This document shows, one piece after another, positions 1-64,000 of a stretch of 64,000 bases of DNA. The stretch is taken from positions 10,190,248 to 10,254,247 of the forward strand of contig NW_019211454.1 in the NCBI RefSeq assembly GCF_002443255.2. Direction: 5' to 3'. Below the pieces are notes generated by a model. The model made no database searches. It was not told the origin of the DNA and saw only the letters and a program-made list of their open reading frames with translations. Both the position numbers and the translations under genes were made by a program. The DNA is from Varroa destructor (Eukaryota; Arthropoda; Arachnida; Mesostigmata; Varroidae). Position 1 is the stretch's first letter. Every line of letters starts with the position of its first letter.

Positions 1-56
1 AACGACGAACAACTAACCCCCCGTTGCGTGGTTTCATTATTTTCCGCAGAGTGCGC

Positions 57-79
57 TATATATATATATATATATATAA
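57..79. repeat. (TA)n microsatellite
   Basis: Uninterrupted TA dinucleotides, about 11 units. Confidence 0.9.
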
Positions 80-1530
80 AAGTTTCCAGGCAAAAAAGCG
101 CATACATCTACTTCCACTAAAATCGATTTATGTTTATAGAGAGTAAATAATAAATAGTGTTTACTTTGTGGACTACTGCTAGACCTGAACTTACGCTGAA
201 TAGATGATGATGACTACATCTTCAATTATTTTGTTGTTTTTTTTTGTGATATTTGAAAAACCGACTGAATTACTTATGCATCAATCTAGCAAATACTAGT
301 AAAAAAAAAACCGCAACAAAGAAAACGGATAGATGAATAATTACCAAATAAAATAATACTTGCTCGGCGATAGTATAAGTGGTCCACGTTACTGTTTGAC
401 CACTGACCGATTTTCTCGGCACTATCAAAGATTTTACATTTCCTAAACACAAGCGAATTAAATCCCTTATAGCTTCGACGCATGATTTTTCCTGCTTTTT
501 TCAGGTTTTCAACTTCCCTTATCACAGCCACAACAGCCGATTGTTCGAGTATCGGTCAAGGATATGTTGTCTGCTTTCCATGTTTCTACATAAACCCTTA
601 GTTGTTTTGCGGCATGGGCTCCTGCACGACAACTGTATACATTATTATAATTATTTACATAGAGGGAGTTAAGCAGTGCTAGTCCTAATGCTAGAAAACC
701 TTTTCTACTATTCATCAATCTTTTTGGCACATTAGTATCTCCATTAACATAACAACATAAAATACAGACGAATCCTGCTTTGTTGCCCGATCTTCTCTCG
801 CTTTGCCAATTGCTTTGGTCGCTTTCCATAATGAGCATTAAAAAAGGGATGAGCTCTGCTTTTGATCTTGGTCAGCCATAGCTGAAGTTGCGCCCAGTTG
901 TCCCTACCTCACTTGGCTGAAAAGTAGTTCATTAGTATTCTCTTTCTCTCCTTTTCTCTCCCAAGCTCTCTTGAAGATATTAGGCTGGGTAAGAGTTTTC
1001 TGTTGTTATTATCCGCCTTAATTTATTGTAGCTTCTAAACAAGTGAGTACATTTCAGCTAAAGTAATATCGCTCTCTTCCTACGACCATTGTTCTAGGAA
1101 GGGGTCGTTCGTCGGTCCAATTACGGACTTCAGTCCACGTTCTGAAGTGTCTGCCTTACTAGATATACTGCATTGACTGAAATAAGTGGTCATCAATTAA
1201 ACAATCTCCGCGCTGTACGCAGCATTCCCTACTGGAAATCCATCGTCAAAGCAGTAACAAATGACTGATGTGGCCTTATCACAAGCCAGTAACATTATGT
1301 TAAACTTTGCCACTCCAAGGCGCAGCTATTGACTTTGAATATTTCCATATGGCACCGAACAAAAAGGGGTTCAACAATTTCTTACGGGTATCGTAAAAGA
1401 TTAGCGCTCTATCGCCAGTAACAGTCTTGCATAAACATGATTTCCCTTTCTGTCGTGCAAACAGTCAATATATGTATCGTCAGATATTTTTTTTTGCCAT
1501 TTTCTACTCTCTTCTCTTTTCAGTTTTTTC

Positions 1531-1586
1531 CGCAACCGAGAGTGACCCAGATGACTGTTGTCATCTGGTTCTCACTCTCGGTTGCG
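1531..1586. repeat. Strong hairpin, 24-bp stem with 4-base loop
   Basis: Left arm CGCAACCGAGAGTGA plus CCAGATGAC, loop TGTT, right arm GTCATCTGG plus TCACTCTCGGTTGCG. The stem is perfect except for a 1-versus-3-base internal bulge. It sits 27 bases before the left SINE arm. No function is assigned; the loop is small for a microRNA precursor. Confidence 0.85.
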
Positions 1587-1613
1587 AGGTAAGCTTTTGC
1601 CACATTTCGCTCA

Positions 1614-1882
1614 AGGAACATCTGGGGTTGGTCGTCGTTCGCTCCTGGTGATCATCTGAAGCGTGATTTGCTATCCAAGTTGAAATCTCCGGTTCTAGAC
1701 AAGTACGGTTAAAAAAACTGACCAGTGACAACGCTTACTGTACATTCAACCTAGTTTTATATAGGTACCGGTAGGCAACTTGTCGAACAACAGATTTCTG
1801 ACAGTACGAAACAAGGTGTGTTTATGCCCGGATTCGAACCCATGCCGCCACGGGACTTTCACATCTGGCAAAAGAGTACGTT
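1614..1882 (-). repeat. tRNA-derived SINE, left arm of inverted pair
   Basis: 269 bp matching the reverse complement of 2438-2706 with about two mismatches seen by eye. Read on the minus strand it has a tRNA-like 3' half including GGGTTCGAATCCGGGCATA (RNA polymerase III B-box type) followed by a ~190-bp body. Minus-strand sequence just outside the arm (about 1883-1905) still looks tRNA-like. Confidence 0.8.
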
Positions 1883-2437
1883 GCCCAATACGCCATCGCG
1901 AGGATTAAAGCAGCCTCAGCTAGATACGATCAGCCGATCCGACGCTGGCGCCATCTGTCAGCTTCAATGGGAACTTCCTAGTCAACTACTCGTCAGTTTC
2001 ATCGATAATCGCTACATCCACTACCGCTAACTAAAGTAGCAATAAAATAATCTGTTCTTAAGGCGTGAAGTTAGAAAGGCGGCGATTTAATATCATCATC
2101 TCTCATCACGTCAGTCCACGGGATTAAGAAGGGTATATTGCAGCTCAGTAATTTATTTACCGGTTCACTTCGATTTTAACTTAACAACACCACCCTGCGC
2201 GACAAATCTCTCATCTTTTGTGCCTCTCGTACGCATATATTACTGCTTACGATTGGCTACCTGAGAACAGCAGTGAAAATCCAGAAATGAATTTACAATC
2301 ATATCCATTGCTGGTAGCAATCATACGGTAGGCCCATCGACACGGGTGCTGTGTATGAAAACGTCCTATAAATATATGTCATTAACAATTATTCTGGTTA
2401 TTTCTCGCTATCTATACATAGAAGCGAGAAAGCGGGT

Positions 2438-2706
2438 AACGTACTCTTTTGCCAGATGTGAAAGTCCCGTGGCGGCATGGGTTCGAATCCGGGCATAAAC
2501 ACACCTTGTTTCGTATTGTCAGAAATCTGTTGTTCGACAAGTTGCCTACCGGTACCTATATAAAACTAGGTTGAATGTACAGTAAGCGTTGTCACTGGTC
2601 AGTTTTTTTAACCGTACTTGTCTAGAACCGGAGATTTCAACTTGGATAGCAAATCACGCTTCAGATGATCACCAGGAACGAACGACGACCAACCCCAGAT
2701 GTTCCT
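2438..2706 (+). repeat. tRNA-derived SINE, right arm of inverted pair
   Basis: Inverted partner of 1614-1882, with a 555-bp unrelated spacer. The tRNA-like head is at 2438-2502 (…GGTTCGAATCCGGGCATA), then the shared body. No poly(A) tail or target duplication is obvious, so it could equally be the arms of a foldback element built from a SINE. Confidence 0.8.
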
Positions 2707-5700
2707 AATACGAAAATACCTATAACGTCATATATTACCGCCTCGCTGAAACGCGCTATGCGATTTAAAACCGTCAAAGGCATCGATTTTCTAGATATGT
2801 CAGCATAGCCGTTTAACAGTAACTAAGGTAGTTTAGCTATTTTCAATATCTTTGCTAAAATACTGTACCGCCTACCCTGTTTGACCGCACGTATGTATCT
2901 TGATTTTTCCTGTCTTCCCTATTACAGATCCCAGCGAATAAGAGTGGCCGCCGGAATAAGCGAGTTAGCATCCTGTGCTCGAGACTAGTATCCTTCTGAG
3001 TTGTAGATGTTACGATGGATATTTGTGAAGGGCGATGTGGAAACATTTCAATATTAGCTGCACAGTTTTTCATGTGCCAGGAACATTTGTTCGTACGGTA
3101 AGACTAACGACGACCTCCTTCAGACTGAGCCCCGCCTGATGAAGTCTCCTGACATCGATCACCTTGAGCCATCTTCACTTCATGCCAGAAACTCCGAGTC
3201 GAAATGAGTCGTTCGTTTAACACCATTCTAATTTATCAAACCTGACCACTGTTAGCGTTTGGGATGCTTGTTTTAGAAACGACTTCGCAAATTAGGTAGT
3301 CTTAACCTATCGCAAACGCTGGCCGACTCTACCGATATGCTCATAGCTGTAGCGGGGTCGTACTTTTCACCGAGGTACCGCTCGATTTTCTACTTGGCCT
3401 GCTGGTCCCAAAGAGGCATTAAGCATTTATAAAAACCCTTGTTTGAAGATAAATATCTATCTTGCACGTGTATGTATACTGTCGTAATCAGTTTTTTAGC
3501 CAGCTCTAACGGCGAACAAACAAATCGATCGATAGTTGGGATAACGACTTAAACACACTACGTTTAGTGGTTGTAAATAGACACAGTGATCTCGCGCAAT
3601 GTTTGTTCATATATATTTACGATGCGATCTTGAACAGCGGGGGCAAAATGTTTGTTGAATTCGATTCGCGTTACGATTATTGTGTTTGTTGCCTCTGTTC
3701 GCCCCCAACACGCCGAAAGCTATCGAAGGTAAAAGCTAAGGAGCAGGACCAAAACAAATGGTGGCTAAACAATGGTTCAAAGGACGAATATTAGTATCTT
3801 CAACTAGCAATGTTACCATTAAATACCAGTAAAAATAGACACTGCAATAAATTCGTTTCAGCATAAAGGACCGCTATGCATTCAAGGTTCGTGCTCTCGA
3901 TGCTGAGAAACCGATGACCAAATACTAGTTGATGTAGAACTGGACTAATCGACTTTTTTTTACAACAAAGAAACTGTAGATAGATAAACAGACCATTTAT
4001 ATCACTGCCCATAGTGTCGTGCTGTATGCAGCTTTTTTTACATTTTTCTAAGGTTACATATTATATTATAGTTGCAAGAGGAACCGCCTTTGCCCTGTTG
4101 AACTACAAGTGTAATGAATCAAAAAGGCCAACCTCTGTTCAGGTAACGAAATTAGCCTTGCTACGTGTGGCTCATAGAATAACAGGTCCAAGTCAAATGA
4201 AGTACGCTTTTTACTCAAGCTTTTTAACAGCTGCTCTTATCAGTGCGTACCTACATTTATTTGTTTTACTCGACTCGTGTAATTAAGTACTTTTATTTAG
4301 CTAAGCTTTTACTTAGTTACGTAGTAATCGTAGATCAATCACCAAGTAGTTTTATCGGTCTGACAAGCGCCCTGCGAATAACTTATCTAATCCGAAGGAG
4401 TATCTGCTATCATATATGCTACCACTCGGTTAAGCGAGCTACTCCACAACTGCTTATTTCTTGAGAGAAGCTCTGCATTGCCATGCGTGGTCCGACTCTG
4501 GCCTAGTAAGCCACGAGCGACGCAAGCAACAACAACAACAACAACAACACAGGACACAGCACGCCCTACTTTTTCGGAATTAAAGGGAGCGAGTAGGGAC
4601 GTAAAGCCCACAAGGAAAAATCGTTCCAAAATAACACCGCTCCTTTTGCACGTTGCAGATCCGCTTTGAAGAGGAGCTCATTGGTTGTACACAATTCAGC
4701 ATATGCTCTATCATTTCGGTACATAAATTCGAATTGATTCTCTACATATCTTCGTGCATTTGCTAAAGGCGGCGATATCATCTTTGAAAATACTCTAGTA
4801 AATCTTCCTCTTTGGGTCATCGATTCATCATTTTTCTACAAAAGATGCTACGGACTACAATAGTACTAATTATCATGAGAACATCTCTGTACGTAGCGGG
4901 AAAACAATGTACACAGAATTGCCACGATACGATTTAAGCACAAAACATAAGAGTCATGGAAACCGTATGCTAAATGCAAGCGGGCTATATGAGCAAAAAA
5001 TTTCCGACGTTCAAACTTAGCACACCTAGCATAATCGTGCGCGCAGGCACGATCAACAACAGCTGTACGCATATGCCGCTTACTTCGACCCGTTTTACGC
5101 GGTGTGTAGAAAGGCAGGAAAAGACACCACTATCAGAAATTTTCGTCTGCTCGACGAATCAGAGATTCGACGAAGACCTAAATCATTTTGTCCTAACTTT
5201 CTATTGTAAAACGGAGTCCATATCATAGCAGCCGATAGGCACCATGCCTTTTGGGAGTAGGAAAGCAGGCGCGTGTGACAACTTGGAAAAATATAACGAT
5301 TGTTTTTACCACCACTAATGTGTCCATAACGGCTACGCACTACCATCGCCCAATTGGAGTTCTATCCAACAATTCTACTACGATTACAAGTTGCGCTTGG
5401 CGGAGTCGTCGGATCAACGTAAAACGATAGGAAGAACACACGTTAACAGCCTAAGGAAAGACTAAACCTAGTCTCTCATAAACCTATCCCGTTGAATTTG
5501 CGCAATGTCTGCTAGACGCATAGTAGCGATTCAGACGCCGACTATGACAACAACAACATTCTTCTCGAATGGCTATCGCGCGTCGTCATATAACAACGAT
5601 AAACTGACGGAGAATGTTACCCTCCCAATTCGATGTATCCTGCCACAGATAATCCGTCCGCTAGTGAAGGAATTGCTTGGAATTAACTCGAGTTGTGTGA

Positions 5701-7432
5701 AAAGCTTCGATATCTCCTATGAAGAGAATAGCCCTGCAAACTTTGACGATGACATCGTAACTGTCATAGAGGGCAAAAGGGGGACGGGTGGCAAAAGACC
5801 TTAAATGAGAACAGAGTACTGTTACAGAAAGTAACGCGTTGAATTGAACCCAGGCTAACTTTGCATGAGAAAAACGCAAAACCCTAGACTTCGATGCTAC
5901 TTAGTGTGGGCTATATATAAAATTGATTTCAACTTTCTCAGTATGCCAAGAAACCCGTTCGCGTTTTCAATCGCGATTTTACAGTGAAGGCACTGCAATC
6001 ACAACATGTGTAAACGTGTCTAAATATGATAATTATGTACATACTGTGCGGCAGCAAGCAAGAGGACGTTGGGAAAAAAACGTACTGGATTAATTTCAAA
6101 CGATCATGTGTCTCGCAATGAAGGCAAAATGTATGGCAAATCGTCCTGCAACTGGCAGGTCCGTGGACCTAATATGTGCTTTCATTTGGATCGATCACAT
6201 TAACTCGTTGCCAGAAACCCAATCGACGTTTCGCCGCGACGTTTCGTTCCGTTTGCTTAATCTTAAATGCAAGTTACTTTTTCTATGAGAGAAATGATTT
6301 TTTCCGCATTCGGCTTTTGTGAAGCCCGCCTGACACACAGTTTCTGTAATAAGAATTATACGCCAATAATGATTCGTACGCGGTTGTGGCTGAATCAGGG
6401 GAGGTAGTCCTATCCGAACAAACAAGTGCGCTTTCATCAGATACGTGCTTGTGCTGTTGTTGTTGTCGTTGAATATCTGTGTACACGCAAGAGAAGAACG
6501 CGCATGCTCTGCTCGTGCATTGCGTGATCCATGCATATCAACAAACGCTAGAAAAAGCCACGGCAAAATTCACTGCCGCGCCAGCGATAGCCCGTCAACA
6601 ATGTATGATTGTATGGTCAGCTTGCTTTTTTCACCATAGACGCATGCTTATCTTTGCAATATCTTTCAGACGTATCAATCGTAGTAAAAATGAACAAGCC
6701 TATATTCTCTCGTAAATGTATCCATTAATACTTGGGAACATATCTTATTCAATAATATAATAGTAATAGCAGCGAAACGACCTCGCTTCTATGGGACAGA
6801 AGAACAGAAAGAGAGGTTTGTGAAAAAAATATCCCCCCTATTTTTTTTCTAACTGTTAAACCAGTCGCGTGCATTGGGTCAACCCTTTCATTCTTAGGTT
6901 CCGATTTGTTTTTGTCTGGAGACTTAGCAAGTTCTCTATTATAAGAAACTAACATTTGGATTCACTTGCTAAATAGTGATACTATTGTATTTATAGATGT
7001 ATATTGTATAACATATTATGGCCGAGTCGTTAAATATATCTAATAGAGCCCCTCGGACCAAGTATCATATCAGCTTAAAGAATTTCCCATATACAACGCC
7101 TATTCCACTCAGAAGGTGTCGCCTATTATACTATCTCTTAATTATAATAATTATTATTCATATCAATATCTTCTATTTGTTGATATTAATACGATTGTAA
7201 CTAAAATGAGATAGTTATTTTGTCTATTGCGATATAGTCATTCGTGCATATGGCCGTCTCTACGGTACGTGTACGTAGCTGAACGGAACAATGTCCTCGG
7301 CTGCCTGTTGCTGCGATCGATCACTTCGGTTGGCATCAAAATGGTCACGAACGATTTGTTGACGCTGGTGGGAATTTAGGTACTGCCGTTGTTTTATTCG
7401 ATTCACTAAGCGTTAAGAACAATGTGTAACTG

Positions 7433-7438
7433 TTTATT
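7433..7438 (-). terminator. Candidate PPAT polyadenylation signal
   Basis: AATAAA on the minus strand, about 290 bases after the PPAT stop; a second copy lies at 7393-7398. It is positioned as expected, but in AT-rich DNA such a hexamer is common by chance. Confidence 0.35.
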
Positions 7439-7725
7439 CGTGACTGTGTGCGTGTGTGTGTGTGCATGCACGCTCCCAAGCGTATGTTTCGGTACGTTTG
7501 TCCGTCATGCACACGTTTATCCATCTTTTATCTACATGTATATATGTGTGATGTGCCGCATTGATATTGTGTGTGATAGAGCGACGGTACCAGCTTGCGC
7601 GCGACGTTTGAGTGGCAAATGTTAGCGAGGTCGCTTTATATTAGTTGCTTAGGTGATGCGCAATTCGCCATATTTTAGTTCTATGTAGAAAGACAATAGA
7701 AAAAAGACTTTTGTTGAAAAAATTC

Positions 7726-7986
7726 CTAGAAATCAATGCTGACAGGGTATTTTCCCGTCAGACAGGCTGTGCAGTGGCCAACGTCCTTGACTTTAGTACG
7801 GTCAATGCTTTTTCGCACGGCTGTCTCAAGTCCTTCGACCGACAAATGGATAAGGCTCTCGGCACCCAGTCCCTCTGCTAGCTGTGATGGATTCAACTTG
7901 TTAGCAATGAGCTCGTCAGATGTCGGGATATTAATGCCCATATAGCACGGGTAGTGTAGAGGTGGGGACGCAATTCGGATGTGAAC
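7726..7986 (-). CDS. PPAT: PPAT coding exon 7 (terminal, TAG stop)
   Basis: Acceptor aatgcag lies before 7986 and the stop TAG is at 7728-7726. It encodes [20 protein letters not shown] and the C-terminal [13 protein letters not shown], which carry the last three presumed Fe-S cysteines. The segment before GHCTAC is shorter than in vertebrates, which accounts for most of the length difference. Confidence 0.92.
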   Translation of the reverse strand, partial: VHIRIASPPLHYPCYMGINIPTSDELIANKLNPSQLAEGLGAESLIHLSVEGLETAVRKSIDRTKVKDVGHCTACLTGKYPVSIDF

Positions 7987-10900
7987 CTGCATTGAAGCAC
8001 ATTAAGAAAGTACAATGGTAAACAGGTTGGATAGAGTAAATATGGATATGGACTGTGTTTCTTAACTCCAACCAATTCATCCAAGTAATAAGTAAATAGC
8101 AAATTTCATAGCAGATATATTAAGAATTCGCCCATAAAAGACTTGAGTGCTTTGTATAGAACATTGTATTTCTACAATGCATGCGCACTCAGTTTCGAAC
8201 AGGCATGTAGTATACTATACTCAATAGCTATTCCCGATATAGCTTAACAAGATGCATTGTTCGCTATAAAGTTGGGAGTATGTTATTTTAAGCATAATGA
8301 GTTCTTATGCAAAACTAAGACTTACTGGAACAGATAGAAATACGACCGCTGAAGAAGTCACGATAATTACTACTCAATGATTTTTTTTTTTTTTTAAAAA
8401 AACGCCACATTATAACCTTCTATGAGGTAACAAATGTCTGCGGGATTCAATAGTCCTCTGAAGACATACTCTTTTGCTTTCCGCCACCGTTGCGTGTTCG
8501 TGTTGAATGTTCGAGATTGTGCTCGTATATGTATTGCACGAAACTATTAACAGAACCGTTGTTTTTTTTAAGAAGCAGGTTCATTAACAATGCTGACTAT
8601 GCCTTTTTTTTTTATATTACCTCTTGAGCTCCGGCCTCCTTGAGCAATTTGACGATCTGGCCGATAGTGGTACCCCGTACGATCGAGTCATCAATGAGAA
8701 TGATGCGTTTACCAACGAAGTTAGTTGAGAGGGGACCGAACTTTTTTGCGACACCGAGTTTTCGAAGCCTTGTTGATGGCTGGATGAACGTACGTCCTAC
8801 GTAACGATTTTTGCAGAGTACTTCTGCGTACGGGATGCCTGTACTCTGTGAGAAACCTGCAACAATAGAACGCGACGAGCATATAACAGCAACGGTAAGT
8901 AACTGGTAGAAGATCTACGAAGACATAGCTTAAGCCAGTACTGCTTTCTTGCATCTTTCATTGACATCCCTATATGAACTGTTTGTTCTAGGTCCATGCA
9001 GTCCCACTCAATACTCATGCGAAATGATTATCTCCATGCTCACAGTATGTCAGTCTTCAACTTGGAAATACTGGACTTACGACAGTGAGATTATTAAATA
9101 CGTTTGCCTGCTACATCTCGGTACACATGGTGATCTAAATGGAGGTATGCGAGTAGATATGCTTTGTTTCGGTACCAGTCGTCTGAAGTAATCCCTAACG
9201 ACGTAATTACTAAACGTAAGATACGGATAACGATTATTATGGGCAGTGATTATAAACCAGGATACAAATAGCTTCTTCAATATAGGAGTTCTTCAATACG
9301 CGCATCAATAGAGCAAGTTTCAATGCTCCAAAGGCAACCAGTATTGAAATCCTGTCAGTGAAACTGGTTATTAATAAGGGCTGACTTCCGTTCCCTATAA
9401 AAGTCCAGATCAAGTTCTACTCGAAAATTCCACGCAGCCTGTATTATTGGGACGGCAGCTTCCCTGAACTATATGTATATAGTACATGCTATATTTATAG
9501 TGTGCATAGTTTAATGCTGAATCACGATATTAAGAGCTGCTGTCTTGAAATATCTTACTAGGACGTGGACCACGGAGGAAATTTTCCTACTTTCTTGCTT
9601 TCTACATGTTTGGCGCTACGAGGAAAGTGGTGAACAATCAAATCCAAATACAACCAGTAGACATGGCGCGCCATCGAATATACCTTTTCGGAACCACGAG
9701 TCTGACATGATCCACCAGGAGATGCAGAATATTCAATAACGCCTCGATATTCTGTCAAATTCAGTTAGTTCCTCTTCAATGACCGAAAATACTAATGAGG
9801 TTATTTCATATCCTCTATTCGTTACTAGCTCTTTTTGTATATTACAACTCACAATAGCCTGTAAAACAGTTTGTCTTAAAACAGGGCTTTACGATGATAC
9901 GACACTAAGACATTACCCGCACATACATAAAAAAAAAAAATATCCTTAAGTTGTGTATTCTGATATTCGAAAATATCTCGAAGGACACCCGACTGGCACT
10001 TCCTGCCCTTATCAAATTCCTTTCACCCTATTGCAGAGCTTCAGGGGGCGGCGCTCAATTATCTTCGAGAAAAATTACCTTGATGAGGTTGCCCTGCGTT
10101 GTTTTCAGTCTACTGGAATCATGCAATATTAATATTACTGTTATTATTATTATTATTCAGCACGTTCAGAAGGCAAAGCTGCAAGGAAACTTCAACCCGT
10201 CCCGCTTACGTTGACGTATACTGTCGCAACTAGTAAAATTCAATGTGACTTCTAGTAGCGCTGGCGCTGCTAGCAACTGTACGTATATCGACCGTTGGCT
10301 AAGTGGGACTCTAGCGCCACTGCCACTCGAATCATCCTATAATAATCTCGTACAATTAGTTTGTATCTGAAAAGAAAGACTCATTTCTAGACGATGCTTG
10401 TACGCCTTGAACACATTAGGCTTGCAAGGCCAACCGGCTACCGACTGCCGCTCATTTCACGACACAAACGACATTCAATAGCCAAAATGCCCAAATGTAA
10501 TTTGCTAAATTATGGGTAGCTATTTCCATTTCGCGCTCTGTGTAGTTCGTTCCTGATCGTATAGAAGTTGAACAGAGAGAGAAGTGCTTCCTTGTTATTA
10601 GATTTTTTTTTTCATTGTACCATAATCGGCTACCTTAGTCCTTGTTGCTGAAATAGCACACAAGAACAATCGTATATATCACATTGTCTATGGCGAACCT
10701 AGGCCTTCATATAATTTACATGTATTTACGCGTACGTTCAGAACATCCCTTGTCAAAAAAAAGTTTCTGGCGTGTTTGCACGTAGCATATTGGTAGAGAA
10801 GAAAATAATAGAGAATGAAGGTATTTAGCTGTCATGGTTGCAAATAGTGAAGACATCTTCAAAAAAGGCAGTTCGCTTTGAAGGGAAAGAATAAAGGAAG

Positions 10901-13900
10901 AACAAACAAGTGGAAATGGATGAACTTTAGCAAGCTTTTATTGTGCTTCGTGCCCGTAATAACGTACCTACTTCAGTGATAACAAACAAATGTGTAAATT
11001 TGTAAAAGCGAGTGGTTAGGCGACAGCTACGTCGCTAGTACAGCCATTTGAGGTACCATATATGTGTATATATACGCGATGTGTATATATATTTATATGT
11101 GGCGAAATTTTTTTGTCTATGCTCTAAAGGTGTAACGCTCACTGAATAAAACCTCAATCACTGTTTCCGTTTGCGATTCAAACAAGCACGTAGTCTTCGA
11201 AATATTCCTACCTCTCAATGGCAGCGCTTATATCAATGGCAGTAGTTATAGATTTGGGCCCATTTAAGATATTATTCATATAAAAAAGGTACGATTAAAT
11301 TTCGGGCTGATGGCAAGTCAAAAAGACGATCCAGTTAGCAGCAATTGCTCGGCGACGGCCGCTAGCCTCTGCATCTGGAATTATTAGAAATAGCCCTTTT
11401 TTACACCACTTTTAAGCAATCTCGAGCCGTTTAAATAGAAGCGCTATTGAGGATCTTTGAGCCCCGCCTCATCGAAGTCTTCGTCGCACTTTCACCAAAT
11501 TCTATATACACTGACAATAACTTGTGGTAGTAAAAGTAAATCACAATAATTGTGGATTGCAAGCTTAAACGAAAGGCCGATAATTGCAATGGAGTCCGTT
11601 CCGCATGAAGAGAGGGAATAATTACTGGTCTTCGTTCCAACTGTTAGAACGATACATTTTTTTCAACCATGATGAGCTTGTGGTTTGTTCTAAAAATAAC
11701 TAGCTTTCTTGTCAATAGTCACGGATAGGCGGATGTCTGTTATGGCAAACTTTCTTCGAACTTGCATACGACGCCGCTATATATGATGTATTCGGTAGTA
11801 CTAACTGGCCAGAATGTTGGGCTGAATGCTCAAACGAATAAGAAGTGGGTCAGGCTAAAAGCTTAACATAATACAGAAAAAGAACGCCGTGACAGTTATT
11901 TATAATTAATTTTATCAAAAAAGTGAAGCAAAAAAGGAAATCTTCTATTTTTTCTTTTCGAAAGATTGCAGTAGTTTACTAAAGTTCAATTGTGAGACAT
12001 TAGAATTGTTTGAGATTGCAGATCGGAAGTACTGAAGATTGATGTGTGCATCAGACGTAGATCAGAAGTAATTATAGAAATAAGCAGTCTTTTCAGCAGA
12101 GACTAAGCAACGTAACAGTAAAATGCTAAACAGGAGGAACTCAAGCGAAAGGTTTAATGAAGACATAACGATGCGCATAGAATCAGGTGGGGGGGGGATG
12201 GGCGATAGGCAAAAGAAGAACATTAATATAACACAAACCTGGTTATAATAACAACTATTATAATGATATTATTAACTGTTAGCCCGTTCTACAGATGCAA
12301 AACAAGTAGTTTTCAAAACGGTTAGCACATACAGATTCATACATTATCAATCATTTATATATATATATATGAATTGTTTTAAAATGTGTAAGAAGGGTCC
12401 CTGTTTCGCAATCGATCACTCCGAAAACGGCTTTTTTTAGAAAAACCTTTCGCATGAAGACCTGGTTTTTCAAGAAAATACTGTGCTTTTTTATGTTACG
12501 CTACTTAAATGTACTGAAATGTAGACTAAAGCACACGTACGGAATATGTATGACGCCTTCGTTACAGAACCAGACATAGTCGACTAAAATATGATTGAAG
12601 AGTATCTAAATCAGGGTACATTGTCAGCAGTAGCATGAAGCTATCGACATTACTATAAAACACTCTGATCGAATTGTCAAAACAAGGTATAAAAGTATAA
12701 GTGTTGCAAGATAACAACACGACCGGGAGAGCTAGAATCAAAAACTCCAACGGGGATTGCGGCGATCGTGGAACACAGTGATAATGCGAATGACGGCGAC
12801 GAGCTCGTCTGTAGGCGGGAAAAATATATGTTAGACTTAGGTTAAGTTGGAATTAGTTAAAAGATAGTGCTGCGTCTTCCATTGCATATGCGTACCAATT
12901 CTAGCCCGTGCACGATTGCTGCTGGTCGTTGATATTCGGGCCGTCCACACATAAGTCCCACATATTGCGCTATCATTTTCTATCAAGTCTATTATAAACC
13001 TTCCAGTTCTCGATAATGAACTTTGTTCGCAGTTCGACTGGTGCCGCGTTGAACTGATACAAAACAGATAATTTCTAATACTAGTTTGTACTAATTAGAA
13101 TAGTGGAGAATCATGTTCTCCTAATTGCTAAAGAATTATCCAGTCTTCTGGATAGTATCATAACCAGGGGAGTACGACCTAATTAACTTATGCAAGTATA
13201 GGCGTCTCGTGCTGGCAGTAAATCATACCAGCTATTTTATAAAACGAATGTACATTGTGACATTTTCCAACGCTTTGAATGCCCGTGACGATAGAAAGTG
13301 GGTCCTACAGCTTCCAGCGACTTCTGCCAGAATACATTTTACCCAGGGTAAGTAGCTTACTTAAGGAAAGCAATAATGCCAGAAAAGAATGCACATTACT
13401 GAGGCCCGGTAATGTTCGCTATTGATCATTAAATCAGTCTATCTAACTATAGTGAAAATTGCTTTACAAGCAAATTGGGGTTTTAAGTTAACTAGCCGTT
13501 TCAGCTTCAAAATTTTCATGACAGGACCTTACCAAATCTTTACGGAGAGTCTTACTACGGTGATGTCTTGTCATCAGTAGACAGCGCGCTTTGAATATGT
13601 CGCCCGAGTTGTCAAAACCAAGCCATATAGCAATTTGGGTTATGAAATCCTCAGCAGATTTCATCGCGGTACTTATTGTTTTAGAGGTCAATAGATATTC
13701 AATCCTTACTGCATATTTACCCAGCCTACTATACAGAAAGCAGTACCATTCGACGCTGTCCAATGATTTCGGTAAGTGGTCGGGGAATACTTCGTTCCTA
13801 GTAGAAATAATAGCCCAGACAAGAACTATAACTTTTAGCTAGTAAGATATTGCTAAAGCCGTTTTTTTTCATCGATTTAATAAGGTCCCACAAATTTGTT

Positions 13901-16900
13901 TCATTATTCGTGCAGTATTTGTGCATGAAATAAACGCAAGCAATTCCGGATGGCTCATTATCTGTTAATTAGGTCTGCTCAGTCGGAGAACGGAAGCGGT
14001 CAGAATCCAATAGTAAGGGTGACGAAACGAGTTCGAATGAAATACGCTGCTATTTACATACCGAGGGCGGATGGCGTGGCGGATTCAGGCACAGTTGATA
14101 CGATGTCAGCATCGACAAATGCTTCTTGTGCCAGCTGACGACCACACTCCATGCGAACATCATAGACCATCTGGCCTTCAAAAATGGAGTCGGGCCTTGC
14201 AAAGTACACGTACTCAAATATGCAGAATGCCGGATCAACCGGGAATGGCCGTGGTACGATGCAGCAGCTGACAGGACCTCCTCGGGTCAGGGCAACAATT
14301 TCGCCGGGAAGCACCTCTCGATAGAGGGTAGCGCCGACTGATTTGAATGCGCAGGATTCTGATGATACCAGCCAACCTTCGGCAGACTCTTCAGGATGCT
14401 CGGGATCTGGGAACGCAAAATTCGCAGGTATACTAACGTAAGAATGAGTTCATCGAATAGAGCGATCTATTTAGTATTTACATTTTGTAAGACCTATTGA
14501 TCGTTATCAGAGTGACAGTTGTTTCACACATTAATACACTCCGACACATATGTGTGTTAAAAGCACTTAATTATATATACATATACATATATATATATAT
14601 ATACTAATAATGTTCGAACCGTTAATGTCTACCAAGTCGCGAACTTGCATCCTTGTGGTAAAGCAGCTTTATTGCTTGGCCTGTTCATTGGTGACGTAGT
14701 CTCGAAAAATATTTCCATTCAATTGCTGCATCAAGTAACCTTTGTGAACGGCCGTTGTACACCGGTCAAGCTAGTAGACCCAACAAATGGCACGGCTTAT
14801 ATAAACATCTGGGTTAAAAATGAAACACTTGTAACCAGACTCATTGTGTGAACAAGATAAAAACTATAGGCCTTGAATAGCATACGAACCGAACTTCTTA
14901 CGGTGAACCAATTATACTGCTCGTATAATAGATCTGTGTTGATGCCTAAAATATTATTTGGTGTTCTTTCAACAAAATCGGAAGAAATATCTTGGTCGCA
15001 ATATGCCTCCATTATGAAACATACATAATGGAGTAATCCTATTTGAATTGATAGAAAATGAGCGTCCGAAAGAGATTTCATACTAAACACAGACTTATCG
15101 ATAAGCAGGATACACTGAGAAAATCTTGTTTTCGATGATATCGAACTTGCGTATCAGTCTTCTATACGATGTGTATATTTCACCAGTTCATTACCTTTTT
15201 ATCATCAACATTTGAAAGCGAACCGTTTTCCAAAAAATGGTTTTTGTATCATAGTACCTATTCACTTTTCTTACATCTGTTTCTTGAGTTGATGTACATC
15301 GAAATTTTTTATTACATTACATTCATTTTCATTACAAAGATAACATCGCTCCTATGCGCGAATACCGGTCTGCTTCGCCTCCATTTTGTTTTTTTCTATT
15401 CCAGAGATCGAACCAACAGGCAGTGTGTTTAGTTACCCTGCTCGCATTGTCCGTGTACACAATCGACCGCGTTGCGGTCCGCTAATATAGTTCATTTGCA
15501 AATCACACGCTTGCATCTACGGCGTACGGAACACTCCATCATTATATATTTCATAGTTTTTATTGCATATCCTGCATCCTCTATTTTACCAGGGATCCAT
15601 CCGTCTTAAAGGCGACACCCGCATCCACACGGCTGCTGTCTAGGCTAAGGGAGGCATATATGGGTTCACTGCAGAGCTGAAGCTGTACACGGCGCTCTGT
15701 TTTTGTCATCGTATGTTTGCCACTCACCCAGAGAGTCAGGTGGAAGCTGACCCTGATAGTGCCCCGGGGAGTTTGTCATTACAAACTGTACGCGGTCATT
15801 TTTTCATATCGTATTGCGATCACAGCTAGAAAATAAAAAAAAAAAGTCGCTAGCGAGAGACAATGGTGCACGATCGGCACGCCGAGCGTCCGGGTATTGG
15901 TTTGCCACTGTCGTTGTCTAAAATCGTCTGAGAAGAACGCCAGAACGTGTCCGGCAGGTGTCCGGCAGAAGCAACGACGATGATAGTGGCGGCAGCAGCA
16001 GCAACTGCCAGACCACCTGGACATTGTTACCCTATAATATGGCGAAAGCAAGTTTCGAGATTCGCTAAGCGAGGCTCATGATAAGATGAGCTAGGTAGAA
16101 GATAAGACAATCGATGTTCAACTGTCATCAAATAGAATTCAGCTATCGTAATCATACAGCAGATTTAGCCTGATCGTTAAATTGCTACCATTCCTCCTCG
16201 AATTATATGTATACGGTTGACTATTTTCTAGTTGATAATCAAGATTGTACTACCCTTTTTTTTTTTTTTACTACCCTTCAACATACGTCTCTACAGATCT
16301 ACCGCGAACGTCTCCCGGGTAATTGAGAAACACGATAAGAGGACGCTTGGTTTCTGACCTAAGGTTTTACAGTTCTTTGCTCTCTGGGCTCGATATAAGA
16401 GCGATATCTAGCCGTTTGTGCTAGTACGTTATATCCCATCCGTACAGCTACGTTTCTTCGCACGTAATGACGCGTAGGGGCAAATCTCGATCGAGTGCAT
16501 TGAGATTCTCGGGATGAGATAGTTTTTTCGTTCATAGGTTCCGGCACGATTGTTGCTATAAACCTTCACTAAGCAAGAGCAAAAGTATAGTCCAACATAA
16601 CGAGTATGAGATGTCTATTCTGCGAGTCCTCTGACGGCCATCTTCCACGTCTGGTAGCACTCGGACAGTTCAATTCAACCCGTAGCTTGATTTCCAAAAA
16701 TTTTATATAATATGACATTAACACTATTTTTCAGCGCCTTGTTGTTTTGTAACGCCGCGGAACAAAAAAACGGGCGTTTCTTGTCCTACTTTAATTTTCC
16801 AAAAAAGAAAAAAGGACCAATAATGGAGAAGAACAGCCTGCAAAACCCAACGGTCTCAAATTGGATATGAGAGCAAATGCAGGCCAGTGTGGGGTCATAT

Positions 16901-19900
16901 GCTTGGTTACGGGTTGACTATTAGCCGATCAACACAAGGCGTTTTGTCGATACTTTTGACCTCACAGTGGAACACCCAAGTATGGCTGATGCGTTTATCC
17001 ATGATTCGTACTATAAATACACACTCATCCAATACGAAACTGTCATTTTCCTCACTCTAACTTATTAAGTTAGTTATACCTGTTCAGTGTAAATTCGTCA
17101 TAATTTGAATCCGCGAGTATTCCTCGTTTAAATTCACAAATTTGTTTAATTGCCCTAATTCATGATAATAGGTCTAATCGTCCTGTGACTTTGAAACAGA
17201 CGTCCCGCGATCTTGGGTCAATTATCTGTACTCTTATTTTAATCAGACTGTCAAAGTACTAACAATGCTTCGTTACCTCTTTGAAATTACGTCGCTCCGT
17301 CAAGATAAAGCTACTCTAAATTTTTAAAAGTTCATGTAAACGTTAGATCGCTCTAGAAACCAAAAAAAAAGCAATATGAAGACAGAAATGGGCAACGAGA
17401 TAGTCATTGAAGTTAATATCATATTCAGGAACACCGTGAACATAAATATCTTTCTTAAAAATGCAAGTTTGTGTCTGTTGTACAAAGCCGAAAGAAAACT
17501 AAGTAACTTTAACTATCAAGCACTTTGTCAATTCCCAGTCAACCCCAAAAGTTATTGGCCTCCTTCCATCTGTTCACATGACAAATTTAATAAATGACAT
17601 GATAATCGGCAGATACTGACATACCTCTGGGTCCTCCAGGGGGTAACACCATTCCAATGGACAATGGCCGATTGCCAAACGGATCCCTCACAGCGTAAAT
17701 CATATCATCATGCATCATAACTAGAGAGTAAGCTGTCGGCGTAAGTGACATAAGATTGCGAATACGCGCTGGCCAATCTGCACCATTTTTTTCCGACGTG
17801 TCCGGCGGCGGTTGGGAAAGGATCTGCATAATAAGCTCAGAGTCTGAGCCAGTTGTTAACCCGATACCCGCATTTAAAATCTGCAATAAAAGCTTACTTA
17901 TAGAGTTTTCGCATTTAAGTTGTTCAGGGTTAGCCTATAAGTTTGCAGTTATTTTCTGTTTGTAGTAAATGCATCTTTAACTAGGCGTCAATAAATAGCT
18001 GCGAGATTACTCGTATTTTTAGCCTGAAAATGTTATCTATTATAAGCGTAGTCTGCATTATCAGATCAACGCCAGTCAGCAAAAATTGATAATATTGCAT
18101 CAGTTGTTTTGAGGTGTAGCGGAGATCGGTGCTGATAAAAAGCATGAGACTCGGTAGTTTCGCTTCCGAAGTTTAGACGTTGATAAATCTATGACAAATG
18201 AACAGTGGCATAGCTTATGCAAAATATGAAGTACGTTTGTACAGCGTCTACTCTAATGTTTATTATTCTAGCTAAATCGCCGAATCAGTGGATTCTCAAG
18301 GATCTCCTAATGCTCACTGCCTCACAAACAGCAGTGGAAAAGCGTACTTGTAGGCTTGGAAGAAGGGCTCGCTTAAGAGGGAATACGACTAGATGGTATA
18401 CATAAATACGTTGAAATGGTTCGTAGAGGCAGCTCCGTTCAAAAGTTGCTAACTATTTAAGCATTAGTCCATCTCAATAGTCCCGAGTTCCGTGGCATCT
18501 ATCATAACACTAATAATTCCAGTTTGCTGTTGGCGTCGATAGACTAAACGTACAAGTTTAACTTAACGTGAACGATTTTGTAGTAACGTTTTTCAATGTG
18601 AAATAGTGCAGGCGTGCCGTGTCTGGCCGTACTTGAACCGGGCGAAAGCGTAAACAGAACTGATAGCAAGTTCGATAAGCTACAGCCTGAGGCCTCAATG
18701 AAAAGTTAAGGCATCCTCTCAGTAAGGATCAGATACACTGGTCCTTTCTTATGCACTAGAAGGAAACAAAGTAGATTTGCCTTAGCGGCGAACTGTCCAC
18801 ATCCAAGGAGCAAATTTCGAGAACCACTATTAGGAGAAATCTATTGGAACACTATTTAGCCTAAGACGATACTAATATTAAAGGGAACATAATTATGAAT
18901 TGCGGCTATTCGGATGAATGGTTATTCTGGTCACCCTATGTATGTACTGAAGGAGCTGAAACTGATAAAAATTAAGTTATATTAATTTTTGAAACTTTCT
19001 AAATAAACATTGGGACAAATAGTCTGTTTCTCGGCTAAGGAAAAATTATACAGAATACTTCTTGTATAATTAAGCTTAAAGGGCGTTACTATTGCCATGA
19101 GCATCTACTGGAGCAAGCACTAGAGTCTGCTTCACACGATTTTTTTACCTATATATATAATAGGTAAATATATATAATATTTATCTGTGTCTATAATTTT
19201 CTATGTGTTTGTTATTTCGATCATCGTGATAACTCGCGATCGCTTTGAACCTCCTATATTTTTCGCCTAAAATATACCAATATCAACCAATTAGGTTCCC
19301 AGCATCCTAGCTGTGAATAAATTTAGCTTTGCGAATCTGGGCTTTTTTACTGGATAGGTATTTCCACCGGATTTCACGTTAGCACCTATGTCGACCACGC
19401 CTCGTTTGCTAAATAGATAGCCACTACTCGACCGTTTGCGTTTCAAATGCAGTCCTTATCATAGAAGTCCGCAGTAGCTTTAGAGCCAATTATAAAATAG
19501 CAGCACCATCGACGCCTAAGGTCTTCACACATAGCATATCCTTTGAGGCAATGCCCAGACGCTTCCCTGGCTACCTGTTCATTCGCGACCGCCTTTACTG
19601 CCATAACCACCATCTTTTTTGCTTGGAAAAGGACTTTTTTGTTTTGTATGTGCTTAGTCTCGATCCCGTCTCAAATCTAAATTCCTCCTTTTATCAATTC
19701 GGCTTTCGAAAGCGCTTTGCAACCCTGAAACATGTCGGACTATCGTCAATGGCAATGAGACGGTTGGAGTATTTGTCGGCGCTGCCAAGGCCTTCGAACG
19801 TGTAGCTCATACTACTATTATCCCATCCAGAATTCTTTTATCATACCTTTTCACGGTTCTCGTGTTGTACGCTTACCAGATTCATCCAAGTTAATATCTC

Positions 19901-22900
19901 GGGAGTTCCCTCCGAAACTTATAGGAAATCAAAAATCCTACATCTCCACCAGAGCCTTAATTGATATATACACCAGAATATTGATTGAAATTAAAAATCG
20001 CTTTCTCGCCGATAAGCCTAGCTCAGGCTAACTCTTACCTTTCCACTGTACCGCTTTCTAAAACTTTCAAAAACAGTGGCAGCTTTTTCAAGTAGTTTTG
20101 CTCTCCCCATCCTGTTTGTTGTACTTTGACCGTTGATAACCACTCACCTCGGCGCAGTGGTATAGCTCCTTTCTTTAATCTCTTCTTACTCGACAATTTC
20201 ATATTGATCGTCTTCTGTCCATGTTATTTCCGTCTCCGCGAATGCAAACCTTAGTTTACAATCTCAAATTTGGTGCTGCCCTTTCGTACGGCGAACGGCC
20301 CGTAAGTGCGAAACAAAGCAGTTCCAAGCCGGAAATGTCCGTGCCCTTTTTAAACCTTCTTATTGTTCAACCCCGTACTCCTCCCGATGCCCCCAACCCC
20401 ACAAACAACGTGCCTGCCTCCCAGGCAGACTTGTTGTTTATGGTGTGTACCCTCGTATATCTTTCGCGGCAGCAGTTTTTATTTGCTGAAACTCTTTCAA
20501 TTAATCTGCTGAGTGTAATTTAAGAGCTTTGTGATTAACTATCGTTTTCATGAGCCCTATAGATGATATTTCTATTTGTGCCCTTTCATTATCACTGCCC
20601 TTACCGCACCTTAATCAGCTCACCTCGTTTTAATGAATCCGTTCTACTTTCCCGTTATCGGTGTTTCTTGTTAATGTGACCAGTATTGCTATTAGAATTA
20701 TTTTTCATTGCACTTCTTTACGTATCCTCCTGTGAAACCCCTGCAATTCCATTAGTTGTCGAGACCCATATAATAAGACCACCCTAATATACCACCATTA
20801 CTGATCGCCGAATTTTCGCCAACGTGCATTATGTGAGCCAATATATATTCTATGCAGAAATTATGAAAAGCTCAAAACTGAAATCTATGTTCTACAAGTA
20901 CGAGAGTGTCTCATTGTTGTCCTGTCAAAATTGAATCTCATTATGTACCGATAATTGACCATTATGTAGAATAGAGACTAATAAAATCCTCGTATGTAAG
21001 TTCTCTAACGCTGAAGTAATTCGGTAATATGGCTGAGGGGTAATACTGCTGCGCAGAGATGATGCCATTACAGAATCGAACAGGAAATACGACATGAGTG
21101 TTTGATACAGATCATTCAATTATCGCATTATCTCGCGAACCCCCACGACCCTTGTCCGCACCACCCGATTATATTGATGAATCAGCCAAATATTAATCTA
21201 TTCACTTACATACCTTTTTCATCAACAAGCGTAGACGTGACGTATTCCTATTTTGCAATTTGTGTGGAACTTGTGTCTGCCACCCACATTCGAAGATTTG
21301 ATCCCTTATCTACAGTAATTGATAACCCTGCTTGTGTTCCTGCAGCCGAATTCTATGGGTCTCCCTATTTAGAAGGCCAGGTGGGGAACAGAATGGCTAA
21401 GGTAAAAAGTATAACTCAAGATGCAATACCTTTGCCAATAACACCAGGAATTGTTTAAGAATTGTGAACCCTAAGCGACACCGCGTCTGCCACTGTCGTT
21501 TAATGTAGATTAGTTTGACGAAATAAAACATATTTAGAAGCCAAAGGTTTTCGCTCGGCTAAGGGCAAAACGAGGAAACACTAAATATCCTTGTGGCCTG
21601 GTCGTTGGACGCACATTTGGGGTAGAAAACTGGGGCTTTTTGGTCAGGAAACTGCAACAACAACGACAGCAACAAGAAGTTTAGCTGCATGAGGGTAACG
21701 AATTTAACCGATGGTGATAATAATTAGTCGCCACACGCTAAATTTTTACCCGACTAATCACAAATATTTAGTTCCTAATTTACAGGGAGGCTGCCAAAGA
21801 TAATCGTTATCTAACATTGTATTACTGTGATAGCTGTGGCTCACGCAAATTGGGTCTACTGAACAGATGTGCGGCTGTACTCGAGATGAAGTGATTCGTA
21901 CTGGACGACGATGTGCCATCGTGCATTTAGGGGATATTTTCCATTTCGAGTACTGCTCTCGCCGAGCACTGCCGTAGTAATCATTGTGTATATGTGTGAA
22001 CGAATGAATCGAAACAACAAACGTCGTGAGTCGTGTTGCTATAGCAAAGGGTACCGAGTGCGATGAGTCTGTGGTTAGCAAAAGGCTGCCGTGCGGCGCA
22101 GCTTTATCGTGCCCGCGCTGAGAGACGCTTCTGCTCGAGCAAGGCAGGAAGGCAGCCGATTAAGAAGCTTCTTGCTGCTAATCGGGGTGAAATTGCCATT
22201 CGAATTTTTCGTGCGTGTTCGGAATTGGGCATTCGGTCCGTTGCCGTCTATTCGGAACAGGACAAAATGCATATGCACCGTCAGAAAGCTGACGAGTCCT
22301 ATCTGATAGGTCGAGGATTGGCGCCAGTACAAGCGTATCTTAATATTGCTGAGTATATCAGTATTGCTAAGGAGAATGATGTAGACGCTATTCATCCTGG
22401 TTATGGTTTCTTATCGGAGCGTCCAGATTTTGCGGAAGCTGTTATCAAGGCCGGTCTTCACTTTATTGGACCTTCGCCGGAAGTCATGGCCGAAATGGGC
22501 AACAAAATTGCAGCGCGAAAGTGCGCCATCCAGTGTGGCATCCCAGTTATTCCTGGCACAGACAAGCCAATTGTAAGTGCTGATGAAGCATACAGGTTTT
22601 GTAAAAACTATGGTCTACCCGTTATGCTTAAAGCGGCTTACGGCGGGGGCGGACGGGGAATTCGTGTAGTGAGAGAGCTTGAGGACGTCAAAGAAAGTTT
22701 TCGCCGAGCGGCATCCGAAGCGGAAAGTGCGTTCGGAAACGGGGCTTTATTCATCGAACGCTTCATTGAGCATCCTCGCCATATAGAAATCCAGGTATTA
22801 GGCGATAAGACAGGTCACTTGGTCCATTTATACGAGAGAGACTGCTCTGTGCAAAGGAGACACCAGAAAGTTATTGAAATCGCTCCCGGTCTAAGTATGC

Positions 22901-25900
22901 CCGAAAAGGTACGTCTCGCTATGCACGCGGATGCCATCAAGTTGTGCTCCTATGTTGGCTATCAAAATGCGGGCACAGTTGAATTTCTACTGGATGAAGA
23001 CGGAAGTTATTACTTCATCGAGGTAAACGCTCGACTACAAGTGGAGCATACGATCACTGAAGAAATCACTGGAGTGGATCTGGTTCAGTCGCAGATTGAG
23101 ATTGCTAATGGCAAAACGCTCAATGAGCTTGGGCTAACCCAGAATAGCATCAAAACTACAGGCTGTGCAATTCAATGCCGCGTGACTACTGAGGATCCGG
23201 AAAAAGGATTTCAGCCAGACTGTGGCAGGATTGAGGTGTTCCGAAGTGGTGAAGGTTTTGGCATCCGTTTTGACAGTGCACTGGCCTTTGCGGGGGCCAT
23301 TATTTCACCGTATTATGATTCTCTACTGGTTAAGATAGTCTCTCACGGGAAGGATATGAAGGCTTCAGCTAACAAAATGCGACGAGCCCTAAGAGAGTTT
23401 AGGATTCGAGGCGTGAAAACGAACATTCCTTTTTTACTTAACGTTATCCAGAATCCAACGTTTCTAAGCGGAAATTTTGACACGAACTTTATAGATGAGC
23501 ATCCGGAATTATTCAAGCTCACACCAGCTCGAAACCGAGCTCAGAAATTGCTCTATTACCTTAGTGACGTTGTTGTCAATGGCCCGTTGACTCCATTAGC
23601 TACGGGTCTCAATCCTGCAAAAATTACCCCTGTTGAACCATCCTTCGATACTTCTAATAGACCCGTTTCAGGTTTCAAACAAATATTGGACGCGGAAGGA
23701 CCTGAGGGTTTCGCCAAAGCCGTCCGGCGGCACAACGGACTTCTACTGACGGACACCACATTCCGTGATGCTCATCAGTCATTACTAGCAACGAGGGTTC
23801 GTACCATTGACATGCTAAAAGTCTTACCTTATGTGTCATGTAAGTTCCACAACTTCTACAGTCTTGAGAACTGGGGCGGGGCTACATTTGACGTAGCCAT
23901 GCGTTTTCTTCGTGAGTGTCCCTGGGAGCGACTAGAAGAGATGCGCAAACAAGTGCCTAACATCCCGTTCCAGATGCTGCTTCGAGGAGCTAATGCCGTT
24001 GGCTATGCGTCGTATCCAGATAATGTCGTTTTCAAGTTTTGTGAGCTGGCCAAACAATGCGGTATGGATATCTTTCGTATTTTTGACTCGCTCAATTACT
24101 TGCCCAATATCCAACTTGGTATTGAGGCGGTCGGAAAGGCTGGCGGGGTTGTTGAGGCAGCGATCTCGTACACCGGAGATGTAGCGAATCCTTACAAGAC
24201 GAAATACAACCTTGACTATTACCTTAAACTTTCCGATGAACTCATAAAGGCAGGCGCACATGTTATTTGTATCAAGGATATGGCTGGCCTACTCAAGCCC
24301 AAAGCATGTCGAATGTTAGTCGGCGCTCTCCGTGAGCGACATCCCACAGTACCTATTCATATTCACACCCACGACACCGCTGGCGTCGGGGTTGCCTCGA
24401 TGTTAGCGTGTGCTCACGCTGGGGCAGACATTATTGATGTAGCCGTCGACTCCATGTCGGGTATCACTTCTCAGCCGACAATGGGTGGACTGGTAGCCTG
24501 TTTACAGCACACCCCGTACGATACGAGGGTCAATCTGAAAGACGTCAGTGACTATTCCGCCTACTGGGAGCAAACCCGCATGTTGTATGCTCCCTTTGAA
24601 TGTACCACAACGATGAAATCGGGTAATGCTGACGTGTATGAGAATGAGATTCCTGGTGGGCAGTACACGAATCTCCAGTTTCAGGCGTTTGCCTTGGGCT
24701 TGGGTGAAAACTTTGAAAGTGTGAAGAAAGCCTATGCTGAAGCCAACCAGCTCTTAGGAGATATTATCAAAGTCACGCCATCATCGAAGGTCGTCGGAGA
24801 TCTTGCGCAGTTCATGGTACAGAATGGACTCAGCTCTCAAGACATTATCAATAGGGCGCAAGAACTGAGCTTCCCCACATCAGTGGTAGAGTTTATGCAG
24901 GGATACATCGGTCAACCGTATAAGGGTTTCCCTGAGCCTCTTCGATCACAAATCCTGAAGGACACCTATCGCATTGAAGGCCGACCAGGCGAGTATCTGC
25001 TTCCATTGGACCTGGAAGCACAAAAGGAGAAACTGCAAGACTATTTTCGTACGGTTCATATTCGAGACACTGACGTCATGTCCTATGCAATGTACCCCAA
25101 GGTCTATGAGGACTTCGTTAATTTTCGAAACCAATATGGACCTGTGGACAAATTGGATACGAGAATCTTCTTTGTTGGACCGGATGTAGGTGATAACTTT
25201 GAAGTTACAATTCAACGTGGAAAAACGCTTCACATCAAGATGCTAGCGGTATCTGCTAACGTTACCGAGAAGGGCGAGCGGGAGGTATTCTTTGAATTGA
25301 ACGGTCAATTGAGGTCTGTTTTTGTTCTAGACAAAACGCATTCGGAAGTTATCGCATCGAACCCAAAAGCAGATAAGGCAAATCCGGGCAGTGTTGGCGC
25401 GCCTATGCCAGGTTCAATAATAGATGTCAGGGTTAAGGTAGGCGACATTGTCAAGAAAGGTGACCCACTTGTTGTACTCAGTGCGATGAAAATGGAGATG
25501 ATCGTCCAGGCCCCGGTGGCAGGGGAAGTGAAATTGGTAACAGCTGTGAAGGACATGCGGATGCAGGGTGACGACTTATTGGTCGAAATTGACTGTGATT
25601 TAACGAGAGAGCTGAATGAGGAATAGAGGTGACAACAACGAGAGCAACAAAAAGTTTAGCTGCATGAGGGTAACAGATTTAACCGATGATGATAATAATT
25701 AGTCGCCACACGCTAAATTTTTACCCAACTAATCACAAATATCTAGTTCCTAATTTACAGGGAGGTTGCCAAAGATAATTGTTATATAACATTATATTAC
25801 TGTGATAGTTGTGGCTCACGCAAATTGGGTCTACTGAACAGATGTGCGGCTGTACTCGAGATGAAGTGATTCGTACTGGACGACGATGTGCCATCGTGCA

Positions 25901-28900
25901 TTTAGGGGATACTTTCCATTTCGAGTACTGCTCTCGCCGAGCACTGCCGTAGTAATCATTGTGTATATGTGTGAACGAATGAATCGAAACAACAAACGTC
26001 ATGAGTCGTGTTGCTATAGCAAAGGGTACCGAGTGCGATGAGTCTGTGGTTAGCAAAAGGCTGCCGTGCGGCGCAGCTTTATCGTGCCCGCGTTGAGAGA
26101 CGCTTCTGCTCGAGCAAGGCAGGAAGGCAACCTATTAAGAAACTTGTTGCTGCCAATCGGGGTGAAATTGCCATTCGGTCAATACGGAATTGGGTATTCG
26201 GTCCGTTGCTGTCTATCCGGAACAGGATAAAATGCATATGCACCGTCATAAAGCTGACGAGTCCTATCTGATCGGTCGAGGATTGGCGCCAATACAAGCG
26301 TGTCTTAATATTGCCAAGTATATCAGAATTTCTAAGGAGAATGATGTAGACGCTATTCGTCCTGGTTATGGTTTCTTATCATGAGCGTTCAGATTTTGCG
26401 GAAGCTGTTAGTAAGGCCGGTATTCACTTTATTGGGCCTTCGCCGGAACCCATGGTCGAAATGGGCGACAAAATTGCAGCGCGATAGTGCGCCATCCAAC
26501 GTGGCATCCCAGACAAGCCAATATTTTGAGTGCTGAAGAAGCATAGGGATTTTGTAAAAACTATGGTTTACCCGTTATGCTTAAAGCGGCTTACGGCGGG
26601 GGCGGACCGGGGATTCGTTTGGTGCGAGAGCTTGAGGACGTCAAAGAAGCGGAAAGTGCGTTCGAAAACGGGACTTTGCTCATCGAACGAATTGAATGGA
26701 GAATAGAGGTGGACACCTGCTGTGAACTAACATATAAACATCTGCGGAAAATCAGATTCATTCCAGCAAATAAGGGAGGCGTTGGTCCGGGAATTGTTTC
26801 TATACAATCGTATCAGTCTCTTCTTTAGCGTTAAGATTGATTGTTTTGAGCCATAGTGACCAATGTGTGAAGGCTACAGGGTGACAAATTACTGAAGTAA
26901 CGTACACATAACGAATAAAGCCAGCAACGATACGAAAACAATTCATATGGCAAAAACGAATGAAATGCTCAGTTTTGTTCGACAGAAACGCGTAATCCGA
27001 TGACTATCTTCTTATACTGTGTACACCTGATAGAACATCGTGACGATAGGTCGGATTATTGTAAGTTCGGGCCTATTGTCGGCATCCGATCTTCAGACTA
27101 AGAGCGACAGTTAACGGACTGTAGATTGTCGTTTTCTTCAAGCTTTGAACTAATCGTGCATCATGCAGACTCAGCATAGATTAGGTAGGCTACGACTCAT
27201 ACCATCGTTGAGATACCGGACGATCTCCCGCCTGATCATCTTTAGAGATGCTGATATCATCAGATCAAATGGGCTTTTAATACTTACCTGTTGACATGGA
27301 ATTTAAACTAAAATACGTACGTGAAGTTTCGCTAGCGTTATAAAATTGAGTACTTATTTATTTAGATACTGTTTTAAAATAAGCGAAAGTTAGCGTAGCC
27401 GTTCACAGCTGTAACTAAATATCATTATTTATCGTCGTACCTATGCAGCTTTTTTATATCATCCCATATTCATTCATAACGTGTTTCGATTGAAATGGTC
27501 TGCAAGAAAAAACTTGCAGGAAGACCACTAGCAGGTCATCCATTAGATCGTATATGTAATCACAACATGTTAACTTTACCCTTTTCCGAAGTTTGAGAGC
27601 ATTAACAAGTTCCCCATTATGTGCAATTGCCAAAAGTCCATGATTTGTATGCACGACGAATGGCTGTGCATTCTCGTGCTCGGAACCCCCAACAGTAGAG
27701 TACCTAAAAATGGTGAGCCGAACAAATACCGGAATTAGTTTGTTTGCGATACAAAGATGGACCTATTCAACCGCATCATACTCTGTCACGCTATAATTTT
27801 ACTCGACTCACCTGGTATGTCCTACTCCGAGATTTCCATTTAGTTTTTGCATAGAGGCTTCATTGAAAACATTACTAACTAGCCCCATGCCTCTATGCAC
27901 CGCGAAAGTTTTCACGTTACCTCCTTTACTGGTGACAATGCCAGCGCTTTCTTGGCCCCTGAAACATACAGGTAACAATAAATCATAAATTACATTACAT
28001 TACACTGTGTAAGTATATGGTGGCTATTTGTTATCAAGCTACAAAAACATTCTAGCAACTTAATTGGACCGAGAAAACGTATAGACCGTGGAAATTTTTA
28101 TCATCGTAAACAGTAGATAAATTTATTTAACTCAGGTCGACTGGCACTTGGTCCTTGACGCTAATGTCTGTGTTACGGACCTTAACAACTGTTATTCTTT
28201 GACGTCACGAGTTTCCTCCAGTTTTCGTTAAGGACATACTAGCCGAAGGCTGTCTTTTTTCATTCAGTTCAAAAGGTGGTTTTCCGAACTTGTTAGGAAT
28301 ATACCCGCCAAATATCTCGCATAGTCCAAACTGACATTTTGCGTAGATTAACCTACATAACTATTTCGTTAAAAGTTTCGGCTAAAAGTGTGTGTGCACG
28401 ACTAAATGTTGCGATATTTCGAGGAAGCATGGCCATGAGTGGCTTTCCATTTACGAGCTGCGTTCAAATTAACATAAGACCACTTATCTCTACCTATTAC
28501 AGTAGCAGTTATTACTCCAGGTTTTGTACCTCTGCTTCTAGTATCGTCGTTAGGTATTACATTGGGCAGCTGTCAGAAGAACCGCCTATGCCCGGCTTCG
28601 AACCTAGAGCACAACGTGCCTCTAGGATTAGCAGGCAAATACGTTACCAACTAACCTACCATGGGAATGTAGACCATGTGAAGTGTCCATAGTTTTAATG
28701 GGCGAACATGTTATCACTGCACCGTAATGGGGACACTCACCGGCAACACGGTAAACGTTGATTGTTTCCGACTTCGTTGCAGTACCAATTAAATTTCAAA
28801 GAATATCGAGACGGAGTGTGTGATTCCACGGATACCCCACCGATACTCGGGAATGCCCTTAATTATTAGACAGTAACTTCATTTGTTTACGTTCATGTGT

Positions 28901-31336
28901 GAAGAGGTCTTCATATCGTAAACAACATGTGTACGAAAAGCATGTATTCATCATGCGATTGAAAAAATACTTGTGTCAATATAAAATATGATTAAAAACG
29001 AACCTACGTTTCTGATACTGGAATGAGAGGCTGAGTTCCCTAAAGTTACTTATTAGTTGTAACAATATATTACGATGTCATTCTGGTGCTTGCGCACTCT
29101 TAGCGAATAGTGTAGAATGGTAAAAACTCTAATAATAATTGTGCCCATCTAGACAATTTAGGTTAATGATTTTTTTCTGCTGCCTCGCTACCCCCTATAC
29201 AAAAGCGTTCTAACGTGACGAAAGGTCAGCAACTCTCGATTGTTGATAATGGGCCTAAGTTTACGCCACATGCTTTCCCGGCGGTTTTTCACGTCTGCGC
29301 GTCGTCGCCGGTCACCTTCTACTTTGTCTGGTGTTACTGCATCAATAGCTTACGAGATAATTATTGTTGGAGACGACAACGACAAGTTGCTATTACCTCG
29401 TCTTTCGATTAAGTCGGTGAAACGGAAAACAATCGTCTACTTCATCCGAGCGTTAAAAGACAACGCATGATCCACATTTACTTTTGCTCTTGTCCTCATT
29501 GTACTCGAGGTATGAGTACATCGTAACTTTTCCTGGGTTAGAACCTTGCGATTCGCAACCTGATCAGTAGTAGATGGGCAGAAGTGCAAAAACCGGTCGT
29601 AACCCATCATTTCCTCTGACTTACTCTGTACTGCATCGAATGTTTATCGTTACAACTAATGAATACGCACGTGCGAATACGGGAACCACCGTCGTGAGCT
29701 TATGTAGACAGGAGCTATTCCAATAACAGTTTCGTATTGTATTTTACGTCCGGCACTTTGGACCGTTGGCTCCCAAGGCAAGATAAAGTCTGTAGAGTTC
29801 GATCATAGATCACCACAGGTCCCCAAGTTTAGCAGGCGACAACAACGTAGCTTGTAGCACTATCACGGCTACATGGATTCCAGCGGCAAATACAACAAGG
29901 TCAAACTAAACCTGGTAAAGCCTACACAATCTACAAGATAATAAGAGATCGTATTTCGAAGAGGGCTGAAATCGGAGTAATCTAGCATTGAGACAGTGCT
30001 AGTGTCCCCTGTTCCGCACAACCAGCGACGTTCCTTTCGGCAGAGCACCCTCATTATTCCCATTCTGATATCTGTCAAGGCTACATAGTATTCTAGGACG
30101 GCAGGCGTCCTCGCTTGATGATAGGTTGCACAGGAAGTCATTAGAGAATAGGCATAGCCATTAAGCTAGTTAAATAAGTTTCTAGTAAGTTTCAATGTAT
30201 CGAGGTAAGTGGCTGTCGTATGCGATTGCTACAACGACGAGCATATCAATTTCCTGCGTCCGTCTACAAATAAAATACTGTTGAATAATTCAGTGTTGAG
30301 GTTTGAATTTATAGGGTCATCGTAAAAGCCTGCTTACATGGTAATAATCACTACAAAAGCGGAGGTCAACGGTGGTCGATCTACCGTTATTCGCACGGAT
30401 TAGCTCACGATAATAGTTACAATCGCAATGGCCGTACGGTATGGACATATGTGTATATATTCTTAAACGAGGGCCCGCTTTGCTCCCTTTTGAGTTATTT
30501 TCTGTCCTCCTCGGCCTACACGAAGCTTCCCAACACTCCACACTTTTTCCCCTCTATCTATGACAACCTAGCAGATAGAGGGGAGCTATTGCGGCAAGCT
30601 TTAGTGGTGGTAGCACGCTATCGGTGCGACGTGCGTGTTGACCAGATATCGGGGGCAACTGTGTGATGGTGCTGATAGTGTGCCACCTTAGCCGCAGCGC
30701 TGCTAAGGTACCTTACGTGACTTGAAAACGTCATCCATACCAGCCTGAATTGATTGCTCTTTTTTTTGCTCGCGACCTTCATATTCGATTCTGGCTAAGC
30801 TTTTATGGTAGTCTTTTAATTTCAGGCGCTTTGAGCCCTTTAAGCACGTGCCAACTGTAGGGCATATCGAACCGCAGTGAAAAATTGTATTCGCCCTGTT
30901 CTACAAGGGTTGATCACCCGGCAAGCGGACATGATTAAAACTTGCTATATTGTCGTATTGTGTGGCAGATATTTTATCACTATGAGAAATTGCTTGCGCA
31001 AATATGCTATACGATCATTCTAGACAAGAAAAGATCGTATCTCATCATTATGCACAAGGCTATCGCTTGAAGGTAGAGTTCAGTGAAAATGTCCGTTGTT
31101 CCATGTCATGGTGGATCTAGATAGGGAAATCGTTTTTACGTAAACTTTAGTCGAAATCAGTGCGCTTACCGGTGTTGTAGAGCCACAAGTCCGAGACAAA
31201 TCGAATGCGCAATGTCGATCTGTGAGGGCCATTCTCCACTTCCAATGGCAGCAAACACACCGCAGTAATGACGTAGCTCGTCATCCTCTTCAAAATCGCG
31301 CATCAGCATTGTTTCAATTGAAGGGTCGCAAGTCAT
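7726..31336 (-). CDS. PPAT: Amidophosphoribosyltransferase (glutamine PRPP amidotransferase), 7 coding exons
   Basis: Transfers glutamine amide nitrogen to PRPP to make phosphoribosylamine, the first committed step of cytosolic de novo purine synthesis. I joined seven exons: 31170-31336, 27812-27958, 27580-27703, 17625-17880, 14062-14406, 8621-8856 and 7726-7986. All introns are GT..AG, the frame stays open and the product is 511 residues, close to the ~517 of vertebrate PPAT. Visible parts: a short acidic propeptide ending at Tyr24; catalytic Cys25 of the class II glutaminase (CGVF); HTRYST at 103-108; AHNGEL at 133-138; the FARPDS block at 300-305; and the PRPP loop [10 protein letters not shown] at 401-410. 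The four presumed 4Fe-4S cysteines are present at 293 (AFC), 439 (YPC), 497 and 500 (HCTAC). Start chosen: the first ATG after a plausible acceptor at 31351; Met10 or Met12 would give a propeptide nearer the usual length. Intron 3 hosts the antisense pyruvate carboxylase gene. Exon edges are read by eye. Confidence 0.93.
7987..8620 (-). other. PPAT intron 6
   Basis: 634 bp, GT..AG. It contains a T15 run at 8381-8395; nothing else recognised. Confidence 0.85.
8621..8856 (-). CDS. PPAT: PPAT coding exon 6
   Basis: Acceptor gttgcag lies before 8856 and donor GTAATA begins at 8620. It encodes [27 protein letters not shown] and the PRPP-binding loop [13 protein letters not shown], the best-conserved phosphoribosyltransferase motif. 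It ends in phase 0. Confidence 0.9.
8857..14061 (-). other. PPAT intron 5
   Basis: 5.2 kb, GT..AG, AT-rich, with an ATT run near 10142 and TA tracts near 11.06 and 12.36 kb. No coding region recognised; the minus-strand frame at 13488-13763 (91 codons) is open but unidentified. Confidence 0.8.
14062..14406 (-). CDS. PPAT: PPAT coding exon 5
   Basis: Acceptor ttcccag lies before 14406 and donor GTATGT begins at 14061. It encodes [38 protein letters not shown] and [12 protein letters not shown]. This holds the first Fe-S cysteine and the junction between the glutaminase and phosphoribosyltransferase domains. An alternative acceptor about 26 bases upstream (ttag) would give the wrong frame. Confidence 0.9.
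14407..17624 (-). other. PPAT intron 4
   Basis: 3.2 kb, GT..AG. A GC-richer patch at about 15.6-16.0 kb carries CAG-type triplets and a doubled GTGTCCGGCAG (15947-15968). No gene recognised. Confidence 0.8.
14571..14603. repeat. TA-rich microsatellite in PPAT intron 4
   Basis: Imperfect then perfect TA repeats, immediately upstream of PPAT exon 5 on the minus strand. Confidence 0.8.
17625..17880 (-). CDS. PPAT: PPAT coding exon 4
   Basis: Acceptor attgcag lies before 17880 and donor GTATGT begins at 17624. It encodes [15 protein letters not shown], a variable loop with [10 protein letters not shown], then [11 protein letters not shown] and the conserved [11 protein letters not shown]. It ends in phase 1 and lies 9.7 kb downstream of exon 3. 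Confidence 0.9.
19551..19900 (+). mobile_element. Decayed jockey-like LINE reverse transcriptase fragment
   Basis: In one frame [12 protein letters not shown] resembles the QYGFRK.ST block. After a frameshift [16 protein letters not shown] resembles motif A (VGVFLDL.KAFD.VDH). The two blocks are in correct order and spacing for a non-LTR reverse transcriptase. It lies in PPAT intron 3, on the strand opposite to PPAT, about 2 kb before PC. Nothing clear follows after about 19.9 kb. Confidence 0.5.
21657..22062 (+). repeat. 5' flank of PC, duplicated copy 1
   Basis: This ~406-bp block before the PC ATG recurs at 25632-26037 with only scattered substitutions (by eye about 95% identical). It presumably holds the PC promoter and 5' untranslated region. 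Homology starts abruptly at 21657 (acaacaacg), marking the left edge of a 3975-bp tandem unit. Confidence 0.9.
22063..25626 (+). CDS. PC: Pyruvate carboxylase, intronless, nested in PPAT intron 3
   Basis: Biotin enzyme converting pyruvate, bicarbonate and ATP to oxaloacetate in the mitochondrial matrix. One uninterrupted reading frame of 1187 residues, about the length of animal PC. Order of parts: a basic, Arg-rich leader (1-35) with RRFCSS, consistent with mitochondrial import; biotin carboxylase from [10 protein letters not shown] (38-47) with the ATP-grasp loop [11 protein letters not shown] (191-201) and [10 protein letters not shown] (320-329); carboxyltransferase with TTFRDAHQS (565-573), CIKDMAG around Lys738 and HIHTHDT (766-772). 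Presumed metal ligands are Asp569, Lys738, His768 and His770. The biotinyl domain has SAMKMEM with Lys1143. ATG chosen because it starts the leader directly. No frameshift or stop breaks it, so it looks functional. It lies antisense to PPAT and shows no introns, poly(A) tract or target duplication, so retrocopy origin or intron loss is inferred, not shown. The stop is followed within 6 bases by a copied 5' flank, so its own 3' UTR is missing or replaced. Confidence 0.95.
25632..26037 (+). repeat. 5' flank of PC, duplicated copy 2
   Basis: Second copy of the PC upstream block, starting six bases after the PC stop codon. It leads straight into the degraded PC copy. Because it may keep promoter activity, transcripts of the pseudocopy are conceivable. 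Confidence 0.9.
26038..26706 (+). pseudogene. Truncated, collapsed tandem copy of pyruvate carboxylase
   Basis: Repeats the first ~230 codons of the upstream PC gene at an offset of 3975 bases, with the same ATG and leader. It is broken by an ~11-bp loss after GEIAIR (frameshift), a TGA near 26383, a Lys codon changed to TAG near 26486, a 15-bp loss after the CGIP codons and a 24-bp loss after the EDVKE codons. After the IER codons (26687) it jumps about 2.84 kb to the last PC codons and the TAG at 26704-26706. It retains both ends of the gene, so the middle was deleted after duplication. It cannot encode PC. Confidence 0.88.
26914..26919 (+). terminator. Candidate polyadenylation signal for the PC locus
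   Basis: AATAAA about 1.29 kb after the PC stop and 208 bases after the pseudocopy's stop. If the intact gene has no nearer signal, its transcript may run through the pseudocopy to this point. This is inference from position only. Confidence 0.2.
27580..27703 (-). CDS. PPAT: PPAT coding exon 3
   Basis: Acceptor ttttag lies before 27703 and donor GTAAAG begins at 27579. It encodes the end of the HTRYST motif, then [16 protein letters not shown], and stops in phase 0. It is separated from exon 2 by a 108-bp intron, the shortest in the gene. Confidence 0.9.
27812..27958 (-). CDS. PPAT: PPAT coding exon 2
   Basis: Acceptor tttcag lies before 27958 and donor GTGAGT begins at 27811. It encodes [13 protein letters not shown] through GVGHT plus two bases of Arg105, the central part of the glutaminase domain. 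The 147-bp length keeps phase 2 on both sides. Confidence 0.9.
28586..28660 (-). repeat. tRNA-derived SINE head, same family
   Basis: The minus strand reads GGTTAGTTGGTAACGTA … GGTTCGAAGCCGGGCATA, with A-box-like and B-box-like blocks in tRNA spacing. It shares the …TTCGAA-CCGGGCATA end with the inverted pair near 1.6-2.7 kb. It lies in PPAT intron 1, in the same orientation as PPAT. The downstream body was not delimited. Confidence 0.6.
30549..30583. repeat. Perfect 11-bp inverted repeat
   Basis: CCCCTCTATCT and its reverse complement AGATAGAGGGG are separated by 13 bases, within PPAT intron 1. Confidence 0.7.
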
Positions 31337-31350
31337 CTTTGTCACAAGTT
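31170..31350 (-). CDS. PPAT: PPAT coding exon 1 (with 14 nt of 5' UTR)
   Basis: The acceptor ends in ggaccag just upstream of 31350; the ATG is at 31336-31334 and the donor GTAAGC begins at 31169. It encodes residues 1-55 plus two bases: the acidic propeptide, catalytic CGVF and LGLVALQHR. The acceptor upstream of the ATG implies at least one more non-coding 5' exon. Confidence 0.85.
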
Positions 31351-32059
31351 CTGGTCCATGCAGAGAATACAAACAGTAACAAACTTTGTAGTTAGTCTAG
31401 TAAATGATAGTATACAGAAAAGTGGAAGTTGTACGAATTAAATATGTATATAGCAAACGTTCGTTACCTCTGAAAGTTATTTTTAGAATATGAACAGCAA
31501 CCAATGGAAATCTGTGCCGAACTGTAGAAGCGGTACGGCACATTTAGGGAAGTTAATTTCTGCTTCGCCATGTTATTTACAAGATGTAAAAAATACAGTA
31601 GCTTTCTGATAGCTTCAACGATCAGAACTTCCGGAAGTTCTACTGATAACTCGGCTCCATAAGCCGACACTGCCCATGAAAGTTGTCCTATTTGAATAAT
31701 GTATAATTTCTAACTTTCTTTTCCAGTGAACTTACCTCTCTTTATTTTGACGATATCGATCCTAGTAGATAGTGCATAAAATAATAAAAAGCCAGATTTC
31801 TGAGTTAGTCACCCCTCACAGTACGTCCAACGTCGAAATCGTACAGCGGACAAATTATCTTCACTCTGCACTCGCAGCTGGATGACGTCGACAAGGCAAA
31901 CTTCAATAAGTAGCCGCGTGATACTCTGAGACGCAAGAAATTCTCTCGGTTCAACAATTATTCTGCAAGTAAATATCGGACCGTGGCTAGTTATTAGTAA
32001 AAGGCGTGTTCTTGGTACGCATCTAGATCTTCAAGGATGAACGACAACCCCACCAAGTA

Positions 32060-33400
32060 GAGAGATTTGCGATGGGTGGAGGAGTGGCTAAACGGGTAGT
32101 CCGTGTGCCTCTCTTGTTCGCGCACTGCACAACGAATCACAAAACACGAGCGGCTACGCCGACGGTCACGCTAACAATCACACAAGAAGCACCGTTCGAG
32201 CAGCCAACCACCCGTCAGGCAAGCTAGCAACCACGAGACGCGAGCACCGACGCCTGTATGTGTCGGTTCGACTACAAAAGCCTTGCTTGAGCCTGTGTCC
32301 GCCTGTCGCTGTATCAGTCGCTGGTGACCATGGCGTTAGCGAGTATAGCGATGTACATACCGTTGCTACTGCTCCTGCCCCTGTTGTCCTCCTCCCTGTT
32401 GTTCTCTATCGAGAGGACGTCACGAGATGGCCGATGAAGACGAGATCTCGCTACAAGATAAGATTGTTGCAATCCGGCAAACGGTCGCTGCATAGCGCCT
32501 GCTGCTACTGCTGATGGCAGCAGAGCTAGCAACAGCGCTAGAGGAGTCGAATAGCATAGAAGGAGCGCAAAAACGGAGTGCGACATACCTTAGGAACCCC
32601 GCCTGAGCTAAGTTTCTGTCTGTGTGTGCGCACGTTTGTTGCCCATTTTCTTCAGGCACACTGCATGGCCGGCTGACTACGTCCTTCATATGTGGGACAA
32701 AGAACAACATCAGCACGAGGGAATGGAGGAGGTGTCTAGACCCTAACAGTAGCCCATCGTTGTCATGATATCGATGGTGGCCACCTAACATCGGTAACAT
32801 TAACAACAGCATCAATAGCAGCACCAACATGATTTCGCTGATAACGCGTCGGCGGTAGCCAACGACAACGAACTTTTTAGCGCACACGCTTGATAACAGC
32901 TCTAATCGGCCGGCGATGTCGTTGGCCCAATCGAGCTCACTGATAGCGGTACGCTGAGATCGATATCTAATCTGGTTGTTCATCAACGACTACAACGAAC
33001 CGGCAGGCGCCGCCGCGCCTAGCCACTTTATAATGCGACAAAAGAGTCTGCTGGTCCTCGATGTTTTGCGGCTGAATCATCCTGGCAGGCGCAGGGATGG
33101 ACTGTGATTGTTGCTGCCTGCCCCGCGTTGTTGTCTTGGCCGTCGCCGCTGTTGCCTTTCCTACTGCTACTGCAGTACTTCTTAGGCACAAACGATGACA
33201 ACTATCGCTTGGCGTCGGCAACTCAATCGCGCACGGCCGCGCAGAACAAGCGGAACTTGCGCCAGTGGCAAGTCAGCATCATGGCGACGAAATTGACCCG
33301 CCAGGCTGGATGCCCATCAGCAGCGGCAGATAGAGCCAATGGTGGACAATGCCCAGGAGGAGAGTGAACAGTTATGCGACGGGGGTAATGATGATGGCAG
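32060..33400 (-). promoter_or_regulatory. GC-richer block, candidate PPAT promoter and 5' untranslated exon
   Basis: Composition changes sharply here: many CpG-containing words and CAG/GAC/CAA-type triplet runs, unlike the AT-rich surroundings. On the minus strand a good donor (CCTAAG|GTATGT) ends at 32589, which could splice to the acceptor before PPAT exon 1 at 31351. The PPAT ATG exon has an acceptor upstream, so a non-coding first exon must exist somewhere. That it lies here is inference. A 187-codon minus-strand frame (32420-32983) of low-complexity Leu/Ser content runs across the donor and is not believed to be a protein gene. Confidence 0.3.
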
Positions 33401-34230
33401 ACAGTAAGAACAGCAGCAAGCCAAAGTTGGGAAAAAGAGTGGTAATCATTTCATATCGTATGACATGAACGACGATTAACCATCAACCAATGAAGGCTCT
33501 GATAGCATTGACAGAAGCGCAATGTAGGAAGCAAACAGAACGGATAAAATGGACACATTTCGTCCATTACTGGTACCTGTAACAAAAACATACTTGGCGG
33601 TCTTGCGTGGACGGCTTGTAGCTCTCGGTATTTACCGAGCTATCTACAAACAAACACACGCTATGTATTTAAATGCAGACAACAGCATACAGGAGCTACG
33701 GTAGCGGACGATGAAACGACATGGAACGAGAAACCAATGAACGGCTATACGGAACACAGTTAACGAGATAGCTGTTATCACCGTCTTCGTTGTTTCTGTT
33801 GCTGTTATTATCTCGTGTTTTTGGACGAGGCGGCGTCGTGAGGCCGCTGTACCAAGGTCGCTGGGAGACGTGAAAAACATACTGTCAAGATGATTGTGTA
33901 TGCAAATGTTTCAATTGGGCACTATACGAGAGACTATCTCTTCGTGTAGCCCGGCAGACGCTTACTGTTGTACAATGTAAAAGATTAAATGTATGTTATT
34001 ATATTTTCTTATAAATATCGAATTTAGTCTAAGTAGGAGGTATCTCCTTTATTTGTTTACGAAGCTTGTTTTAAACGACCTATTCACTTGAATGCGATGT
34101 TCTTAATTTTCCACAAATAGTTATGGCGTTATTTCGCAGGCGTGCTTCCCTCGCTCTATTACCATTAGCCAACAACAACGTCCAGCTGTGTGCGCCATCT
34201 ATGCCCCCGTACGTTGATTACTATTATTTC

Positions 34231-34250
34231 TTTTTTTTTTTTTTTTTTTT
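34231..34250. repeat. Poly(T) tract
   Basis: A run of 20 T, preceded by TTATTTC. It could be the reverse of a retroposon tail, but no element body was identified next to it. Confidence 0.8.
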
Positions 34251-35524
34251 CATTATTACCTTGCACGCGACACTGGGCCAAATTATTCAGTTGAGCGAGA
34301 GCGGCTGGCTTCTTTAACAGCTCGAGTAGATGCTAGCATAATAAATAGGCTATTTTTTACTTTTACTCAGTTTTCAATGGCGCATCTGTCGATGAATACG
34401 ACATGTATTTGGTCCTTGGCAAAAAGATCGTAGGTTTGTTTTCATTCTACACACTAAAGGCAAAGCACCGAACTTCACCAACTTCCTTCTAAGTAAGTAT
34501 CTCCAATGTAATCGTTTACTAAAAATTAAAGAGCTGACACACGACACTTTGACATTATATCTTAAATGACCATTAAAACCTTTATGGGATAAAGCTTTAT
34601 TTTCTTTTTTATTTTATATATATATTATTTTTTGATTAAAATAATGTAACTAGAAGAACGTCCTAGACTATGATATATTATACAAAAGGACCGAAGGATA
34701 CGATGACGTGGTGACAAGCAGGAGAATCTACAAAGTACATCTACGAGATCCTTATAACAATTTAGTAAATCTGTCAGTCGGATTTTGTACCCTGGTCCAA
34801 CCTGTCCCTGAAGAGGTTTTGGACTTATATGCTTAGAAACGCGAAAATGCAGGCCGATAAATTGTTTTTATTTGCAAATTTGAAAATCGCACAAACGCAT
34901 AACCTTATTTATAAAGCCAACATACCGCTGTTCTGTCTATATATTGTAAATGTAAACACAATGAAGCAAACAAATTTCACAGAATGTGTGTGACCAACCC
35001 ATTGGCTTTAAATACCAGGTCAACACATGCATTATTGGGAAATTTACAAAAGTACTTGTTTATTGCAGTGTTTTTCTATATAAATATGGATCTATTTCGC
35101 TTAAGCTTGCTGAAACTGTGGAAAAAGGATTACTGCGGTCCATGCAGTGGGTTTTAACCATTAACCAGTAAGTTGAAAGCGTTTTTCCAAATAGGTTTAC
35201 TAAAGTCAATGATAAATAACGTAAGTTATACTTGAGCTTAGAAATCTTTGGATACAAACAGACACCATCTGCCGCAAAATAAGGGTACTATTCAAATTAT
35301 GGATTCTATTCTATTATGTAACTTATGTATATAAAGTCCGAGACATATTGGGCGTTTGGTTTCGGGCTAGCTGCATATTTCTGAATCCAATTTGCCTACA
35401 TCGACAAAATTGCCCCCTGAATTCAATGCACGTATTTCAACGAATCTAGTAAACATGGGAGTTGGGGCATTTCAGACGTCGAGTTCTTTTCGTGCGTATA
35501 ATTACGTTACCCACGATACAACCC

Positions 35525-35528
<4 letters not shown>

Positions 35529-35569
<41 letters not shown>
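35529..35569. repeat. (TA)n microsatellite
   Basis: About 20 uninterrupted TA units, the longest in the window. Confidence 0.95.
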
Positions 35570-35573
<4 letters not shown>

Positions 35574-38500
35574 TTTCTCTTACTAAATACAGATAGCCTA
35601 TCAAAGACAATATTTTACACTTCTGTTTGTCGAAAGATATAAACACATTGTCTGACCGTATTATACTTGCAACGTACTAGGTTTATCGTCAAACGGAAAA
35701 AGGATGAACCTATTCTACGGAAGGAACCTATTCTGCACGATAGCCACATGTTTTTTTTTAGTACATATGTACAACAGGCGACAGGAAACAATGTCAAGAT
35801 TTACTTAATTTATTTTACTAGGACAAAATAGCAAATGAATAAGCAGATGAATAAGCTAATGTTACAGAAAATCTAAAGCCATTTTTATCATTTGCTCAGT
35901 CACTTGGCTTTGGCTAGTAGCCATTGTAATGTATCGAAAAATGGGCGCTTTATTGTGGTTGACTACAAATACGTTACAGTTAAAAACAAGCAAATGTAAT
36001 TCACACCCACTGCAAGCTGATGGAGCGTTTTTTTTCAACAGAAAGCATAAATACAACAATTAATTGTCCATATTTCCGAAAAGACTATCTGCCGTTTTCA
36101 GCCTTTCTCCAGCACAATTACAGGCGTCTGCTTGTTTAGCTAGAGTAACCAGTTCGCGCGTAAACAAACATGACGTTGCCGATTTGAGTACACAAGGAAG
36201 CTACTCCCTCTTCGCCGAGTGCTGGCGAACGTCAAGCTTAGTCCGAATGTCCTTCGGAGAATTCCAAAGCGAGTAAGAGCTCAAAGCTCTTCAGTCATCA
36301 TGAATCGAGCGTGGTTATCGCTAAAGGATAACGTAGCGGAACGTTTCCACTCATACTTGTACCGTGTACGCGAAAATTAACTAAAAAACAAGAGCTTGAC
36401 TAATTTACCCGTAGAAACTCGGTGCTCGTTTTGTCGTAAAGCCAGAAGTCCATGGGGCATGCAAAGCCCATAAGCCTCTTGAGCGGATAGGGATGACGAA
36501 GCTTTTGACAATATTTTCTCTAAAAGGCTTTAATCCCATTATATTTTCAGAAGATGCGATTGAAGCTCTCTATAATATATCATTCCTATGTTCACCTTAC
36601 CGTCTTATAGGCTGGACTTGTATGGTAAAATGTGAGAAGCCCGAAGAATGTTGTAGGTCTCGATCTCGGCAGGCTCCCTGCTTCGTCTAGAGCCTGGGCT
36701 CCGCTGCCCACCTTGCTCTACCGACCTATGTATTTCTGCAACCCGTAGGTGGAATCGGCGACAAAAGAAAATGCCAAAACATTTCGGAGTTGAAGTGTAC
36801 GTAGGCTTAGCTGTTGGTCAGAGCAGCAGACCAAGAAAGAGGAAATAAGTGACATGGCATGCTGCTCGCTTAGTACTTTTTGGAGCATTGTTAATTTGAT
36901 CTGGAAAATATTTAGCTGAAAGCAGTTTCCCATAAGAGTGTAGGGCTGTAGCGTTATATATCTTCATCTTACATTGCGGGAGCAGTGGTTCCTAATAGGT
37001 AGTGTCCTGCAGCTGGCGGACTCTGATTGAACACAACCACATTCGAGAGAGACTGGTTCCCTAAGTGGCGAAACTATAAACATATTTGATGGCCATAAAA
37101 TAAGCAGAGCAAAGCTGGCCGGACTGATCCAAAACAATCACAACGCCATCAATAGCATTCTGAGTAGAGCGTTTAAACAGGCTTTTGGATTTATATTGTA
37201 GGCATCTAAGTATTTCGGGTTTTACAAGCAGAGCTACATTGCCTTAGATGATTTACGTAGTAAGTCACGCAATGCATATAAGAGCCATCCGACCTGCAGT
37301 CACCCCACTGACGAATCAGCAAATGAACGAGTTCCGAAAAATAGTACTTCCGAGAGCACCAGAGCAAGAAATGTATTTTCTCAATGCTATTATTATTATT
37401 AGTAATTCTTTCCCACTTTTTCCATCAGCACTCCTCGGATCAGTGTTAGCGGATGACCACGCGCACCATCACCACAATCTGGCCTAGTATTATTAGAACT
37501 AATTAAGAAGACTAATAAAGAAGAAGAATTACAAACTAAGTTCCCGCTATGATTTATGCTAATCTGCATCCGGATTTGCACACAAGCAAGCTGCACTTAT
37601 TTACCTGAGACGACCTTTGGATTGCCGTATTTCGGTCTATTTACCGCTACTGTATGCGATTCCTTCGTGGCTGGAGAATAAATTGGGAAGCCGAAACATG
37701 AAATGATGGCCCGAGAACTTCGAGCAGCAGTAGTAGCATAATGTAAGTTAGCTTCGAACCAGTCTTCCGGTCAAAGTCGGCAACGATCTTCAGCAACCTC
37801 AGCTGTTCCCAGTGGTTAGAAAGCGGGTTAGTCGTCCAGCCGCTGACGGCTTTGGCCACAAAATGTGTGGAGGCAAACAGCAGCGCCGATCAATAGGCTG
37901 TGACAGTTGTTATGGGATATTGCGGAGAGGTTCGGGGCGCGTCCAGGCTGACACAGTGGGGAAGAGCGGCGGCAGTGGAATTTTAAAGGTCCGAACAAAT
38001 ATATCCGGGCCAGTTTACTGACTTCGCTGCGGGCGCTAATGGATGTTGCCAAGTGTGTAATCCGTTTGGGCAAAAAATGGTAGAGCAGTAGAAGGCGAAC
38101 GCGCGTGCTAATACGATTGCCTCCAACCTAAAGGCTCTTAGCTCCCATAGCCTCGTCCAAAGCTTACGGAAACAAGGAACTAACTCCTACCGGCAACTCT
38201 GTCCTACGAAAGTACGATGCTTCAGAGAATTACGCAACCTAATAAGCGAAAGGGATCGATAAAAGGCAAGTGGATGTTGCATGCTTTTCACTCTGCAGCC
38301 TCAGTCCGGTTCATCTAAACGGCATCTGAACGGGATGGTATTTCAGGAGTCTACTGGTCACAGAAAGCAAGGGCTGATGCTTTTCAAGCTTGCAATGCTT
38401 TATTTGCTGTAAGTCCTTATGTCTTTCAACTCGAAACGTATAGGACATACGAAGTATTACCATAAAAGACCGTGGATACAATGTTTCTCTACTTGAAAAT

Positions 38501-39542
38501 AACTAGTCTACGTACGATGTCAGCTTAATTATCGTTCCTACACTAACTGATCTTGCTTCAGCCATTTTGATAGATGACGCCTGATTTGGGCAGGTAGTGG
38601 ATATAGAATATATTGAATGTATGTCGGTTATAAGAATCTGTACTTTAAAACACATTAAACAAGCAGTTCATTGGTTACTAAATAGGTACGTTAAGCGAAA
38701 TTTTGCCTTAAGTCAGCGTTTACTTTGTACATGGGCTATACAGACGTAATATGTGCTTCATGTAAAACGTTGTTTCTACGTGATCTAGCTTGGCTTAACG
38801 GGTTTTGCAATTGCAGCCACATCAATCTTCATATCTGAATAATATACTGATTTCGCTTATACGTCGTCACCATTTCATATAATTACATGTCGTCTTTGTC
38901 GATACTGATGCCGTCTGCCCGTTGGGTCATCCGTCATTTTGCTTGAGAAATATCTTACTGCTGCAATAAATTACCGCTGTTCACGTGCTTATGCCAACGT
39001 ATGAGTCGCCAAAAACAAGCATGTTGAGGGAATAAAAGCTGCCGTCTTTTGAGCAGTCCTATATTTACATATATTTAAAGCCTGCAATCGGCCTAAGTAA
39101 CTCGTTTTATTACTAGGTCGATAGTAAGTCGATAGAGGTAGAGCAACTACTGTTACCGACGCCGTGCAGCTTTTTCTTTTTCTTTTTCCAAAAGCTAGTC
39201 TCTTTGTTTGTCGTATTATTGATCTCCGTTGCTTCTCATCCGCTCACTGTTTGAACCCTGGTTGTGTCTGGACAATACGTGTAGGCTTCGAAACGCGGCT
39301 CTCGCCTCTTTGCACTTGGTCCTCTGTGAAATACACGTACAATCAGCCAGAAACACCTAGTTCTTTTATCAGACAAGTGTGATGGCAAGCCAAAAAAACC
39401 GATCCATGAACAACAGCTAGGGTCAAAGCGAGGAAAAACGTGGCGGCAATCCGCAAACGACAAAGGACGTAAACTGCTCGAATGAAGTAGACAGCAAACG
39501 ACTCCTGCTTTAACCGACTTCACTAATCACCCATAGACATAT

Positions 39543-39558
39543 ACACACACACACACAC
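39543..39558. repeat. (CA)n microsatellite
   Basis: Short run of ACACAC, about 8 units. Confidence 0.75.
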
Positions 39559-40707
39559 CATTTTGGGTAGTATGATTCGATAAATGGAGATGCTTTGTTG
39601 CTCGGTCTTATGCATGTACTAGCAGGCTGGCCATCTATTCTCAGAGTCGGACTGATCAGTTCGAACATCCCATGGTATGCCATCTCATCCAGTGATCACA
39701 CGTTGCATATGAAACCAATAGGAGAAATTTACTTCCTTCGAACCTAACACGTTTAAACAAAGGGCCAATATGGATTCAAGAACAATACAGTGTAACAGAA
39801 AAACACAGCCATGGTTTCAACAGCCTGTTGAAGTCTCATGAGAGGCCTAACAGCAGTTACACAATAGCATTACTATAAGCGCAGGCTACACGGGAGGGAA
39901 GTGGTCGTCGTAGGTGATAAAAGTAGGTTTACATTCAAAGCGTAAATAGAAACAAGCGTTTAGATGCTTTCTGCAGTGATACAGTGACAAGCAATATGAA
40001 TGAGCATGCGTCGTGCGAAGTATCTTGCTGTGATTGACCTACTGATGTACCTCGATTGATTCCATTTGATCGAATACATTTCATATATTTAAGGTTTATT
40101 TATTTTTCTTTTTATTTAGGAGTGATAAATTTATTTCGAATAACAGTTCCATCTCAGCTCGCGTCTTTGAACACGCTATACTTTCCGTTATATTTATCTC
40201 AATTTGACAAGATGCTCTAACGAATAGTGGTTGATAATGCGTGCGACAGGTTTGTTTTACTTTATTAGAATTTGTTTACTTTATTAAAAATTAGAATCAA
40301 TTCACTTAATTAATATATAGCATGATTACGAATGCCGTACTTTTATAACCTTTAAATTTTAGTAGCGCGAGTCTGTTTTGTCTTCTAATTGACCTTAAAC
40401 AGGGACTCCAGTTGACGCACTTAGAGAACACTAAGACGGTTGGTCAAATGGTTTGAGGTAATAGATCTAGTAGTAAAAATGTCAGGCTTTCTTTATTAGG
40501 TTCTTTTTAATTATCATGAACGAATGAAGTCAGCATTTTTGTGGGGACCATTAGCAGGTTACAAGGGTAGTTGGCCGGCGGTGTTCATCAAAATGCCCTA
40601 GTCTTCGGAATGAATGTGGTTTATTCCGATGTGGTACCTACATCTGTTCCACTTGTTGCGCAACTTAGCGCAGCGGCCCATACAACGTACGTAACAACCA
40701 TACGCAT

Positions 40708-40735
40708 TTTCAACTGGGACACAGCCCAGTTGAAA
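40708..40735. repeat. Perfect 11-bp hairpin
   Basis: TTTCAACTGGG, a 6-base loop, then CCCAGTTGAAA, in unannotated DNA. Confidence 0.7.
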
Positions 40736-43561
40736 CCATTAAACGGAGAAGTATGGTGTAGTTTGTGTATATCGTTCTGGGTCAACAAATACACTTACCG
40801 AAACGTATAGCTAAGCACTCCAGAGAGGGGAAATGTGTACGTAGTAATTTTAATGTATTGGGATTAGAAGTGCATCACGCGGCTTCGATGCCAGCCAGTC
40901 AGACATCAAAGATCGTCAGACCCAGCGTCTCCGCTTCAAAAATCTCTCTAAAGTACCGAACAGAACATCGTCGGTCATCCATGAAGATACGTGCAGCCAA
41001 ACTCGACTGCGGACGGACTTTTTGAGAGTGGTTGCTTAGAAAGGATGATTGAACGTCGAAGATAGGTTTTGGGATACTTGTATCAAATGTTACATCTTGG
41101 AATACACGATTAGAAAAAATCTTCCGAGCCGAGCAGCTGGAGGACAATCGAATAGAAAAGCGACACTGAATAGTTCACTATAGCAGTCAATGATATTTAG
41201 TGATTAATAATAGATAGAGCACTTGTATAGCATAGGGCGGCTCTATGATATTGGTTTATAATTAAAGAAAAACAAGAAAGAGTTTTTCCTTTCTTGGTTA
41301 GCTAAGGATGTCAAACATACGAGCGCTGCAATTGTGCACGCATGCGTGCGTTGTATTTCATTGCATCTACATTACCAAATAGAGCGCCTCGACAATGGAC
41401 CGACGATAACAAAGATAGTGATTCCACATAAACGTAGAAATATATAAGAATCGTAGGGGCATATTGCAACGTTACCAAAATGTTGCAAAAATCTTCATTG
41501 GCCTTGTTCACTCGTTGAGATTTAAACATGTAGCGAAAAACGAATGTCTCCGGCTGTTCTTTATTTGGCAGATTTTTAGCAAATGGGAGTTTCTAATGTT
41601 TACCACCCGTTCCGAACGCTGTGTTCTGTCAGCTACTGTGACAGTGGCGGATTCAGTAGCGGATAGACCGAAGCTCGTTCGCAAAATCAGTCAACTAAGA
41701 TAGCTAACAAAAGCCCCGACGGGATCGGAATATCACTACTTGGATGCAACAAGTTAAGTTAAGGCACCCCTAAGCTGCCTTTGACGTTTATAAGTTTAGA
41801 CAGAGACTTATAGATAGGTATAAATAGCGACAGGCTGGCCGTTGTATATTATGGCTGTGAAGTGACTTGTTGAACAGCATTCAACGAATCTAACGACTGT
41901 TTTAAAGCAAAATAAATCGAAATTATACATAATCGAAACGATATTTTTTTGTCCCTCATATGAACATAAGGAAGAGAACGTAAAAAATGACGGTGGCGTT
42001 TGTTTATCTCATCCGTATTGCAACAATACCTAAATATGATGGACGAAGAAGTACAAATACGGCAGCCTCAATCACTTCATACTCTTCAAGTCAGAGACAA
42101 AATAAAAAAAAACCTGATATATCATTCTCAATTTGGTGCAGCGCAAAGGGTACGTAAACCTGTATGGTCAGAGATGGACATGGCGCCGAGTAAAAGGACC
42201 TAATGATTTTTAAACGGGTGGACTAATGGAAGGATCCTGGTACTCGCTCTAGCTCATCTAAGGGACGTGCCTCAATAAAAAGCACCAGAAATATCGGTAG
42301 CGTTAACTTAATCGAATAGGCCCGACATCAGCATATACGTCAACCGCTTTGCAGGATGTATGAGGATCGACAAGAGAGCCCCTCCCTGAACAAACGCTTT
42401 TCCGCACTTCGTGTACTTTAGGTGTTAGGGTTGTTGTTGGCAAACCTGTGATTCAAGACGTAAACGGAGTAGTGCAATAAACAGCACTATGTGTAGAGGA
42501 TTTGGAAGACAGATTCAAGCTATCCGACATCTCTCATAGGAGAGAAATGGGTTACACATTACGGTCGCAGTAACTAATGAACTAAACGCAAACGGGCAGA
42601 TGAACCGAGACCCCATATAATTAATTGCAGGTACATGCGTTCAGTACATCGTATTATGGGTCATAATAAGTTTTTGTTTGCTAGACGCTACGTGTATCTG
42701 CTCCGTTTTAGGTGGCATGCAAAGTCATGCGCTGCAGTAGCGTCACTGGCAGCTTCTTTGATCGGGCACATCGATGTAGTTTTTTCGTTCTCAGACATTC
42801 TAAACACAAATAAACTACGCGCGTAATCAGTAATAGGGCAATTGAACTTAATTCGCAGGCTGGGGCTTGTTATTCCTGCCGATGAACGAGATTTCAGCAA
42901 ATCTCATATTAACAGATTCGGTCTTGTTAATAATTACGCGAATGAAAGTGGTGAAAGTAATGAGACGAGTCTACCCGAGATCATCATAGGATATTCTAAG
43001 GTATTTGAAAATTCCTGGTCGGTCGATTCTTGAGGGCAATAGTACAGCTCAGTAAACCAAGCATTTCTCTCGATCGGATCGTGCGGCACTGGTTTGTCTG
43101 AGCAACAAAAACTAAAAGTTGCATAAATGTGATGCCACATACATGTTTGTAATCACTGCTTAGATTAGGAGTGCGCATAGAGTGTTTCTATATGATATCT
43201 ATTGAAGCCCTGAACTGCTCTGAAAGCAACGCTTCCCCTCTTGCAGAATTAGGATTAAGTAACTGAAAACACTATTTCATAACTGCTAGTATCATCTAAT
43301 GTGTATTAAATGTTGGTCAAGCACGCTCGCATCTGGCTATGCAATCGATAAAGGATTGATTGTTTTGCTTGGCAATCGATACCTGCCGTTTATGACTAAG
43401 TCAAACAGTAACTAAAGGAAGCAGATGTCAACCGAAACGCAGATGGCGATAAAAATAATAGTGTTTTATCATCATCTACGATTGTTCGTAAAGGTGTCCT
43501 AAGATCTACGTGACTTATTCTGTTTACTACCAAAAATTCGAACTTATTTTCCGTTCACAAG

Positions 43562-43735
43562 GTGAACTCGGATTTTCCGAGTCAGTCGATCGAAGCGAAA
43601 ACTATTCAAGACGAAGGTCGAAAACTCTGTCATGAATGGCTGTCGACACTGGTCACAAGCGAAATATTGACGGTGGCACTTGGATTGGTGGGCTTTTTAG
43701 TCCTCATGATTCTTCCGCGACGATGTTTAACGTGA
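43562..43735 (+). other. Candidate terminal coding exon with C-terminal membrane anchor
   Basis: A pyrimidine-rich tract and AG (43560-43561) precede 57 open codons ending in TGA. The peptide has a polar, amphipathic first half (IEAKTIQDEGRKLCHEWL) and then a hydrophobic stretch (TSEILTVALGLVGFLVLMIL) capped by PRRC, a typical tail-anchor layout. No upstream exon could be joined with confidence, and I do not recognise the protein. It could be a chance open frame. Confidence 0.25.
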
Positions 43736-45545
43736 ATGCTAATACAGTGCGGAAAAATAATGAGAACAACAATGTATCGTTTCAACTATGAGCAGCAGTC
43801 TTGTCTTCTATTTTCTGAAAGCGAAAATTAATAATACTAATAATAATAATAGGGGTAATAACCCGGAGCGACCGGAACAGCGACTAACCTCGCAATGGCT
43901 TTCGGGTAAAAACGAGAGTGCTCAGAATGTTACGGACGCTCATCCGAACTGACTGAATAGGCAAGCATGGCCTTTTCTCTGCATTATAATCTATGGAGGC
44001 CATTTCATTCATGCAAGGCTAACCGCGAATTAAATTAATCAGCCAAATAGCAATTTGCAATACATTGATTAACTCGGTTGCCGGCAGAGTACTCCAAAGC
44101 ACAAACATACTTGTTTCTACTTTTTACTTTTGCACAATTGGGGCAGGTGGAACTTAATCGTCTATAAGAAAAATCGTTTCCTCAATCTGAGATGAGATCC
44201 ACAATTACAGCTGTAGTTTCGTTGCTGAGACCTGATCTAATATCTGAAACTGAAATCTGAGGCGTAATTACTACGAAAATCGCTCCGACGCCATGAAAAT
44301 ACAAGTTATATTGACTTTAGAATCTAATCGATTTTGTTGCGGTCAAACATCGATATGAAGTTCATACGAGTTATCAGTCTCCTAGAGAAGAAATAAAAGA
44401 GGAAAAACCGTCTAACCGTCTAGTTCGTGCAAAAGCTGTTAAAACAAGCAACCCTTAGCTCATTGTAAGCGTCACGACATGTTAAATTCCTATGGAAAAA
44501 CAGGACGAAACAAAATGAAAATGCCAATCCTGTAGTCCTTTAGTTCAGGCCATACCTGGTAAAAGCCAGAACTGATAAATTGAAATCCTCAGCTTTTTTT
44601 ATAATAACATATACTGAGATACTTGTGAAAGGTTTGAATTGAGTTTGCTGAGTGACATTTGCTAGAAATTTATCAACAAATTTTCTATCTAACTTGTAAA
44701 GATGTACTGATCGATAGCAGGAATTTTCCTTTTACATAGAACATATGTCAAGTTTTCATATTCTAAACGATCCTTTCTACTGGAAACTGAAACCTTTAGG
44801 TTTAGGCACATACATTAAAATACACAAAAAATACAACCCTACATTGACGTTCGTTGAAGGAAACGGTCAGACATGGGCCGTTTTCATACCAAATATCCCT
44901 ATTTAGATATAATAATGTATTGTTGTATTTCCACTCAGATCACCGAAGGTATTCGCAGAGAAGATACGCTTTCGGTAATTAATTAATTTCGTATAATATT
45001 TTCAGAGAAAATGTGGGAAATATGGGAAAAATTTCAGGGAAAATACTTACCAGAACAACTGTTCCATTTAAATTTTTTGATTAGAAAGTCCCTTAAAATA
45101 AATTTTAATTCCATTGCCACATGAGATACCATATTTGCCGAAATATCCCCCCCCCCACCACCACCACCACTACCGCCACCGCTACCACTACCGGCCCGCC
45201 CTCCTTCTTCCTCTACAGTACATTGAATGACATGTCAAATGATTACTTCTCAAACGGCATCTTTGACTTGAAAATTGAGATTTGGGTGTAGAAGCATGCA
45301 TAGCACTTCGATTGGGCCTAGCGTGCTGCCCTTCTTCGCCGCAGCGTAAGGAAACGAGATCTCCATAGAACGCGATATCTTTCAATAGAACTTCACAATG
45401 TGGGAACTAATGCGAGGCCTTGGGGATCTAAGCAATAACAAAAATGTCGATCTAGATAAGACCTGCAATGAGCATCTCAAATCCGCCGTCGTTTTGGCGT
45501 CGTGCTATACAGCACTATTTAATGTTTACATACTGATACACTGTA
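43736..45545. other. Gene-poor region before the LINE remnant
   Basis: AT-rich sequence with a short AAT run near 43840 and the C-rich microsatellite at 45147-45199. No gene seen. Confidence 0.6.
45147..45199. repeat. C-run followed by CCA/CCG-type triplets
   Basis: Ten C, then CCACCACCACCAC and degenerate triplets; sits about 350 bases before the LINE remnant. Confidence 0.8.
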
Positions 45546-45549
45546 ACTC

Positions 45550-46235
45550 CAGTGGAGAAATGCAAGCCTGTTAAAAATCCCTGAAGGAAACAGCGACCCA
45601 ACCGCGCCGTTTGCATAGCGAGGAATATCGAAGGACAGCGTTCGTTATAAACTGCACCTTGGCTTGCTGGATAAGAAACTGAACAATTACCTAGAAAGTG
45701 TACACGCCATCCCAACGGAGCAACATGGAAAAATGCTCCACGAAAACGGCGTGCCGATCGTAATAGCCGACACCACAAGAGCGCAATCCGTTATACGCGG
45801 TCTTCATCGACTTCAAGCCAGCTTACACTTCAGTACCCAAGAACCAGGGTGGGTGTCCCTACGAATGTGCTCAACCTTCTCGTTGCGATTCTAGAGGAAA
45901 ACGGGATAACTATCGATGACGGAGTGGCCAGACTCAGTCCTGCATACAGGCAAGCGGCCTGGTATAAGGGGAAACTTGAGCATATGTTAGCTCCTACCTT
46001 TACTCTCCATCTTGCTAAAGTCTCTGTAATCAAATAAAAGGGCCGGGGAAATCAGTTGAAGTCATCTTGCATATAGATGAGTCAGGGATATACGGTTGAA
46101 TAGGCTCCAAGGGCGGCAAGTTGTAGCTCTGCTTCTCGTGGCAGTCACAGATCTGGAACTAACCGTAAACTTGACCAAGGCGGAGCCGATGGGCCTACCT
46201 GACGAGGTATGCCCTTGCCTCAGTTCGTTTTGTCG
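45550..46235 (+). mobile_element. Degraded LINE (non-LTR) reverse transcriptase
   Basis: Pieces in several frames follow reverse transcriptase order: RGISKDSVRYKL, LDKKLNNYLESVHAIPTEQH, VFIDFKPAYTSVPK (motif A), GVPTNVLNLLVAILEENG, then VEVILHIDESGIYG where YADD would be expected (motif C, now altered), and LELTVNLTK. Stops and shifts show that it is dead. The rest of the element was not found on either side, so it is 5'- and 3'-truncated or too decayed to recognise. Confidence 0.7.
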
Positions 46236-47973
46236 GCAGGCGGCTCCGTCATAGATTCTTTAGAAAACCAGATTTTTACGAGCCTGACAATACATGAAGA
46301 TATTGTGGCAGACACTTGAATATGTATTACGCCGCTCGTTGCCTCTTGAGTGCCATTTAGCGCGTTTGGAAAAATTCCTTAAATTAGTCTCACAAGTTCA
46401 CACGTATAACGTAGAATGTTCTCAATAGTTTTGTCTATTCTCTTCGATATTATGTCGTAGGTTTAAATGTGAAGTTTTCGATTATCGCCAACAACAGTCA
46501 TAAATAAAATTTGATTGATTGAGCTCAAAGCTTGCGTTTCACATATCCATTGATAGGCCCTCATTAGCCTGACCTAATATTTGATTCACATTTCAGTAAA
46601 TTCTATTACCCGGAAAAGTCTTCATGTGTATGGACCATACTTACCAAGATAACTAAGCGTCAGCCATTTTATAAATTAAATAAATTACTGTTTCAACCCT
46701 TTGCGTGAAAAAAGAAGCTGCCCGTGGAAAAAAGTGTTGGCACAATAGAAGAAGAACCATGTCTGAGATATTCGGCCAAATATCACTAACTAACTTACCA
46801 CTTAATGGCAACAAACGTATCAGCAAAATTCAATGTTACGTGTATTCCGTAGAGCCTTGAAAAACAAACGTATGTTTAATATACATCTTTCTTCACAAAA
46901 CCTCAGCGGTCGATGCGCAAATGGCAGAACAACTTATCTATACAAAATTGTAATATTAGGCAATATCAGATAATTTTTTAGGAAACTATACGGAAAAATT
47001 GATTTTTGGTACATCGCTGGTATCATTGCGCACATGTTCCTATTACTTGCAGGCCAAATTTGGTACCAGCTACATGTAAAAAAACATCCTCGTTAAATGG
47101 TTCATCTATTTCCTCTAACTTCGATCCGGTTCTTCTATTCTATCGTAATTTGTGCCGAGAGACATCAGTCGATATCTCTTGGCAAATGCGGTTCAGAGTG
47201 TGGTGGCAGCGAAGCAATGTTGAAAAAATTATCTCTAGAACAGAACTTTTACGGTCTTTTTAAGCATCTTTTACGGTGAGCAGGATGGGTACCTGCACTA
47301 AATAGACTTCATACGACCGAATCATCGAAAACGTGAAAGAGTCTATAAGAAGCTGGAATGAAAATGGTAGAACTTGTTTCCATTGTTAGCATTTTATTGG
47401 CAAACCAATCCAGCCTAATCAAGCTCCAGCCGACACGATTGATCCGTGCGACTCGCTTGACAATAAGCGTTAAACCTATAAAATTATAAGCGTTTACCTT
47501 TCATGATTCATTCGATAAGAGTGTAACGTTTTCCTCTATATTCATCTATGATTTACAACGATAGTCATTGATATTCGGACTCATCTATTTGTATTGAAGC
47601 ATTGGTTTAGCCCACACAGTTCTTATGGTTCACAAAAGATCCCTCCGGAACTGTATTTGTCCTGGCTCGCTAATTCGATTAGCCCAACTACGAGCAATTC
47701 ACCCTCTTCGTGGATCGGGACCCTGTACGGTATAATTGCATAATTCACCCAGTTTCTGAGACAGCCGTATTTTATACAAGCCACCTATTGTATTGAGTGA
47801 GCTCGAATGTGACATATGTACCCCGCATGACCAGCTCTAGATCTAATTCTATCCTAATTTAATAATCGTAATAATAAAATTCATCTCATTAACACAATTT
47901 GATGCCAGAATAATGTATAAATCATTTGTACCTGGATGCCTGGTTTTGCTACCTGCGCGCTTTCTGTAGCTCG

Positions 47974-48015
47974 GTTTCAGCTTCGTAGGGTTGTAACACC
48001 CTACGAAGCTGAAAC
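47974..48015. repeat. Perfect hairpin, 18-bp stem with 6-base loop
   Basis: GTTTCAGCTTCGTAGGGT, loop TGTAAC, then its exact reverse complement. It lies in otherwise unannotated DNA with no run of T that would suggest a polymerase III terminator. Confidence 0.85.
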
Positions 48016-48328
48016 AAGCAAAGTATTTGAACTTTTCGTTACGAAAGAGTAAAAACGTTACGACGATGGAAATTGATTTCCGAACAGGTAAAACCGCTTT
48101 TGTTGTACAGTCATTTTTAATACTTGCGGTGATTGATCTGACTGCTAGTCACGTGACTGCGTGCGTTATCTATTTTTCTTACTGAACAATCTTTGAATTT
48201 TAACCTCATATTGTGCAGAGCCCCATTGCCGCTAATTGCGCCGTTCTGACAGATAAAACTTTCAATTTTCTTGTGTTATATTATATATACGTGTCGACCA
48301 ACATTTGCTTTACTATAAGAGCTTATTA

Positions 48329-48844
48329 TTACGATCGTGTGGAGTGAGGCGTATGCTGTCGAGCGGCGTCGCCCGGCAAGGCAAAGAAAAAAATCCACCG
48401 CTTCTTGCTGATCCCAGCAGTACGGTGAGGTAGGGAGTTTGACTCGCATAAGAATCCGCTCACACTGCGACGCTTTATATGAGGTGTGTGCACGCTATAG
48501 GTTGGTGTGTTCGAGTTTCCTCCCAGAGGAACAAAGAAGACATTAATATTATCAGTATCATTTAGTGCTATGGATGGCTCAACCGCTAGTCTAAGACTGA
48601 TATTCATCGGTTGTACAATATAATCAACCATATTACCATTAGTTATGCTAGTAGCGCGAACGTTCTCAGCGCAGCGGCGGCTGGATGGTTTCCACGGGCT
48701 CAAATTTAAGCGAGAATGCAAAAATTCACAGAAGATACACTTTAAAATTCTATTGAATTTCAGAACGAAGAAAACAGATTCAGCCATTGCTTGCCAAGCA
48801 CGTGTGCACAGTCTAACGATACGTTGGCACGGATGAAATGCCAT
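48329..48844 (-). other. Unrecognised 171-codon ATG frame
   Basis: One of the longer frames outside the recognised genes, with a real ATG at 48844 and stop at 48329. The middle part NGNMVDYIVQPMNISLRLAV … NINVFFVPLG reads like folded-protein sequence; the flanks look random. No family was recognised. It could hold one old exon, or be chance. Confidence 0.15.
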
Positions 48845-51800
48845 TGAATACTAAGCTAGCACTCGGAATTTAGAGTTGGTGAAGGCTTAAAGACTCGGCT
48901 CGATCACTTCATACCCTTCACCTCGACTATTCAGCTGCACCTGTTTCTTTACGACGAATGACACCATCATCTAATTATGATTTCGAGCAGCTTTGAGCAG
49001 CCATGAGCTAATATTGTGTCGTATTGCGAACGCGATCAAGCCTAGCGCCTGGCGTAGGCTCGTTATCCGATTGATTAGTCACTGCTCATTGCATTGGCTT
49101 TATTATCATACAGAAACGGCTCATATATGTCGTGATTACTTTCACTTATATCTACGATGATTTAGGGTCAGAAGGAACAAACCGTGAAGCTCACTAGAGA
49201 TTGCTATCCATAGGAAGTGTTTTTGCCTTATGCTCCTAAGCTGCCTATATATTTGCTTTTCACCAGTGAAATAGTGTGTTCTTTACCTGATAGCCGAACC
49301 GAAAATGATAAGATCGAACACAGCTACGATACCCGCTAGCTATCCGTATTATTACGAATTATTTGGTGGTAACGAACCTTCGGTTTCGTTAACTTGTTAT
49401 GAACACATCATCACGACCGTTTCTGGGAGCTGTCGACTGGACAAATAGAATGTAACATTGCGTTATGATTGGAACAAAACCGCTCGTTCCGACAATGTTG
49501 AATGTTTCACCTCCAGATTGTGTCTTTTCTGGAAGAAGGTCGTTATTTTCGATCCAGCGCAGCATCGGATTTGAAAATTGAATGTTGCATCACAAATAAG
49601 GAATGATTAGACTGACCTGCCATCTGGTGGTGATCGATCACCTTGTTTTTTTCGTTCGACCTTGTTTTATCCCCTGCAGCGCTGAAGAGTGAAAATATGT
49701 TTATTTTCAGGCAATGTTTTCGTTCATTTTGAATGATAATGTTACATAACATGGTTCAGCTATGAAATATATGATATGTAAATGTAACTAAAATATACAG
49801 CAACAGTATACATATAAGAAGTATAATAAGAGAAGCCAAATACAACTTAAATAATAGTAGAAGAATTAGACAAATAATAATATAAGAGGAAAGCAAACAA
49901 CAAAAATTAAGAGTAAGCAGAAAGAAACTTAAATTTATCAGAAGTTCTACATATTAAGTTACGCTCGTCGTCACTGCAAATCCTTAATTATCCTTTTTAG
50001 GTTCTTGAGAAAAGGCAGCTTCGAATGCAATTAATGCTAACAATCTCAAAATATGAGCTGACTTGGGCATCCGGAGGGACGTGGCAAGACCTAAAAATAA
50101 GTATCCCCACGGGTCATCGCTAATGCATCTAAACATCACGCTAATTAGCTTCTGGTTTTTTTTCTACAAAGCTGTCATTTTACCCCGAATTTACGTTGCC
50201 CTGTGGAAAACCTTTGCGTAGAAGATAATCTCTGACTAAGGTTTGAACCGATACATTCAAAAAAGCATAGATAGTGAACTGTCAATAAATCATCATCTCG
50301 AATGTAGATAAGTAAGCATTGTATCGTGTTGAATGAACATGCCTGCAATTTATGGGAATAATTGCTTGCCTAGGTTGCAGAATCCTTACACACCGATGCT
50401 TTTTGATTTATAAAAACTTTATGTTTATTGTAGTAGCTAGATGTTTAGTGCTGGCGTCATGCTAGGGCATGATTGCAAAAATCATTGAAACAAGACGGTC
50501 CTTAGCCTTCAGAGGTGCATTCACAATAAACGAATAAGCCATCATCTATTTTTTTTTCACGCCAATTTACCCAGTCGTTGAAGCTCGACTCCAAAATAAC
50601 AGTTGCTGGGTGCCCCGGTTCAGTTATGATGATTGTATTTATTGAAATGTTTACAAATAGTAGTGAATCTAATTCTTTTGTCTTTAAACATATCGTACAA
50701 TCTCTGAAAACGTAATCACTTGCTGTTCAATAAAAATCTGCTTGCAGTCACATGCAAGCGGATTGTAATTAATTTACTGTATTGTCACATAAAATTCAGT
50801 TTAAAAGATAGGTCGTTATAGGCATTATAGGCCGTTGGAAGTGAATCTGGCAAATTTCGAAATTGAACAACTTTTGAGCTACACGCTTTTAGCAATGAAA
50901 TACTGCATACGTGTGGTTAAAAATCGATAAAAGCTACTCGAGGAAAAATGAATTCAGAAGGGAAAGCACTTGTTTTTTTTCTTGGAAAATTCAGTACTCC
51001 TCAAAGGTGTGTTGAAAACCAGAGAAAACGTAATCGAATGTCAACACCCGAAATTAGGAACAAATTGCTGCTGTTAAGGAGACTTTTCACGAAAGTAGAA
51101 CTTGGAGTCTAAGAATTTCGTCGCTCAAAGCTGCCACTCCATATATGACGTGTTACAGTATTGTAACTTAACTATTGTGAAAATGCGAAAACTGAACACA
51201 AATAGGTTCCCCATCAACTTACTACAGACCAACGTGGTACTTTGGCGCGGCGTTTTCTACGCGCAATTTACAAATCCAATAAGAAAAAACATACTAAAGC
51301 ATACGCTCATTAGAAACGGGGTATGCTTCATTCTCTGTCGTTAGCCGGAGATGGTCCAGAGGAGAAAGCGGCGTCGCCCTGGAGAGAAATCAAGTTCTTA
51401 ATCAAATAAATTCGATCATAAGGTGATGGTGGGGTCTACAATGGACATGAGGAACATTTTCTACTAGAATATACTCGCCGAAATTGAAACAATAAATGTA
51501 ATTATTCCTCAAGGGACTCTTGGTGGAATAATCGAAAACACTCTGTCTGGTTACTTGATGACAGCACCCATCGTCGTGCCTCAATTGCTTCTTGAATTGA
51601 GGAAAGGAATATCTAACGTTGACGTTAACCCCCCGATCATCACCGTGTGATTACAAAGTTTTCCAATCCTTAAGAAAGACAACCGTTGAGTATGCATATT
51701 CCACCGATTTACTCTATTAAGCAAACATAGATGAAATGACATAAAGCAAAACAAACGATAAGTATATGGCTACTCAGAAGTTGCCAGGGTGTTGCGATAG

Positions 51801-54800
51801 GTAAGTGTATATATATATATATACAACAGTCGTCGTCCCAACTGGGCTACCGAATCGCTGTGTTAGGGTACAACGGGCAAACTAATAGCGATGGCTCTAT
51901 CACTTTCATCTGGTATTGTTCTCGACACACAAAGAAAACAGGCCACTCGTTAACGCGTCCATTGTCTGGCCATACAAAGACAAATTTTAGCCACTTCGCT
52001 ATTTTTATATATAACTACATCGAATATTTTAGACTGGATATATGTATAATTGTCGATCCCAGCCTAGACTTCTTATCGGGGTTTAAAACATTCTGCCATC
52101 AAGCATCGGTTTAGGTAGGCATTATATGTGATGCAATTTGTTTGTTCTCAGAGTTAAGGTAGGAGCTGAGACCATCTCACTAACACCTTTGGTCACCACT
52201 ATTTCTACAAAGGTTTCATTATACAAATATCAAACATAGAATGTCAAAAGGACAAAGAACACCCGGCAAGCGGTGGACTTTACTGCCGGGAGAAGATGAA
52301 ATCAGAAGGGTACTCTACGTACCAGAAAGGGGTAATCTATGTACACATCTAAATATTTACTTTGGATCGCTAGATTAACCGAATAGGCTAACTTGGCATT
52401 ATATGGCATCATGTCGAAAGCCGTTACACATTTTAGGTTGAGCCTAGTCCTTGTACGTTCCTAAATTGACTATTGCGTTACGACAAATACACTATGCGAT
52501 ACTGATAGAACGCTCCAAAGTATAGGAGTGGGTTAAGGGTATTTAGCATTGAACCTTTGGGTTTTACTCGCAGAAATGCAGTTTTTTTTTTCGCTATCTA
52601 TTGAGACATCTAAAGAACCGAAAGAAGTCGTACAAATTTGCATGTGGAAGGGCGTGAAAGGTCAATTTTTTTCTTGTTTTGTCTATCATGTGGCATGTCT
52701 GGCTGAAAAGCTTTTACATTCAAGGCGTGTTGCACACAAGTCGATTGCGTGTGCAAAATAGAACAAAAGTACCAAGTTTACCAATGCTATATACACAAAA
52801 ATTTATGTGTTCCATAATTGAATAAAAGACGAATGGAGGGTAACGAACCACACTGGTCATAATTTGAAAATTCGATAACAAAGATCTTAAAGTATGCAAT
52901 ACTTTGCCATTGTCATTCTTGGACACGCAAACTATCCTGCGAATTGGGGACATAATACTAGAAATTTCGCTACGGCCACAGTCGTAAATTGTAACGAGGC
53001 CAAGTAGGAAATCAGTCTCTCCACTTAATGGTAAAAATTGAATTGAAAAACTTGATGGTAAAAAGAACCTATAACCTTTATATCATTGCCCGATCTAGTA
53101 TTTCGTGTGTGATGTCTTAATAACAAAAAAAGCTATTTGAATAACATATAATCTGGTAAATATCATTTCTAGATTGTTACTGCTAAAGTTGTTTCTAGCA
53201 GACGCACAGCCAGGGCGAAATTCTGTTCTACTGTACCACACGTTTAAATCGTGTGTACTACCTATAAGCCACATTTGTTTCAGCCAAACATATGGCTAAC
53301 ATGGATGTAGACAACTGTCTGCTTATCAGAATTTTGGAAAGCGGAAACTGTTTTCTATGCCTGAAACAATTCTAGCATGGCTTACAATCCTGCTGTAACA
53401 AATCGTCATAATGTCCTAGTGCAAGCTCTTTGAATAGTCGAAAAATGATAAATTGATTGATGAATGTAGTGATTCTGGTTGTTCGTTGTATGTCAAGGTT
53501 AATCTAGCGTCTGTGCTCCTTCGTCTTCGACATTCCTCGATGCCGCAAGCTGCAGACGAAGTATCCCCCTCAGTTGAAATCCAGCACCGCACGGTTCTAA
53601 CACAATTTCTTTTCTAAAGACAGTGCAACTCCATATTCTACAACAAATAACATAGGTAAGACGAAACTGATGATCGACATATACATATATGAGCAATAAA
53701 AAAATAAAAGTGCAAACAAAAAGTAAAACAATAGATCTTCTACTTGGATATTTATTTAGTGATAAGTACGTTGCACAAATGTAATGGTTTACATAAATAA
53801 GCTTAGGCAAAAGAAAACGCGTTTGGGGAATTAATGAAGAAAGAAAGATGAGTCCATGTGTATATACGTGTGCCGTATGAGGTATGCCTTAATCGAATAG
53901 ATGTTGAGCCCGAAGCGCAGATTGGTGAAAGCGGTAATATTATAGAAAATAAGAGGGCGCTCTGAAGTACACGGAAGGTTAGGCGAAATCGTGTGATTCA
54001 TTGAAATGAGATCTAACAAAATATGAAAACGAAACAAAAAAGGCGCTAATGAAAGTAAGTTCTTTACATTACAGAATACTTTATAAGACTTTTATTAAAA
54101 ATAAGAGTGAACAAATAATGTCCGGATAGTTCAAGGAAAAACATTAATTTAAGTCCGATTAATTCATCTCAATCAAGTATGAAGACGAAAGTGTGGCTAT
54201 ATTTTTGAAGAAAATTCGGCGTGTCCGCCTGCCGCCCGTTCGCTTTTATGCTACAGAACAATCATTATCACATAAATTTCTCATGTGAGTGAAGTTGGTT
54301 CTTGTAGGGATTAAAGTCGCAGTATTTCAAACCAATGTTAAGTCACCTGGATAAAAACGTAGGTTGTACTTCTTCAAGCCTATGTAGCATTTAAGATAAG
54401 AGCGTCAATCAGAATCCTTGATATCGCAGAACTTTGATACACACATAAAAATGAGCACTGTCAGCGACGGAGCGGCGATAAGTCACCTCACTAGTACGGT
54501 CGCTAAATGGATGACTTGCGTAAAATGGACGCCGCGCCGCTTGCTTGCTTGCTTCTGTGATGAACAAACGCGGGTGTTAACCATGGTGTCATCATCAGCT
54601 TAAGCAACGCTATAAGTTAATCATGCAGGCTGAAGTCTTCAAGGATATTTTTGGTATTCAGAATCTGATTACTAAGATCAGTACGTTTAAACACCATTCA
54701 GTCGTTTTATTTATTACCGCCTGTGATAAAATCCAGTTTTTATTACAATCTAATAATAATAATAATAATGAGATAATCCGCATACAATGTGAAGTGGAGT

Positions 54801-56540
54801 TTTTCACACATTTAGGATATGTACTAGCGAAACGAAGAGTGAGACCTGTAAAACTTTTCTGAAGAACACTTGTACGCAATCAATATCTAATCATCACTCG
54901 ATGTGGTAGTTGCATAATTGGACGTTTTTAAAGCAGTCGATCATTTATCGCTAGGTCACTTGTTCTGAACGGTTTTCGTACACCCCCCGGGTTTCTGATG
55001 CTTCGGTCGCATGTTTCTGCCTTTCTGACACAGTTTCTGCTTTCCGAATACTGTGCCATGGTTACAAAGACATAAGACTCCAAGGTGCAGGGCAGCACTT
55101 CTTAATTCTGTTTTGACCCTTATGGCTTGCAGTCGAGGTACTGCGTCTTTCATTTTTCTGCTGGTTTTCGACATAAACCTAATTTTAGGCACCACTGTCT
55201 TATGCGAGACGCCAGATGACATTTTCAGTAATGAGTCAGCGTATTTACTGCCGGCCACCTCCGACCCAGATATTCATAGAAATAGTATTTCTCTACAGTA
55301 AGCTAGCTGCTAGCAGGATACTTAGTTTCCCCGATTCAAAAAGTTTCTGCCGTTGTTCTCGTAAACCGGCATACACAAAAACAATGCGCTAGGATAACCG
55401 TTGTACTGTCTAAGCCAGCTTTAGATATCGCTCAAAATGAAAGAACGTTATGAGTTGTTTCAACGACACTGGTTTGAGTAACACATCACGTATTACCTTA
55501 CGTTTTTTGTCGAATTGTTGCAATTTGATAATGAGCTTTCTGAAATATTTATTTGCTTGTTTAATGCTGAATTTCGCATTGGTTACATAGAGGGTAACGG
55601 TCCTCGTGATGGTTCAACGATGACGTGTCTGGCTACAAGCCTTTCTAGGGACACATGTACAGTGCAAGCAGATGCCAGGTTTTGATATACTAGATAAGCT
55701 CAAATGATCGATAACAGCCCAGTTCTGGAGGAATTCAGCCTCAGTGAATATTCGTTCAGTTCGCATAAGGAAATCACTTTTATTCTTCAGAAGCAACATT
55801 TAATCGATTCCTCACTGGTCAAGAAAAAATCGACTTTTAAGGGTAACTTGCGGGCCGATTAGGCTTCAAAGATAGTCTAATAAGCAGATTTCCAAAATAA
55901 TAATGAGCAAATATCGACTGCTTCTCTGTCATTACCGCCAACAACAGACCTAAAGCCAGACAGATAAAGCCTAAACAAATACAAGCAGATAAACAAATTT
56001 CGCAGACCGACTTACACATCATCTACCAGCACCTATTGGTAAGTATATATAAGGTATTTTAGCTAGTTTCAGAACGGTTGATTCGAAGGAGAACACCTGA
56101 TTGAAGTCGACATTTTAATAAATAGAAAGGAAACTATTTATCAGATACGTGTGTTTTTTGATGCTTTGTTATTAACTGGCTTCGCATGTCTCTGACTGAG
56201 CTCAATTAATTTGCCTACTTTTCTAATAGGGCTTGTAATTATATGGATAAATCAACAGACGTTTTTGTTTCAGAGTGTTTAAATGAGAGGCATTGTACGA
56301 TTTTTATTTAGTGTTAGGCTCCTCTAAATTCAGAAAAAAAACCCCTCTAAAAACTCTATTTGACCTCGATACAAGAAAAACAAAGCATAAGTTAAACAAA
56401 AAACTTAACTTAAATTACCATCGTCTTAATCAACGAATTAGAGTGGACTCGACGCTTCTATTCTATTTCGTCGCTGTTTTCTTGCGCTAATAAGCGACCA
56501 CCTTCAGCTGAGTGCCCAGCAGCTGTTGAGACTTGTGGCG

Positions 56541-57600
56541 ATGAAAAGGTCCAGTTTGGAGCAGCGTTTAATCTTCGTAAAAGCTTTCGAATAAAATGGA
56601 GAGTCGATTATCTTGACATTCCGCAAGTGTCGTACAGACAGACACAACACTTCTTATCGGCCTCCGAAACATTGAAGCAATCGATAATGAAATTACAAGA
56701 AACTGGCTTACCCACAAATAGAGAGAAGCCAGGGAGACCACGAACCAGGAGAACTAGTCATAGCATTGCTGCGGTGAGGAGCAATGCAGGTACTGATCTA
56801 ACAACCCAAATATGCCGTTGCGCTCAACAGCTAAGCCTATCGAAGAGCAGCCTATGACGCATATTCAACTAAACAAGTGTTATCGAACCTCACAGGGTAC
56901 AGCTAATTCAACAAATAGATATTCAGAAACATTGCAAGTATCGTCTGCTCGGCTCTCACGACATCTTGAAACGTAAGGCATCTGCTGGCGATTTTTGATC
57001 ATATCTTACGTTGAAATTCATTTTAGCTAAATGACTAAATGCATAAACGAAGTCATTGCATCTGGGCTTTACAGAGTCCACTTTGTTCGCAAAGAATCAC
57101 GTGTTTGGTGCGATTTGTGTAGTGAAAACGTCATAGAATCTGGAGTTTGACGATGAGACGTCAAAAGTGATAACGAGCGCCATCATGAGATGTGACAGAC
57201 CATACTGAGGACTGAAATGAACGGACTGAATGAAAGTAATCATTGATTTCAACGAGACAGAAGAACTTGCCATACTGCGCAACTAACAATCAATAAGCTT
57301 GACTGCATTATCCTAGGTCGATTGATATTGTTACGTAGCGGCAAAGTCGCGTCACCGCCTTTTTCCTGACATCTGACTCTTGCCGATTCTTTCCTGTGAG
57401 GCTATGTGAAAGACAGTGTGCATCAAACAGCGCTGAAAATAATCTACAATGTGAAGCATCAAATGCGTCAAGCGATTAGAGCTGAATTACGCAGGATACG
57501 GGAGACCATTGTGTTCCATGTGTGCTACAGATTCAACTTTTTACAGTAGGCCAACGTGCGTATAAACACATGCTGGCTTTTCTTCTTACTTCCGAGCGCA
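56541..57600 (+). mobile_element. Degraded mariner/Tc1-superfamily transposase
   Basis: Fragments in shifting frames match, in order, a mariner-like transposase. It begins at an ATG (56541) with SSLEQRLIFVKAF, then a stop. Next come GLPTNREKPGRPRTRRT and a DNA-binding helix segment ending LSLSKSSL (to 56857), then EPHRVQLIQQ. VRKESRVWCDLCSENVIESGV near 57080-57150 resembles the RVTVWC..VIGP block, TCHTA lies near 57268 and GYVKDSVHQTALKII near 57400-57440 is C-terminal. Many stops and frameshifts make it inactive. Terminal inverted repeats were not identified, so the ends are approximate. Confidence 0.75.
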
Positions 57601-60042
57601 TTAAAATAGAATGAGAGTACTCTATAAACAAACTGTATATATATATATATCTGTCGAAAAATGGTTTCCAAATCGTTCAAACAGATTTATCTTACAGTAT
57701 ACTTATATAATTGACAAAACTATAAGAGATAAGATCAATATATCTCAAGCTTTCAAGGCTAGAACTGTACTTATTTCCTCAAATTTTATAGACTGTTCGC
57801 TTTGCTGTGGTTACAGTAAGGATTATTGAGTTATATTAGCCATTAATTACTTTAGTGTCATTTATAATGTTCCATAGTTCTCTGTGTGTGATATCTACAT
57901 ATGAACAGTATATATGTGCCGCAGCACTAGTCTTTAGGCATTAGTGTGTGCAAAGGTTTGTGATATCACCCCTACCAAATCTGTCCTCCGGTAGAGATGC
58001 TTACATATAGAACTGCTATATGCTGCTAACGTTGATTCAGTGTCATCGATGAATGCAGAAGCCCACCGTTTGACGACCACTCAACAGAGGTGTATACCTT
58101 CAAGCTGGGAAGCCTTTGACCCGCTTGACAATCTATTTACGGTGCTCCGTAGACATAATCGACAACAATTTTTGTTTTTGCTACGTACCTCTTAGATAAG
58201 CGCAATTCATGTATTTACCGATAATTAATGCACAACCGTACATAAGGCAAAAACATCAATATATCTGACAAAAAGAACACGCTTAACTTTAAAATGCTGC
58301 AACGGACCAATGTATGTGAGGGAGCTGCTCGTGACACCAGTCCGAAGCCCTTGCCGAACTGAATCCTATACATCTTTCTCTACCCACGTCTCAATTTTCA
58401 GTTCAGACGAACATCTTGGGTAGACATATTTTTTGAAAATACCCCCTAAAAATTTTAAAGAAAAATATCCAAATACTGAACACATTTACACGAGTAAGCA
58501 CTTTGTTGATGCCAATTCAGTACCGCAATCGATACAGCTCGACGAGCTGTCTAAAAACCTTGCTGCAGCTAAAATAAATATCTCAGCCTGAAAAAAGCTA
58601 AAAACGGGAGTTCTAGCTTTTTCGCTTGTGCACTAAATGACAAAAGTGACAATAAAATACAACTTTTTACATGGATATAACTAGTTTTCAGTTTTCAAAT
58701 ACCGTTTATTTGAAGAATAACATCTTCACATTGTATTTTATGTAAATGGGGTTTTTCTTAATGCCTGTCGACCAATCTCGATGATTTGAAATAGATAGCA
58801 ATATAAATCCTTATAGTAAAATTACTGCTTTTAAGTTTAAAAAAAGGCAAAAACCTAATGATGAGATCGATTTTTATATGTAACAGTAGAATGAAAATAT
58901 GTTTTGAGCTGTATTTGAATTTCTAATAGGTGCTAATTGGAACGATAGACTCGATGTAACGTAAATCGAATCTTCTTTCATTATAACACGATGGTAAAAA
59001 AAATTGTCAAAGAACAAAGGGTCTAGTGGGCAGGTAACAACAATGGGATAACTGTTAATTTACATTATGATGGGCGTTATAACATCAACTAAATAAACTA
59101 GTTCAATCAAGCAACGCAAGTCAAACTCGGAGCGAACCCCTCGCGTCCACCTGATATGTAACTAGAATAACAACCTTCTATTAGCGTACCGTCAGTGTTG
59201 ATACAGGGTGTTAAATTGATTTCATTAAGGTTTAAATGGTAAGTTTTAAATCTACATGAAAAATTGAAATTTGTTATGCTACATCATCATGGTGACATGG
59301 GCCAACCAAGGGAATCAAAAAACGGCAACGCTGTCCCAGTCACCCGCCTTGGGCCTTATCAACATACGTCGCATACATTTTACGATGCCTTACTGAGCCT
59401 ATTGAATTCGACAGGAAACAACACTGAAACGAATTACACCAAACTTAAGTACGACAACAGAAAATATGATTAAAATCTTTTCGACTGATGTTTTGTAAAT
59501 AAAAAGTGCATTTACTTCATGTTTTTTGGCGTTTTCTTGACAACAATTATACACATGTTCAATGTAGAGACTTGCAATATTATTTTAATAAGTACCATAT
59601 TCCTTGACGATGAGAAAGTCGCATTGGAAAAGCAATTATGCATTATAAGCAACGACTACTTGAATTCGGCTTGGCTTGAAATATGGCCACTCCGTGATTA
59701 AACTACGTCACAGGTCGCGCACCACGTCATTACTTCAGTAACAACCGCAAAACAAGCCACAATGTAAGTTCTTCTTGAGCAAGTGCGGAAGTTATCAACT
59801 GTGTTGAAGATATATTGGGCGGATTGCCAAGTGCTTTTGATGGCAGCATGATTCACGGCTCGGCTGCGTTTATGGTGGAAATTTCAATCAAGCTAATGTT
59901 TTCTAGTGACACCTTTCGCATTACAGGCAGCCGGTATCAAGACATAGCGTACGGTTCGTATACCTCTATGTTTGAAGCTTTACGTTCAATATCGCCGTTA
60001 AGCATTCCATCAGACGGCTGACTCCCAGCACAAGGCGAAATC

Positions 60043-60122
60043 TGTGTATGTTCAAGTTCCATCCTAAACCACAACGTGTTTTTAAGATCAGCAGGAAAAT
60101 ACGTGACCCAATACGCTACCAT
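60043..60122 (-). repeat. Decayed tRNA-derived SINE head
   Basis: The minus strand reads GGTAGCGTATTGGGTCACGT … CCTGCTGATC … ACACGTTGTG, which aligns by eye with the copy at 28586-28660 (shared CCTGCTAATC-like and CACGTTGTG blocks). The B box is mutated, so this is an old copy. Confidence 0.5.
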
Positions 60123-60932
60123 GCAGACATGGTCCGTATACCATGATATTTGGTGAAAATACGATATATATCGAAGAAAGTTTGAGAAAGAAAAATGGTT
60201 TGTACCCCTCTAAACTAGCTGGATTACAGCTGGAGCGTTACGATTTATTTTGCTCTGCAACAGCAAAGCAGTTAAGCAAACGAATAAATGGTAACTGCCA
60301 ATGTTACACTTTATATGGCATACTACATGAACGAAGGTATCCGGCATAACGAAAACCATTGGCTAATGAATTAAGGATAGACAGAAAAAGAGACAAAAAT
60401 CATTGATTTTCGATAATGACGAAGTAATATTCATCGTAGATATATTTTTCATGATACAAACAAAATTAATAATTGTAACTGGTGGTAGGACTGAACCTTC
60501 GAGTATATTTCTTATCTGCCAAAGTTGCAGTCGCCTTCATCAACTGCCTTGCGACCACTGAAAAAAGGAGTCGACGTCTGGCATTGCGTTGAGTTTAATT
60601 GCAAAATACTATATAAAACAACCAGACACATCTATCTGATCCTTGTAAGTGCCAACACTTATAATACGATACCCCTAGAAATAATCACTTCTCGCTTATT
60701 TACTTTTTGATTCCACTTATGTACTTCGTATGTATCTCCAGTTATACGTATGATTTCATTGAATATAATTCAACTATTTCAGCGTGCAAAGGCATCAAAA
60801 TAAACTAAACAAGCAATAATAGAATATATAGTATATAATCTTTTATTCTTCTTTTCGTCGAAATAGAAATACAATGATTGTTTGCAAGGAGTGCCGCCTT
60901 TGGGATTAAAAGTGAAAGACAGCTTAGAGTGT

Positions 60933-60980
60933 CGTTTTTTCCACATAGTGAGTGGCCCGTTTTTCCATATAGTGAGTATA
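60933..60980. repeat. Two-copy tandem repeat, ~24-bp unit
   Basis: CGTTTTTTCCACATAGTGAG is followed directly by CGTTTTTCCATATAGTGAG, two units differing at two or three positions. Confidence 0.7.
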
Positions 60981-61577
60981 GATACGTTTCAATGTATCTA
61001 TCTGTGAATCTCAATATTTTGCCTTTTTAAACTCAAACTTAGTTCACATCTCGACGGTTTGCGTGTATTAAATGTCAAATCTTTAGCGGGTACCAATTTA
61101 TCTGTAAGTCGAAAACGATCACGAAAAGGCTTGTAAATAAGAACATAGACATCTAAGGTGTACAGTTTCGGCCATCGCCGTCACTAAACACGAAACAACA
61201 TAATGCGCGTCAATAGCTGTAGAAGCGCAGATTTATTCCAAAAGTAGTAAGGTATATATAATTTTCTCATTGTATTTAGTTCCATCCGTATAGCTCCGTC
61301 CACACAAATTATCTCGTATTTAGGAGCCACTAACTGAAACATCTTGCAGCATTTCTCTCCATCTAAGTAGTTGCTAGCATATCAAAGAAGACATATTTTT
61401 GGAGCCGTTCTGATCATGGACTTTGTCATCTTACTTCGCTATCTTTACTACTATGTCATTTATAGTAATGCTCAACTAAAAGAAGCAGCGCAGTATATAC
61501 TAATATTCAGCTCAATCCTCCTTGCTCTAAAAATGATACTCATCTTTGTCGTGGTAGTGTTTATTATTAATCATACA

Positions 61578-61627
61578 TTTTAAGATTATAACTACTCATA
61601 TATAGAGTAGTTATAATGTATGAATAT
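61578..61627. repeat. AT-rich hairpin
   Basis: ATTATAACTACTC and its reverse complement flank a 7-base loop (core 61586-61618), with outer arms extending to TCATACAT / ATGTATGA across an ~8-base bulge. Confidence 0.75.
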
Positions 61628-62481
61628 AATATATTTTTCAGGCCTATTAGTTGTTAAGGGCCTTTTCTGAAAGTTAAATGTGCTAAATCCATTCAGCCTC
61701 TACAGCGCGTTCGCCTGGCTTAGATAGAGAAATTAGTCCCTATAGTAGTTTAATGGGAAAAGTATTTTCCCGCTGGCTGAAGGGACACTTTGTAGTCTAG
61801 AAATGCACACATCGGCATTGTGGGTATATATGTAACCTCCACGAACAGCAGAGACACAATGGAATATAATAAAATTTTAGTAGTCGTTTAGGGCGGTCGT
61901 TTTCCTGCTTAGCAGTGTTCTTGGCCCTATTCTTGTTATTGTTGGTGCTTCGAAGAAATAATGAGCTTGTGAAAAACTTAAGCGGTCATCAAAAAGTGGG
62001 TTGGATCAATCTTGGCCGCTTTGGCATGCCCTGGCAATTCATGTCACCGCCGTTAAAACATCGATGTATCATCATAGCTCATACGAGCTTGAATGAAAGC
62101 TTTGTTGTTTGGAGTTGGTCTTAACTGAGCGCTGAGCGTTTGTAGATATCTTTAAACGGCAAAATAGAACGCACCGTATAGTGTTTTGTTTCTCGTTGCT
62201 TATTCATATCACACTGCGCTGTGGCTAAATTTGCCTTGAACAGACTCCGAGATAACATATAGACACTGTTTCACTGTACCGCACTTAACAATGACTGGCT
62301 GGTATATCGCCATTCTGGCAAATACGTCTGTGTTTTACGAAAATATATTCATAAGGACAATAATTTTTTCATGATTGGGTGTCGTTTTCGGACAAAACTT
62401 TCCTTCGAAATTATTCTTTGTTCATATGGCGTGCAAAGTATATACTAGTGACAAAAGAATTAAGATTCTGTTTATCATCGT

Positions 62482-63564
62482 TTACTTAAGACGAAGTCGC
62501 AACCTCCGTCGATGCAGAAGGTATAACACGAATTGTACGAGCACAGGCCAAAGTAAAATCGCTGCAAGGGTATGTGGCTGGATTCCGCCTAGAAGCGACC
62601 AACGGTTTGCCCGTCGGCGTTCCTGTAGAGTACGTTCGAGGTTATCCAGGCGTCGGACTACCTCATCCATTGTGTACTGAAGACGTACGACTGCGTATGA
62701 AAGGTTATCTACTGGTTGTATTCGGCTGAATGCGTCGGCGTTATTAGGTTGTCGACCTCCACCGCTGGGAGCTCTTTCCGCTGTAAACGAATCTCCAGCA
62801 GAAAAGCCTAACGAAGACTCCCCTGCGATCCAGCCACCCCTCGACGACGACACCGGCGGCACTCCGCCCCCTGGAAACGGTTCCCTGTTAGAGCCCATAT
62901 ACGGGGCAATGGGCGGCGGAGGATAACTGTTTGGGTCACCACCGCCAGCCTTGATGTGATTATTATTGTTGTTATTATTTTTCATATTCTGATACTGCAC
63001 TGAATGGCCGTTGACGATTTCGGCTTGGCCAGGACCGTCCTCCTGGACATGATTGAACGTATCGGAATAGTCTTCGCCGTCCGTATCGTGATCGCCATCG
63101 AGCTTCTCTATGTCATCTTCCGAGTGGCGTTCAGCGTCATCAGCGGCATTGCCATCTCCAACTAGCTTGTGAAATTCATTGGGTACGTTGTCAAGACACG
63201 TAATGTCGCCGAGAAGCGGTCGAAAAAGGGCGATATGCTTTGGTTCGGAGTACGACAGTGCCTCTTTTACTTCTTCGGGGCTGGCTTTGCACTGAAGTTG
63301 CTTGATTGTTGACACGAATTCACTAACGTATTTCTCCATCGCTTCTTCCTTTGTCATCGACCGGAGTCCGTTCCAGGCATCGTATTTGGCCCGACCAACA
63401 ACATCCCAGAAAGATGGCCGCGAACCTTTGCATGAACCTTCAGTCGCCTGCTTATAGTGTGAATAGAAAGTTAGTTGCATGGCGTATGGCGGCTGGAAGC
63501 TGCCATTTTTTGGCAAATTTCGAATGATCTGCACGGCGGCGTTGAATCGGTCTTCGACGGACAT
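62482..63564 (-). CDS. Tail-anchored acyl-CoA-binding protein, ACBD4/5 type
   Basis: Uninterrupted 360-residue frame. Residues 3-90 form an acyl-CoA-binding domain with RFNAAV, LPKNGSFQPP, YSHYKQATEG, FWDVVGRAKYDAW and MTKEEAMEKYV, which binds long-chain acyl-CoA. An acidic tract follows (about 138-176) containing EDYSDTFN (164-171), resembling a weak FFAT/VAP-binding motif. Then come poly-Asn (196-202), a Pro/Gly-rich linker, a likely coiled coil (about 290-318), a hydrophobic segment (about 332-350) and a basic tail HRRRLRLRLK. This order matches ACBD5, a peroxisomal tail-anchored protein that tethers peroxisomes to the ER. Start: ATG at 63564, since its MSVEDRFNAAV lines up with the family N-terminus; the frame is open 11 codons further but only from a TTG. 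No intron interrupts it, which is notable. The 3' flank overlaps no other gene. Confidence 0.9.
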   Translation of the reverse strand: MSVEDRFNAAVQIIRNLPKNGSFQPPYAMQLTFYSHYKQATEGSCKGSRPSFWDVVGRAKYDAWNGLRSMTKEEAMEKYVSEFVSTIKQLQCKASPEEVKEALSYSEPKHIALFRPLLGDITCLDNVPNEFHKLVGDGNAADDAERHSEDDIEKLDGDHDTDGEDYSDTFNHVQEDGPGQAEIVNGHSVQYQNMKNNNNNNNHIKAGGGDPNSYPPPPIAPYMGSNREPFPGGGVPPVSSSRGGWIAGESSLGFSAGDSFTAERAPSGGGRQPNNADAFSRIQPVDNLSYAVVRLQYTMDEVVRRLDNLERTLQERRRANRWSLLGGIQPHTLAAILLWPVLVQFVLYLLHRRRLRLRLK

Positions 63565-64000
63565 CTTGCGCCAATGGTAATCATAAGGTAAAGTCAACAG
63601 TGTGTAAAGTTTCGAGATGGTTGTAGGTGCCAGAACAGAACATAAGCGCTAGCGTTGAGCAGTTACGAGCGAAGCTGTGCTAAAAGCGTCCCGTATACAA
63701 GATCTCCCATCTGCCAATTGGTTACTGTGCATATAAACACTTCAATAGCATGCAGCGCGTATCTGGAACGCTATATCAATGAGCGCGCAAAATACTTTTT
63801 CTCGTATTAAACACATTCTCCCCAATCACATATTTAAATGTCAGATGTTAGCGTCACCGTTTTTAAAGCATGAATTTTTATTGCCAACGGATTCTAGCAG
63901 CATTTTTGTCGATATTCTATTTTTTGCCGCCCGAGAGTGGAAGATACCGAGAGTTCGTAATGTAATCACACTCCGATCGCTCTTCACACTAATTCCTGTT
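63565..64000. other. Upstream region of the acyl-CoA-binding gene
   Basis: Should hold the promoter and 5' UTR of the minus-strand gene. No TATA box or upstream exon could be assigned with confidence before the window ends. Confidence 0.5.

Follow-up and report, generated by a model that had tools for sequence, protein, structure and literature searches.

In Drosophila, an intron of Gart harbours a gene for a cuticle protein, encoded on the opposite strand. Intron-nested retrogenes are represented by Mcts2 within H13 and KTI12 within TXNDC12, and passages of the reports on such genes state that nested transcription can truncate the host transcript (PMC13309782, PMC5408686). Of 84,483 retrogenes from 62 animals, about 20% (18,468) are given as intronic in a section of the second report (PMC5408686). 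The insect TipE cluster lies in the last intron of CG18675, and a passage of the study describing it has nesting gained more often than lost (PMC3240667). The arrangement described below is already of this known kind; the nested gene itself, a pyruvate carboxylase (PC) referred to as PC-B, is new to the protein database searched.

The window is the whole stretch of DNA that was analysed, 64,000 nucleotides of Varroa destructor (contig NW_019211454.1, positions 10,190,248 to 10,254,247 of the forward strand). With reasonable but not high confidence, PC-B is an old, functional Varroa PC paralogue, possibly a retrogene, nested in intron 3 of the purine-synthesis gene PPAT. The features of the locus are as follows, those of PPAT having been obtained by splicing.

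31170..31336, minus strand: PPAT coding exon 1
27812..27958, minus strand: PPAT coding exon 2
27580..27703, minus strand: PPAT coding exon 3
17881..27579, minus strand: PPAT intron 3, 9,699 bp, phase 0, GT-AG, containing PC-B and its decayed copy B'
17625..17880, minus strand: PPAT coding exon 4
14062..14406, minus strand: PPAT coding exon 5
8621..8856, minus strand: PPAT coding exon 6
7726..7986, minus strand: PPAT coding exon 7, including the stop codon
21657..22062, plus strand: PC-B 5' flank, duplicated along with the coding sequence, CpG o/e 1.34; probable promoter and 5' UTR
22063..25626, plus strand: PC-B, intact single-exon PC coding sequence, 1187 aa, basic N-terminus, BC-CT-BCCP domains (ORF list, domain and profile matches)
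21851..22154, plus strand: near-identical stretch of PC-B and B' over the 5' flank and first codons (alignment)
25632..26711, plus strand: B', a pseudogene made by tandem direct duplication of the 5' flank and N-terminal part of PC-B; carries frameshifts and two in-frame stops (alignment)
26914..26919, plus strand: candidate poly(A) signal, the sole AATAAA/ATTAAA between the PC-B stop and the intron end on this strand

PPAT lies on the minus strand, and splicing in silico of its seven coding exons across six GT-AG introns gives a protein of 511 aa without an internal stop, which agrees at all 511 positions with V. destructor PPAT (P0194). The initial annotation had described seven coding exons and a 9.7-kb intron 3, and the spliced model reproduces this exactly (17881-27579, 9,699 bp). 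It had also placed an intact, intronless PC of 1187 codons antisense within this intron, as is borne out by the open reading frame at 22063-25626 (+), which runs from ATG to TAG over 1187 codons. The PC-B coding sequence falls wholly within intron 3 on the opposite strand and is therefore a nested gene at the coding-sequence level. In the ORF scan no other frame of at least 300 aa overlaps 17881..27579. The single AATAAA/ATTAAA at 26914 does not exceed chance (estimated at about 2) and is therefore a candidate only.

PC-B forms a full BC-CT-BCCP chain. It is a member of the NCBIfam pyruvate carboxylase family TIGR01235, which it matches over residues 35-1176 with 1848.8 bits against a curated cut-off of 1114.45, and it matches eight Pfam families. 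Residues 30-1177 match the mitochondrial PC 7wta, which we take to be human PC. The earlier statement that all catalytic residues are present holds at the level of motifs, at which the comparison was made (with the 7wta alignment displayed to residue 997), and does not extend to individual residues. In the alignment PC-B agrees with 7wta in the ATP-grasp loop, Nx[34 protein letters not shown] and GGQYTNL stretches, presumably motifs from the catalytic regions of BC and CT, and its biotin motif LSAMKMEM is common to Ornithodoros and to PC-A, a second PC of the same genome. Nine motif strings taken from PC-B itself, and thus informative only as to their presence in other PCs, were found in PC-A (7/9), Tropilaelaps P0004 (4/9) and Ornithodoros (8/9). 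The predicted fold is near certain to be that of a normal PC because identity to a normal PC is about 81%. The N-terminal 31 residues include 8 K+R and 1 D+E, and share 36% identity with those of PC-A (28 codons, dN 0.65, dS 1.27). A chance ORF or a contaminant is ruled out by the mite relatives of PC-B and by the PPAT exons on the same contig.

The check for a second, intron-containing PC proposed in the initial annotation finds PC-A (annotated protein P0001) at C1:73053472-73048937 (-), 62.8 Mb from PC-B and 81% identical to it. PC-A has two coding exons with one 1,005-bp phase-0 intron after codon 906, and splices exactly to P0001. Among the candidates scored (4 and 28 in the own-genome searches) the intact PCs are two, PC-B and PC-A. 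PC-A exons hidden in the window are ruled out, the search yielding only PC-B and B'. Adjoining PC-A is a decayed copy, A', which a 459-bp GT-AG segment interrupts where PC-A has its intron. This segment was equated with that intron by eye from position and splice signals; its sequence gives no match to the PC-A intron. The position of A' in the tree (path 3.64) is unsettled (AU p 0.22-0.49), and therefore A' cannot tell whether the PC-A intron is ancestral.

Retroposition is a plausible mode of copying because PC-B lacks the single coding intron of PC-A. One absent intron is weak evidence, and the earlier view that the lack of introns in so large an enzyme suggests a retrocopy or complete intron loss is not supported in that form: PC-A has one coding intron, so the intronless state is not striking and does not alone demonstrate retroposition, and massive intron loss confined to PC-B is ruled out. 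The plus strand of PPAT intron 3 contains no A-run of at least 7; the poly(A) tract of a retrogene would vanish with age. A serious alternative, given roughly one chance in three, is that PC-B was made by duplication at the DNA level, the codon-906 intron having been gained in the PC-A lineage or lost by PC-B alone. Just this one coding intron sets the two genes apart, and neither is interrupted where the tick PC is spliced, the Amblyomma isoforms P0010 and P0014 differing by a sole 9-aa insert at residue 540 (PC-B residue 532). Since neither Varroa gene is interrupted there, this intron was probably already absent in their common ancestor. The interruption in A', and the copying of B' together with its flank, imply that the PC family also duplicates as DNA. 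Against such an origin, PC-B is far from PC-A and inside an unrelated gene, and the compared window sequence has nothing beyond chance in common with the PC-A intron (best E 0.053) or with the 3 kb either side of PC-A (best E 0.65), although flanks of that age would not necessarily be alignable.

The duplication is probably older than the split between Varroa and Tropilaelaps, because PC-B groups with the second Tropilaelaps PC, P0004. Support for this pairing is 92/95, 92/93 and 86/95, and the site-heterogeneous model joined the two in every tree built. Four derived residues, in outgroup-invariant columns, are exclusive to PC-B and P0004; PC-B and PC-A have two such residues in common, and the remaining four pairs have 0-1 apiece. 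One of the four, D147N, is absent from B' and may be a parallel change. It is unlikely that the duplication was instead specific to Varroa, with PC-B and P0004 joined merely as fast-evolving duplicates. The AU test leaves such a topology unrejected (p 0.070), along with two other rival groupings (0.070 and 0.131), the end branches of both proteins are long (0.20-0.23), and the two residues exclusive to PC-B and PC-A agree with it; the consistent pairing under the site-heterogeneous model and the excess of four shared residues over two do not. The grouping of Varroa PC-A with Tropilaelaps P0002 itself lacks support as a clade (p 0.445 when enforced).

The PC-B frame is under purifying selection. 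Its divergence from PC-A is 0.144/0.071/0.558 by codon position (1177 codons) and 63% of 465 fourfold sites differ, with dN 0.114-0.115, an LWL85 dS of 1.79 and an undefined (saturated) NG86 dS. The dN/dS check proposed earlier accords with a functional copy. That the copy kept or took over function is upheld in so far as the frame has been held by selection, but no intron-rich gene was replaced; both genes persist, and PC-A is the slower. PC-B evolved faster in 4/4 relative-rate tests (unique changes 80:50 to 72:37, p 0.001-0.011), and departs at 21/598 columns invariant in 15 other PCs; left out of their own reference sets, PC-A departs at 12/610 and P0002 at 7/605.

B' occupies the same PPAT intron as PC-B and was absent from the initial annotation. 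Its alignment is sure to 26689, the final 28 bases agreeing less well (79%) with the end of the PC-B coding sequence, and it probably carries a large internal deletion. Over 21851..22154, limits set after the alignment was inspected, PC-B and B' differ at 3 of 304 sites, and elsewhere at 60 of 748; this near-identity may reflect gene conversion or a constraint common to both. The 28 amino-acid differences fall 5 on the PC-B side and 20 on the B' side (2 of them stops), with 3 ambiguous (binomial p 0.004 for 5 vs 20), and the 16 synonymous differences fall 6, 7 and 3; the 2x2 table of the two classes is not significant (p 0.135). B' is an internal neutral control for PC-B. At 0.054 neutral changes per site, our own estimate for the time since the local B/B' duplication, simulation places a mean of 6.6 stops in the PC-B frame, and an open frame by chance is excluded because only 0.15% of 2,000 runs were stop-free. 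That PC-B is an inert retrocopy with its frame kept by luck is very improbable, for while its absence from the protein-search hits and its outpacing of PC-A would fit, a dN of about 0.11 beside saturated dS, 1187 stop-free codons where B' decayed in the same intron and such rare neutral survival, even over the span since the B/B' duplication, all oppose it. PC-B itself is absent from the hits of two protein searches; the control PC-A had entries in ncbi, uniref and nr alone, and the lack of PC-B in other sources therefore carries no information on whether it is transcribed. As PC-B is missing from these hits, an annotation pipeline may have lacked a PC-B transcript or labelled it a pseudogene.

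As an old nested paralogue, PC-B would have arisen when a PC gene, probably with few introns by then, was duplicated, plausibly by retroposition and probably ahead of the split between Varroa and Tropilaelaps; it would have come to occupy PPAT intron 3 in antisense orientation. A later tandem duplication of the 5' flank and gene, followed by decay of the downstream copy, would have given B', which now appears to part PC-B from its original 3' flank. The protein is predicted to be biotin-dependent, has the kind of basic N-terminus that is typical of proteins imported into mitochondria, and would convert pyruvate to oxaloacetate there; it is probably active in a restricted tissue or stage. Antisense interference between PC-B and PPAT is possible. 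It is a long shot that mesostigmatid parasites retain a second mitochondrial PC that evolves faster and has its own regulation, the antisense position coupling anaplerosis to purine synthesis through PC-B transcription that lowers full-length PPAT.

A much-studied bee parasite hereby gains a complete, selected metabolic enzyme gene missing from the protein database searched, and PPAT intron 3 offers a natural experiment in which an intact gene stands beside a decaying tandem copy. Varroa has more than one PC gene, a fact of consequence for pest biology wherever the enzyme is silenced or inhibited. Single-exon copies resembling processed pseudogenes can escape notice. Judged by title, papers on Varroa with pyruvate carboxylase include none about PC-B, and those on intronless pyruvate carboxylase nothing on such a gene; searches on Varroa with retrogene and on Gart nesting found no paper. 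The word ‘pyruvate’ is absent from the main-text passages covered in the genome papers on Tropilaelaps and Varroa (PMC5467014, PMC6773775).

Within its own family, PC-B resembles PC-A (P0001) and Tropilaelaps P0002 and P0004 in domain order, with 78-81% identity, and PC-A differs in its one intron and its locus. As in Mcts2/H13 and KTI12/TXNDC12, a single-exon coding gene lies in an intron of an unrelated gene; unlike them, PC-B is an old, large gene (1187 codons) in antisense orientation, its likely parent has one coding intron, and its expression and any interference are putative. The likeness to TipE/CG18675 is that of old arthropod genes retained in a host intron, although several genes are clustered there whereas PPAT intron 3 contains a single gene beside a pseudogene. 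Drosophila Gart likewise has an antisense gene within an intron of a purine-synthesis gene, but there the nested gene encodes a cuticle protein and the host is a different purine gene.

The window holds an intact pyruvate carboxylase (PC) gene, PC-B, whose entire coding sequence is enclosed by intron 3 of PPAT in antisense orientation to its host. The window itself spans C1:10190248-10254247. The features are listed below, in window positions unless prefixed C1.

22063-25626 (+), PC-B, open reading frame for an 1187 aa pyruvate carboxylase
Minus strand, PPAT, seven coding exons and six GT-AG introns
17881-27579 (-), PPAT intron 3, 9,699 bp, phase 0
25632-26711, B', decayed tandem duplicate covering the 5' flank of PC-B and its N-terminal part
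C1:73053472-73048937 (-), PC-A, a second PC with two coding exons
Near C1:73064755-73061126, A', decayed PC copy (locus L006, stretch 73060001-73070000) ~8 kb upstream of PC-A

PC-B scores 1848.8 bits with TIGR01235 (NCBIfam), and the mitochondrial PC structure 7wta can be aligned across its residues 30-1177. The spliced PPAT is identical to V. destructor P0194 across all 511 aa. The placing of a PC on the opposite strand of this intron in the initial annotation is borne out, with coordinates exact to the base; B' was absent from it. Elsewhere in the window, an open frame of 388 codons at 62485-63648 (-) contains an acyl-CoA binding protein domain (PF00887, E 1.3e-26), and one peptide-like stretch occurs at 1755-2027 (+) and 2401-2565 (-), in opposite orientations <400 bp apart, a pair that looks like an inverted repeat element.

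A family and a protein search of the V. destructor genome (366,193,577 bases, 112 contigs; 3 and 30 matches) gave two intact PCs, PC-A and PC-B, 62.8 Mb apart. Weaker protein matches at C1 3.6 Mb and on C4, C6 and C7 look like related biotin carboxylases. The translation of PC-A equals the annotated P0001 exactly, and its sole coding intron (1,005 bp, phase 0) follows codon 906; the intron-containing PC that the initial annotation proposed to seek thus exists. A' has a 459-bp GT-AG interruption at this site, matched by eye on position and splice signals, with no sequence match to the PC-A intron. In ticks a splice point lies at the equivalent of PC-B residue 532, since the Amblyomma isoforms P0010 and P0014 are alike except for nine residues at that position. 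Both Varroa genes are uninterrupted at this point, and that intron had probably already been lost before they split. The proposal that PC-B is a retrocopy is favoured by its lack of the PC-A intron, but a single coding intron is all that distinguishes the two gene structures today, which is weak ground for the term. The 3-kb flanks either side of PC-A gave no match to the PC-B flanks. Retroposition remains a simple route for an intron-free copy to travel 62.8 Mb into another gene.

A duplication confined to Varroa is disfavoured rather than rejected, because forcing PC-B to join PC-A carries a penalty of 9.4 log units (AU p 0.070); for other rival groupings the p values were 0.070 and 0.131. 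Three trees pair PC-B with Tropilaelaps P0004 (92/95, 92/93 and 86/95), beside which PC-A and Tropilaelaps P0002 are placed on short branches, themselves without support as a pair (p 0.445 when constrained to be one). In strictly invariant outgroup columns, four derived residues occur only in PC-B and P0004 (six under a 75% rule), against two shared by PC-B and PC-A. Of the four, D147N is missing from B' and may be a parallel change. In relative-rate tests PC-B is faster than PC-A in all four (p 0.001-0.011), as is P0004 than P0002. The P0004 model probably lacks the first part of the protein, because its annotated start aligns to PC-B residue 55, ~22 residues into the Biotin_carb_N domain.

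Over 1177 aligned codons PC-A and PC-B diverge by 0.144/0.071/0.558 at codon positions 1/2/3, and 63% of 465 fourfold sites differ. The dN is 0.114 by NG86 and 0.115 by LWL85, and dS is 1.79 by LWL85 (undefined by NG86); the N-terminal 31 residues are weakly conserved (36% identity). B', which carries frameshifts, provides a control within the same intron at comparable codons. We polarised amino-acid differences against PC-A plus two proteins each from Tropilaelaps and ticks, and synonymous ones against PC-A. The 28 amino-acid differences fall 5 on PC-B and 20 on B' (two being stops), with 3 ambiguous; the 16 synonymous differences fall 6 and 7, with 3 ambiguous. As synonymous counts are similar while amino-acid changes are fourfold apart (binomial p 0.004; Fisher 2x2 with synonymous p 0.135), these comparisons indicate constraint on PC-B. 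Drifting as B' did, PC-B would have gathered a mean of 6.6 stops, and zero stops arose in 0.15% of 2,000 simulations.

The tandem duplication set a second copy of the PC-B 5' flank almost directly after the PC-B stop, and the original 3' flank therefore lies beyond B'. B' also has a large internal deletion, provided that its final 28 bases represent the gene end. The only AATAAA/ATTAAA on the + strand before the intron end, at 26914, is a candidate poly(A) signal, about two being expected by chance; were it used, B' would be part of the PC-B 3' UTR. A stretch of ~300 bp spanning the 5' flank and first codons (21851-22154) shows 1% divergence from B', the flanking stretches 6-11%. With limits set after the alignment was viewed, 3/304 sites differ here and 60/748 elsewhere (p 1e-6), consistent with gene conversion or with constraint acting on promoter and leader sequence common to both copies.

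PC-B is absent among the best 120 matches of either protein search, where any identical entry would have come top. The absence is uninformative on expression, because the entries for PC-A itself come only from ncbi, uniref and nr. We infer that an annotation pipeline dropped PC-B as a single-exon duplicate of an intron-containing gene. Antisense interference, for this pair a possibility raised in the initial annotation, is known for other nested genes (PMC13309782, PMC5408686), and PMC5408686 puts about a fifth of animal retrogenes in introns. We class PC-B as a nested paralogue with a single exon, probably old and under selection.
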